Source: Sycon ciliatum | Lineage: Eukaryota; Porifera; Calcarea; Leucosolenida; Sycettidae | Direction: 5' to 3' | Length of the DNA: 64,000 nt | Assembly (NCBI RefSeq): GCF_964019385.1 | Contig: NC_088647.1 | Span: 17,490,728 to 17,554,727, forward strand | Part shown: in pieces, positions 1 to 64,000 of the stretch | How positions within the stretch are numbered: the first letter of the stretch is position 1 | Layout of the letters: every line of letters starts with the position of its first letter | The notes under the pieces: generated by a model | The model's database searches: none | What the model saw: only the letters and a program-made list of their open reading frames with translations | Told to the model about the DNA's origin: nothing | Translations under genes and position numbers: made by a program

Positions 1-1600
1 TTCTGCTTATCGTAGGCAGAGTCAATCAGGGCCATAGTGAGGCCTGCACAGGAGCATTGATCCCACAGCAAGGACATGTCAACCATAAAAAGAGTGGAAT
101 GAACGAACCACTAGTATTTGAACGCCAATTGAATTTACCATCGACCTGCCCTCCGGTTGACCTCACAGAAGCCCCTGCCATGACTGAAATTCTTCTCCAC
201 CACTAAATCTACTCTATCGACGAAAATAGCAACATAACCGCCGGTCCTAAACGAGGACTCGCCCACGAGCGAGCTGAGTCGTCTCGCCAATAAACTTTGA
301 CGGAGATGATTCTTCCTTTCACAGAACACAACATACAAATGCCCAGAACAGCTCGGAGATACGCGTACTGCAATATGCAGGATCGAAAAAAAGAAAAAGA
401 AGGAAAAAAGCGAAAAGGAAATGAAAAGTCACTCATAATCATGTCACATGATCATGCTCATATCTCGTGCATGCTATCGACGTCACCTCGACCTCATACA
501 CAGTCTGACTCCGGCTCCGCGGATCGCGGTCCATTCGCGGATGGAATGGAGGGAGTATTTTGACGACTCGCATGTGTTCTGGCAAGAGTAGGTTTATGAG
601 AAATCCATTAATGATGTGCTCTTGGTTCTAGTTATACCAAGAGTACATATCCTGGTACGTCCTCTTGGTTATAACTTACTCTCTCCGATTTGAACAGCCC
701 AGCTTGTCGATGTTTGTGGACTCCACGCAATGGCTGCATGTTATTTCACTGCACGGTTGTTGCTGTCGACATGCCATCCTTGCAAGACCATCAATCAGCG
801 ACTCTGTGTGTCATATCCACAGGCCATGATCAATATGAGCATGGTGCACAATAACCATTACAATTGTCATGATGAATGTCATAATTATCTCACGAGTACA
901 CCAGCCAGCAGGTGTGGGTGACCATGGTGACGGGATGATCATGAAAACCTGGGTCTACTGCCTACTGGATCTACAGGAAGAAGATCAAGAACCCATACTG
1001 CCATAGACTCTGTATACTAGTATTGGCTTGAGACTCAGATATTGTCATGATTGAGAGTATACCAGGGCAATTATGTTTTTCTCTCCATTCTCTATCAGCG
1101 GCACCAGAAAAGTGTCCTTATTCTACATGTACCTGAGCATGTTGCATGATCTAAAATTCTTCAAGTTCTAGGTTCACGACATGGGTGCATGCACACTCAG
1201 TTCACACCCACACTGCATGGACACACCCACCCACGCACACACCCACGCGCACGCACACACCACATCCGCATTGAAGAACTACCCAGAAGGCTTAGAGTAT
1301 GAGGTCACAGACACCACTCCACAGCAAAGCTGCTCACAACGAAAGAAGACGTACAGCCAGGTGAAGGTAGACAAACAAGAACAGAGTCAACAGTAAAAAA
1401 TCGGGGCACAAAACGAGATCAACTTGTGCCAAAAACAAAACAACCTTCGAAGTAAAGCAACATGCTTCCCATGGACTGATCACTAGACAAAAGAATCGTG
1501 AAATATGATAACGTTAAAGTATTTGAAAACAGACCAGGCAGATTGAACAAACCCTGTGAAAGAGTAGTGCAGTTAGTCAAGCTGCTTTTGATCGTCCAGA
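1..1600. other. no gene seen
   Basis: Contains an AAGAGTAC-type small inverted repeat (619-675) and a CA/CCA-rich patch (1200-1262). No supported coding region. Confidence 0.6.
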
Positions 1601-1601
1601 T

Positions 1602-1602
<1 letters not shown>

Positions 1603-1692
<90 letters not shown>
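1603..1692. repeat. (GA)n microsatellite
   Basis: Uninterrupted GA repeat of about 90 bp, downstream of the 3' end of SNRK-A. Confidence 0.95.
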
Positions 1693-1694
<2 letters not shown>

Positions 1695-1883
1695 CAGGCG
1701 TTGGCCGCCAACAACAAACTTTGAAGTAGAAAACGATAAGAAAAATAAACGGAAGAAAGAAGTAGAAAATAATGATGAAAAAATGCAGAAATAGCCGTCA
1801 GGGTGCATTGATCAATTTCAGTCAAGACTCAAGGGGTGCAATTATGAGGAGTTGGGACATGGGTATCATGGGCTAGATCACAG

Positions 1884-1885
<2 letters not shown>

Positions 1886-1981
<96 letters not shown>

Positions 1982-1982
1982 A

Positions 1983-2079
<97 letters not shown>

Positions 2080-2092
2080 GCGAGAGAGAGAG
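1886..2092. repeat. (GA)n microsatellite
   Basis: About 207 bp of GA with a few interruptions (AAAG, AAACAGT, GCGAG). About 460 bp past the SNRK-A stop. Confidence 0.95.
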
Positions 2093-2552
2093 ATCTGTAC
2101 AAAATCAAGATTGAAAGTATCTGGAAACATCGAGTACTAGTAGCGGCCAGCCGGCATTAAGCATCTTTTTAAAAAAAGAAGGGAAGGGGAAATCTGGAGC
2201 ATGAAACTGAAATAAAATATGGTAAGGGATGACATATTTATAATACAAAACTTACCACTAGAAGATAAAAGCTTGGACCTGATGTAGACCTGCATCAGTA
2301 GTTAAAAAATGGGTAAAAACAATGAGAAAATGAACATTCAAGAGGTGGCAGTGACAATTCATTGATGACCAAGCGCAGTGGGCGGTACAAGACGAATGAT
2401 GGCGAGTGCATGGGGACTAGCGTCAGAGTTGATCCTTAGCCTGCAATGGGATTCGGCCGAATAAGACAGACATAAATATGACGATCTGAACGGTTTGACA
2501 GTCATAGCTCAGCCAATAGCAGAAGACAAGACATTACACGGTACGGCGTACC

Positions 2553-5500
2553 CTACAGGACAGGAAGAGCCTGGTTAGGACTATCGTCGGCACGCCGCCG
2601 CTGCATACTCATAACTTTGCCAACTGCAGGCGGTGTGTCGACATTGCGAACACCAATGTCACAGGTGCCCACAGGACGCGGTGTTGTCGTTGGTGTCGCT
2701 GTCAAGTCATGGGGCCGCTTGCATGAACGTGTCACAATATCGCTTTCATCCAACATCTCAACGGAACCGGACATGGTTGAGGAGAGGCACGACGAAATGC
2801 TCTCATCCGTGCCGGACAAGTACGCAGCGTCGAGCTTGTCTTCAATGCTGGCTGACAGAGAACTCATTGGTTCATCGCTGACCGCTTCTCCGTAGCGACG
2901 CTGTCTGTTCCAACTGCCGTGCGACTCGGGCGTATTGTATCGTCCAATGTCGAAACAGTCTGTCGTGGCAGGTGCCGACGTGGACGGGTACATGTCACTT
3001 TCACTAAGCGGCATAGGAATAACACTAGGGCCAGTGGTGGCGGTGCCCGGCGCAGAAAGCTGACGCAAGGACTTATCCGAATTTGGCAACTTACAGTACG
3101 GAGGCACTGCTGGCGAAAGTGGATCTAAGCGGCAGTGGTTATTGGCCCCCGCCTGGACTTCCCCAGTAGAACTGTCAAGGGGCGATGAAAAACACGCGCG
3201 AACTGTTGTGCTGTCACCAGAAGCAGCAGTTGTCGGAAATCTGTTAGTCGAGATGGGAAGACTGGCAAGCTTAGGACTACGGCCAGTGCTACTCTTGTTG
3301 GATTGGGGAGTTGCGGATAAACTGGTCGGGCGAACAGGTAGCACCACTTGGGCTCCCCGACTGGACTGCGGAACAGCGGAAAGGCTGACAGATCGAGGCG
3401 ATGGCATCGCAGGGCGCACACGATTGTACTGGTGGCCGGTCAGCCAGTTGGGGTACATGCCTCCGCGAGTGGGCGTAGTTGACGGGGCAGGCGCGTCACT
3501 GTCGGCCTCTGGCGACAAGTCGCCGGCAAGCCGCTGCACACTCAGAGTCAAGTCTGCCAGGCATTCTCCACCATCAGTAGTATCTTCCGCTGGTTCAGGC
3601 TTGCTCTTGGAGTCGTCAGGGTCTGCGTGTTCGCTCTCCTCGATTTGAAGCAGTGACCGGTTAGGGGCAATGCCAACGGACGTGGGCGGCGTGGAGTCTA
3701 TTGACGGCGGTGACGGGTCTTCAGGACTGATGATATTGCTGGAAGGCGCAGATGAGAGCGGTAACGTGAAGTGCAGTGTACCAACACCCAGTCCGGTGGT
3801 AGGCGGAGGAGCACTGCTGTTGTCTTCGCTCTTCACGCTATGCAGCTTGCAGGTCATCGATGAACGGCGCAGGCTGCGACCGATCGGCGTGTCTGGAGTG
3901 GTTGGAAAGCCCTGCGCTTGCCCTGGGCTGCCCAAGGTTCCGCTCATCGAAACCATCGTTGTCCTGCGTACCGGACGCAACACGCCAGTTTCCGCTGCGC
4001 CGCGCCGCATAGCTCTGCCGGGTGACGCACTTGGTGAGTCAGTGCCGTCAAGTTGAAGTTGATTCTGCTGCCGAGACATCATACCAGGTTGATACCTGGC
4101 TGGAGAATCACTGGGCTTGTCTCCTCTATTGTCCGTTCTGATGAAAAGAAAAAGAAAGAGAAAGCAAGGACAAAATCCTATTATTGTTGCATTCTGTTCA
4201 GATTGAGGCATCGTTCATTAAATGGAGCAAATGAATGTGCTGGTGCTGGACAACAGGGCCACTGTCGGGTTCATTACCCCCCCCCCCCCCCATCAAGTCA
4301 GATTTAATGCCACTTGACAATATCATCTAGCGGCGGAATGGTAAATGTGCGTGTGTCTGACACACCACGGCCACACGCTGATGAGTCGGGGGGTGAGTGG
4401 CGGCAGTTTATTTGTAGTCAAAGCTCACACTGACATCGACTTTAATTCAGGAGCAGAGTTTAGCTGAATACATGCGTGCGCACATTCCAATCGTTATGCC
4501 AGTGGGCAGCTACGGGTTACTTACTATCTAAAGAGTATGGAGTATGTGTAGTAGCAACTGAGGGAACAGACACGGCAATGGTACTAAATGTAAAGACCAC
4601 GTGCAGCAAGGTCCCTGTGAGGTCATCCGCATACACATTTCTGGACGAAATGGGTGGTTTCAACTTTCAAGAGATTTTTGTTGCATTGCAGACATACACG
4701 CGAAGCTCCGTTGCAAAAAAAAGTTCAGTTCTAACGTGATGTATGGGCGCGTGACTACTTTGACGGGAAATCTGCGCGTGCAATACTGTGCTATGCTGGT
4801 TCGAAACATGCACATAACAGTACATTGAAAGTACTAGCAAGAGTACACAAACCAAAAGCGTGCAACCCCGCTTGGTTTGGCCCGCACCAGGATTTCGTGT
4901 TGACATCAGCCTAGAATGCAGTACAACACCCTCACCATCCTACAGGTTCCTACCCACATCATCACTGCGCACCCGGCCTAGAGTAGTGACTACACCCAAT
5001 TTCCAAAACTTGCTCCGATCGCTTCGATTTTGGTCTCATTCGATTCTCACAGGCGTAGTACATAAAAAATCTGTAAGTATTATTCGAATCGGCCCAGCCA
5101 TTCTTGAGTTATAGTGATTTGAAAAGCGCCAAGTTGGACTTTTGCTGGAAACAGAAATGAATCGGAGCGATGGGAGAATCGAGAACGACCGCCCAGTCCG
5201 TGCTTGCAGTACAGTGTACAGTGCACACGCCTCGTCACTCGAACTGCGCGTATGAAATTGCATACTTAGGTATGCTGGCGCAGAACAAATTCGCTCGTAG
5301 AGGAAGACGAAAGCGTCTCACCGCCTTGTAATTTCACATGGCCAGTAGTTTTTCGACGCTGAAGACGATGGAATAGTCCGCAAAGCTGCGACCCGACCAG
5401 AACAACCCGAAATTCATACCCTGAAAAAGCGCTGTGCGCAGAGCTCCTAAATATTGTCGTATGGAAACGGGACTTCGGGTTTCAAGGGCACGAACATCTC

Positions 5501-5687
5501 CTCTCTCAGATAAAGCAATTCACTCGATGCGATATTCTACAATTTGACCTGGCCACGCCGAAATGCACTGCCATGTCGGATTCTCCCATCGGAAGTATAG
5601 AAACGTGTTTCCAAAAAAATCAGCATCTGGGTGCGAGGGAGTAAAGTCACTACCTAGAGTAATGATGGATTGGTATGTCCCAAAACA

Positions 5688-5722
<35 letters not shown>

Positions 5723-6387
5723 GTACCTTGTGGGAAAGTCTGGTCCAGGAAACCGTGCAGGCGAGCCAGGCGTAGAGAGCTTACGCACACGCTGGCGTCG
5801 TCGATCAAGGCGCTCCAGATCCAAGTGGTTCATTGGGTTGTTTTCAATATCTTCTTTCTTCCGCAAATGAGCCTCCGCCATCAGGTAGTATGTAGCCGCA
5901 ATGTGGTCGTACGCATTTCCTTCTAGAGACCTGCAGAAGACACGGCAAGAAGCAAGAAAACACGGCACAGGGTGGATTTAATAAGGACAACAATGACGGC
6001 AACAACCACGTGAGAATATATTATTGCTCAGGCAACAACGACAACAATAACACTTCTCAGCATATCTAGTAGTCGCATGGCGCCAATCTTCTGCTTTCTA
6101 CCAACTTGATGCGATAGCTGTACTTCTTTTCTTATTGGGCCCAGGCCATCGCGAGAATAAAATATTTCAAAAACATCCAGGGGCGTCGGACACGGTACGG
6201 TCACTACGGTATGGACCGTACCACTTTTGCCCCAAGTGCCCCGTGAACCAATAAAATACAGTGATCTGGACTCTAAATTCCCAAAATTTTCGGCTCAGCC
6301 ACCCCTCCCCCCCCCCCCACGAGTAACTTGTACTTCAGATGGCTGACCGTACCACACTAGAATACCTTCCGACGCCCCTGACATCAT

Positions 6388-6418
<31 letters not shown>

Positions 6419-9400
6419 ATATCTCTCTTGCAGTTACTGGAGACTGGCTATTATGAGAACGAGAGAGCTTGGAAGCTCAGGGCCCTACGCTATGCTTTTT
6501 TGCCTTGATGACCTAGACAAAAAAAAAGCATAGGGATTTTATAAATTCTTTAAAAAAAATCCTTTTTTTAAGCCATAACCTGGGATTCGAACCCGCACTA
6601 TCGCGCGCCCTGCATGCATCCCCCGATACACTTCGCATACGTATAGATTATAGACCGGTTAGGAGGTCTATACAGGATATATAGACCGAGTAAAAGACCG
6701 AGGTCCCCCGAGGTCTTTTACGAGGTCTATATATCCTGTATAGACCAACTATGAGGTCTATAATCTATTTATCGTGTTCTCCACGCAATAGTTTCTCTTC
6801 ATGTACGACAGATCCTTGTAATTCTAGTATTATACTATAGCCTATACCGCATTGTACTGCATTGAAAGTCAAGATCATTGTTTAAACTAGTTTCAGCATC
6901 GGTAGCACAGTGGCTGGGTGGTAAGGAAGAGTGACTGAGATTCACAAGGTTGTGGGTTCAAATCCCATCTTGTGTATTTCTGCTTTCTTCAAAAATTTCT
7001 TTTTTAAGTTGGAGAGAAAATTTCTAAGTCCAAGAAGTTCTAAGGAGTCAAATATAAGTACAGTCAGACCTCGCATAACTGCACACATCCGTTTTCCACA
7101 AAAATATCCGGATAGGCGAGGGAACCGGATAATCGAACACACATACTGTATGTAAGCATGGCATATGCTGTACATTTGTAACCAACTATTTTCTTCCGAA
7201 TGGCGAGGGATCCGGATAAACGAGGACCGGATAAGCGAGGTCTGACTGTAGTCAAATATATCGCGTATTTGACTGCTTAGTCAAATACGCGATATATTTG
7301 ACCGCTTAGGTATCAGGGAAATTAGTGGGGTCAAATACTAAGAAGGCGATAAATACTAATTCTTCCAAGTTGTTTCACATTGTGATCTTGCATTTGAAAG
7401 CCCTATTTGAATATGCATTGTGGCCAGCCGTCTTTGATGGCACGGTACGGTAGGGGATAGGTACGGGACAGGTACGATCGAGGGTAATACGACACCGTCT
7501 CCCGTACCGTACCATCAAACACAGCTGGCCACATACAGCTGCCCGCAATATTCAAATAGGGCTTTCAAACGCAAGATAATAACGTGAAGCAACTTGGAAG
7601 AATGGGTATGAATGCGAAGTGTATGGGGGAATGCATGTAGGGCGATAGTGCGGGTTCGAATCCCAGGATATGCCTGGAAAAAAATAGGAGAATTGAAAAA
7701 TTTATAACATCCTATGCTTTTTTGCCGTCAGATACGGATAGCGCCAGGCGTGACACAAACAAACAAACAAACACACAAACAAATACCAAATTAAAGCTGT
7801 GTGGACCCTGGCTAGCGCCAGACGTTACTGAAGTAACGTCTTCTGCATAGCTACGGGAATAAAGACTTCTAAGAGTGCCAGCAGTAGCACCAGCAGCCAC
7901 AACAACAGCGAAAGAAACTACTAGCAACCATAAGCATACCTGTCTATGGCTTCCTTGTCCGCAACACCCCGGTCAATCATGGCCTGGACGATTTGCACCC
8001 GATCTTCCTCGTCGATTTCCCGCAAGTCCTGCGGCATCACCGAGAGGCTGCTATGCGGCCTGATGGGAAAGCGGGTCATCCACGGATGGCACATTACCTC
8101 CTCCAAAGAAATCCTCTCCTTGGGATCGGAGACCAGCAGCTTCTTTACCAAACTTCACACAGATACAAACAGGACACACACACACACACAGAAGAAACAC
8201 ACAAAATCAATGATACAATCATATCACAAGCTTTTAAAAGAACACACCTACAGCAATGCAGGTACATGTACCAGCAGTAAAGTAAAGTTCACATGTTCAC
8301 GTTACCACCTGATATACACTTGTGTTGAGAAACACAACCAGCTTGGGAAGTTTCGCTCGTGCCAGCCCACCACCGGTGCACCATGCCTGATATACCAATG
8401 GCAACGTGCTCGTAGTACCAAGAGTAAAATCGTTCAAGAGTGTGCAACTCTGCATATGGAGGTGGGGTTTGCCAGTGATTTGGTTCAAGAAATCATCGAC
8501 ACATACCACCTTTCCCCGATTATGGTCACATTCCCCTTTCCAGGTATCTTCCACATACAGTTGTGCTCACTGAAAACCGACCCAAAGTGCAAAACTGGCA
8601 CCCCTGGACCAGTTCCGATTACATCACTGTACTTGCACATGTGTACGTCCAGCCACATTCGTACCGCTTCCAGTGCATCGAGGACCGTATAAGTTGAGGG
8701 CGCCGAATATGCACTTTGGGTCGGATTTCACAGAGCGCAACTGTAGCTTCAATGGAATAGTAGGCCATGCTTGGTTGTAAGGCTAAAGGTGCTATTTTGC
8801 GGAAATACATTAGTGCGTACGCGCAGTCAACTCACTATAACCATAGATCTATAAGTAGTCAATGCAGATGATATCTGTCCCTAATGATGGTCCATTTACT
8901 CTAATTTCAGAAATTTTCGGTGCTCAATATTTTCGGTATGAGGGCAAAAGGCCAGGTTCGGCGAACAGAAATTTTAGGTGCAGAGAAGCAGTTCCCTATT
9001 GGATTATGTGTGTTGGTGTTTGTTCGGTGTATTGAAAATTTAGGTATGAAACAGATGCACCGAAAGTACCGAAAATAAAAGTACACCGAAAATTTGTGAA
9101 ATTAAAGTTATTGTTTTCACCGGCTTTCTCATTATGCTGCCTACGTGCTCCAAGCATGCTGGGATGAATCAGCATACCAGTCAAGAGGAAACCCTCTCAC
9201 TCGAAGTTAGTCACTGAGAAAAAAACCATGTGTTTGCCGTGACCGAAACGTTGAGTGTGATATCTCAAGAATGCTATGTCGGAGCGCTTCCGTATTTGTT
9301 GCAATGAAAAGCTGAGCTCTTTGGCTTCTTCCTAAGAACTTCAATTGTGAAATACATGTACCTTCAAGATTTGAGTGAGTTACAAACGCTTGAGTGCATG

Positions 9401-10658
9401 CATGTCCATCGAACGCTGATGATGAATATATGTATGCACAGACTCAAAACTCAAAAGGGTTGACAAAACTAAACAGCTATGTCACAGCATGTGTGAAAAT
9501 ACACAATATCGGTATTTTTTTAACTATTTTATTTTAGTTTATTTTAGCCAGCCACTACAAATTGTAGCCCCGACTAACCCAGTAGTACTAGCACTACTAG
9601 TACTAGTACTCAAAGGCTTCATGCACTTTGAATTGATGATTTTGAAAGCCCAATGCACCAAGTGGTTCTCTACTACCTTAGCCAGTACTGGCAGTAGACG
9701 AGGTATTTCCGCTTCAGTCATCATACATGATCAGAAACTCACAAATGAGAAAAAAATAGATTTTTGGCTAGGCAACAACACCAACACAGCCATCAGCTTA
9801 CTCGACGCTCTCTGGCGATAGGTGCGATGGCATTTCAAATTTGCAGTCCATTATCATGGTCAATGTCTCACTGTCAGTTCCACCGACAAAGGGCTTTTCA
9901 CCAACGAGCAACATGTACAGAATCACGCCGAGACTCCATAGATCTGGGTGGGGCAAAGCCAGGACAAACATCGGAGAAAGAAAAGTTGTTGAACAGGTGC
10001 TCTAGAACTTAGGTGTTGAACACGTTCAGCCTATCTCACACACAACTGAATTATTTCAACATCTTTGTTACGAAGATCAACGCTTACCGACAGCAGGAGC
10101 ATCGTACATGTCACCTAGTAGAATTTCTGGAGCAGCGTAGGACAAAGATCCACAGGACGTCTTCAGTTTCTCTCCAGGAGCAAAGAGGTTTGACAAGCCA
10201 AAGTCAGTGAGCTTTACTCTCTCCGCGTTCTGGCAGAATACTACATTCTCCGGTTTCAAATCGCGATGCACAACATGCAGTCTATGACAATAAGCTATCG
10301 CGGCGACGATCTGGTGAAACAAGTCACGGCTCTCATCTTCTCCGACTCCGTTACTGTGCTTTGAAATATACTCGTACAAATCTCCATTCTCTCCAAGCTC
10401 CAAGATGAGATACAGTTTCGACTGAGTGTCGATTACTTGATAAAGGCGAATTATACTTGGATGTTGGACGAGCTTCATGCAACGAACCTCCTGAAATAGG
10501 TGGTCGCGAGCTGTCTTATCCAGCTTCGTCTTATCAATAACCTTCACAGCGACGTGATCTCCAGTGATGGTATGGCGAGCAAGCTTGACAACGGCAAAAT
10601 GTCCCGATCCAAGAGTTTCCTCCAGGTCGTACATTCCAGCTATCATTTTGCCTTCCAT
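2553..10658 (-). CDS. SNRK: SNRK-family serine/threonine kinase, copy A (5 exons)
   Basis: AMPK-related protein kinase. Minus-strand exons are 10658-10088, 9943-9802, 8152-7940, 5930-5727 and 4137-2553, all joined by GT-AG introns in consistent phase, giving about 904 aa. Exon 1 holds the glycine loop ([10 protein letters not shown]), the catalytic Lys (AVKVIDK), HRDLKPEN, the DFG motif in DFGLSN, the activation-loop LKTSCGSL whose Thr matches the LKB1 target site of this family, and APEILLG. Exon 2 has [13 protein letters not shown]. Exon 3 ends the kinase fold and carries the UBA-like helices. Exon 4 has the SNRK-type [12 protein letters not shown] segment. Exon 5 is a 528-codon low-complexity Ser/Thr/Pro tail. 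The start [14 protein letters not shown] aligns with the SNRK N-terminus; an in-frame ATG at 10709 would add 17 residues. Intron 3 contains a large foldback element. Substrates are not visible. SNRK family is secure; one-to-one orthology to vertebrate SNRK is inference. Confidence 0.93.
5691..5719. repeat. (CA)n microsatellite
   Basis: About 29 bp, 7 bp from the exon 4 donor side of SNRK-A, in intron 4. Confidence 0.9.
6644..6771. repeat. about 125-bp hairpin repeat
   Basis: TAGATTATAGACC...GGTCTATACAGGATATATAGACC...AGTAAAAGACC...GAGGTC is followed by its near-complete reverse complement, centred near 6706. Confidence 0.75.
6893..6990 (+). mobile_element. tRNA-derived SINE head
   Basis: TAGCACAGTGG matches a Pol III A box and GGTTCAAATCC a B box, about 45 bp apart. 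No acceptor stem forms, so this is a SINE-like remnant rather than a tRNA gene. An A/T-rich tail follows. Confidence 0.55.
7061..7248. mobile_element. mariner/pogo-type MITE
   Basis: Inverted ends CAGTCAGACCTCGC / GCGAGGTCTGACTG, flanked by TA (7059-7060; 7249-7250). Interior contains CCGGATAA-type repeats typical of pogo/Tigger ends. Non-coding. Confidence 0.7.
7251..7302. repeat. perfect 24-bp-arm hairpin
   Basis: GTCAAATATATCGCGTATTT...GACT, loop GCTT, then the exact complement. Adjacent to the pogo-type MITE. Confidence 0.8.
8558..8743. mobile_element. Tc1/mariner-type MITE
   Basis: About 34-bp inverted ends (CAGTTGTGCTCACTGAAAAC; ACCCAAAGTGCA), flanked by TA (8556-8557; 8744-8745). Intron 2 of SNRK-A. 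A second copy starts at 63954. Confidence 0.7.
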
Positions 10659-11904
10659 TGCACCTCGCACACAAAAGGCAGCAAGGGAAATTCTGCAGAG
10701 TCTCTCCAATCCTAGACATCAGAAGATTCTATCTGTAATTCTCCCTCATTGACCAGGTGTTCCTTGTCCATTCAAAGAGAAAAGTTGATACAGATTTTAG
10801 TTTAGGATTCTCCGGCCTGTGGACTGTGGACATCTCCTTGTGGTGCGCACGCATACAAAAATCACAAACGACAGTTCAGATTCCGACTGGTTTCTCTCCC
10901 GTAGCAGTTGTACAGTTCATTGCATACTGATGTACGCGCGTTCGTTCTTCTCCAGCAAAAAAAGGCGTAGACTCTACTCGTGCAAGTCCTGAGATCGCTG
11001 TCGTGTAGTACGAGTCGTACACGTAGGTCTACGTAGAAAGTGCAAAAATTAATAATGTAGATTTTGGTACATTGTCTCGTACAACTCCAGATATAGGATG
11101 CATGCTGCATGCGCGCTGATCACACTCACTTGAAAAGTTGAAGTACGAGTAGGCAAGGAGTAGGAGTAGGAAGCCGAAGTCTCATGACACTACTAGTCAC
11201 TGACCCCAGCTAAACTTTCCTACAAAGCACAGGCTTATCATCAAGAGACGAAGCAGTAGACATTAGAAGGGAGGACCGCGTGTGTGGCAATGCCCACACA
11301 AGCTACACTCGCTCTCGCAGAAACTGATATGGCGCTCATATCAACAGTGTGTGACCTGGTGACTGACCATGTCAGGGGTTTTTCTTGACGCCTTGCCATG
11401 CTCTTGGTTTGGCAGGGTGTAGTCTGGAGACTGCACTGTAGATCTACGTGGTGGTCAACCAGCAATGCAGCATCAAGTCGTTTGAGAAAAGCTGCTTGCG
11501 ACGTTATCATTTGACTTGGGAGGTGACACTGACACAGTGACAATGCAATGGGGCGGCAGATCAGATCAGGCACCAACCTACAAGTATTAGTTACGAGTAC
11601 AATCATCAGGATCATGTACATCAGGGAGTTGCACCCAAACCACCTCAGCACCTGCTGCACGTACATACAGGTAAACAGGGGATGCATGTGAAAAGGTTTT
11701 GTGAATGTTATTTTGTGCATTGCACAGCAGAGATCTATCTTTCACCAAGAAGTAACTACATGACATTTACTTGAACTATGCATGTACTCGTGCATGTAAT
11801 TGTTCATGTCACCAGCTAGCCATTGTGGGTGCCACATGCACACTACACTCTACAATCATAATTATTGAAGCAGTAAAAATTAATAATACAACTCCCTGGT
11901 ACTA

Positions 11905-12157
11905 CAGTGCATTTCAAAACTATAGACGCGTAGGGTTTTTGAAATATTTCAAATTTGGCTGGAACTTTTTGAGAATAGTTTTTGGAATATTGCTCAGGAT
12001 CGCTCCACAATTACTCTCATATAGTTTCTAAAGGATTGGATAACAGACGCCCAATTTGGAAAAATTTATGCACAAAGTGATCACAGATTTTATGTGGTAT
12101 AGATGCTGGCATAACGGTTTTTGCCTAGGTACGCGTCTATAGTTTTGAAATGGACTG
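11905..12157. mobile_element. Tc1/mariner-type MITE
   Basis: 28-bp inverted ends CAGTGCATTTCAAAACTATA...GACGCGTA, one mismatch, flanked by TA (11903-11904; 12158-12159). Non-coding. Confidence 0.75.
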
Positions 12158-12303
12158 TACTGTACTACGCTTTCAAGCTACAGCCGAGGAAAACCGGTCA
12201 AGGTGACCACTCTGATAAGGCGACCCCCTGTCCCAGAAGACCACTACGACTAGGAAGGGATGTCATTTCCAGTGAAATAACCCTGGATAAGGAGACCACC
12301 TGT

Positions 12304-12711
12304 CTGTCACCCGTGAATTCCGCGGATTGCAGAATTTCCGCAGAATCCAGTAGTGTCCGCAGAATTCAGAAAATCCCGCGGAATATTGCAGAAAAGAGAG
12401 AAAAAACTGCTTTTTCTGGAGACTTTCAATGTATTTTCACAGCCAAACCAACCTGCTTGTGACTTTCAAAATCAACTGGCAGTATATTATAGAGCTTTCA
12501 ATTTTTTCGACCAGGATTTCGCATAATTTTGGTTCAGAATTTGTAGGGACGACAAACTTAGGTGGGGTTGCAGAAATTCGACCTGTTTTTACGCTCATAT
12601 TCCTTGCAGAATTGCCGCAGAATAGAGACGGATTTGCATAATTTACTGTTTTTAGCCGCAGAATTCTGCACGGAATCTCTGATATTCTGCCGCGGAATTC
12701 ACGGGGGACAG
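12304..12711. mobile_element. 6-bp-duplication TIR element, copy 1
   Basis: Ends CTGTCACCCGTGAATTCCGC / GCGGAATTCACGGGGGACAG, flanked by ACCTGT on both sides (12298-12303; 12712-12717). Interior rich in CCGCAGAAT-type subterminal repeats. Non-coding. Confidence 0.72.
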
Positions 12712-12896
12712 ACCTGTACACGGGAACCACAGTTTGGATTCTGCATAGAATATGATCAGGGTGCATTCTTTTAGACACTTTACGTACGTGCAAGTGTGTG
12801 TCACGCATGCCTGGGGACAGTGGTCATTACTACATTAGCTGCATTAGATTACATTAGATTGAAGTTCTGCTTCCACGAACACACGCATGCGTGTGC

Positions 12897-13436
12897 ACGC
12901 ACACACACACACACTTGTACTTGCTCACTGCCAAAACTGGTCACGTGGGTCTCCCCCGGGAGAGGGGAGAGAGACACAAAAGAAATCTTGGAAAGATGAC
13001 TCAATTGCCTGTTGAACCGCCCAACGGCCGACACCCCTGAAATCCCCAAACTCTGGGTGGACTTTGAAATGATCCCACTTATGGGCTCACCACACCTCAG
13101 TGAAGGGGTGAGGACAAGGTGCAGAAAAAAGATTGACGGCATCAGGGATTCCTTCCCGGGATCCAACTGCAGTTACCCCTGCTCCCAGTGAAGGTAATAT
13201 TTGCTACTGGTGTCGGTGGCTAAATCAGAGTGGATCTGATAAGCTTCACTAGCACCATTGATTACACAAGAGTTAATCTAGCCAGAAGCAGTCCATGGTT
13301 AACAGGTATGTATACTTCAAATAGAAAGTATTTGAACTCTGAAACCAACAATGGTGGCAGGTACAACAATACACCTTCAAGCAGCCGAGCCCGTTAGCAA
13401 CAGACCCACCAACCGAACTAACTGGCACACACACAG

Positions 13437-13475
<39 letters not shown>
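12897..13475. repeat. about 570-bp dispersed repeat bracketed by (CA)n, copy 1
   Basis: From CACTTGTACTTG...ACTGGTCACGTG through GAACCGCCCAACGGCCGACA, GGGTGGACTT, GGCTAAATCAGAGTGGATCT and CACTAGCACCATTGATTACA to CACACACAGACACGC(AC)n. Both ends are CA microsatellites. Copy 2 at 43660-44266. No ORF. Confidence 0.8.
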
Positions 13476-13477
<2 letters not shown>

Positions 13478-14197
13478 AGCACACCGTGAATAATCTTTCA
13501 CTTGACACGCTCAACCTGGCATAACTTAAACGCATATGAGTTGTATAGGCAATTGTGGACTTCACTACAATGTAGTCACACAATAACATGCTCTATCGTT
13601 AGGGCTAAAGCTGATGGTATAATTATTATTTTTAAATCGCTAATAAGTGTAAGCTACACTAGGCAAGGGCTTAGAGCATTTGAAAGAGGGGGAATAATCC
13701 AATGTTTGCACTCAAACTGATTCTAGGACTGTGATCTATAATTCCAATAACTATGTGAAAGAGCGGGTGATTATACCATCGCAGCGGAGGTAGCCTGTAA
13801 TAATAGTTCCTACTAGTCACTGCAACACAATGATGACTGGCCTGCCTTGCTTGCGAAGCGCACTACTTGAATGCAGGGAGCTGCGCTGCCATATACCTCG
13901 GCGGTACTTTGAAATAGAATTGACAAGTGGCCAAATAATATCGCTACAATGTTTGTTATATACTCAAAGACGTTGTGAGGGCAAAGCTTGCCTAAATCTC
14001 TTGATTGGTGTACAACAGAGGTTTCTATGATACAATCTGCATTCCGCAAAGGTTTGACTATCTACTCGTATATAAATGGGGATACTATCAGGAATACTAC
14101 TATGGGTGCATACTATACAATTGCGACTATACTGTGAGGGTGCAAGGTAAAGTACTAGTAGCCCGTGAGGGCGAAGAGCAGTGAAGTTTTGCTTTTG

Positions 14198-17100
14198 CTA
14201 CTGCTGCCTGACTCCGATTGGATCGGGCATGTTACGTACGTGCAAGGTAATCTTCGGATACTGGCTCGTGGGTGTCAGCGTGCAGGACAGTGCCAGGGGC
14301 TCGTGCGGATGGAACAGCGTCAACACCCGCGGATTGAAGATACTGTCGTCGTGGAAGCGCATCGTGAACACTACCTTCCCAGTGTCGGCTCTTCTGATTT
14401 CCATTCTAAGGAGAGCAACAGGGAAGAACAAATGCACGGAGATCTGACTGAGATTTGCTGCCGCAAAAGTTAAAACCGGTCAATGTAGACGCCCGGTCAG
14501 GTGACAACCTGTTGCAGAGGATCACATTTTAAAACTTCGGCAGGTACCACTGTGTACTGTAAAACGGCTAATTTTAGCGCTGGTGTTATTTTAGCGATTT
14601 TAGCGAAAGGAGTGTTTTCGCTAAAGTTTTGCCGCGCCAATCGAAATCTTGCTTGTACAGTTCAGTACTGGTCAACCTTTTTTTGTGAACTCTGAACCTC
14701 GGATCGCTAAAATATTTCATCACAAATTGGTCCAGATTCAGAAAACGCTAAAATTTTACCCACCAAAATTAGCCGTTTTGCAGTATCCTATTGGCCCAGG
14801 AGAAATGTACACACTCTCTGTTGCCAGTGCGAACTCGGGACTGTATCAGTGATTCTCAGGAAAGCCCACAACCACTCGGCCAAAGCACAGGTCATTGTAT
14901 GCAAAGTTACTGATTTCATATCAGCCCCCAGCCGAACTAAATTGGCTGAACAACAGAGGAAAATTGTCTGCTCTGAATACGTGGTGTTGATGTACTTGCA
15001 CTCACTCCGGCCGATTTATGCGAATCCAGATTTCCGGAGATTCCGCCAGTGCCGATGGGCTCCGCTGGCCGTACAGGGCGCTGCGGAATAGGGAAGAGTC
15101 AGTGTATGGCGAGCTGGTGCTAGAGCTGTTGCCCAGTGGCAGGATGCCGGCAAAGCTCTCGGCAACGTCCTCAACTGACTGGACTTTCAGCATGGCCGTC
15201 GCAGTGTGATGTCTGCACAGTGCACCAGCAGCAGCAACAACAACTTATTGGCGATGGTGCCATCGTGAGAATAAAGAATTCATTATCATCAACAACAACA
15301 GCGACAACAACAACAATAATTATCTCTCATTCGTCACATGCGATCGTGAGACTAACGATTTGAAACAACAACAACCACCGTCACTACAACAACCACCGTC
15401 ACAACAACAACCACTCTAAGGAGGAATACACACTTCAGCCTCTTTGTCAACATCTTGAGAGTTTTCACGAGTGCAAAGAAGAAGATAGCTAAATCCAACT
15501 CGTATACTCGTGAAACCTCTAGAGATGTTGACTAAGAGCCTGAAGTGAGTATTTCTCCTTGGTAACGTTATTATTGCATTCTCGTCTCCAAGGAAACTGA
15601 ACAACCACTCTGTGCTCACTTCCAGTTCAGCACTTGGCCTGGTTCAAGTCCTGCCTGGGAGCGGTTTTTCCAGCCGTGCTGCTACCCACAGTCAACTGGG
15701 AACTTGTGGCCAGGCACAAGGGGTACATGGATGCAGCTAATGGAGTCGTCTCGGCACTTGTGCCAGTGGTTGTGAGACTTATCCACTCACCCCCACCGTT
15801 AGGCGCTGCATCTGCCGCTAGGGTTTACCGGGTGTTAGCGGCCGTCGTGAGTTCCCTTTGGGAACGGACACGATATTATTTACTTTTTACTTTTTTTACT
15901 TGGCATACATTGTACAAGAAATACTAGCACTGAACATGTTTGGCCTGTTTTCTCTACAACATACGATCCTTGGTGACACAACGAATGGCAAACAGGACTG
16001 GTACAGTAGAAATCTCCTAATCCGTACTCCCCAGATCTGGCTACTGCCATCCACCGGGTACCTTTCTGACCCCTCTGGAAAAATTCACGGTCTGCGGTCA
16101 GACTTGGCGGGAGGCCAGGTTTTCCGCATCCGTAGCCTGAACGCCACCACCCTCTAGGCTCTATGAATCAAGGCGCAGATGCAGCTCCTAAAGCTGACCG
16201 CTCTTCAACAAAAAAAGGCGCCAAATAGTAATGACTGGCACAAGACGAGTGGGTTGCTTGCATTGCAATCAGTATGCGAATTCTGAGTTGTGGGTAATTC
16301 CTATTTCCGGGTAGTGCCTGGGTCCTAACGGGTGTTGGATACGGGGAGTTTCAGGACATATTTCAGGTGAAATTCACGTCATCATGCTACCACCATGCAC
16401 CCCTCTATACCAACACGTACAAATTATTGGCACGCGTGTTCTGAATATGTGTCGGACAAGGGGAGTGACATACTTCAGGCAAAAAAATTACGTCATCATG
16501 TGACCAAGCACACACCTCTAGGCAAGAGTACATAACCCCCCCCCCCAGAGTGTGCAACGCCTGATTCAGCTCTGCATAGGGTCTTGGTCGAGCGGAATCG
16601 GATCTTTGCGTCATAATACCGTACACATCTGAGGGGAACCCGGGGAGTCGCGGGTACTCTTGGATCAAAAACAATGGTGCCCTGCCTCGAGACCGGCCTT
16701 GCGCTGGTGTGAAGTTTACGCATGACATCAGAAGATCCGATTCCGCTCGACCAAGACCCTACACAGAGCTGGATCGGCGTTGCACACTCTGGGGGGTTAT
16801 GTACTCTTGCTCTAGGTTATAGCCTACTTGTACACTAACACTTACAAGTCATATGACCACCATGCACACACACACGCCTATAGTCTACGCTAACGCTTAC
16901 AAGTCATTGGCGCGCGTGTTCTGAATGAGTCCCTCGTACCCACCAAGGCGGTGACTGTGATGCAGTATGAGGCCCAGCGCCGACGGCGACTCGCTCATGA
17001 ACACTTCCTCGAAGGCGGCCTCCTTCACGTTGTACACGGCCAGGATGCCATGCCGGCTGACCTCCATCGTCCAGGATTGCCAAACTTCCGTGACGCAATG

Positions 17101-18360
17101 GTAGCGAAGCAGCAGGAATTCATCCGACAGCAGCTGCATCCTGGAGATGCGGAGGCTGAGGAGGAGCTGATAGCTCTGGTAAAAGTCATCCAGATTCCCC
17201 TTAGTCAGCGCACGCCGAAAGCAGAACGTCACCAGCTTCTGCTTCAGGCCGACGAGAGGCTGATCGCTGTCTGGTTTCGGTTCGGCAGTGGAGAATGTCC
17301 CGTGTTTGCCACGGCAAGAACTCGCTGCTGCATCGATCGGGAAGCCTTGGTTGTAGATCATTTCGTCGTCTCTAAGGCAAAAGGAGCCGATGGCAATGCC
17401 TCGCGCAAGCGTTCCTCTGTGGTCCAGGTGGTGGAAGTGGATGGTCTGGTGCGGAACTGACAGCACGACGAAGGTGTAGTTGAACAGTTGGCACATAAGC
17501 TGACCACTCGGCCCGGGCGATGCGAGGGCATCCGCTGGGAACTCGATGCGACTGGTGACTTTGCCGCTAGCGAGGTTAATGACCCAGACGCTCCAATCTT
17601 CTAAAATGCTTGCAATGCCATCCAAGGCGACCCGATCGCTCTGGTAATAGCTTGGTCGCTGCGGTGCCTCTCGGGGCCCGCTGTCCCAGCGCACGACAGC
17701 GAGAAGAAAGCGGCTGTCCGGCGTGACAAGTGCAGTGTGCACCTGCAAGGGTGCAAACTCGTGCTGCAGCGGAATCTCCCACCTCAATGTGAAATAGCGT
17801 TCGAATAGATTGCTGCTCAGCTGCTCGTGGAGCTCTCGGCCGGCTGCCTGCCATATTGTCTGCTGTCCAGCCATAGCACCGTTGTACGTGAAAATCAGGA
17901 TCTTCCGTAGGTCGCACTCGGAGCCGATCAGGAGCTTGCCGTCAGGTGTGAAGCGTCGCGGAACCACTGTACTAGATGGTACAGCCGGGTCGCACACGCC
18001 CTGCGCTGACAGGGACGTGTTAGGGTGAATCCACAAGGAGAGGTGGCGGCGACTTAGCTCCCGGTTGCCTGCCTGCAGCCGATGTGTTTGTCGGAAGCGG
18101 ATGAACTCCGACACGCACCCGCACCGCCCACGGATATCTGAGTACGACATTTCGCAATGAGGCCGGGCTAAGGTCACTACCTGTTCGTGTTGTTCCGCGA
18201 AGCGATTCAATCGGACTGCATCTTGAAGCTTGTGGGAGGCGTTTGACGTAGTTCTCCAGCTTGTGTAGTCAAGGAGTAGGTCAACGGTGTCCGCGATGTT
18301 GAAACAGCTCCGCGGTCCGGGTACTAGTATGGCTATTGGCCTTAGTCTTAGATCAGCCAA
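14198..18360 (-). CDS. DET1: DET1-like protein (de-etiolated homolog, CRL4 adaptor), 3 exons
   Basis: Likely DET1, the component that with DDB1 and COP1 forms a nuclear CUL4 ubiquitin ligase module. Minus-strand exons are 18360-16940, 15212-15006 and 14405-14198; both introns are phase 2 and GT-AG, giving 611 aa. Supporting landmarks in order are RRFTPDGKLLI (the family 'KFSPDG' repeat), LFERYFTLRW, EDWSVWVINLASGKV, VVLSVPHQTIHFHHL, IAIGSFCLRDDEM, LKQKLVTFCFRRA, RISRMQLLSDEFLLLRY, then SSPYTDSSLF and the C-terminal FHPHEPLALS block. Vertebrate DET1 is about 550 aa. Starting at Met71 (MSYSDIRG) would give 541 aa, so the first 70 codons may be 5' leader. A mariner-type MITE lies in intron 2, and a palindromic repeat abuts the exon 1 donor. 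The sequence is divergent; the family call rests on order and spacing of motifs recalled from the family. Confidence 0.85.
14557..14783. mobile_element. TA-flanked MITE in DET1 intron 2
   Basis: Ends CTGTAAAACGGCTAATTTT / AAAATTAGCCGTTTTGCAG, flanked by TA (14555-14556; 14784-14785). Interior repeats TTTTAGCGA. Related TAGCGAAAATTAG sequence at about 41580-41600. Confidence 0.7.
16522..16810. mobile_element. palindromic GCAAGAGTAC element
   Basis: Arms of about 80 bp: GCAAGAGTACATAACC, C/G tract, CAGAGTGTGCAACGCC, GGGTCTTGGTCGAGCGGAAT and their complements. Flanked by TCTAG (16517-16521; 16811-16815). Just downstream of the DET1 exon 1 donor, within DET1 intron 1. Confidence 0.7.
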
Positions 18361-18926
18361 ACCGAACTATGTCGAGTAGAGATCCGACAAGAATTGGCCG
18401 GCACCGGGCAAGACTCTCCTACTGCCGTCTGTTTGGCAAGGAAGGCACTTCATCCAAGTAGTTTGGGGGAGGAAAAGCAGGATCTAGTGTAATGGTCGGT
18501 ACCAACCTTGCTCTAACTCTAAGCACCAACCTCGACGTGATCCAAATTGACTTGCCGATCCCCGCAAGGCAAGGTGGGATGCAGTGGCTAGTGAAGGCCG
18601 GGGAATATGGCCATAGCCAAACCGTCGCCGTCTCGATCGGGTGGAGACTCTGGAGAGCAAGGTTTGAAAGCACAGCTGCATCATTGCATGGGAAACTACA
18701 ATTGTACATGTACTCCATGCACAATGCAACCGTCGGAGTAAAATGCGCGCCAGCCATTCAACGAGGGGTGGAAAGTTCAGGTGCAAGATGGTCGACAGCT
18801 GCTACACTCGGAACGCGCTCATCTCGTACATGTACATGTAGATGCACATATGTGGCAAGTAAGTAGTTTCTACGGGCTCGTTTTGGCAGGTTCTCGACAG
18901 AAATGTCATGTACTTTGTACCTCCGG

Positions 18927-19312
18927 TGGAGGAAGCTTAGACGCTCTCTTTAATCAGCTTTATTCCCAATCGAACTAGCGCATTTCCACTGAGTGACCAT
19001 GGTGACTGCGTCCGGCACTAGAGGGGGATTTGTATGCAAAGTCACTAAAAGCGCCACTTCGTTCTTATAAAAGCCGGGATGACCGCGATTGGCCCATATT
19101 GTTGTAGTCTTTTGGACGCTGAATCGACTGGTTTTGGTCCGAAAAGGCTGCGATGCAGCGTTCGTCCCTTATCCCCAGTCGAACATGGTTGAACAAGTGG
19201 TCACGTGCTCCTCCATACACGAATCACCTGGTCACCCACACCAGCAGGCGACAACTAATTACTTTCACACCAAGGTTCAACTCGAAGGTTCAAAGGTTCA
19301 ACTCGAGTGACA
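18927..19312. repeat. diverged half-copy of palindromic element D
   Basis: Shares with one arm of element D the segments CCCAATCGAACT, GATTTGTATGCAAA, TTCTTATAAAAGC, GACCGCGATTGGCCCATAT, GTCTTTTGGACGCTGA and GTCACGTGCTCCT, then part of the loop (CACCAAGGTTCAACTCGA). No open gene. Confidence 0.75.
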
Positions 19313-19633
19313 GAAACTCGCCCAAACGCAAACATGCTGTACGGGGTGGAGAGTGTTGGTGGTGTAGCTAGCCTGTGCCTGTGGAGTGTGGTGGTGGTGG
19401 AACCTGAAGTGGACAGTCGAATTCCTACAGCTCATACAAGAGCGCTGCGAACGAAACGGAGCACGCGTCACACAAGGCTTGTCCGGATAACTCACCCGAC
19501 CACAAAGTACCGTCGCACATGTACATCATGTCCTCTACTACATTTGTTGTTTTTTTGTTTTTTTGACAATGCAACACAATAATGTGGAAAGGTCACAACA
19601 ATAAGAGACAAGATCAAAAGGAAAGCTTTACAA

Positions 19634-20050
19634 TGGTTGATAAATATGGTGGTAAAGACACACCTGGCAATATGGCGGTAAACACACGCCTGCCCACACA
19701 CGCTCTCAAGGCTGCAAAGTTCTGGCACCGAGCTCTCCTTCTCACCACCACCACCATCAGTTCGCGCCTGGCGCCTGGTCGATGCATGGCTGGCGGTATC
19801 CGGCATAGCAGGCTGGTACATCAAGTAGCGCATGGCACATAGATGATGACACAGCAACGACATAGCTCGATTGCGACGTACGTTTCGTCTCCGCTGGACT
19901 CATCAGGCAATCTTCTTCTTGGATGTCTTCATACGGAGCTTGACTCGGGAGAATGAAGTTGAAGACACCACTGCAGCTGTACTTATGGTTGATAAATATG
20001 GTGGTAAAGACACACCTGGCAATATGGCGGTAAACACACGCCTGCCCACA
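19634..20050. repeat. direct duplication of a 65-bp segment
   Basis: TGGTTGATAAATATGGTGGT... occurs at 19634-19698 and again at 19986-20050 with no visible differences. The second copy is inside the RT-tail fragment, the first is isolated. Confidence 0.75.
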
Positions 20051-20305
20051 GCAGTGGCTCCATTGAGCAGTGGCTCAATGGAGACATTGTGACAGGTCTC
20101 TTGAAGGAGAGAGGCTGTCACATCCCGGATCTCATTATGGCGGATAAAGGTAAAACCACCAAGGGGACATGACAAGGCATGGTCAATACCATTGTCCCGT
20201 CCACAAGAGCAATGAGTTGGTAACCTCGGCGGCATCCAACCATAACGGAGGCACAAGCCGTCCATGAACTCAGCTTTGCTCAGTGAAAAGCCATACTTTT
20301 TCAAT
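19903..20305 (-). pseudogene. C-terminal tail of an invertebrate RT polyprotein (CCHC-like)
   Basis: Reads LSKAEFMDGLCLRYGWMPP, CSCGRDNGIDHALSCPLGGF, RHNEIRDVTASLLQE and VSIEPLLNGAT. A Cys-x-Cys...His...Cys unit followed by RHNE(I)RD is common at the end of retroelement polyproteins in sponges and cnidarians (recalled; exact superfamily not assigned). A LINE 3' end adjoins it. Part of its 3' sequence is duplicated at 19634-19698. Confidence 0.5.
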
Positions 20306-20824
20306 GATGATTGATTGATTGATTTTATTTTACTTCGCAAGTTCAAACGGGTTCCTGGCCCAGTTATATGAAAGCGAAGGATAGAATTTGCCAAAATCCT
20401 AATGAGCAACAGCATAGGCAATATTATCATAGAAGTGGAGTACTATGCGAGCGAGAATACTGAGAAGAAAAGGAACATGTCAAAACCTGACGAAACACAA
20501 CCAATTTCAGGCATACATAAGGAAGGCAGGCTAGCTTAAAATCTTGCAATCTGGATACGGTGCGCACCTCTCTAGGCAAACTGTTCCACAGCAATGCTCC
20601 TGCGGTGGCGAATCTCGTTTGGCCACACTGACTGCGAGCTGGCTAAGCAGACCATTGGCATGCTGATGGCGCGCACTTCTGCCGCTGCATGCTGCTGGTT
20701 TGAGAAGCTGGGCTAGAGCAAGGCTAGTGGAGCCATTTAGACACCGCCAGATGAAGATCAGGAGCTTTTGTTTAAAAGGTTCAGTGACGCGGTAAATCGA
20801 GTTGGCAGCCAGGAGGGGCTGCAT
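20306..20824 (-). mobile_element. second LINE-type 3' fragment with (ATCA)n tail
   Basis: Minus strand reads PFKQKLLIFIWRCLNGS...AQLLKPA and, in another frame, QTRFATAGALLWNSLPREVR, the usual C-terminal end of CR1/L2-like ORF2, then an A-rich 3' end with repeated ATCA (20310-20332). Frameshifted and 5'-truncated. Confidence 0.6.
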
Positions 20825-21062
20825 CGCGGAACATGGCGGGCAGTGGACGGCAAGTCAGCCAACTCGAGGCGCCAGGTTCACGGGCGAGGACAATGGTGTG
20901 TCGCAACGACGCAAGGCGTCCGACGCATCATTGCTGACACGCCGTGCCGACTCCGCCTGGCTATGACGCACTTCCTTCTTCCTCTTCGCCTTCTCCCGCT
21001 GGATGCCAATCAGAGAATTTCCAATATCAGAAACACGCTCTCCTCTACTACTTGATTGTATT

Positions 21063-21112
21063 CAGGGAGTCGTAAAATACCAGGGAGTCGTAAAATATTA
21101 TACGACTCCCTG
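21063..21112. mobile_element. 50-bp hAT-like micro-palindrome with doubled left end
   Basis: CAGGGAGTCGTAAAATAC occurs twice head-to-tail, followed by TACGACTCCCTG. 8-bp duplication ATTGTATT at 21055-21062 and 21113-21120. Confidence 0.75.
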
Positions 21113-21455
21113 ATTGTATTGTATCTCTGATCTCACTCGTCATTGCATCCACCCCTACTCCCTAGTACTATGTTTTTCGATTTTGACAGCATGTTACAAG
21201 GCGAAGACGCGTAGTGCTCCTGACTACAACCATAACCCGGTTGGCAGAGTCCCGGTCTTGCGACCATTTGAAGTTGAAACGTATTGGGAAAACCCAGGTT
21301 CGGACCCTCGTGACTCTAGGGGTTGGTGGGATTCAGAAAATTTTCTTTTTTTTGTGTTGTAGATGTCGTCGTGTTACCGCCGAAGTATTGTTCACGTTGT
21401 CGCGTTGCTGCCGCTGTAGGGATCACGTCTGGAAAGGATTTGTGATTGTTAGTAG

Positions 21456-22065
21456 TAGTAGTAGTAGAATTTATTATTTTACTAGGGAACTCCCAACAGG
21501 CGTTGCCTTTTTACTGGGAACCCTAGGAATGACTTGGTGCTTGTGACAAATGCAGAAAGGGGCTTAGCTTGACGACATCCAGGTGGAAGCATGTTCCATC
21601 TGTCTGCTGCCAAAAATGAAATTAATAGCATTCAGGCCGTAACGAGACGTAGCTCTGGGTAGGTTCAGAGCGGCTGAAGCTTGACCGCGGGTAGCAGCAT
21701 TTGTGCGGCATGATGCAGAGCGGGGTGTAAATATAGTGCTTAAAAGAGGACTGGTGCAACGAGATAGACACCTAAAAACAAACACAAACAGCTTCAAGTA
21801 ACACGGCGAGAGAAAGTATACAGGTTATATTTGGTGAGAATGAAATCGATAGAAGTATACTGATCATGGCCAAACACTCGCCTTAGGCATCTATTGCTGG
21901 TTGACTCAAGTTTGTCTCGGAGTTTAGCTGACAAGCCGTGAACATAACATGTGCTGGCATAGTCCAAGGTACTCTGGACAATTGTCCGGTAAAACATCTT
22001 TCTCTGTGATTTGTCATTTATCTTTCTTTTTTCTTTTGTTAATAATCGACGTGGAGACAACAATT
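21456..22065 (-). mobile_element. LINE 3'-end fragment, reverse orientation
   Basis: Minus-strand ORF pieces MFYRTIVQSTLDYASTCYVHGL...LRRVFGHDQYTSIDF and TRGQASAALNLPRATSRYGLNAI correspond to the C-terminal region of the LINE at 37.5-37.9 kb. The 3' end carries a (TAC)n tail (21457-21468 on plus as TAGTAG). A Penelope-like element adjoins its 5' side. Confidence 0.72.
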
Positions 22066-22070
22066 TTATA

Positions 22071-24615
22071 ATAGCAATAAAGAGAACAAATTCTGCAGTC
22101 ATCGCCACACTACAACGAAGTCATGAAAGTTTACCAGAATTAATTTTCTTGTCACATTCATCAGTGGATGGTCTCTATGGGCTACCAAAAATACATTAAC
22201 CGAACTGTCCGTTGCGCCTCATATTATCCATGGTTGCATCACCGCAATATAATATCTCTAAATGGCCGTGTGGTTGGCTTGACATTGTGCAAACGTTCTA
22301 TTGCAAACATACAGTTAAAGACACCTTCGAATTCATTGACGTCCTTCGCTCCCACCCGGTTCCGGCCTCCGCGCATATGTGCTCGTTTGATGTTGTGAGT
22401 CTGTTCACGAACGTCCCGTTAGAAGAGACTATCAATAATTTGCCTAGATGTGTTGTACCGAAATGATGAAGTTGACACGCCATGGATATCGGAGACGGCG
22501 TTCCGGGAACTGATGTTGCTCGTGACGACTGGTGTGGAGTTTTCCTTCGGTGACATTATGTACAGGCAGGTTGATGGGGTAGCCATGGGCTCTCCATTGG
22601 GTCCAGTTTTAGCGAATGTGTTCGTTGGTTACTGCGAGTCACTGATTGCAGAACAGTTGTGGCCAGCATTGTACGTTCGTTTTGTTGATGATTCCTTCAC
22701 CTGGTTTGATTCTCTTGAAGATAGCCAAATCTTTCTTGGTATTCTAAATGACCTACATCCTTCCATACGTTTTACGTGTGAACACGAACAAGCGAACAAA
22801 CTTCCCTTTCTAGACGTCCTTGTGGAAAAGTCTAGTCAGGGTACCGTAACATCTGTGTACAGAAAGCCTACATTCACCGGCCAGTACATAATGTTTGACT
22901 CGTATTGTTCGTACCAATACAAGGTGAATTTGGTGCGCAACTTGGTGGATCGAGCAGAGCGTATTTGCTCCTCTTCCAAACTAGCTGAGGAACTGGACTT
23001 CCTTAAGTCCGTTTTTCTAAAGAACGGGTACCCCGACGATCTATTGATGGAACTCATGAGCGAAAGGCTGCAGAAAAAGGAAAAACGTTTTGGCCCGGAC
23101 AAATGTCCCACGTATCTTTCTCTCCCCTGGAAAGGTAACCTCTCATTATCCATGAGTCGCGTGGTACGGAAAATTGTACAGCAAACTTACTACGCGGTAC
23201 ATTTTGTACCCGTTTTCACAACTGTACGTGCGTTCACGGTGAGGAAGGATGTCCTACCAACCCAACTTGCATCTAAATTGGTATACCAATTTGAGTGCCG
23301 ACAATGCGGTAGTCGGTACGTTGGTAGGACTCTTCAACATCTGAACGCACGTATCAAGCAGCACGTCCCACTGCATATGCTGACTGGCTCGGCACGGGCA
23401 CTGCGACCCAAACGCGGCAGGCCACTGAAGAACCCTCGGCCACAGCCATCGTTAGCACAGTTTCCGTCATCGGCAATAGTGCCTACATTACCCGTATCGA
23501 GAGCCTTGGAGTCGGGTAATGGGCATATTGTCACCACAACACAATGCACCATAACAACACAAGATAACACACCACAACAACATTCAGCTCAAGACCAAAG
23601 TGGACGCTGTGATGAGGTAATGCCCTCATCGCCGTCTTTGCCGTTGCCTCTCCCAGAACCGCCACCTACATCTATCATCGGCGGTGCTGGGGCTGAGTCT
23701 GTGGTGTCGGTGGCACGTGCATATATGGATGAGGCAAGCACTGAACGTGAACAACGAGAAAGAAGGCTGAAGGGAACGGAATTCAACAAAGAAAGTAACA
23801 CAATCAACATTCAAAGACCTAGACGATCAACGGCTAATTATTCAATGAATTATTACAGTACTGGAGATCAAGCACCGGCGAGGACACTGGGAACACAAGA
23901 TTTAACAACAACAATGGTAACAATTTACCATCAAGATCAAAGGAGGAGTCAACGAACAGAGGTTAAACAACATGAAGCGAGCCTGGGACCGATCGGTGTT
24001 GATGAGGAGAATGACACGGGGGACGACACTGAGGACGAGTTGGGAGATGAGACGGAGGACGAGGTTGCGGTTGTTGGGGACGAGGAATCAGATGGTGATT
24101 GTGATCGTAAGAAGTCTGCCGTTTTTCTTCACTTGTTGTCTCACCCTAAGTGTCTGCAGGTGTATGATGATTTTAGTTTTTCTGTTCTTTGTCGTGCACG
24201 GTATGCTAGTCAGTTGAAAGTACTTGAGGCTGTTTGTATTCGTTTGCATAAGCCTGATCTTTGTAAGCAGAAGAAACATGTAGTTGCGTTAAAATTGTTT
24301 TCGTAGGTGCACAGCATGATTGTTTGTCTCACTACACAGTTTTAGCGTTATAATTATTAGTTTCTCACCCGCCGTTGCACTTAGCTCTCACTTCACTTCT
24401 ATTGTCTCACCTTCCCTCATTCTATTTTGGCACTGTATTTTGTTCTCGTAACACATCATTGAATGTATATTAAATTTTAATCATTGTTCAGCATGGTTAC
24501 TCTTCAGTCACGACTTTCCACTGATGAATGTGACAAGAAAATTAATTCTGGTAAACTTTCATGACTTCGTTGTAGTGTGGCGATGACTGCAGAATTTGTT
24601 CTCTTTATTGCTATT
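22071..24615 (+). mobile_element. Penelope-like retroelement flanked by inverted repeats
   Basis: The element is bounded by inverted repeats of about 97 bp that match perfectly: 22071-22168 and 24519-24615. Between them is a PLE-type reverse transcriptase and GIY-YIG region. It is inserted at the upstream end of a minus-strand LINE fragment (21456-22065). Inverted long repeats with a partial copy are known for Penelope-like elements. The 3' side carries an AT-rich segment after the ORF. Confidence 0.8.
22172..24306 (+). pseudogene. Penelope-like reverse transcriptase / GIY-YIG protein, lightly damaged
   Basis: RT motifs run in order: GLYGLPKIH, SFDVVSLFTNVPLEETI, the VAMGSPLGPVLANVF block, the catalytic FVDDSF, LPFLDVLV and SVYRKPTFTG. 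After the RT comes a zinc-like start of GIY-YIG (YQFECRQCGSRYVGRTL). A Pro/Ser/Asp/Glu-rich insert of about 240 residues follows, then VLEAVCIRLHKPDLC, which fits the last GIY-YIG motif with its Glu. The main open frame is 22450-24306 (618 codons). Upstream, an in-frame TAA follows PKIH (near 22197) and one frameshift lies near 22440, so the N-terminal third is broken. The absence of many lesions suggests a young copy. The 5' end of the ORF before GLYGLPKIH is missing or lies in another frame. Confidence 0.8.
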
Positions 24616-24805
24616 TTCTTTTGTTCTTTTCTTTTTGTCTTTTTTCAACTAAGTTACTTCTGCCCATGCCATGGGCCATGGCGTCCTTCTTCTCAGCTCG
24701 TCAGCTGTAACAGTCATAGTCATCACCATGACAACTGTCAAAATCGAAAAACATGTACTAGTACCGGTAGTATACTAGTACTAGTACAGTGCCGGCTGTT
24801 GCAAC

Positions 24806-24843
24806 CAGGGAGTCGTAAAATACCAGTATTTTACGACTCCCTG
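24806..24843. mobile_element. 38-bp hAT-like micro-palindrome
   Basis: CAGGGAGTCGTAAAATAC...TATTTTACGACTCCCTG, flanked by GTTGCAAC at 24798-24805 and 24844-24851. Inserted in a LINE 3' fragment. Confidence 0.8.
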
Positions 24844-25070
24844 GTTGCAACCACTAGATATGGCATGTTCTGTATTTCTTTCCTTGGCGCTTGTTAGCGC
24901 TGATAGGTGGAATTCTCTGCCTGTCTCATGTCGTCAGGTTGAGCATCTATCCGTTTTTGTTCCGCTCTGTAAAGAGCACTTAGGGTTCCCTGTAACAAGA
25001 CGGCAACGTCTGTAGGGCCTTCCCTATCAAAATAATAAATTCTACTACTAATTCTACTACATAACAAACT
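24844..25070 (+). mobile_element. LINE 3'-end fragment (same family)
   Basis: Nearly identical to 37820-38010, sharing CACTAGATATGGCATGTTCT, GATAGGTGGAATTCTCTGCC, GTAGGGCCTTCCCTATC and a short TACTAC tail. 5'-truncated. A 38-bp hAT-like palindrome is inserted at its left end. Confidence 0.75.
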
Positions 25071-25083
25071 AACATTTTTGTTC

Positions 25084-25380
25084 GACTGGCCGAACCGACC
25101 AAAGCGTCGAATTATCGCCCCGTTTCACTTTTGCCGATTATTTCTAAGATCCTTGGGAAGGTAGTACATCGGCAAATGATTAGGTTCCTTCAAGACACGC
25201 TGAGCTTGGTATTCTCCCAGACGAGCAATTCGCCTACCGCAGAGGGCACTCCTGTGAGGATGCGTTAACTCTCGCAGTAAACCGCTGGATGATGAGTGTG
25301 GACAAGGGCGAGTATTGCGGGGTTGTACTCGTGGACATGAGCAAGGCCTTCGATCGGGTACGCCATGAACTACTACTTAA
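25084..25380 (+). pseudogene. LINE reverse transcriptase, 5' part, cut at a TTAA
   Basis: Reads NYRPVSLLPIISKILGK, then after a frameshift near 25210 ILPDEQFAYRRGHSCEDAL and VDMSKAFDRVRHELLL, the typical RT motifs 1-3 of Jockey/CR1-type non-LTR elements. The frame stops at TTAA, where element A begins; the continuation is at 36376. Confidence 0.8.
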
Positions 25381-28296
25381 GGTGGCAGTCTGGGTTCAGA
25401 GGGTCAAAAAACAAAGTTTCGATTTTCTGTATTTTTTCACTGGCAGCGTCTTGTGTATGGTCCAAAGGGTTTATCCTGAAAATTTGAGCGTAATCGGGTG
25501 CTTCCTTCCGGAGATATAGCCGCGCAAAGTCTGCACAATTGTTTTTGAAATACTGAAATATCAGCAAATTTCTACAAAATTTAGGTTTGCACACTATTCC
25601 GATTTTTACCGTCAATCTTTGAGCGATTTCATTAAAATTTTCTGGAGCGACTCCTGGTACTCCTCTGCGCTGCAGACTGACAGCCGCGCACGATGTTTGT
25701 CACCATGGCAACCAAGATAACTTTTGCGCATGCGCAAATTCAAAAAAATTCAAATTTTGACTCTCATGATCTCAGCTGATCGCTCTGCTGTTGAAACTAG
25801 TTACTTTTGGAGTAATTGTTTTGGAGTAATTGTTTCTTGGAGCTAACCCCTTCGTTGGCTACTATGGGGAAGTCTAGAGCCAAGGGAAAGCCCGGACGAT
25901 CTAAGAAAAGGAAAAGAACGTTCTATGGAGTGTCTCAGGCGCCGAAGGCTCCCTCTGGTGAAATTTCGCCTGCAGAACAAATTCCTGACTTGCCACTGTC
26001 TGATGACGACCTTGAAGTGCCAGCTGAAGCCACGTCTTCAAACAGCGATAGTGATGGAAGTGGCGGTGAAGTCGACAGCAGTTCCTCCGACAGTGACTTG
26101 GATGAAGAGTGTGAGGAAGGGGCGCATGGATTTCGCCTGATTGATCTCGAGTGCCTTCAGCAGCTTTTGTCAGCTGCAGTTTGTTGCAGTGGCTGTAATG
26201 GCGCAGTCACGATCAGCGAATCGCAACGGGGAGGCCTTGCATCATGCCTGGAGCTTTCCTGTGTTAACTGCGGCGACATAGCAAGCGAATTTATGTCCAA
26301 GAAGTTCAATCGGGTCTGGGAGGTGAACAGACGAGCAGTATTCGGAATGCGACTGATTGGCCGTGGACGTCAATCAATGGTAAAGCTGGCGGGTGCACTG
26401 AATATGCCATCACCTATGAGTCGGTCGACATTTTACAGCCATGCTAAAGGCCTGCATTCCGCGTCCAAGAGCGTCGCTGAGCGTAGCATGACTGAGGCAG
26501 CTGAGAAAGCAGTGTCCGCAGCAGATGGGGGTAGCGATATCGCTGCTTCCTATGACGGTACCTGGATGCGCCGAGGATTCGCATCGCTCTTCGGAGCCTT
26601 CACTATAATTGCATATGATGTCGGCAAAGTGGTGGACTGCGAAGTGCTTTCAAAGTTTTGCCACAAGTGCACGCACTTGGCGTCTAGAAAAGAGAAGGGA
26701 GAGCTAACCAAAGATGACTATGATCGACAGATTGCCGAACACGATTGCTCAGTCAACACCACTGTATCAGCTCCTGCCATGGAGAGTGCAGCCGCCAAGA
26801 CTCTGTGGGCCAGGTCCTTTGAGAGCCGCAAGCTGAGGTACACCACCTACATTGGTGATGGAGATACCAAGAGTTTTAAGGCTGTGCGTGACGCTTGTCC
26901 GTATGGGCCCGAGGTGCCTGTAGTCAAGGAGGAATGTGTCGGCCACGTTCAAAAACGCATCGGTACCAGCCTAAGAAAGCTGAAGAAAAACCTTGCGGGC
27001 AAGAAGCTTGCTGATGGGCGCACTATAGGCGGACGTGGTCGCCTCACGGATGCCATGATCGACAAGCTGCAAGCCTACTATGGCATGGCTGTGCGGAACA
27101 ACAGCGGAGACTTGCAAGCCATGGCCAGGGCCATATGGGCATCCCTCATGCATCGTGCATCCAGCAACAGTAAACCTCAGCACCAGTATTGTCCGCCTGG
27201 AATTAACAGCTGGTGTAGATGGCAGCAGCAACAGGCAGGTGGTGATGTCTACGCCCACCACAATATCCTGCCAGAGGCAGTATGGAAGGAACTGAAGCCG
27301 GTCTACATTCGGTTGTCCGACCGGAGTTTGCTCGAGCGCTGCCAGAAGGGTGCTACGCAGAATCGCAACGAAGCGTTCAATGGACTCGTGTGGCAGTTGT
27401 GTCCAAAGACAGGCTTTGCATCCGCTCCCACTGTCCAGATGTGCGTCTACCTGGCCGTGGCCTGGTTCAATGATGGAGGTGTGGCAGTGAAACGCGTTCT
27501 GGACGAGATGGGCCTCCCTACTGGACACCATACGACACGTCTCATCAAGCTGCTAGACCGTGAGAGACAGGCACATGCTGCCAGAAAGAAGTCAGAAGAA
27601 GGGAAGAGGTCACGAAAGAAGCGAAGGAGGATCAGGAAGGGCATCCAGGATGAGCAGCAAGAGGAAGAAGGTTTGACATATGAAGCTGGTGGCTTCGACT
27701 AAGTTCTAGTAAGTTCTAGTTGGACAGACATACCTCCATCTGTACTTGCACAGAGCACTTTTTTCTCCATTTTCCACTGAGTCCCGTACCTCTTAGACAG
27801 CGTAGCGAAGAACCTGTAAGTCACAGACCCCATAAACCATACATTTTTGGAAACTGTGAGCATTTATCAAGGTGCTAAGTGTCATGGATTTTTATATTTG
27901 TCTAGTAGCTTTGAGTAAAGTGCTACTGATCGAGGACCTAAATTTTGCGCGATTGCATGATTTTTGTTTGACAGCTTGAGTACTTTGTTCTGAATATGAT
28001 TTCAAAATTCCGCTCCACTTAGCACCTAGGTATATGTGAAGGAAATCCTGTGGAGCACTCAGTTTCTACCCAGCTTCTTTCTGCGTTTGCATATTGCGTC
28101 TAAGGTATTGGTGGTACGGCATAATCGCAGATTTGACTATTGTGTCTGCGGATTCCCATGTGTGAGCTTGATTTATACTTCATTGGACTTAGTGAAATAC
28201 ACTGGGTATGTGGTCAAGATTTGAGCAAAATTCATCAATTATTATGGAAGTTACGGCTGTGTTCATGCGGTCGGGCCGCGAACCCAGACTGCCACC
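25381..28296. mobile_element. intact TTAA-target DNA transposon (element A)
   Basis: 17-bp perfect terminal inverted repeats GGTGGCAGTCTGGGTTC at 25381-25397 and 28280-28296, each flanked by TTAA (25377-25380; 28297-28300). Length is 2,916 bp, with one intact transposase ORF. TTAA duplication is shared by Kolobok and piggyBac; the encoded protein is not piggyBac-like. Confidence 0.85.
25864..27702 (+). CDS. 'Mutator-like transposase domain' protein of element A
   Basis: Intact 612-aa ORF inside the TTAA-flanked element. Start at MGKSRAKGKPG; an upstream in-frame ATG at 25816 is in poorer context. The N-terminus is basic (nuclear-localisation-like) then acidic/Ser-rich. A zinc-ribbon-like pair (CCSGCNG...LSCVNCG) follows near residue 110-145. 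The core has SYDGTWMRRGF (candidate first Asp), YIGDGDTKSF (second), a CHKC and GHVQKRIG segment, and QNRNEAFNGLVWQL (candidate Glu). The C-terminus is Arg/Lys-rich (KKRRRIRKG). It resembles the metazoan proteins annotated with the 'Mutator-like transposase' domain, but the TTAA flanks argue for a Kolobok-type mechanism rather than a 9-bp-duplicating MULE. Family naming is from memory; integrity is seen directly. Confidence 0.82.
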   Translation: MGKSRAKGKPGRSKKRKRTFYGVSQAPKAPSGEISPAEQIPDLPLSDDDLEVPAEATSSNSDSDGSGGEVDSSSSDSDLDEECEEGAHGFRLIDLECLQQLLSAAVCCSGCNGAVTISESQRGGLASCLELSCVNCGDIASEFMSKKFNRVWEVNRRAVFGMRLIGRGRQSMVKLAGALNMPSPMSRSTFYSHAKGLHSASKSVAERSMTEAAEKAVSAADGGSDIAASYDGTWMRRGFASLFGAFTIIAYDVGKVVDCEVLSKFCHKCTHLASRKEKGELTKDDYDRQIAEHDCSVNTTVSAPAMESAAAKTLWARSFESRKLRYTTYIGDGDTKSFKAVRDACPYGPEVPVVKEECVGHVQKRIGTSLRKLKKNLAGKKLADGRTIGGRGRLTDAMIDKLQAYYGMAVRNNSGDLQAMARAIWASLMHRASSNSKPQHQYCPPGINSWCRWQQQQAGGDVYAHHNILPEAVWKELKPVYIRLSDRSLLERCQKGATQNRNEAFNGLVWQLCPKTGFASAPTVQMCVYLAVAWFNDGGVAVKRVLDEMGLPTGHHTTRLIKLLDRERQAHAARKKSEEGKRSRKKRRRIRKGIQDEQQEEEGLTYEAGGFD

Positions 28297-29589
28297 TTAA
28301 GGAGGCTCCCACCTAAAGAAGCAAAAATAAAAGGTCCATGGACACCCTGTTTTTTATGCATAGAATGGTGGAGTGATGTCTCCTCTTCAATTTGGTATAG
28401 TTTTTAGGTAGGGTCACCAGGCATATAAGAGGTATTCTGGTGTATTTAGTGAGTGTACAATTTCTTTATTTTCGGCAAAAAAATGGTAAAAAAATTTGGT
28501 TTTTGACCCAAAGAAGCCTCCTGGAAGGAGGATACTAAGTATTTTCTTCGTCATGTGTTTAAGAACCACATTTGGAGGTATCTTGGGTACACAAGATAGA
28601 CTGTGTCTTGGTTTTGCCCTTGGTGAGCCACTTTCTCGAAATTACAGGTACCGAAATTTCCATCGGGAGCTGAATTGGGAAATGGTTCAGCCTGCAACAT
28701 TTTGTCCATGGACATATTGATTTTTGTGGCTTTCTGTGATCCTTGAGCCCCAAGGAAACCGATAATAGACAGTTTTGATGGTGTCACCAGGCACTTTAGG
28801 CCCCTACGAAACAATATAGGTGTCAAAATATGGTATTTCAAGGCCAATTCCGAAAATAGCATTTTTAGAAAATCTGACTATTCTTGCCTTCTTGACTAAA
28901 TAACACTACCAATGACATGGTGGTATGGTAATATATTTTAGAAGAAGTTATTTTCATGCTGCAACCTCCTTTGGACATACCAGACAGTCTGTGCTTGGAA
29001 AGGTACAAAGGTACATGTATAATTACATGTACATGTATGTCATGTAGCCTTCAGCCCTAGCACATTGATATACGAGTAGTGTACATGTACATGTAAGGCA
29101 GCGAGGTTTCATAACATCCTCGACCATGAAACTGGCACATGGATAATGTGACAGCAGGCATCCAAAATCAGGCACACTAAACACTCACACACGTGCGTGC
29201 ACACGCACATAAACACCCACCCACATGCACGCACTCTCATGCACGCATCATTGTTACACTACTAGTCCATAGTAGAACTTAGTGTAAATAGAAGCATGAA
29301 AACCAGCCACTGCACTGGGCATGCATTTGCTGGTTGTAACTAATTACTTGTGTTCATAGCAGCAGACTCCAGAAAAACATACGCATGAAGGGCAATATGC
29401 ATCTACACATGCTGGCGTGCACACATACAATTATAGTGTACTGTCATGACCTCTTGTTTTTTGAGTCTCGAATGCGGTTCACAAATGCACATTCACATGC
29501 ACCTCCTGAACTGTAAAGCCACTGCCACACTGTCCTTGCAGACACCAGAGTGGCAGAGAGGAGAGCCATACAGAACCAGCACCGTGAGC

Positions 29590-30015
29590 CCCCCCCCCCC
29601 CCCCCCCATACACACCTAGCTTTGCACACACGCACGTGCATACACACATACATGTACACAGACATTTGCACCCAGTGCACTCGTGGAAACATGTGCATAA
29701 CCCAGATCAACATTGCGTACGAACCCACACATGCGGGCACGAGCACGCGCGCACACACAGGCGCGCATACACACGTGCGCACTCATACACCTGCTCAACG
29801 CTGAAGCGAGGATAGCGAACAAACTACGTTAGACATAGCAACTTGTGCTCGGATTACACCTTTCAACAGCTTGCACACACACGCATGCGTGCACGCGTAT
29901 ACACACACGTGCGCACGCGCGCGCGTACACACACACACGCGCGCGCGCGTACACAAACACACACACACGTACACATGCACGCGCGTACACACACACAAAC
30001 GCATGTACTTGCGCA
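29590..30015. repeat. CA-rich low-complexity stretch and G/C run
   Basis: A run of C (29590-29607), then interrupted CA/CG repeats to about 30005. Long ORFs here are repeat artefacts. Confidence 0.85.
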
Positions 30016-30057
30016 TAGGAAAGGATTCAAAATATGCAGCCATAGACAAATACCCAA

Positions 30058-30105
30058 TGCACACCTGGGTGTGCACACCTGGGTGTGCACACCTGGGTGT
30101 GCACA
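30058..30105. repeat. 14-bp tandem repeat, three copies
   Basis: CACCTGGGTGTGCA repeated three times. Confidence 0.85.
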
Positions 30106-30852
30106 TCTTAGTTGTGACATCCCCATTTTTACAAGAGCAGGATTTAGAAGTTCGTCCCTGGTTCAGAACACAAGCTTCTGGGGAGCGTTTTCCTTACACC
30201 ATCAGTACAGTACAGTGGTTGACACGAATCTCATTTCTTCAGGGACAGTAGCCCATGTTCAGCAGCTCTGAGACGCGTCGTCCACTGAGCTCAGGATACT
30301 CAAGGATCCACAGAAAGTTTCAAACGGCACTCGTGCGACTGGAGCTGCAAGTGGGGTCCACTTACCAGCGAGTGGGCAGCCACTTCACGCTCCACAGGTA
30401 GTCCATACTAAATACCAGTACTAGTATCACTACATTCGACATCGATGTCTTCACTGACTTCAGCCTGCTTTTCTCATCATTCTTCGTCAGTAATAATTAT
30501 TATAAATATTTTGTTCTTCGTGGCCACCGCGTACCGCTTCAGCAAAGTTTTCAGAAAAAATCAAGCAGCGTACGAACTGCCTTTGTTTTGCATTAGCCAT
30601 GGCCAGTGCTAGTGATTCTTTCCAGCGTAGAAACTGCCACGGCTACAGAAACACTGCAACGAGTAGAACAAGTACATCCTGGCGAGCACAGAGAATCAAA
30701 AAACTTCTTTCTGCACAACAGCTTGTTTCCGCATGGAACACGATATTTTTTGAATCTCGCTTAAGGAGGTTCGCGACGGTTAGCGCCATGTTGGATTTCC
30801 GAATTTTTTTCTGAAAAATAATGCCTTTCGGAGTGGAAAAATGGGACGCGAT

Positions 30853-31874
30853 CAGGGAGTCGTCAAATACCGGGAGTGGAAACGAGATGCGCGAGCGTGA
30901 TCCATGCTCGCCTAGCTCGCGCTGGAGCACGCCGATTTTTTTCAAATAATCTTTTTTGTGCCACATTCACCAATTCCGCGGGATTTTCAAAATGTCAAAA
31001 TTTATTTTGGTTCTTCCTGCAAGCGGAGCAGTTTAGACGTCTCGACCATACATAAGCCTTCTCGTCAGATTTCCGCTTCCCTTTTGTAGTATTATCACTC
31101 TTCGTCGTGGATTCGTCGGCAGTGCATGGTCATGCTGGACAGGGAGATATCGGTAGCCATTTTACGGCTGATGTTTTAGGAACTTGGGCGAGAGGTGAGT
31201 AAAAACCAAGCTTTATCGAGTGAATACTTCTATCACTGAATAGCTTTGTTTTGGTTTGTTACACATGCATGCTGCATGTACAGAGCATTCGATTTATCAA
31301 CCTGCAGTCAAGTACAGACCCAGGGAAGCTTCTCTTTTACTTGCCCAATGATCGTGCATAAAATTTTATGTGAAACTCGTAAAATGAAATGCAATGGTAG
31401 ATTTAAGAAACTATGTGATGGTCAGGAATCAGGATACACATGGCATTCTCTACCTGGATGAATACTTGTGACAATTTTAATATAGAAATACTGCGCTGTT
31501 TTCCGTGTGCGTTTTGTCCAGACCTGGAGACCACATCAGCTGTGTTTTCAAGTTTAATTTGCAGTACAGTAGTGGCAAGAAAGCCGTCCATCATGCCAGC
31601 ATCATCCGCAGGAGCACCCCAGCCCACCGCCATAGTCAACTGCACTGCAGAGACACCTAAAATATACCATGGTGGTTGGTGTGTTGTTGCGGTGAGAAGA
31701 GAACTGGAAGCTAGCAGAAAGCCTGAGTTAACTAGCCTCAAGCCGGTGTTGGCGACTTTCGGCCATGAAATTCTGGCCAACATGTCTCCGAATCTACCAA
31801 ACTTTGAAAAGATAATTGAATCTAAGACACATGAGCATCCACCGTGTGTGTGCATGCACAGTGTGGGCATGTCA

Positions 31875-31948
<74 letters not shown>

Positions 31949-32995
31949 CCAAAGATGGCTCTCTCGTCGTGCCGATTGAATATGGTCCCTAATCTCTTGG
32001 CAGACTACCGACTTTCTGCCGTCGCTTCCATGTTGTCGGTCCCGCAAGGGGACAGGTGACCGTAATGGCAGTGTTTACCAGGACCAGGTGTGTGTGTGTG
32101 TGTGTGTGTGTGCATGCATGCATTCCAGTGTGTGTGTATGTGTGTGAATGTGCGTGCATGCGCAGTTCGTGCATGCCGTGTGTGTGCATATGCAGTTTGT
32201 GCATGCCAATGAGTGTGTGCGCACCCGTATATTGGTGCGTGCATGTACGCATGCGTAACTGCTGACACCCAAAGTTGGCAAAGAGAAGCGAGACAGAAAG
32301 AGAGAGGGATTTAGAACAGTTTAATTCGGTGTGCATTGTCAATTCTGTGATACTCGCCACAATCGGCCAAATCTGTAATTGGATTCTCAGTGTTGGTGGT
32401 GCATATACGTTGTCATGCTTCCTCTTGACATGAGACATACTGAAAGCGGTGATGTTCTCTTACACTGAAGAAAAAAATAAGAGAAATTCCTTGACTTTAT
32501 AATAATGTGGTCGTCATTAAAAAACAATAATGTTTTAGAAACAAAGGGTCCCTCAAAAAGTCAGTGGCATATCATCTTACACCGAGAAAATTCACAGGTA
32601 GCACCTATATGGAAAGGACAATGGTTACGAGAAGTTTTTTCGTGGGTCGAACCAAGTGGCTTTGATTACTGAGGCTGAGCTATTTTCCTCGATAAATTAC
32701 ATCAAAAGTCACGTTACTATCCGCGCGTGAATCGGGCCTCCAGTCATACATCGCAACACTGCGATAACGCCTACCGATAAATTAGGTGTCCTCCTACTAG
32801 TAAACGAGCAGACCACTGCAAATATCTCTGTATACACGTTCTGATGGACTCTTTCTCCCAAAAAATAATCAAGGCTACTCTAAATTGCATTTGACGACGC
32901 TGAGGTACTCAAGGCACTGCAAAAATTTTGCGCGAGGCGAGCATGGATAATCAAGATTAACGGCGTTTCCACTCCCGGTATTTGACGACTCCCTG
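30853..32995. mobile_element. 2.1-kb hAT-like element nested in element C
   Basis: Perfect 32-bp inverted repeats starting CAGGGAGTCGTCAAATACCG, with identical 8-bp target duplications GACGCGAT (30845-30852; 32996-33003). The interior (31.4-32.4 kb) has a (GT)n tract and no recognisable transposase; it is non-autonomous. Perfect ends and duplication suggest recent insertion. Confidence 0.85.
31879..31945. repeat. (GT)n microsatellite
   Basis: 67-bp perfect GT tract inside the nested hAT-like element. Confidence 0.95.
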
Positions 32996-33004
32996 GACGC
33001 GATC

Positions 33005-33611
33005 ATGCACAATCGAGTAAAAAATAAGCAGTTTGACCATGACTTCGCAGCGCGTGCTCGAGTCGAGACAAGATTTGAGGAAGAAGCTCAGCCACTAGTG
33101 GACTTGCGGATTTGTTTTGACATTGGCGGTTTTTGGATAGCTCGGTTCTCCTGCCGACGTGTCGTGGAGATGAAGACGCAGGAGAGTAATCCGTCACCCA
33201 CGACGCGGCCTCTCATTCTGCGTACTGAACGATGCAAGAAGCCGAGGACGGGGACGCTTCGCAAACTCAAACGATCGATCGAGTTCCTGAAAAACGGAAA
33301 GGGCGATCTCCACCACTAACGCCACTGGATTCGACTCCCGCGAAGAGGTCGTTCAGTGCCCCTCTTCACGGTCGACGAATCGTTCATCTCAGGTATCTGG
33401 CTGTGTGATTGTCTGCGTGCCAGAATCCTGGATGTGGCAAACCTCTGGCGCTCATTGATTGCGTTGAAGAGAAGAGGTACGACCTGGGCAGCGTACTTGT
33501 CATTCCGTGTCAGCAGTGTTGGATGGAGAATTTTATAGATACAGATAGCCCTGTAACTGCTCAACACCCTGGCCCCCATGCTTCCACAAGCAACACCAAA
33601 GCTGCTTTGGG
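33005..33611 (+). pseudogene. decayed N-terminal region of a Mutator-like-domain transposase (element C)
   Basis: 33005-33319 is an open, basic segment of 104 codons. Downstream, shifted in frame, PGCGKPLALIDCVEEKRYDLGS followed by PCQQC forms a zinc-ribbon-like unit similar in layout to the CSGCNG...CVNCG unit of element A. A plausible donor (gtaagt) follows at 33612. The region between is stop-interrupted, and the transposase core is replaced by a GT-rich repeat (33715-34080). Weak but consistent family resemblance. Confidence 0.4.
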
Positions 33612-33714
33612 TAAGTGCGTTTTTCAATCTCATAAGATTTTTTCATGATATTTGCGAGTCATTGCCACCCTATGGCTATGGAAATGTATGAGCACACTGT
33701 ATGCGCGGCGGCCG

Positions 33715-34080
33715 CGAGTGTGTGTGTGTTTGCATAGACCTGCATGTTTGTGCATGTGTGCACCATACGCATGTATGAGCATGCACATGCATATGCGCTC
33801 ATGTGGACGTGCCCTCGCACACATACTATACACACGTGCATGACCGCTCCCAGGGCATGCTGGTGTGACATGTGTATGCGGGCATCTCCACTCATGCACA
33901 TGAGTGTGCACATGCATGTGGGTGGGTACGCACACGTGCGTGAATGTATGTGTGTGTATGCGCGCGTGTGTTCTATTGCGTGTGAGAGCATGCATGTGTG
34001 GGTGTGTGCGTGTGTTTGTGTGTGTGTGTGTGTGTGTGTATGTGTGCACGGATGTGTGTGTGTCGATGGTGTGCATTTTT
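33715..34080. repeat. GT-rich low-complexity stretch
   Basis: Interrupted GTGTGT/GCATGTG repeats separating the two coding fragments of element C. Confidence 0.85.
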
Positions 34081-34149
34081 GTGCTGGGTGAACACTCTGA
34101 TCCCTAAACCGCGATACCGGAGCTCCCAAGCTACAGCCTCAGATTGATT

Positions 34150-34604
34150 TATAGTTCATCGTTGGGAATGAATTCGCTGCTCATGATGCTGTTGCGGATG
34201 TTGCGGCCCTAGCTGAAATTGTCGAAGCTCGCCCTGATGCCAGTATCCTGTAGAACTCTGTCACTTTTGCATCAGCATGTTCGGCGATGGAGTTTGCAGA
34301 ACCTCAGCAAAAGCGGCTGGCCACCCTTCAACCGTTGGTCCAAGCAACGTGCTTCTCTAAATCAGTTGCAGTGCGGGCAGCTGCCAGTGGGTTGGTGATG
34401 AAGCACTTTGTCTTGTCCTACAAACGAAATGGTGAGCCAGCCATTTCCAGACTGATGAAGGGGCAAGTCGGAGGTAAGAAGCGAGTGACAGTCTCAAGGA
34501 AGATTATATTAGCGGTGGCTGAACACCTAGCGAAGAACCAGCAGCAACCCAACTGTAAGGAACGCCCTGTGGCACAGTGCTTCACTTGTTTGTGCGCACC
34601 GTAA
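34150..34604 (+). pseudogene. DEDDh-exonuclease-like C-terminal fragment (element C)
   Basis: 34150-34250 reads NEFAAHDAVADVAALAEIV, the typical H-x4-D end of a DEDDh 3'-5' exonuclease; a stop then breaks it. 34287-34604 continues with LQPLV...AAASGLVMKHF and KKRVTVSRKII. I recall a similar tail in exonuclease-like proteins such as the PML-I C-terminal region, but this is a memory-based resemblance. It lies inside the TTAA element C, so it may be transposon cargo or a second transposon protein. Confidence 0.4.
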
Positions 34605-35510
34605 AATACCATCATTTTTGCCAGTGTTGGGACACGTTCTAGCTCGCATAGTTGAAGAACAAGAGGACTCAATGATGTCTGATTCGTTCCAACATGTCAG
34701 CTTTCATTGTAGTTTGATATGGGGCTGTGCTAAGCGCTATCACAGCTACATGTACATGTATCACAACCAAGTACCAACAGGAGAGTAATCATGGAGAAAA
34801 GTACCTATCGATAATGCGTGCACCCAGGGTTTTCCGGCAAATTTACTAGTTCAGCTATTCCATCCTTGTATTGTTCTGAACGCCGAGGGCTCTAGTGAGT
34901 TTATGCAACACCTAACAGCCAAAAATCCAATAAGTTATGACCAAAGCAGCAGCAGAGAAGTACAAGCAATATAGATACGTGAATTTACCAATTTTAGGCA
35001 AATTTTGACAGTTTTTTGGATTTTTCTCCAGAATATGCACGGTGACCCCTATTTTCGCCGCGGTAAACCTGTTCCAACCCACTTATAGAACGTATTTGAA
35101 GTATCCACATATGGGGCAAACTCAAAAATAAGCTGCAAAAAATATTCAAAGTTTCATTTTTTGCGTCTTTTTGTTCTTCTCCAGGAAATGACGACCTGGA
35201 TCCCATCGTCAACCAAAGTGTACATTTTTCGGTGTTGATATCATCTTAGTCAATACCTCGAACAGTCTGTAAAATTTTAGGTCATATTTTCTGTCCTAAC
35301 TGATGTTATGGACGATTTCTCATCAATTTTGGGATTTTGTGTTATTTTGTGTCATCAAGGAAAATTGTGTTTTTGGCAAGACCTATTCGGGCAATTGAAA
35401 AACTGATGTTACTAAGCGAAAATATAAGGCTGTACCTATTCAAACCTGATGTCAGATTGGGCTGATGTTGAAATTTAAATTTTGGGCCTAACTGTCCCGA
35501 ACCCCCTTAA

Positions 35511-36371
35511 AGGGGAAGTTAAGGCAAAAATTAAAATTTCACCAGTTGTAGTCTTCGGGGTGCTGAGTCGAATGGTCGTGGTCCGAGGAAGCTGAGACGC
35601 TCCCTTCCTACTTGAATCCCAATCGAACTCGCGCACTTCCACCGAAACTGGGTGACTGCGCCCTACGAGATGGGGATTTGTATGCAAAATGTCACTAAAA
35701 GCGCCATTTCGTTCTTATAAAAGCACGGATGACCGCGATTGGCCCATATGTTGTAGTCTTTTGGACGCTGAGTCGACTGGTTTTGGTCCGAAAAGGCTGC
35801 GATGCAGCGTTCCGCCTTTATTCCCAATCGAACATGATTGAACAAGCGGTCACGTGCTCCTGCGTACGCCAGTCACCTGGTCACCGTGCCTGCAGGGTAC
35901 AACTTACTAGCCTGTTTGACCTTTTTTGGGTGCAGTCCTGTCACTCGAGTTGAACTCGAGTTGAACCTTGGTGTGAAAGTTGTCACCTGCTGGCGTGGTG
36001 ACCAGGTGATTTGGGCACCCAGGAGCACGTGACCACTTGTTCAACCATGTTCGATTGGGAATAAAGGAGGAACGCTGCATCGCAGCCTTTTCGGACCAAA
36101 ACCAGTCGACTCAGCGTCCAAAAGACTACAACATATGGGCCAATCGCGGTCATCCGTGCTTTTATAAGAACGAAATGGCGCTTTTAGTGACATTTTGCAT
36201 ACAAATCCCCATCTCGTAGGGCGCAGTCACCCAGTTTCGGTGGAAGTGCGCGAGTTCGATTGGGATTCAAGTAGGAAGGGAGCGTCTCAGCTTCCTCGGA
36301 CCACGACCATTCGACTCAGCACCCCGAAGACTACAACTGGTGAAATTTTAATTTTTGCCTTAACTTCCCCT
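35511..36371. mobile_element. 861-bp giant palindrome, TTAA-flanked foldback element (element D)
   Basis: The two halves are near-perfect reverse complements (arms about 385 bp; loop about 35895-35985). Ends are AGGGGAAGTTAAGG/CCTTAACTTCCCCT, flanked by TTAA at 35507-35510 and 36372-36375. Each arm carries a TATAAAAG-like box and a CACGTG E-box. Half-copies occur at 18927-19312 and 59851-60207. Confidence 0.85.
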
Positions 36372-36897
36372 TTAACGAGCTTCAAGCTATTGGCATAAGC
36401 GGAGTAGCACTACAGTGGTTCTCCAGCTATCTCCAGGGTCGACGACAACAGGTGAAAATTGGAAATAACAGAGGAGACGAGACACATTTTACACGAGGCG
36501 TTCCGCAAGGGTCGGTGCTAGGGCCTCTGTTATTCTCTTTGTACGTGCGACATGTCCCTGGAGTACTTCGCCACGCAGAGTCCCAACAGTATGCTGACGA
36601 TATCGCCTTTTATATACACTGTCAGTCTACTGGAGAACTTCAGCACAAGTTGACAAGTGAGTTGAACAGACTAAATACGTACCTTGGAAGCATTGGTCTC
36701 ATCTTGAATGCCCAGAAAACGAAGTTCATGGTGCTTCGGAAGAAGGCTCTGCCTCTTCCGCCGGATCTTACCATTGCATGCGGTGGTGTCGATATTCGAC
36801 CTTCTGCCACAGCGCGTTATCTTGGCCTCATTATTGACCAACACCTCACCTTTGAGGATCAAGTCAACCATGTACATGTATGTACATCTGTTTATAA

Positions 36898-37411
36898 GGG
36901 CCGATTCCCACTACGGTACCGTGAGTGCCGTGCCGTGAGTACCCATGGTGATTTGCTCACGTGAGGGGCAGTTTTGGCGCGAGTTCATTCCGTGGCTCCT
37001 GCTGGCCTGCCGTACCGCGCCGTGGACATTCCGGTGCCGAGGGTCTCTGGGGGGTGGAAATGGCATGCCGTGGTATTCCGTGAGGTCGAATGCAGTGAGT
37101 AGTAGGTATTTTACTACTCCCTGAAAGGAAGTTTTTTCTTTCTTTTGTATTTGTGGTACGAAGTTTTTTCTTGGCTTTTGGCTTTTCGATTGGTTGATTC
37201 TTGAGCTTTCTCCAGTCATCTCCCCCGCTATTTTCCCTCAGGACCAAAGTCAGAAATTGATAAAAATGGTGATCCGGCCTGCCGACGGAATGCACGGAAT
37301 GATTGGGCGCAGGTGTAAATCACTCTCAGCTTCAAGCTCGTACCGTGGGGTACACGTGACCTACCCAAATCGTCGGCACGGCACTCACGGTACCGTAGTG
37401 GGAATCGGCCC
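36898..37411. mobile_element. Harbinger-type MITE, TAA target duplication
   Basis: Perfect inverted repeats of about 38 bp starting GGGCCGATTCCCACTACGGT, flanked by TAA (36895-36897; 37412-37414). GGGCC termini with a TWA duplication are typical of PIF/Harbinger. It interrupts the LINE ORF, which resumes in frame. A degenerate hAT-like micro-palindrome lies inside. Confidence 0.8.
37093..37123. mobile_element. degenerate hAT-like micro-palindrome
   Basis: CAGTGAGTAGTAGG...TTTTACTACTCCCTG; no matching flanks. Nested in the Harbinger-type MITE. Confidence 0.45.
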
Positions 37412-38005
37412 TAAGAAGATAGGAGCATTCCGCCGCTGCCGCCGTACGGTAGACCACACAACTAAGCGAATATTTTATTTATCCCTCATCCAATCCACTA
37501 TTGAATACGCCAGCAACTCGTATGCTCACTGTCTTACACCATCTTTGTACTCTCGCCTTGTTACTTTAAAAGTCATATCAGCATGAAACAGGTTTTTGGT
37601 CTCCCTCGCCGTACCCCGACTGTCTTTGTTTTGCGGCACGCTAAGTTATACTCCCTCGAATCTCGTCTCAACTTGAGGCTTTTATTTTTGTTTTCCGCTG
37701 TATCAAGTTCATCAGCTTACAAGTCCTCTTCTTTCCTCAATGTTCACCCTCCAGTCGGCTGCTACTTGCACCGAGAGGCGCACTAGAGGGCAATCATTCT
37801 CTTCACTTTCTTTGCCCGCTGCTACCACTAGATATGGCATGTTCTCCATTTCTTTCCTTGGCGCTGATAGGTGGAATTCTCTGCCTGTCTCGTGTCGTCA
37901 GGTTGAGCATCTATCCGTTTTTGTTTCGCTCTGTAAAGAGCACTTAGGGTTCCCTGTAACAAGACGGCAACGTCTGTAGGGCCTTCCCTATCAAAATAAT
38001 AAATT

Positions 38006-38044
<39 letters not shown>

Positions 38045-38117
38045 GTAGTAGTACTACCACAAATGGCACTGAGTGACAGCTGAGTCGGAAATGACATCTT
38101 TCTTGCAGGTCGACGAC

Positions 38118-38131
38118 TGACGTCACGTGAC
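38118..38131. promoter_or_regulatory. overlapping CRE (TGACGTCA) and CLEAR-type E-box (GTCACGTGAC)
   Basis: TGACGTCA at 38118-38125 is a perfect CRE, and GTCACGTGAC at 38122-38131 is the perfect palindromic CLEAR consensus bound by TFEB/MiT factors in mammals, where V-ATPase genes are classic targets. The site is about 320 bp upstream of the proteolipid ATG, beside a CpG-rich stretch (38150-38340). Promoter function is inference. Confidence 0.55.
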
Positions 38132-38449
38132 GACAATGGCTTTCCAGTTTCCACCGGAATCCACCCCGGCCCCGCGGCCCGGCCCGCGCGCCCGGGCACG
38201 GCGTCGCGTCGAACATGTCATCCGTGATCCGGTCGACGCGGTCGCGGTAGCGGATTGCGCCCCGCTGCGCGTGCTGGTTGATTACGCACGGATCGGAGAG
38301 CGCGTGACAGCAGCTCTCAGTGCGCATGCGTGATGAGCGATGCAGCTCGATTGGTTGCACAGCACTGCAGCAGTTCCCGTTGATCTTCTCCTTCTGTAGT
38401 TTGCTTGTGTAGCTGTTTCTGAGAGCTGTCCTTTCACCAATCTGCAATC

Positions 38450-39695
38450 ATGTCTGAGACACCTTCATATGCAGGATTTTTCGGCGTCATGGGAGCCACC
38501 TCTGCCATGGTGTTCAGCGGTGAGCTGATTTGGAGGATCGCACCTCTGAAGTCTCCAGTCCTTGAGGTTGTATCCTTCCTACTTTTTTGTGTGTTGTTTC
38601 AGCTCTCGGTGCTGCCTACGGCACTGCTAAGAGTGGAACTGGTATCGCTGCCATGAGTGTGATGCGTCCCGAGTTGATCATGAAGTCTATCATTCCCGTT
38701 GTCATGGCTGGTATCATTGCTATCTATGGCCTTGTCGTGGCTGTGCTCATCGGTAACGGACGTAAGTTGAAATTCGTTTTTGATTTGAACATGAATACCA
38801 CTGAGAATTTTGCTAAATTATATTGTTCGCTGTTTCTTTTTCTCTTGTTTTTGTACAGTGTCTGCCACTGACTACTCCCTGTTCAAGTGAGTTCTGGATC
38901 TTACCTGTGTGGATGGATGTGCTGAGCCTATTGGAATAATCACAGGCGTTGTTTCGCCAAACCCAGTTGGAAGTGTTCATACTGCAGTTATATCTGTTCA
39001 GTTGAGTTATGCCGCAACTGCCTTGGAGTGGATCGGCGGTTGTCACGGTTGCCTGGGCTCATGGTGTGCATGCTTCAGCTTGGATCTATGGCTGAGCGCC
39101 ATGCTCGGTTGAGCACTGAACGCTCATGGTTGCAGTGGAGATCTGTTTGGGACCTGTTACGTAACATGGCAAAGGCCCTGGCACTGTTGACATGCACCTA
39201 GTACTTGCAGTCACTTGCTCCAGACGGACCAGAGTAGTACTCCTGTCGTCCTGGTCAGGAGTTTGGCACAGGCACATATCCACCAGTGTATAGCTACTGT
39301 AGTGCAGTGCTTGGGGAGATCAGGGTAACTAGTAAAAAGCAGTAGTATTTCTTGGGCATTCAGTTTCGAAGTGCTGATAGTGGTAGAATACTACATGGTA
39401 GTCCCATGCTACATGATGCATGTTTTGCCCCGGGGGTGCTGAGATCGGTTCAATATTTTTTTGTTCATCTGTGCACACTTGCAGGAGCTTCACTGACTTG
39501 GGAGCCGGACTCAGCGTCGGACTCAGTGGTCTTGCTGCCGGTTTCGCCATCGGCATCGTCGGCGACTCTGGCGTGCGTGGTACTGCCCAGCAGCCCCGTC
39601 TCTTTGTCGGTATGATCCTCATCCTTATCTTTGCTGAAGTCTTAGGTCTTTATGGTCTTATCGTTGCTCTCATTCTGTCCACCAAGGGCAAGTAA
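38450..39695 (+). CDS. ATP6V0C: V-type H+-ATPase 16-kDa proteolipid subunit c (4 exons)
   Basis: Membrane rotor subunit of the V0 sector, which carries protons across endolysosomal and plasma membranes. Exons are 38450-38519, 38603-38761, 38859-38886 and 39485-39695; all introns are GT-AG and in phase, and the product is 155 aa, the usual family length. Four hydrophobic helices are present: [14 protein letters not shown] continuing into [13 protein letters not shown], then [21 protein letters not shown], then [23 protein letters not shown], and finally the helix with the proton-carrying glutamate in [14 protein letters not shown]. The hallmark [14 protein letters not shown] loop is intact. 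The start codon is the first ATG after a GC-rich leader. The 28-nt third exon encodes [10 protein letters not shown]. No lesions are seen. A CRE/CLEAR-type site lies upstream (listed separately). Confidence 0.97.
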
Positions 39696-40337
39696 ATAGC
39701 CCTTAGACTAGCTTTTTTTGCTGGTGAGAATTGCTCTTTTTATTATATATATTTTTTAGTTCTTGCCGCTTGCCAGCTTCCATGGTGTGCACGGCTATTG
39801 TCATTTGAAGTGCCATCTGGGCTTTGGACTATCTCATGGTGGCCAGCACCATATATGTAGATCGTGTAGCGCCTGGCCCAGGGATTGAACTGTGGTCACG
39901 TTTATGTTCTAAATTCTTACTTGATCCGAGTGCGAAGTGCTATCCCTTGCTTTTTTGCGCTGGCAGCACTGCGGTATGGCATCGACCATGGTTGTACAGT
40001 TTCACTTCCCCGCTGCCTCGAGTTATTTCTGCATCCGACGATGCATTTATTAGTTCTGTACAAAGGATTTTGGTTGCTGATTGCAACAGCGCTTCATTTG
40101 CTCTTTTGCTTTCCATCCGCGCTGTAGTGTAATAATTTTTGTTAGTAATTATTTTTGGCACTTTGTTGATGCAGGTGTCCACAACCGTTTACCACAGCTT
40201 ACTTTTTCCAGCGTCTTGGATGAGTGGTGAATGTTTTTGTTACTGTGAAGTAAAGCTGCACATCTGAAATCAGATCATGTCAGAGAGGACTTGCTCTTCA
40301 CGTATCACTCTCTTGTATGAGCATGGCCCAACAATGC

Positions 40338-40908
40338 CTGTCCCTCCAGGAACTTGCGATTCCGCGGCCGCGTTGTTTTCCGCGATTTGAACAAAAGTCC
40401 GTGATATCCGCGATATTTGAAAAATCATCCGCGTTATTGTAGAAAACTGTCCTTGATACTTGAAAAGCACCGCGATATTTCGAAAAGCCACCGCGATATT
40501 GGGGTCTTTCTTCGATGTTCTTTAGTTCTTCAAGCTCGTCAGTAGTTTACTTGTGAGATCGACACCAGAATATCGAAGTTTCTGGGCAAATCAGCGGCTG
40601 ACAAGTCACGAAATAAGGCTCGCGTCGAGTGTTGTCCGAGGATGGAGGAAAGCTGTCTTGCAGTTGAACACAGTCAGCGCAGCACACGTACGTTCTGCTT
40701 TGTCATGCAGGATTTATGCTGTACGACTCGTACATCGTACACCACTACAGTACAAGTACCAAAATCGGCCGCAATTTCCGCAATTTTACCACAATAATCC
40801 CGCAATATTTGACAAAATCCGCAATATTCCCCGCAATTTGTGGCATTTTACCTCGCAACTTTTTCCGCGATATTTCCGAAATGTCTCCGCAAGTTTCTGG
40901 AGGGACAG
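40338..40908. mobile_element. 6-bp-duplication TIR element, copy 2
   Basis: Ends CTGTCCCTCCAGGAACTTGC / GCAAGTTTCTGGAGGGACAG, flanked by CAATGC (40332-40337; 40909-40914). Interior carries many CCGCGATATT-like subterminal repeats. Non-coding. Confidence 0.8.
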
Positions 40909-41501
40909 CAATGCTAAGGATGTGTGGCCAGCGAAAATCTCTCTCCGGAATAGACTGGGCACATGTGTGCAGACTTGCTGATTTAGTGCCGCAAGGTAAT
41001 GGCAACATTGCTTGATGACTTTTGTAAGATTCCGGGAGTCAACCTGCATGTACAGTGAAGCTTCGATACATTTCATTGGGCTGCATCTCACGCCAGGATT
41101 TTTACATGGTATCAAGAGTACGTACTCTTGATGGTATGTAGCACACTTGTTTCTACTGTAATCTGCATGGTCACTCCGAAGTGAGTTCCTACTTTGTCTT
41201 TGGGCATGGAAAAGGGCAAAATATACCCCAAGTTCCAATTTTTCCCGGGGATGCATTTTTACCCCCAAGTTGCAAAACACAATGTGCATATATGTGGACA
41301 AGCCTACGTGCATGCACCTGTAAATCAACAAATTTTGGCCGGTGAGAAACTTTGGCCGATCTCGAAATGAAACTTTTGGCCGTCATTTAACTTGGCCGAT
41401 TAGGGTTTTCAAAAAAGAAATCGATCAGTAGTTGGTGCTCTCACATGCATCCATGCATCATGACAAACTTTGACCAGCGATTTACTTTGGCCGGTTGGTA
41501 C

Positions 41502-41549
41502 CAGGGAGTAGTAAAATACATTTTTTTATTTTTATTTTACTACTCCCTG
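41502..41549. mobile_element. 48-bp hAT-like micro-palindrome
   Basis: CAGGGAGTAGTAAAATA...TATTTTACTACTCCCTG (T-rich loop), flanked by GTTGGTAC at 41494-41501 and 41550-41557. Confidence 0.8.
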
Positions 41550-41650
41550 GTTGGTACCCAGCGGCGAAATCAGCGAAATTAAATCGCTAGCGAAAATTAG
41601 TTGATTTACAGTATATGGTAGGCTTGTCCACATAGTCATTGTGTTTTGCA

Positions 41651-41682
41651 CAGGGAGTCGTAAAATATTTTACGACTCCCTG
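41651..41682. mobile_element. 32-bp perfect hAT-like micro-palindrome
   Basis: Two 16-bp arms CAGGGAGTCGTAAAAT with no loop. 8-bp duplication GTTTTGCA at 41643-41650 and 41683-41690. This is the minimal member of the family. Confidence 0.82.
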
Positions 41683-42055
41683 GTTTTGCATCTTTTTGCA
41701 ACTTGTAGTTGTACCCATTGCATTGGAGTACGCACGGCCGCACGCAGGGGCATGACCTAGTGCATATTGGTGCGTGCGCTAATACGCACGGCTCCGCAAC
41801 CAGCACCTGTCCTCCTATGGCCTGCCTTCGCCGGATGAGTCCAATTATTTCAGATTTGCTCTCTTCCATATGGATCGTTCATCCATAACAGGAGGATAAT
41901 GCCAGCTTGGATCGACGAGGAAATGATAAAGAACAACAACTTTCTTCCTCCCACCAGACCGTGTGCATGTGGCGTTCGTGGCCCTTTCGACTTCCGTCGG
42001 CAAGGCTTCCTGCTCTCGGCCCAATGCTTCTCCTGCGATCTGCTGGAGGGCGACC

Positions 42056-44218
42056 ATGGCTGCCGCTGCGCTCGAGGGCTACAGCCTAGAGGACACCCTA
42101 GGCTCAGGTCACTTCGGAATAGTGAAGCTGGCCTACCACGACACCACCGGTGCTAAGGTTGCAGTGAAAGTTATAGACAAGACGAAGCTCGACGCCAGAG
42201 CTCGCGAGCACCTCTTCCGGGAGGTTAGCTGCATGAAGCGGGTTGAGCACCCCAACATAATCAGGTTGTACCAGGTGTTCGATACACCCACCAAGCTTTA
42301 TCTAGTGTTGGAATTAGGTGAAAATGGAGATCTCTATGATTACATTGCCAACCATCCGGACGGCGTGGGCGAAGACGAAAGCCGCGATCTGTTTCGTCAG
42401 ATCGCCGAAGCCGTGTTCTACTGCCATAAGTTACATGTGGTTCACCGAGATTTGAAACCAGAGAATGTGGTCTTCTGTCAGAATGCCAGCAAGGTGAAGC
42501 TGACTGATTTCGGTCTTTCGAACTTATTTGACCCTGGAGCAAAGCTGAAAACTTCGTGCGGTTCGTTGTCATACTCGGCCCCCGAGATTCTATTGGGCGA
42601 CACTTACGATGCTCCGGCAGTCGGTAAGTAACAATTAGCTGGACTCCCTCCGCTCCGATGGTGTTATGACTTTCTCTCAGCTGGACGAGGAAGACTACAT
42701 AAAACGGAAATGTGCTGTCTATTCTGTTGTTGGTTTTTGCTCCAGACCGCTGGAGCCTCGGCGTGATTCTGTACATGTTGCTCGTTGGCGAAAAGCCCTT
42801 CGTCGGTGGAACGGACAGTGAGACGTTGACCATGATAATGGACTGCAAGTTCGACATGCCATCCGAACTATCGCGGGAAAGCGTCGAGTAAGAATAATCT
42901 GTACCAACTGAGACATGCTGCTTGTACTTGTAGTACAGTCCGAGTCGGTTTGTCTGTCTTTAGGACGCTAGGTAGCAAGCGGGAGGGGTGGGCCGGTGGG
43001 GACCGGACATATCTAACGTCTGTACGTTGCGATAAATGGTGACCATAGCAGTAGTGGATGGTTTGTTGATGCCGTTCATTAGGGACCTTTCGCACCACGC
43101 GTACGGATACGAAACGAATGCTGATTCGTCACCTGGGTTCGAGGATTCGTCAGAGTCCCCGCGGAGAGCTCGTTTTCACGAATGGAAGCCTCTTCATTCG
43201 TGGCACGCTCCGAATCCGTCAGGTACACATTTTTTTGCAAGGTACACATGTTTTGCCAGGTACACATTTTTTTCCTTGATTCCATGATCCATGCACGTGT
43301 GAGCGAACACACCCATACGCCAAGCTACCGACCGTATTCGTAGTTGCCATGCACATTTGCTTTACGACTTGCGAAACCTGAATTCTGTTTTCAACGAAAC
43401 GATTACGAGACGAATCAAACTTTCGTTTCGCATTCGATTCGTAGCAAATGCGAAAGGTCCCAAATATCAGGTCCGTCAATCAATAGTAGCGTTAGATGTT
43501 GTGTCATCTGGTCACAAGAAAAATCTACCGCTACCTTAGTGGATGGTCCCGATTTATCATTTTGGAAAAGAAGTATCCAAGGGCGGGATTCGAATCCAGT
43601 ACTCGTCTTGCTGGGACAGTGCCGCCCTGCCGATTAGGCTGCCAGGATCACACACACACGCACACTTGTACTTGTTGCTCACTGCCAAAAACTGGTCACG
43701 TGAGTCCCCCGGGAGAGGGGAGAGAGACTCAAAAGGAATCTTGGAAAGATGACTCAATTGGTTATTGAACCGCCCAACGGCCGACACCCCCTGAAATCCC
43801 CAAAACTCTGGGTGGACTTGAAAATGATCCCACTTATGGGCTCACCACACCTCAGTTAGTGGGTGAGGACAGGGTGCAGAAAAAGGATAGACGGCATCAG
43901 GGTATTCGTCCAGGGATCCAACTGCCGTTACCCCTGCCCCCAGTGAAGGTAATACTTGCTACTAGTGTGAGTGGCTAAATCAGAGTGGATCTGATAAAAG
44001 CTTCACTAGCACCATTGATTACACAAGAGTTAATCTAGCCAGAAGCAGTCCATGGCTAACAGGTATGTATACTATACTTCAAATAGAAAGTATATGAACC
44101 CTGGAACCAACAAAGGTGGCAGGTACAACATTACACCTTCAAGCAGCCGAGCCTGTTGGCAACAGACCCAACACAATCAGGCATAAGTGTACCTACCAAC
44201 CGAACTAGGTGGCACACA

Positions 44219-44268
<50 letters not shown>

Positions 44269-47200
44269 ACCACAACCCTAGCCTTGTTTGCCATTGTGTT
44301 CAGTGCTTTATTTGAAACGTGACTTATTTAAAAATCTTGTGATTTGCTCGCATGCAGCTTGGTGCAGAAGCTGCTGGTATCTGATCCCAAGGAACGGATT
44401 TCATTGGAAGACGTGCTGTGCCACCCGTGGATGACTCAAAATGCCAAGAGAGAGCACAGTCTATCCACATGCTCTGACGAAATGCACATCATCACAGGCG
44501 AGGACCGGACGAAAATCATCCAAGGCATGATTGCCCGAGGTATCGGGGACAAGGAACAAATTGACAGGTGGGTCCATCAGAGTAATGCATGGACAGTTGC
44601 TGGCAACTGCTCCATTTGTGTGCTGTACGGGATTTGAAAGTGCTGGGCCCTGCGGACCGAGAGAAGCGGTTCCTTCCCGACACATGACCCATGTAGGGCT
44701 CGGGGGGGGGGGGGGGGGTGGCGACCATCTATTGACCATATAATTAGCTATGGATGGGGCACAAAGTTAAATACAGGAGAGTGAATGCGGGAGTGGTTAA
44801 CAACTGCTATTTTTTACTACCGAACCATGTGATACCATCGCTGTCGAACCCTACTGTATAAATCTCGCTAGAGTGCACCGTATATTGTATATTATACGGT
44901 GTAATATGCGTTTACTTGAAGTAGATGTGGTCAAGTATGCTAACATGTATGTGTACATGGAGCAATTCATGAATATGCATGAATATATTGGGGTATTGTG
45001 TACATAAATCAGTGAAATCCAGCCATATATGCACATAAAAAATGATATCAGTTATCCAACATATCCAGTTGTCCAACATGCCTGATTCCCGAAGTGGTCG
45101 GATAAGTGACATTCGGCTGTAAGTGAAGAGAGTTCATACAGAAAGCTGTACCCCAAACTTGTACACTGACCAAAGGTCGAACGGGTGTGAGTTATCGTAA
45201 ACTTGGAAGTCATTTACAGCAAAGAAAAAGGACCCAGGAACTAAAAGTTACGCTATAATGTCCACTAACCCCACCAGTTACTAAAAAATCAGCTCATGCA
45301 ACAACATTGCACGACACTGACTGACGGTACTAACGTTCTACAACTAACTGGCTATCAGCTCTGGCACGCCTTGGATGTGCACTCCAACAGCCTTCCAACT
45401 TGGAAGGTTCTAAGTTTTATGATAACATAGGAGGGGACATGTGTAGTGGACATTGTAGCATTTTTTGTAGTTCCGTGGTCCTTTTTCTTTTCTATCAATT
45501 TATCCTTGGCTCTTCATCCGAGTTCATTTGCAGCACATTGGCTACAACGTGCATATTTTAGTACTTTTTTTACGGCCCTTCGATGTAATTGTGGCCTTTG
45601 GTCCTGGTGTGCTTGTGTGTCCATCTATCAGCTCCTTAGAGTCGAATTCCTATGATTATGTTGCAACCACGTACTACCTCCTGGCGGCAGAATATCAGGA
45701 AAAGAAGAGAAACAGTGATGATATGTCAGAAAGTGAGCTAGATATGAAGAGACTGGACTTGCGACGGCGGCGAGTACGGAAAGCGTCCGTGCCTGGCCAA
45801 GGTACACTAATTCCTGACTCCTCGAGGTATGTGATGTGACCTAGCTTGCCATTTGCATGCACTGTTGTTGAGCATACGTGCCTGCATTGACTGTACTTTC
45901 GGTAGCGTTGAAACGAGCGTATCTATAACAAACGAGCGAACACGTCCACTAACGAGCAAGCTATCGAGCGAGCTCACGAGTCTCATGGACGTGGCAAATA
46001 TGGATTTTTTGAATATTTTTTCTAAGTCGATTTTTTTCAAGTCAGCTGGTTCAAATTATCACTGTCGGCATTTGGGTTTTTTTTTGTTTTTGTTTTTTTT
46101 GTACTATGTGCACATCCCTACAAAGTAATAGGGTAATAAAAGAGACAAAGACAACAAAGGAGTAGTAGGTGCTACAAGAGCTGTGCTGGTCAGGCGCAGT
46201 GCACTCCTCCGACCATTTCGGTCTCGGAATCGACATGGACTGTGTGGGCCAAGGAGGTATACTATGAATGATAGACTTATGGTCTGGTTGCTGCTGCGTC
46301 ACTTCGGATTGCTGTTTCGTGTCAAGATACCTTTTCAGCAACGTCGAGGCAAAGACTGCAAGTAGCCCTGTTCTTCGCTGCATCGCGGGAGAAAACTTCC
46401 AAACGACTGAGCTGAGCGTAACTTTCACTCGAATGGAGAGTTGACAGAAGCATGTCCTGCGACGGGTCAGCAGATGCGGAACAAGACATCAGTGGGGTCC
46501 ACCAAAGCTGCAATGACAACTGAAACAACTCAGTGATGAGCAGGCATACAGTCCTGTAACTGCGAGAGATTTTCACTTTGCGTGAGACTAGACTCGATCG
46601 ACCAGGAACTCGTAAAATATTTTACGACTCCCTGGTCGACATGTACTGCCATGTGTACGGAGTACAGTGTTTGTTAGTGCAAACGAGCTGGCCGCACAAA
46701 CGAGCCGGGTTTTTGGCGAGCGAACTAACGACTCGGTGAGATCGTTTCAACTAGGGCTGAGTCGGGTAGCCTTTTCTTCGGGTATCGGGTTCGGGTAGTT
46801 TTCCAAGGGTGCACGGGTACCCGATCTGGTAATGTTTCCATGGTAACACCGCAATGCACCCCTTCCCTTATACACTGGGTAGACATGCGGAGTATTACAT
46901 GAATTTGTACACGTGCACTGTACATGATGTCATATGGGACTTCAGGTACTATTCTGTACCTGTCTACCCGAGGTCCTCACAGGTAGCACGGGTACCCGAC
47001 TACCCGTGCACATCACTAGTTTCAACACTAATTTTTGGTACCAATTTTCTGCAATCTACACTACTTCGATCTCCCAGACTCAATACTTCTAATTTGTAGA
47101 AGTTACAACTAGATTTGCCAGAATAGTGCTTCCATCTGGGATTCAACATAATATTCTTTTAAAAGAGCATCTTCCATTACACCAACGCGTATAGCCGATT

Positions 47201-50200
47201 GGTTTGTAGGCTTGCCAGCGAATCATGACGTTCCGAGTTTAAACCTGCGCTGGTATTAAACAGGGAGTGTTTACAGTCCATTCATCGGAAACTGGCCCGC
47301 TGGCTTTTGAAAGTCGGATTTGGGCCGAATGGCACGTATGCATAAAACATGGCGGCGGCGCGTCCAAATCCGGCTGCGGGGCATCTTTTGAAAAGTGTTT
47401 GAAAAAAAGTGAAAAGTGCAAGTGCTATTGTACAGTGCGCTTGCATTCTCATGTCGAAGTAGTTTCTTTTGTGGGAGGAAGTGGCCCGGAGTTTCTTAGA
47501 GATTTCGGTGATGGCTTCATCTGCTGATGCTGTCGACTACTCGAAGTGGACTGTGAATCTTTTGAAGGCTGAGTGTGAGCGGCTGGGGTTGAAGAAGTCG
47601 GGGAAAAAGCAAGATTTACTGACGAGGTAAGTTCGAAGTATTTCTTGTTGTAATACTGTGAGGAACTCTTTTGGTTTTCAACATCGATGCGTGTCTTGCC
47701 TACTATGTTCGTGTTGCAGATTGGAGAGCCATGTTCCGGAAGGCGGCACTGCACTCACATCAGGAAGTCCATCGAGCTCGTCCCTGGATTCCCCAGAACC
47801 ACTGGCATTTCCTGTGTCTGGCTGGAAATCGTTGGTGTCAGGTCGATCGCAATCCGCTGCTTTCACCCAGTCTCACTTGATAGCGTATTTTGTTCAAACG
47901 GAGACACCGTGCGGAGATGGAACCAACAGAAACTTTAAAGCTATTGCTTCAACTGACCAGAAGTCTCGTCGTCTTTTCACCAGTGGATATGTGCAGAAAA
48001 TTGAGCTGCACAAGTTGAACAACGTCGTCTGTTACAGAGCACGCTGCATGCCTGAAATGAAGTCAAGGAGCGACTACAAGCTGAGGATGTGCGTGAGAAT
48101 AGGTGACAGTGGCAACGTAGCTGAGATTAGCTTTGCTGATTGCTCGTGTCCTGCTGGTAAAGGCCCCCAAGCCAGCTGTAAGCACTTGGCAGCTCTCATG
48201 TATGCCCTGGAGCATTTCACAAGGTGTGGCTACATTGACAGTCCAACATGCACTGATGTCCTTCAGACTTGGAATCAACCCAGTAACAAGAAAAGTGAGC
48301 CGATGACGGTGAAGGAGATGGACGGCTTGAGACCTGCGCCTAAGTCCGACCAGGCTAAGCGGAAGCGAAAGCACACAGCAGCGGAGCTACAAGACCCTCG
48401 ATCATCAAGCAAGCGTGGTCTTGTACGGGACAGTGTTAGCGAATTGGCATATCAGTCATTCCACGGCAGTGCACCTCTGTTTGGGCTTTCTTTGGTCTGT
48501 GGCAGCACTGCTATGACGGATATCGACCGCGAGAGGAGGTGGCAACGGCAGAGGGACCAACAGGCACCGTGGCTGGATTTACGTAATGACGTTGCAGTCT
48601 ATGCTGAGGAATCCGATCTTCCAGACGATCTGTCAACGACCTGCGACTGTGATGTGTTCTTAGATGGGAACTGTGACACCACTGTGACCGACGATGATGC
48701 CACCCCTCTTCCATCCGATTGTGAGTGGATGGATGCTGACACCACTGATGACACCACGCCTGTTCCATCAGACACTGAGTGGATGGATGACAACCACAAG
48801 CAATGGCATTGGTACCAAGACAATGTAGTTGTAACACCTGAGCAGGCACACGAACTTCATGTCAGAACATCGGATCAGCATGGAAGTGACCTCTGGATGA
48901 GGCAACGCAAGTTGCGGATCACAGCTTCTATAGCAAAGACTGTTGCTCGCCGAAGAAGTTCGACTGATCCCGCGAGGCTTGTTAGTGCCATCACGGACCG
49001 GCCGTTCTTCTCATCAGCTGCAACGGATTGGGGAATCGCGAATGAGGATGTGGCCAGGGAGGCCTATGTAGAGGAACGCGGGAAGTCTGGCGACGTCGTG
49101 CACGTGTCGAAGTGTGGCCTGATCGTCAATCCGGAGGAGCCTTGGTTTGGAGCTAGTCCAGACGGTATTGCAGATGATGGCAAGACACAAGTGGTTCTAG
49201 AGATCAAGTGTCCGTATTCCGCACGCAACATGTCGTTTGACGAAGCTGTGAGGTCAGTTAAGAACTTTTGTTTGCAGTATGATGGCTCACACTACACATT
49301 GAAGCGCAAGCATGCATACTATTACCAAGTGCAAATGCAGCTCTTTGTCACTGGTTTATCTTCTTGTGATTTCATTGTATGGTCACGCACTGGTGGGACA
49401 AAGATTGATCGTATCGCAAGGGATGAGTTTATTCGTTGCAACCTTGCCACACTGAGAGCTTTCTATTTTCAGCATGTATTGCCGAAAGCTGCCATGTCAT
49501 GATGCTGTGAGCAAGTGCCATACTGAATGATTCGGCCCAGTTGCAGTTATACTGCCTGAGTTCTTTTTTTCCATGTTTATAATTTATAGGTGGTTAGACC
49601 CTTCTGTCCACAAGTTGTTATCATAGGTCATTGGACCCTTCTGTCCACACAAAGAAATAGGTTCGTTTTCTCTTCTTTGTGTGCGCCTGTACATGTACAT
49701 GTAAGTGTGTGCTATTGGGCAACGTGTGGATGTAGCGCAATGCTGTAGGAATGTTCATGGTTGTAAGTGGTGTGGGTACAAATACATTCTCTTACCAGAA
49801 GCAAGAGTGTGCTTATATCCCGATATATGCATATGCGCTTAGTAGTGAGGGTATACTTATGTCCAGATATACCGGTAGACACATTCTGTTATGCACGTCA
49901 CTATGGTGTACAGTTTATCACTTTGGTCTTTTTTCTTGGCATCACGGTGGTCATTTCTTTGTTCTCCATCACTTGGAAGCTTGAATGTAGTCACTATTTT
50001 CCACATGCCAAGCTCAGTTCAATGTTGGTATGTGTACTGGCTATTTCACTACCTTCACAACACAGAACGAATGTGAAGTATGTCTGGCTCCAAGTCATTC
50101 TTTACAGGACAAAATACTACACAGCTATCAATAATACCGTCAACGCAAAAGGGTACCCATTTCACACATTGCTCCAAAATTATCGATAGCTTTGTAGAAA

Positions 50201-53200
50201 TGTGGTGGCATTTTGTGTGTGAGCTCAGTTACCACTGCGCTATGCCGGCACGCCACGCGCACATAATATATGAACGTATTGGATAGGTGTCACCAAGAGT
50301 ACAGAACCCCAGTAACGTGGATTCATGATCTTCAATGACATCAAAACAGGTGCTTTGATGGAGTGCTATCGAAACTAGCCCAGTTGTACACTCTTGTGGG
50401 ATATGTACTCTTGGTGTCACATAAGGGAACGACCCAACAAGCTCAGACACCCATCAAGTCATAACCATGAAAGCGGCAATCTGTCTTTACTCCGGCACAA
50501 TGATGACCTTGAACTGTAGTAGCAATGGAAAAGAATCTGTGTACTGATGCGTGAAGCAATAGCAGGCTGCTCATAAGCCAAATATCAAACCAATACATAC
50601 CAACACATGTACCGCAATACCATACATATGCACGCACACAACAAGAACAAAATGAAAGCTGACACCTTCGGGGAAAGTTGTTTTCAGCATTACAATGCAG
50701 GTAGAGTAAAAAAAATTTAGTCTAGAATCATCACGAGCTCTGTATAAATTTGCCTTAGGTCAGAGGCCAGTTACCAGCATAGTCACACCTACATGAATGC
50801 AGTAAAGGGTGTCACACAAAAAAAATCAGCGGAAGACAGTGCGACAAAAACAGAAAGAAAGCACAACCATACCAGCAATCTGCGTTCAGTCCGGCACGGA
50901 CAAACGCGCGAACTGTATAAACGATGAAAACACACAAGTAATAGATGCATGATACAAGGTGCTGCACTGGGTCACTTACCAATATCCAATATTGGCTGAA
51001 TATTCAACAGGTGAAATAAACTAAGATAATTAGCAGCCATGTAACCCCAGTCCGGAATGGGTAATTAAATTTACTGTAGGAACGATGAAAAAAAGAAGAA
51101 AAAGAATGATAGATACACGGTACACGGTGCTGCACTGGGTTTTCACGTACCAGTAATGAGTTAACACTACATACTTTTTTTTTAACTGTTGAGCATGACC
51201 AACAGCGAATGCACACCCACACACAGAGTGCATGCACATGTGCACACGGGCACACACACATACTTACATACATACACACATACACACAAAGAAAATGAAA
51301 TCTGACATGCTGAAAAACAGTCAGTTATCCACCGGAGGCGAAGCACCTGTTACAGAAATGTCCAGTCTCATCGTCATCATTTTGACACATATGGTGGTAG
51401 CGGCGATGGCAACCTTTACATACCCTGAGGACTCGCTGATCTCCCACGCCACAGGAGAAACACACATTTTCGACATTGGTAGTACTAGCACTGACACTAT
51501 GTGAGATGCTGGCATCAGGTTCCGGTGGTTTCTCTTCACTCGTCTTGCCTTCTTGAACTACTGTTGTGGAGGGCGACACAGCCGTTTGCGTGAGCATCAC
51601 TTCTTGGACATCTGCAGATCCATGGCGGTCAGTGTCATCCACCGATGGCTGAGCTGTTCCGTCGGTGCTAGACGATGATGTTGGAACACAACTGGGCGCA
51701 GGTGGTGGAGTTACGCTGCTGGTGAGTTGGTCCTGCTCCTGAACCGGCGGCGGAACTAGCGGCTCCATGAAAAGTGTGAGGAAAGCGCACACAGTGATGA
51801 TAGGCTCGGCCAGAGACATGAGAGACGACGGAATGAAGTGCGTGATTGTGTAGTTCTTGATGCGCTCGATGGCACGTTCGACATGGATGCGCAACGTCGC
51901 AATCCGTCTTGTAGCAACGACTTCCTCAGGTTCAAGTTGATCCCGTGTTCCCAAGAACGGGGGAATATTCAGCTCGACACCATCAGGAAGTAGGGACGCA
52001 ATGTCAAATCCCCGGTCAGCCATTATGGCATCCCCTTTCTCCAGCTTATCAAGAATGCCACTGCGCTTGGTAATCTCCTTGTCGGAAATACGGCCACCCC
52101 ATAGAGATGATAGAAATGAAATGGAGCCATTTGGGGTAACGCCGACGAGCAGTTTGAGAGTATTCTTGTTCTTATAGTTGGACCAAGTCGTAGCCTGAAC
52201 CTTGGGGTTAGCGGGCTTCTCAATGGGAAATTCCGTTGCGTCGATAACAACCCTTGTACGGGGGAACTTCTTCCGGAACTCAGAGGGCATGAACCGATCA
52301 ACCAGCTCCGTACATGGCCAAATGTCCAACTCCTGGAAAGTGAAGTACATGCACTTCAGAACTGCGGCAAAGATACGAGATACTGATGACTGCGTTATTC
52401 CAAAGCGATTGCCAAGGTCGGACTCTGGAAAATTGTGTCGCAGCTTGATAACAGTGAGGAGAAGCTCGTTCTCCATGGACAGTGTGCGTGGCCGACCGCG
52501 CTGATCTTTGCCAAGGAAATCCTCATCCACATCCCACTTATAGCTCATCCCAGCCATGTTATCCATCATCAGGTTGAGTAAAGCATCGTAGCCAGCCACT
52601 GTCAAACCAGTGTAAAACAAGAGTTTAGCAGGATCCTGCCGCATTGTGCCGTAACTCAACTGGCATTTCTCCAGTAGCGTCTTCGTCTGCGCCAGATCAT
52701 ACGTGCAGTTGTCTAGTTTGCAGGTAAGGCGTTTAACTTCTTTCTCCAGATCTTCCACACGTTTGTCCATCAGCACTTTCCCATAGTCGTGCTCAACTGT
52801 CATATCAGCACTTTGAACATCACTCTCACAATCCTCAGTCTCAGGCTCTAAAACTTCCTGACTGACAGGCGCCACCAATCCAAGAGCTGTCCTAGTTTGC
52901 CTTTCCTTCACGACAGCACGGGAAACGAATACAGTTGGAGCTTCGTCAGCACTGGAGCGACGTCCTCCAGCGAAATGGACGGCACAGACATAGGAGTTGG
53001 CTGAAAGAGGTACATTGGTTCTTGGGATTTTTGCCAGCCACTGACGGCGACATTCGCTTCGTTTGTCAGTGTCAGGAGGGAGGCGATGAAACGACAAGTT
53101 TTTGCAAGCTGGATCACTTCCGCCGCAACCTATCCTATCCGCAGTCGATCCACAAAGCCTCTGCTTCTGGTATACTACTTTTCCATCATCAGGGTTGGAA

Positions 53201-55445
53201 GGAAACAGTCCGAACTTACAAGTATTCTTCCTGTTGGAGCAACCAGGAACAATGCAATGGCAATGTCCAGGCATTTTATTTTTTTAAAACTTTTTTTAGA
53301 AGAAAACGGCGAACGGCGACAAGACGAGACTGCTTGAGACAACTTCCACCAGTGGGAAGGACATAACTATTATCTAGCCTAGGCTGCTCAACACTACAAG
53401 TACAGCCAGACAACAGCAAGGGACGAGAAACAAAATCTGCAACAGCATTACTGACTACTCTCTACCTCTAGCTCTAGCTCTCTGCACCTGCATTGCACTG
53501 GCCTGCAGCAGATGCAGAAGATGCCCCGCAGCAAAAATCCGCGCGAAAATTATGCATACGTGCCATTGAGGATCAAAAACCCACTTTAAATCTCAAAAAT
53601 CTGGGTTTTGGATCTGCTTCTCCATACATTTTGCCATGGCATACCTGTCCTAATTTTGTAAAACCTGGCTGAATTTCTATTTCCCTGTTCTTGGACTTTT
53701 CTGGCCTCAAATGTGGCAAGGAGTAATTGCACGGGTCACACAATGCAGGATGTACTGTTGTTTTCACGATATCTACAACTATGTGAGAGAGAGACACCAA
53801 AAAGTTAGGGTGCCAGTTTCCAATGAATGGACTGTAGCACTCTCTCAATCGCGGTAATGCGAGCGAGTACCACTTTACATGCAATGAACTGTGCCGACGC
53901 CCGCGGTGAACTGGGTACTCACTTGCTCGGTGTGAGGGTACCAGGGATGCGGTTTATGGGGTTGTAGGGCCTGTACACGCCCGCTTGTTGAGAGACTTAT
54001 CCCCTCTCCCCTGACTCACTTGTGAGGTATGCATTTGACACTGAGGATATATGGGTGAAGTGGTGGCCCGCCGATATGAATGTATTTGCTTGATGTGTTC
54101 CTAAACACGTCAGGTGATGCGGCCGCGAATCCGGCTACCTTTTTTTCCATTGCGCAACCAATTGTATCTCCGACCAAGGTACCTATGTCCACACCGTCCA
54201 TATTTTATTGTGCTCGACTCAAAATCTTTCATGGGGACGGGGAGTTGACTACAGTTTGCTCTTGCGGCTGGTTAGGGTTCAGGGACTGGCGGTGACCAGA
54301 AATACCTTGCAGCCTCATGGCCTGTGTCACACACCGCACAGCACGGCAATGTATTAAAAAATAAAAAATTCCCAAACATGCGCAACAAATAGGTCTTTCT
54401 GTTTGGTCCGCCAGCAAGATAACAGCATGCAGCAAGAACCATTGCAGCACCCTCCTTCTGAGTTGACTTGTACAGTATTCCCGTTAGCTTCGAGGTGGTA
54501 TGTCGCCGGATTGTCTATATCTACTTGCCAAACGTGATCTCTGCCACCTAAAAACTGCTACAACTTCATACAAAAATCAATTTTTTTACCACGAACGGGC
54601 TCTGCAGGGTTCTAGCCAAAGGGGGGGGGGGGACTTCCTGTTTACACTGTTTGCGCGCCCCCTGTGAAAAAGTGCCACCCCCTGCTCATTTTCCGATTTT
54701 TCGCGTTTTTCATGCAATTCAACGAAAATGCAGTCGAAAATCACTATTAGTATTAGATACATGTAGTTCATAAAGGCACATTTGTCTGGGGCGAAGTCGG
54801 GGATTCACCCCATACAGTGCATTTAGCGTGGCAAGACAATATTGGAAAGTGGAAAAATGGGATAGGGGTAACTGTTTCCCATGTCCCCCCCCCCACTATT
54901 TTCACCTGGCTAGAATCCTGTTCTTTGAACACACATTACATGACATCATGAAATTTCATGATGTCATGTACTCTGCCGGTATCTATAATGATGCGCTCTC
55001 CTGTGTCCCACGGCATGGAATGGCCCAGCTAAACACCATGTGCTCTGCACGTCGATTCCGACGCTTGTGTCGTTACAGGAGTAGTGGCATACTCGCCAAA
55101 CGGTCACTACCAGCAATGCCGTTGGTCCACCGGCCGTCGTCCGCACCAATGCCTACCTTCATGCCGGTCACCAAAGAGGAAGACAATGGCGACGACGACG
55201 AGGACAAGCGACTGCGAACGCCGCCGTCGACCTCGCCATGGAGAACACTGGCGTCCACCAGCCCCACCGGCAACACCCTGTACAGTCTCAGCGAAATGAG
55301 CGGAAGCTACTCGCGCCGGGGCCTGCCATTTCCCACCACCCCAGCTAGCACTACCCCGCACTCCCCCGTGGCACTGGGCACGAAGCGGCAGAGTTTTCCC
55401 GTCGGAACTAGCAGATCAGCGCACAGTTTAGGAATTAGGGTCTAG
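42056..55445 (+). CDS. SNRK: SNRK-family serine/threonine kinase, copy B (5 exons)
   Basis: Paralogue of the minus-strand SNRK at the left of the window. Exons are 42056-42623, 42746-42887, 44358-44567, 45632-45826 and 55079-55445, giving about 493 aa. Intron positions and phases match copy A exactly (exon 2 is 142 nt in both). Kinase hallmarks are present: [42 protein letters not shown] activation loop, [20 protein letters not shown]. Exon 3 carries the UBA-like region, and exon 4 has [16 protein letters not shown]. The tail in exon 5 is only 122 codons, far shorter than the 528 of copy A. The start has a strong context (cgaccATGG). The exon 4 donor at 45827 was chosen because it keeps phase 2 as in copy A; an alternative at 45802 breaks it. 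Intron 4 (9.25 kb) hosts a complete ISL2EU transposon, and intron 2 hosts a SINE and a CA-flanked repeat. Confidence 0.92.
43562..43655 (-). mobile_element. tRNA-like SINE head in SNRK-B intron 2
   Basis: Minus strand has CCTAATCGGCAGGGCGG (A-box-like) and GGATTCGAATCCCGCC (B-box-like) about 45 bp downstream. Abuts the CA-flanked repeat copy. Confidence 0.5.
43660..44266. repeat. about 570-bp dispersed repeat bracketed by (CA)n, copy 2
   Basis: Same orientation and order of blocks as copy 1 with scattered differences; an extra ACACAATCAGGCATAAGTGT stretch near the right end. Lies in SNRK-B intron 2. Confidence 0.8.
46603..46634. mobile_element. 32-bp hAT-like micro-palindrome (diverged)
   Basis: CAGGAACTCGTAAAAT and ATTTTACGACTCCCTG; two mismatches between arms. 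Flanks share only ATCGAC/GTCGAC, so the duplication is unclear. Intron 4 of SNRK-B. Confidence 0.6.
47511..49502 (+). CDS. YqaJ-type nuclease with SAP and SWIM domains (transposon-encoded, 2 exons)
   Basis: Accessory protein of the ISL2EU element. Exon 1 (47511-47626) encodes a SAP-like DNA-binding motif ([19 protein letters not shown]...QDLL), and exon 2 (47720-49502) continues in phase through a 93-bp GT-AG intron, giving 632 aa. A SWIM zinc finger is visible as CSCPAG followed by CKH, near residue 190. The middle is acidic and low complexity, with a repeated [16 protein letters not shown] unit. The C-terminus is a YqaJ PD-(D/E)XK nuclease: GASPDGI supplies the Asp, VVLEIKCPY the E-x-K, and YYQVQMQLF the Gln motif. 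The fold is related to phage lambda exonuclease; a role in end processing during transposition is inference. No frameshifts or stops are seen. Confidence 0.85.
49503..51324. other. spacer between the convergent ISL2EU genes
   Basis: AT-rich, with TACATGTACATGTA, a 126-bp inverted-repeat element at 50291 and short CA runs near 51240. Only the two convergent genes flank it; likely both 3' UTRs and filler. Confidence 0.6.
50291..50416. repeat. 126-bp CACCAAGAGTACA inverted-repeat element
   Basis: CACCAAGAGTACA at the left end and TGTACTCTTGGTG at the right. The same AAGAGTAC motif recurs at 16522, 620-645, 8410 and 41105-41125. Confidence 0.5.
51325..53274 (-). CDS. THAP-HTH-DDE transposase with C-terminal PHD finger
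   Basis: Single-exon 649-aa transposase of the ISL2EU element. Residues 1-105 form a THAP zinc finger (C2CH: CIVPGC, then C and H of YVCAVHF). A coiled coil follows around residues 170-215 ([17 protein letters not shown]). A helix-turn-helix ([16 protein letters not shown]) precedes a DDE_Tnp_4-type catalytic domain with [10 protein letters not shown] (first Asp), IMADRGFD (second Asp) and [12 protein letters not shown] (Glu). After a Ser/Pro/Gln-rich linker the last 50 residues form a PHD-type finger ([24 protein letters not shown]). It is transcribed toward the YqaJ gene. All catalytic residues are present, so the copy may be functional. Confidence 0.88.
   Translation of the reverse strand: MPGHCHCIVPGCSNRKNTCKFGLFPSNPDDGKVVYQKQRLCGSTADRIGCGGSDPACKNLSFHRLPPDTDKRSECRRQWLAKIPRTNVPLSANSYVCAVHFAGGRRSSADEAPTVFVSRAVVKERQTRTALGLVAPVSQEVLEPETEDCESDVQSADMTVEHDYGKVLMDKRVEDLEKEVKRLTCKLDNCTYDLAQTKTLLEKCQLSYGTMRQDPAKLLFYTGLTVAGYDALLNLMMDNMAGMSYKWDVDEDFLGKDQRGRPRTLSMENELLLTVIKLRHNFPESDLGNRFGITQSSVSRIFAAVLKCMYFTFQELDIWPCTELVDRFMPSEFRKKFPRTRVVIDATEFPIEKPANPKVQATTWSNYKNKNTLKLLVGVTPNGSISFLSSLWGGRISDKEITKRSGILDKLEKGDAIMADRGFDIASLLPDGVELNIPPFLGTRDQLEPEEVVATRRIATLRIHVERAIERIKNYTITHFIPSSLMSLAEPIITVCAFLTLFMEPLVPPPVQEQDQLTSSVTPPPAPSCVPTSSSSTDGTAQPSVDDTDRHGSADVQEVMLTQTAVSPSTTVVQEGKTSEEKPPEPDASISHSVSASTTNVENVCFSCGVGDQRVLRVCKGCHRRYHHMCQNDDDETGHFCNRCFASGG
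54937..54970. repeat. 34-bp perfect palindrome
   Basis: TACATGACATCATGAAA and its exact complement with no loop, 109 bp before SNRK-B exon 5. No target duplication seen. Confidence 0.8.
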
Positions 55446-55447
55446 GC

Positions 55448-55548
<101 letters not shown>

Positions 55549-55951
55549 TCTCAATATTTTATACATAATTATTATAGCTATGAAACAGTTCATATTGTCC
55601 TATATGTGTACATGTATATATATATATCCGTACATGCCAACAATATACATTGTATCTACACGACGCTGAGGGATTCAGTGCTGTGTGTACATAGAACAAC
55701 GGCAATTTTATGTTTTCCTACTTATCAGACCCTATCTCTATCATGGCGCTGCTTGTCGCCACCAATCATTTCGAAGAATGTTTTACACGCGTCCCAACAC
55801 ATTCACATTAGGCTCAGGCACACGGTTGCCATTAGTTGCAATAAAGATTGCATTTCTGTCATATCGTGTCTTGTTCAAAGTCTTTTTTAAACACATGTCG
55901 TGGCAGTGTGCATTTGTGAGTTCACGGGCGTAGGCAAAGTCTGCTGTAATT

Positions 55952-56551
55952 CTGTCCCTCCAGGAATCCACGATTCCGCGGAATTCACAGTTTTCACCGC
56001 AGAATCGTGAAAAATCACGGTTTGGGGGCAATGCGAGCGCGCGCTTCATATTCATGCACAGTGCAGTGTCGTGTCGCTATTTTGTTGCATTCAAAGTCGA
56101 GGGAGTGTGCTTTATACTTGTACAATCATAGCATATAGCCATGTCTTTTCGCCGGTGCAGCGCCGCAGAATTCACGCTATCCGCCAATAGAGAGGTTCTG
56201 CTACACGGAACTACGTACCAAACTCCGTGTCAACTGCAGTGAAGTTTGACACGGATTTTTCGTACGTTGCAACCGGTTCTGCTGTACGTAGCATGCTCGA
56301 AGCATGCACGAACACCCCGCCACATGTACTCTGTACGCTCACTTTTCACACGGAGTCCGGTCCGTGTGAAGCGCGCTTCACACGGAAAACGGTATGACAA
56401 AATCCGTATCAAACTAAATCCCGTACCACGGTGAAGTTTCCATACGTACTTTGGCACGTTTTACCGTGTGGCAGAACCTCATGAGCTCACTAATGTAGCG
56501 ATTTGTGCCGCAGAATTTCAACTTTTTGTCCGCGGATTCCTGGAGGGACAG
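55952..56551. mobile_element. 6-bp-duplication TIR element, copy 3
   Basis: Ends CTGTCCCTCCAGGAATCCAC / CCGCGGATTCCTGGAGGGACAG (abridged), flanked by GTAATT (55946-55951; 56552-56557). Subterminal CCGCGGAATTC and CCGCAGAATT repeats. Non-coding. Confidence 0.8.
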
Positions 56552-57477
56552 GTAATTGGCGTTAGAATGAAACGGATGAGACTGCACCGGTATAGATGGA
56601 ATTCTGGTAATTCGGTAACTCGATTCGAATCAAGCTATGTATCATGCTGTCCCCTTGGAAAAACGCGATTCGGCGCATAGCTTATGGCTTTCTTCCAGTC
56701 CATCCTCAAGCGTGCAAAAAACATATCTCTGCCACTAATCGAGACTTACACTGATTTTTGCGCTTTTGGGCCCAAATAAGTCTTGATGACGGCAAAAAAT
56801 AATTGTCAACTGAATACGGAAGTGAACGAATTTGGTCGAAAGTGTCGAACCACCTTCATGACGAGCAACCGTTTGTGGCCACTGTTTGTGAACTTGGAGC
56901 TTGTTATGGTGTGTGTCGGCAGGAATTTTTTTATGGCGATCAGGAAACGTTTTTCACATCGAAATCAGTGGTTACCCTTTGAAATTGAGATGTTCAAACA
57001 GCGAATTTTCTACGTCGAAATGAAGTTGGAGCACCATCGAGTTTGATTATTCCGATTTCCTTGGTGGGCTAAGGTAAGGGTAATTAACAGCTAGACATAA
57101 AAATCTCACCTGTTCACGCCCTGTATAATCCAACTTCGACCTTCAAAGTGGGCGTACTCAAGCAACATAAATCATACATGCCGTATACATAAACCTTTGA
57201 AGGGAGCATGAAAACACGCAAACGCATAGCTGTGTATACATGTACATTGTAGACCCTAGTTTGTGTTCCTCTGTGTGTCTCGGTGTGTCGTCAATGCTGT
57301 ATTTGACAACCGTAAGCATAAGGAGAAAGTTGCCGCTGTACGCGCTCTTGTGTGTAGTATGTGTGCCGCGTTCAGTTGCTGTCTAGTATGAGATATCGGT
57401 ACATGTAGCTGGGCTGGTGGTGCGTATTGCCTTGATGTGGATCACCTAACTCGTGGCCTTCTAAAGCCTGTCGAAAC

Positions 57478-57552
57478 GCATGCCGTTTCAGATGTATGGT
57501 CTCGTGGTGTGTGTGTGTGTGTGTGTGTGTTGTGTGTGTGACTGTGTGTGTG

Positions 57553-57601
<49 letters not shown>

Positions 57602-57666
57602 GTGCATGTGTGCGTGTGTGTGTCAAAATGCATGCCGTTTCAGATTTATGGTCTCGTGGTGTGTGT
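57478..57666. repeat. (GT)n bounded by a direct repeat
   Basis: ATGCCGTTTCAGATGTATGG...GGTGTGTGT occurs at 57480-57517 and again at 57631-57666 (TTTATGG variant), enclosing GT repeats. Confidence 0.75.
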
Positions 57667-57672
57667 CTGTGG

Positions 57673-57876
57673 TAGGAACCGGTGGATTCTGCTCGAAAAG
57701 GTGGCAGATTCTGCTCGAAAAGCAGTGAAATTGGCAGAACCATACAAAGCTTATGGCGGGCAATTCCTCGAATTCTGCTCCATTTCTTTATCCACATACC
57801 AAACATGCATAAAACTTACCAGAAAAAGTACCGAATTCTGCCAATTTTCTGCCGGCAGAATCCGCCGGACCCTAGT
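57673..57876. mobile_element. short TIR element with CTGTGG duplication, possibly related
   Basis: Approximate inverted ends TAGGAACCGGTGGATTCTGC / GCAGAATCCGCCGGACCCTA, flanked by CTGTGG (57667-57672; 57877-57882). It shares the GCAGAATCC motif with the 6-bp-duplication family but has different termini. Confidence 0.45.
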
Positions 57877-57896
57877 CTGTGGGGGGGGGGGGGGGG

Positions 57897-57928
57897 GGTT
57901 GTGTGTGTGCGCGTGTGTGCGCGCGCGC

Positions 57929-57959
<31 letters not shown>
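57897..57959. repeat. (GT)n microsatellite after a G run
   Basis: A run of G (57881-57898) followed by GT/GC repeat. Confidence 0.9.
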
Positions 57960-57961
<2 letters not shown>

Positions 57962-58165
57962 TCTGTCGCGCTCACAATATCTCGTTTTCTGCTTATGAAG
58001 CTACACAATGTACATGTATATGTATGTGTTATTTGTAGGAGATTACAATGTAGAGGTGATTGTCTGCTTTGCGTTCCTCTCTGCTTGGCCTGCATTATCA
58101 ATTTATCAGTACTGGTTTTTGCTCTTCACACGTACACGTACCCCCACCCCCCCCCACCCCCGCAC

Positions 58166-58170
58166 ACAAA

Positions 58171-58222
<52 letters not shown>
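58166..58222. repeat. (CA)n microsatellite
   Basis: 57 bp of CA after a CCCACCCCC stretch. Confidence 0.9.
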
Positions 58223-58225
<3 letters not shown>

Positions 58226-58418
58226 GCGCACGCATGCTTATGTATACTGTTTCAGTTTGAAAAATGCAAAGTGTCCTGTACATGTGTGCGTCTGATGCAT
58301 TCACACGAACTTCAACGGTCTATGATGCACGCGTCACTTCTCCTTTGACTCTGAGTTTGAGGAAAGAAAACCAAAGCATATCAATACAATCACATACATG
58401 TATACAAACTTTTAAAAG

Positions 58419-58600
58419 TGTGTGAATGTACAACGTACGTTTGTCTTGTTTATGTTGTGTGTCACTTTGCTCTGGGCATGGAAATTCTGTCGTATTTGTG
58501 AATTGTCGTTATATACGCAGTGGTTATTAGAGAAGTTGACTGTGTGTGAATGTACAAAGTACGTTTGTCTTGTTTATGCTGTATGTCACTTGCTCGGCCG
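58419..58600. repeat. direct duplication of about 55 bp
   Basis: GTGTGAATGTACAA(C/A)GTACGTTTGTCTTGTTTATG...TGTCACTT occurs at 58421 and at 58545, 124 bp apart. Confidence 0.75.
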
Positions 58601-59739
58601 CCCGTGTTGCGTTCTCTCTGTTTCGGCTATTGCTACTGCACTGTTCTAGCCAGAAATTATTGTTGATAGGGAAACCGAGTGCGAACCTGGCTAGGCTTTG
58701 TTGGTGAGGTACTCTCATATGTGCGTATCCGTGCTCGTTTGTATTCCTCCGACGGTGTGGCACGTGCGCGCACACACATGTGATGTATGCGAAGTGTATC
58801 CGGCATGTACGAACAATGTGTGTGCATCCGCGGCACGCATGTTTGACATGTTTGTGCTCCACGTGTGCATGTAGGATCTAAACGTGTGTAACGCAAGCGT
58901 GTGGGGCACGCCCATTACGTCTGCGGCACCGTGACATGGCCAGTATGTGATGTCCGACACGGGTGTGCAGGAGTGGCGCGTGGGCGTGTTCGCAGTGTGC
59001 ACGTCTATACTCCAGCGTATTGTCCACTTTCCTGGTCCCAGGAGGGTTTTGGATCTGTGGAAAACACGTGAACTGAATACAGTGGAGTTAGTTTGAACTC
59101 TTGTGTGCTTTCTGTGCACAGGTTTATCTACGGAATTGAGTATGGTCAAGAAATGCGTCTGAAAAACCTGGAGCACCATCGATTTTGCCATAACCATTAC
59201 TCGAATGTCCGAGAGCAGGGTCGAGGGCAACCACATTGTCGAAAATTACACCTGTTCACGCCCTCCTTTCAGGTTACTGGCTCGTTTTCGCCGACTGCTC
59301 TGAATCGTACGAAAAATTCAAATGTTCTCCGCCGAATGGCACCATCACAAAGTCTTTCGGATCATTTTCGATATGCACCTCGCGAACATACCACCTTCCT
59401 GCACTCATACACCACAAACAATGCATGCTCCATTCGACGAGGTGGGTGTCATGAGTGTTCTTTCACGTCAGTCGCCGAAAGTCATTTCAGGGTGAGAATC
59501 GTTCTCAAGAAAAAGATCGCAAAAATCAGTGTAAGTCTCGATCGAACGCTTGAGGATGGACTGTTCCAACTCGTCACTTCAGCTTGACTGCACCAAATCA
59601 CTGTCTATGCAGTTCACAATGTGTGAATCTGTGATAATGTGAACATTTATGACACAGTCATACTACATCATGTAGTAACTGATGTTGAAGGCATGTTTTG
59701 GTGATCAAAGTGTTAGAGAGAGGAATTGGTTGTACGAAT

Positions 59740-59774
59740 CAGGAAGTAGTACACTATCATTGTACTACTCCCTG
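59740..59774. mobile_element. 35-bp hAT-like micro-palindrome (diverged)
   Basis: CAGGAAGTAGTACA...TGTACTACTCCCTG, flanked by GTACGAAT (59732-59739) and GTACTAAT (59775-59782), one mismatch. Confidence 0.65.
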
Positions 59775-59850
59775 GTACTAATTATCAGGATCTCACTGGA
59801 GCATTGTACGGGCAGTACTTCGAAGTTTATCTCAGTGGCTCTCCCTACAA

Positions 59851-60207
59851 ATAGTCTTCGGTGTGCTGAGTCGAATCATGACGAATGGTCTTGGTCCGAG
59901 CCTTCCTCCTTTATTCCCAACACAACTCGCGCACTTCCACCGAAACCGGGTGACTGCGCCCTACTAGAGGGATTTGTATCGGGAAAGTCACTAAAACGCC
60001 GTTTCGTTCTTATAAAAGCGCGGGTAGGTGACTGCGATTGGTCCATGTTGTCTTTTGGCCGCCGAGTCGACTGGTTTGGTCCAAAACTCAACAAAAGCAA
60101 AAGGCTGCGATGCAGCATATACATAGGGCCCTCCCCCAATCGAACACGGATGAATAAGCGGTCACGTGCTCACTTACAGCCTGTTCATCATGTCACTCGA
60201 GTTGAAC
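59851..60207. repeat. diverged half-copy of palindromic element D
   Basis: Same arm as element D: TCTTCGGTGTGCTGAGTCGAA, GCGCACTTCCACCGAAAC, TTCTTATAAAAGC, GTCGACTGG, GCTGCGATGCAGC, GTCACGTGCTC. It ends at CACTCGAGTTGAAC, immediately followed by a CAGGGAGTAG hAT-like end. Confidence 0.75.
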
Positions 60208-61129
60208 CAGGGAGTAGCACAAAACTGTCCTTGCTCAACGTTGTATATTGGATTATTCGCTGTGCGAGACTCGACTACTCGGGACAGAGAGAGAAAGTCA
60301 GAAAGACGGCTGCCGAAAAGAAGACCCGAGTGGCTAGTAAACTGGCTACAGGGGACATACAGTAGTTTGATGTGCTCACCACAGATTATGAAATTTTGAA
60401 TAGGGTAGTCCCACAGGGTATATGTACAAGCTTGAAGGGCTGAGGACACTTTGGAGTGCAAAAGTATGAAGATTTAACAGAAGGCACAAACGCCCAAAGC
60501 TGCCAGCACACACATCTTCAACAGACTACTCATATGCGCTGGGCACTGATGATAAGGTTGGCGTCAACATGAAAATTAACCCCGGATAGCCAATTGTCGC
60601 AGTGTGGTAAGTTCACAAACTGCTCAGTCATTGTTTCTGGGTTTTCACAGGAGCCATAAACTGAATCCAATGGTAGTTTGTAACTGCGACAATATCGTGC
60701 AGGAAATATGTGAAAATACATAACATTTGAGGAGGCAAGCCAAACAAAGGAAGAAAAGGGCACATATGAATGAAGAATGCCGAAAATGAGACTCCGAGGA
60801 TGAGATTGACACCTGGACAAAAGGAAAAAGGGAAAGCAATTAGAAAAGGAAGGAGTGTAGCCAAAAACAGAAAATCAGGGGGCGTTGGTCAGCAGCTGAA
60901 TCAGCATTTACAGCACTTTAATCAGCACAAACATTAAGACGGGGAAAGAAGTTATCATCCATCCAACAAAGTCCAGCAGCAACGGTAGAGGAAGAGAAAA
61001 CTGACCTCTTGAAGAGATAATGCGCCCAGACACTGTCACCAAGTGCAGGAGACCTGTAGAAGTAACACGCACAGCACTAATTAGAAAAATGTATATCGAA
61101 AATTCAAGAATGAAGAAACTAAGAAAGTG

Positions 61130-62780
61130 CTCAGACATCCAAGGAAGAATTAGCCATCATCAGGAAGCCCTCTGGCGGAAACTGCGAATATGGGAATAGC
61201 ATCATCATTGCACATCATACACAAAAGACCAAAGCAAAGGAGAAGGCTCTCACCAGCAAAATCTGGAAGCATTTGGCAAGGTCAGGTTGACGTTGAAAGA
61301 CCACCCTCACCTAAAGCAGTTGAAAAGGAAGAAAAAAGACAGCAGAGAAATTGAGGACGGGCATGGCATACAAACATAACACCATACAAGCAGAGGAATG
61401 CTCAGACATCCAAGGAAGATTAGCCATCATCAGGAGGCCCTCTGGTGGAAACTGCGAATATGGGAATAGCATCATCAGGGCAAAGCAGAAGTACATAAAA
61501 GTGGATGGTGAAAAAGACGTACCCGGTCCCGCGCGAAGAGAATCCGATGCGGACAAAAACATCGCGGGGAGCCCTGGGAGGAAAAGCCAAAAGAGTAAAC
61601 TAGGTTACAGAATGCAGATGAAAGAGCGGAACACAATGGTACTTGAGGACGGTGAGATCAGACAAAAATACGTGAGAAACAACAGTCTCTTCATCGCGAG
61701 TAAATCACTCTAAGCGAGCTGGGGTTATTGGGTCATCAAAATACCGTAAAAAGAATACAGAATCAGAATACTGCCGTAGACCTACCTCGATGTCAATTGT
61801 GCAAGGCTTGCTGACAGTATTTATCCAAACCTGAACAGAGAAAATTGGTAGAAAAAACGGTTATCAGAGGAGGAAACGACAAAACGAGACAGCCGGGTCT
61901 CATCCAGAAAACCTCAGGAGAACTATAAAAGTATCCTCAAAGAGATCAGAACAGGTCTGTGTGTTTATCATCATAGGTCAGGCACAAAGATGAAGAAAGA
62001 GAACAGGTCACGTGCGAAGAGTACAAAAAAGAGTGGTAAAAAGGACTTACCAGGTCACGTGCGAAGAGAATCCGACCCAGAGAAGAAAAACATGGCGGCG
62101 GAGCCCTGGGAGGAAAATCAAAGAGTACAGCTCGATTACGAAATGCAGATGAAAAAGCGAAACACAATGATACGTTGAGGACGGTGAGATCAGACAAAAA
62201 TACGTGAGAAACAACAGTCTCTTCATCGCGAAGTAAATCACTCTAAGCGAGCTGGGGTTATTGGGTCATCAAAATACCGTCGAAAAGATGAAGGTTCAGA
62301 ATACTGTCGTAGACCTACCTCGTTGTCAATTGTGCAAGGCTTGCTGACAGTATTTATTCCCAGCCTGAACAGAGAAAATCGGTAGAAAGAAACGGTTGGA
62401 GGAGGAAACTACAAAACAAGGCAGCTTTGTCTCATCTAGAAAACCTCAGGAGAGCTATAAAAGTATCCTCAAAGAGATCAGAACAGGTCTGTGTGTTTAT
62501 CATCATAGGTCAAGCACAAAAAAGGTAGGGGAACAGATAAGAAAGCTTACCGTTTACATTCTTAGCGCAATCGACATCACCGATCTCCAGGATGGTGTGG
62601 GTACCTGTGAATCAAAGTGAAAAGAGAGAAAAAACAATAAATTGCATGCAAGAAAATGGACGACCACCGACCCAATATTCCATCGGAACGAACGAGATCA
62701 GACAAAATACGTGAGAAACAAAATTCTCTTCATCGCGAGTAAATCACTCTAAGCGAGCTGGGGTTATAGTGGCATCATTT
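61130..62780. repeat. tandem duplication, units of about 534 bp
   Basis: GTGAGATCAGACAAAAATAC and the following 90 bp occur at about 61651, 62185 and (diverged) 62690. AAGAGATCAGAACAGGTCTG occurs at about 61940 and 62474. An earlier 70-bp block (CATCCAAGGAAGA...GGGAATAGCATCATC) is repeated at 61137 and 61407. On the minus strand each unit holds MKR(L/I)LFLTYF and splice-like boundaries. Confidence 0.75.
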
Positions 62781-62925
62781 CGTTCCTCAATAAATGTAGC
62801 CAGCTGTGAACACTGGAGAAGTAAGAAAAAGATTAGATTACTTACCACGTGGCCAGGAACAATCGGCTAAGTTCGGAGAGCGAGCGAGATCAGCTGGCGT
62901 GAAGTACTTCAGGCAGTGTTGGCTT
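62551..62925 (-). CDS. two in-phase exons of an unidentified, possibly secreted protein
   Basis: Minus-strand exon 62925-62846 reads SQHCLKYFTPADLARSPNLA followed by DCSWPR. It ends at a gtaag donor in phase 1, and exon 62604-62551 continues in phase (THTILEIGDVDCAKNVN) to another gtaag donor. Both have pyrimidine-rich cag acceptors. The upstream exon must end in phase 2 and is not resolved; candidate sequence lies at 63030-63230. Downstream exons would fall in the 534-bp tandem units, where frames differ between copies. A separate open segment at 60530-60820 (minus) could be a terminal exon. Family not recognised; Cys content hints at a secreted protein. Confidence 0.4.
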
Positions 62926-63515
62926 CTGAAAGCAAGATAGAACAATACAAAAATCGTTAAGATGACAAAGCAGCTTCTTCTAGTAAACAGAATAATTTTC
63001 TACTTTCATCGACATTGTTTTACTCACCAGATACAGTAATCGGAACAGAAGAGTTCACAGCTTCTTTGCCAGCTTGGCGAGCGAATTTGAGAAAACTTCA
63101 ATCCAAAGTATCCCATTCTCATGGGACAATGAAAGAGATCTCAGGTAACCCAAGAGGCAGCAGGGCTGCGCCAAGCAAAACGGAATCTCGAAAGACACAT
63201 CCTGCCACGAGGTAACGAGGAGACGAATGAAGAAGATCTGGAAAGATGTGCGTTTTATTGCAGATCGCGCAAGCGCACCGAATAATAATATTATTTTCCT
63301 TTGCCTTTGGAATGCATATCGCGCGGCACGTGATGCATTATGTCATTGGTGACAGAAAAAGTGAAGTGACTTTGTATATTTTTTTGAAAGTGCTTTGATT
63401 TTCTGAACAACCAACATAATTAATTATTTGCTAGTTCGTAGATCTATGTTTTCCTACTCTACATGTAGCATACCACGATCTAAATCTGTTGTTGTACAGT
63501 TCACATCTTGGCAAA

Positions 63516-63728
63516 ATGAGTGGTATCGCCTTTGTTTCCAAAACTTCACTTGATAAAGAGAAGCGGAGAAAGAGGGAAGCACGAGAGGCAGCTTTAGAGC
63601 AGGTATGGCTCTCATCGTGTGCCCTTTCGACTATCATCATTGTTTCATTTTTTTCTCACAATGTAGTGTTCGGAAGAACCCCTGGGGACGAAGCCAACGT
63701 AGAACTATTGTTGATACTGATAATCAAG
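63516..63728 (+). CDS. 5' exons of an unidentified gene (partial)
   Basis: Start codon in good context (gcaaaATGAG). Exon 1 (63516-63602) encodes MSGIAFVSKTSLDKEKRRKR followed by a short charged helix, and ends in phase 0 at a gtatgg donor. A possible exon 2 (63677-63728, NPWGRSQRRTIVDTDNQ) has an ag acceptor and gtggg donor. The Lys/Arg-rich helix suggests a nuclear or RNA-associated protein, but no family is recognised. The rest lies beyond the window or in unresolved exons. Confidence 0.35.
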
Positions 63729-63953
63729 GTGGGAAGGGGGTGAGGGAATCCAGGAAACGAGTCAGGTTCCACTTGATAAGGATTATGCTGAGTTTGTGCC
63801 TTTATCGCTCGAAGTGTTAGTACAGTAATATTGAAGTTTCTCATATTGTCATGACCTTGCACACATCTGAGTGACTCGGCAGCCACTTTCAGTAAGGGTC
63901 CAATAAATACTGGACGTGTACTAAAGGGTTGGAGGTTGTATGAACTTGATGTA

Positions 63954-64000
63954 CAGTTACACTAGGTGAAATCCGATCCCAAGTGCAAGGCTGGTGCTCT
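63954..64000. mobile_element. Tc1/mariner-type MITE, cut by window end
   Basis: TA followed by CAGTTACACTAGGTGAAATC and CCCAAGTGCAAGGCTGG matches the left end of the MITE at 8558. Confidence 0.55.

Follow-up and report, generated by a model that had tools for sequence, protein, structure and literature searches.

Tiny terminal-repeat palindromes in the Sycon ciliatum genome: probable scars left by the excision of P-superfamily transposons

Excision by P-type transposases leaves recognizable products in flies, and these are the closest described counterparts of the palindromes examined here. As described in the parts of PMC7776569 that deal with cleavage, the Drosophila P transposase makes a staggered break: one strand is severed where the element ends, the second 17 nt into the 31-bp repeat, and the donor keeps 17-nt 3' tails. 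The end-joining products in Table 1 of Chan et al. 2010 (PMC2895639) consist of the duplication, up to 17 nt of one repeat, up to 17 nt of the other, and the duplication again, with junctions that include 1–3 nt homologies, blunt joins and templated inserts. Published target motifs, as given in one part of PMC3276498, are GTNCGNAC for hobo, a hAT element, and GTCCGGAC for P; because both share the same pattern, a bias in the duplication cannot tell hAT from P. In this study, tiny palindromes scattered through a sponge genome were analyzed, and they are very probably donor-site excision scars of a transposon family of the P superfamily.

The window, by which we mean the whole stretch of 64,000 nucleotides analyzed, is part of contig C5, and the genome searched comprised 538 Mb in 313 contigs. 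The features of the window that concern this family are listed below; "scar" stands for putative excision scar, and types A and C are two kinds of end that carry CAGG and CCGG, respectively, at repeat positions 18–21.

41651..41682, unstranded: 32-bp scar, two 16-bp terminal-repeat remnants meeting at an AT/TA step; GTTTTGCA duplicated at 41643-41650 and 41683-41690
41502..41549, unstranded: 48-bp type-A scar, remnants separated by A/T-rich filler; GTTGGTAC on both flanks
24806..24843, unstranded: 38-bp scar with centre ACCAGT; GTTGCAAC on both flanks
21063..21112, unstranded: 50-bp scar, one end with an extra 18-bp outer-repeat copy; ATTGTATT on both flanks
59740..59774, unstranded: older scar of 35 bp; duplications GTACGAAT/GTACTAAT differ at one base
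46603..46634, unstranded: 32-bp palindrome whose flanking 8-mers do not match (CGATCGAC/GTCGACAT); palindrome and flanks also present in the L002 repeat copy
37093..37123, unstranded: seventh case, 31-bp asymmetric palindrome (12 + 19 bp) without duplication, probably a degraded scar
60208..60224, plus strand: lone decayed arm, partner absent within 3500 bases
30853..32995, unstranded: unexcised non-autonomous element of 2143 bp, bounded by 32-bp terminal repeats CAGGGAGTCGTCAAATACCGGGAGTGGAAACG and flanked by GACGCGAT at 30845-30852 and 32996-33003

An earlier note, made from the letters alone, had pointed out the first six of these palindromes; all of them are present, and their arms match CAGGGAGTMGTAAAATA. 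Its statement that five carry 8-bp duplications holds exactly for four of the six and with one mismatch for a fifth (59740), while 46603 has none; the bias it described, T at position 2 in 5/5 and A at position 7 in 3/5, was recovered. Arm matches with at most three mismatches number 17 in the window, compared with 0.28 expected and a maximum of 3 in 100 shuffles. The ACCAGT centre at 24806..24843 could represent the CCGG junction common elsewhere, altered by a single CpG-type change, or else a variant join. A separate segment, 21199-21309, is homologous to the L010 scar site (88–89% over 111 bp) and has ATTTGAAGTTGAAAC in place of the target; it holds two partial target copies and no repeat remnant, and is perhaps an excision that lost the entire tail. 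The window also contains frames for a Mutator-like transposase (25816-27702), a THAP + DDE_Tnp_4 protein (51325-53283), a YqaJ-type nuclease (47631-49502), a reverse transcriptase (36344-36964) and Det1, together with a pair of similar protein-kinase frames 31 kb apart, one on each strand (10077-10718, minus; 41930-42631, plus).

Across the genome, the exact 16-mer arm occurs 5387 times (2669 + 2718), and its reversed control 0 times. Two exact 16-bp arms with a spacer of 0–30 define 972 elements (control, 0), among which one identical 38-bp perfect palindrome (CAGGGAGTCGTAAAATACC/GGTATTTTACGACTCCCTG) accounts for 435 and type-A arms for 152. The 16-nt arm was the floor of the first search patterns; shorter arms, down to 11 nt, also exist, and relaxation to 11-bp arms yielded 3437 two-armed elements (control, 0). 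The genome-wide palindrome search that the earlier note had called for therefore returned many copies by either count. Its further question, whether the flanking 8-mers match beyond chance, is answered by 71 distinct elements, in which the flanks were identical in 46 and within one mismatch in 59, compared with 0.04% and 0.34%, respectively, when left and right flanks were paired across different loci. None of these 71 matches extended to nine or more bases.

After the inclusion of 40 type-A loci, the sample came to 111 distinct elements, taken largely from contig C1 and from the first-listed matches. The duplication was exact in 69 and carried one mismatch in 18; five showed a 1-nt indel shift, in two it lay outside a nested extra arm, and 17 lacked one. 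Both arms were of the same type in 111/111. Twenty further shorter or variant elements, of which L127 and L132 have identical flanks, gave 11 exact duplications, four with one mismatch, one with an indel and four without any. The exact duplications differ among sites (67 distinct among 69) and carry T at position 2 in 63/69 and A at position 7 in 55/69. Such 8-bp duplications, terminal repeats of the CAGGGAGTMGTAAAATA type and thousands of copies bear out the origin in a cut-and-paste DNA transposon that had been proposed. At L017:4093-4130, a 38-mer is flanked by inverted copies (GTTTGTAC / GTACAAAC, up to ~13 bp) instead of direct duplications, and one 38-mer without target duplications is present, together with its flanks, as copies at L074, L077 and L079, with both orientations represented.

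The same ends also bound long elements. The element at 30853..32995 of the window is an uncut relative of the scars: a 38-mer scar with its end type lies at C1:5413013-5413050 between exact duplications of ATGCACGG, and the single frame examined within the window element (31419-31979) had no match in Pfam. The longer end CAGGGAGTMGTAAAATACMGGGAG has 416 genome occurrences, compared with 5387 arms. On contig C1, 99 long ends form 37 full-end pairs of 873–5615 bp and none shorter; 20 of the 37 fall between 873 and 902 bp, and this type-A family does look amplified. The fetched DNA contained 60 duplication-bounded elements, namely 54 of 32–57 bp, one of 430 bp, which is a second element nested inside a 38-mer, and five of 881–2148 bp, and two control end pairs gave 0 elements in the same length scan. 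These regions were chosen largely for close arm pairs, which inflates the tiny fraction there; the genome-wide ratio of 972 scars to 416 long ends is free of that selection. Terminal repeats are identical at 32/32 bp at both ends of L009, L019, the window element and L126, and GTGCTGAG is a further 8-bp duplication of long elements. No transposase was found in the 5254-, 5615- and 3205-bp elements examined for one. Of these, L084 proved to be of the 885 type and to harbour a nested reverse transcriptase, and L082 is an 885-type element containing ~2.9 kb at 96% identity to window 56696-59563, an unrelated repeat. L083, with ubiquitin-like and weak MMS21-like frames and no duplication, may not be a single element.

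The transposase was located through a profile search of the genome with PF21788, which gave two matches only, each in a 1002-aa stop-free frame. One such 1002-residue frame is contained in a 6939-bp element (L126:336-7274) that has GAGAAATC duplicated on both sides and 32-bp ends identical, on both sides, to the long type-C ends. Against Pfam, the frame scored over cut-off for PF21787 (5.9e-19) and PF21788 (5.8e-6) and below cut-off for PF21789 (0.01), and its residues 506-966 matched the solved Drosophila P transposase 6p5a (9.1e-7). In this alignment, Asp, Asp and Glu fall at the catalytic positions of 6p5a. The frame also matches a C2H2-type zinc finger and gave no hit to THAP with E values allowed up to 0.1, a result that applies to this frame alone, other exons being possible. 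L019 (2.5 kb) is 98.5–99.8% identical to the 6939-bp element in three blocks and, judged by this identity, is an internally deleted copy of it. The element in the window and the 885-bp family of type A match the 6939-bp element at their ends only, at the thresholds used, and no autonomous element came to light for type-A ends. Long elements of this family have an 8-bp duplication and 32-bp terminal repeats, and the L126 element also contains a P-type transposase gene. By sequence comparison, the type-C ends are thus assigned to the P superfamily and not to hAT, and the other end types would presumably follow. The hAT membership suggested by the earlier note is not supported, given a complete element with identical 32-bp ends that encodes a P-element transposase.

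Insertion into previously empty sites was examined by removing the element and one duplication and comparing the result with other fetched DNA. Copies of the same repeat that lack the element and hold one target only were found, with exact targets, for L044, L045 and L060 versus L003 and for L080 versus L028 and L058; near-exact empty targets were found for L034, L037 and L071. The flanks of L044 and L060 are 99.3% identical over 146 bp on one side and 93.4% over 152 bp on the other, and they give no firm age because the two sides disagree. These empty sites show that something was inserted, but not that a 38-bp unit was.

The length of the retained arms and the composition of the centres bear on how the palindromes arose. 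In type A with CAGG ends (40 of the 50 elements listed of 152), the arm measured at most 20 nt in 39/40 on each side, with a mode of 19; in type C with spacers of 7–30 (50 listed of 172), the same held for 47/50 on each side, again with a mode of 19. Because the arms stop there though the search patterns could have revealed ~30 nt per side, the tail in the Sycon P family is probably ~19–20 nt. The possibility that the inner CMGGGAG motif (position 18) is treated as an element end and cut there was considered and rejected, bases 18 and 19 being usually kept.

The two types differ at the centre. The CCGG centre of the 38-mer was present in 31 of 44 listed type-C elements and in 435 of about 820 genome-wide, the latter figure being 972 minus 152 and assuming no mixed arms (0 mixed in 111 sampled). 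The equivalent 19+19 join occurred in 4/40 type-A elements; there, 28 different centres were found among 50 listed, seven of the 50 having ACCGGT, and none of the long ends listed was a type-A end with CCGG. Fillers of at least 3 nt were almost all unique among the elements listed (22 distinct of 24 in type C and 12 distinct of 12 in type A, i.e. 34/36). The complex forms that recur are a 56-mer, present in L067 and L073 with unrelated flanks and different exact duplications, and ACCATATGGT, seen twice. The 56-mer contains an extra 18-bp outer repeat, a copy of which (GTATTTTACGACTCCCTG) lies directly outside the normal end in L067, L073, window 21063-21112 and the right end of L019, where its flank GTACCAC is shared but for one base. 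Since L019 has the same extra copy and a near-identical flank, the 56-mers may derive from such elements. CCGG 38-mers also occur in the CAGGGAGTCGTCAAATACC and CAGGGAGTAGTACAATACC end subfamilies, and other end types have produced a 22-mer consistent with GTAC:GTAC pairing and 27-mers consistent with TAC:GTA pairing, several with duplications; the scan for tail self-complementarity used matches of at least 4 nt, and the pairing in the 22-mer and 27-mers was recognized post hoc. Overall, most of the tiny palindromes consist of duplications around two partial repeat remnants, the remnants are capped in length, and the junctions look like those of independent end joining.

These features can be accommodated by the following sequence of events. 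A P-type element with 32-bp terminal repeats inserts and creates an 8-bp duplication, a step demonstrated by the long elements and the exact empty sites. The transposase would then excise the element by a staggered cut, one strand at the boundary and the other ~19–20 nt inside the repeat, a stagger we infer from the end points of the retained arms. Each donor end would retain the target duplication and a 3' tail beginning CAGGGAGTMGTAAAATAC, and with identical tails, pairing would be possible only at self-complementary stretches. In type C, the CCGG at positions 18–21 (CG at 19–20 if the tail is 20 nt) would pair and give the perfect 38-bp palindrome. The CAGG tails of type A could not pair and would be joined through small trimming, 1–2 nt homology or a short filler, outcomes that were observed; the enzyme repairing the tails is probably polymerase theta. 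The final product, duplication, left remnant, right remnant and duplication, would be immobile, and because complex fillers almost never recur, the scars appear no longer to move. Against this reading count the elements without duplication (17/111 and 4/20), the two recurring complex forms and the ACCGGT type-A centres, for which the listed long ends offer no source. Neither these nor the missing transposase for type-A ends overturns the scar model.

The main competing view treats the tiny palindromes as mobile units in their own right: the transposase would move repeat-only units of 32–38 bp, and the 435 identical 38-mers would be copies of a master. The uniformity of those copies, their distinct exact duplications (67 different of 69), the exact empty-site paralogues and the occurrence of the same 56-mer at two unrelated loci would all fit such mobility. 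However, the 28 type-A centres in 50 listed elements and the fillers of at least 3 nt, which recur only as two pairs, are not what copying should produce, and the uniform 38-mer is found independently in a number of end subfamilies, with arms that match the subfamily in each case; a single 38-mer master fails on both the type-A spectrum and these parallel 38-mers. Furthermore, the arms end where a staggered cut predicts, and the empty sites, as noted above, do not bear on a unit of 38 bp. The hAT elements covered by the relevant part of PMC10368747 depend on over 100 bp at each end, so that independent movement of 38 bp is also unlikely on general grounds. A MITE is a short form that has been amplified, whereas the complex centres of the 22–59 bp forms hardly recur among the elements listed. 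We therefore regard mobile palindromes as very unlikely. The treatment of the 32–50 bp objects as moving elements in the earlier note is accordingly not upheld, given centres that resemble independent end-joining junctions, arms that stop near 19–20 of 32 nt and fillers that hardly recur, and the puzzle it raised, how elements of 32 bp are recognized and mobilized, probably does not arise.

Inserted elements might instead have collapsed in place by ordinary internal deletion, through replication slippage or repair unrelated to excision, with the loss halted at transposase-bound ends. Microhomology and filler at the junctions are compatible with this, as is the asymmetric remnant L001, which is 57 bp long and has the right end of the 6939-bp element as its final 43 bp. 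Random deletions should, however, yield intermediates, and full-end pairs below 873 bp were absent among the 37 on C1, while in the fetched DNA the nested 430-bp case was the sole duplication-bounded element with a length between 57 and 881 bp. The limit of 19–20 nt on both sides also requires an agent that cuts or protects, which staggered excision provides. In-place collapse is thus even less probable than mobility of the palindromes. Abortive gap repair with random internal deletions is likewise not favored, intermediate lengths being missing from both the fetched DNA and the C1 pairs. The last alternative, hAT mini-elements or hAT scars, draws on the bias of the 8-bp duplications (T2 in 63/69, A7 in 55/69), but the GT....AC pattern is common to P targets as well in the motifs presented in PMC3276498, and identical ends enclose a P transposase gene. 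Moreover, hAT cutting is not expected to leave 19–20 nt of both repeats. Hermes and Tol2 require well over 100 bp per end, as reported in the portion of PMC10368747 on end requirements. Heterogeneous centres and the P transposase with identical ends led us to reject hAT mini-elements mobilized as such, and a hAT origin in any form has next to no probability.

Read as donor-site excision scars, these palindromes have several implications. Such scars are ordinarily classed as MITEs or simple palindromes; recognized for what they probably are, they become a tally of past jumps, with at least 972 exact two-armed scars versus 416 full-type ends. They also form a natural record of germline repair at hundreds to thousands of double-strand breaks with defined tails, and the presence of self-complementary and non-complementary tails in one genome amounts to a test of microhomology choice without experiment. 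The apparent puzzle of moving 32-bp transposons would dissolve, and caution is warranted elsewhere, as repeat-only palindromes in other genomes may be scars. A more speculative proposal, possible but on balance doubtful, is that this lineage cuts ~19–20 nt instead of 17 nt inside the repeat and that the self-complementary CCGG in the tails of some of its ends channels healing to one near-deterministic, symmetric product, the tail sequence perhaps having been selected to heal the host and the thousands of scars recording germline end-joining choices for several different tails. A literature search, with most subscription journals outside its scope, returned no match for the arm 16-mers and no recognized counterpart among MITEs of very small size, palindromic elements or naturally occurring P scars, which is weak evidence of novelty.

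The kind of product described here is ordinary, since P-type excision scars are already known from flies; what is unusual is their number, the apparent 19–20-nt stagger and a self-complementary tail that gives hundreds of identical perfect palindromes. Comparison with other systems places the family as follows. Like hAT elements (Hermes, Tol2 and hobo), it has an 8-bp duplication with a T2 and A7 bias; unlike them, it has a transposase of a different family, and the hAT ends treated in the relevant part of PMC10368747 needed to be far longer than 19 bp. Made1 / MiHsmar1, as presented in part of PMC1784062, is likewise a palindrome built only from two terminal inverted repeats, but at 80 bp (two 37-bp repeats + 6 bp) it is mariner-type and counted there as a MITE, whereas the 22–59 bp forms here look like scars. 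The long elements share with the Drosophila P element, as described in part of PMC7776569 and in 6p5a, the 8-bp duplication, repeats of ~31 bp and internally deleted non-autonomous copies, and the L126 frame has the RNase H-like and GTP-binding domains of its transposase. They differ from it in size (6.9 kb versus 2.9 kb), in a 32-bp repeat composed of two CMGGGAG motifs 17 bp apart and, within the 1002-aa frame, in the C2H2-type match in place of a THAP hit. The scars, finally, resemble the fly P excision products shown in part of PMC2895639 in keeping both 8-bp duplications and partial repeats, in their kinds of junction (1–3 nt homology, blunt joins and templated inserts) and in being near-palindromic. 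The fly products are single induced events at one locus with arms of up to 17 nt, whereas the Sycon genome holds thousands of natural fixed scars with arms reaching 19–20 nt and one end type whose CCGG tail heals mainly to a single perfect palindrome.
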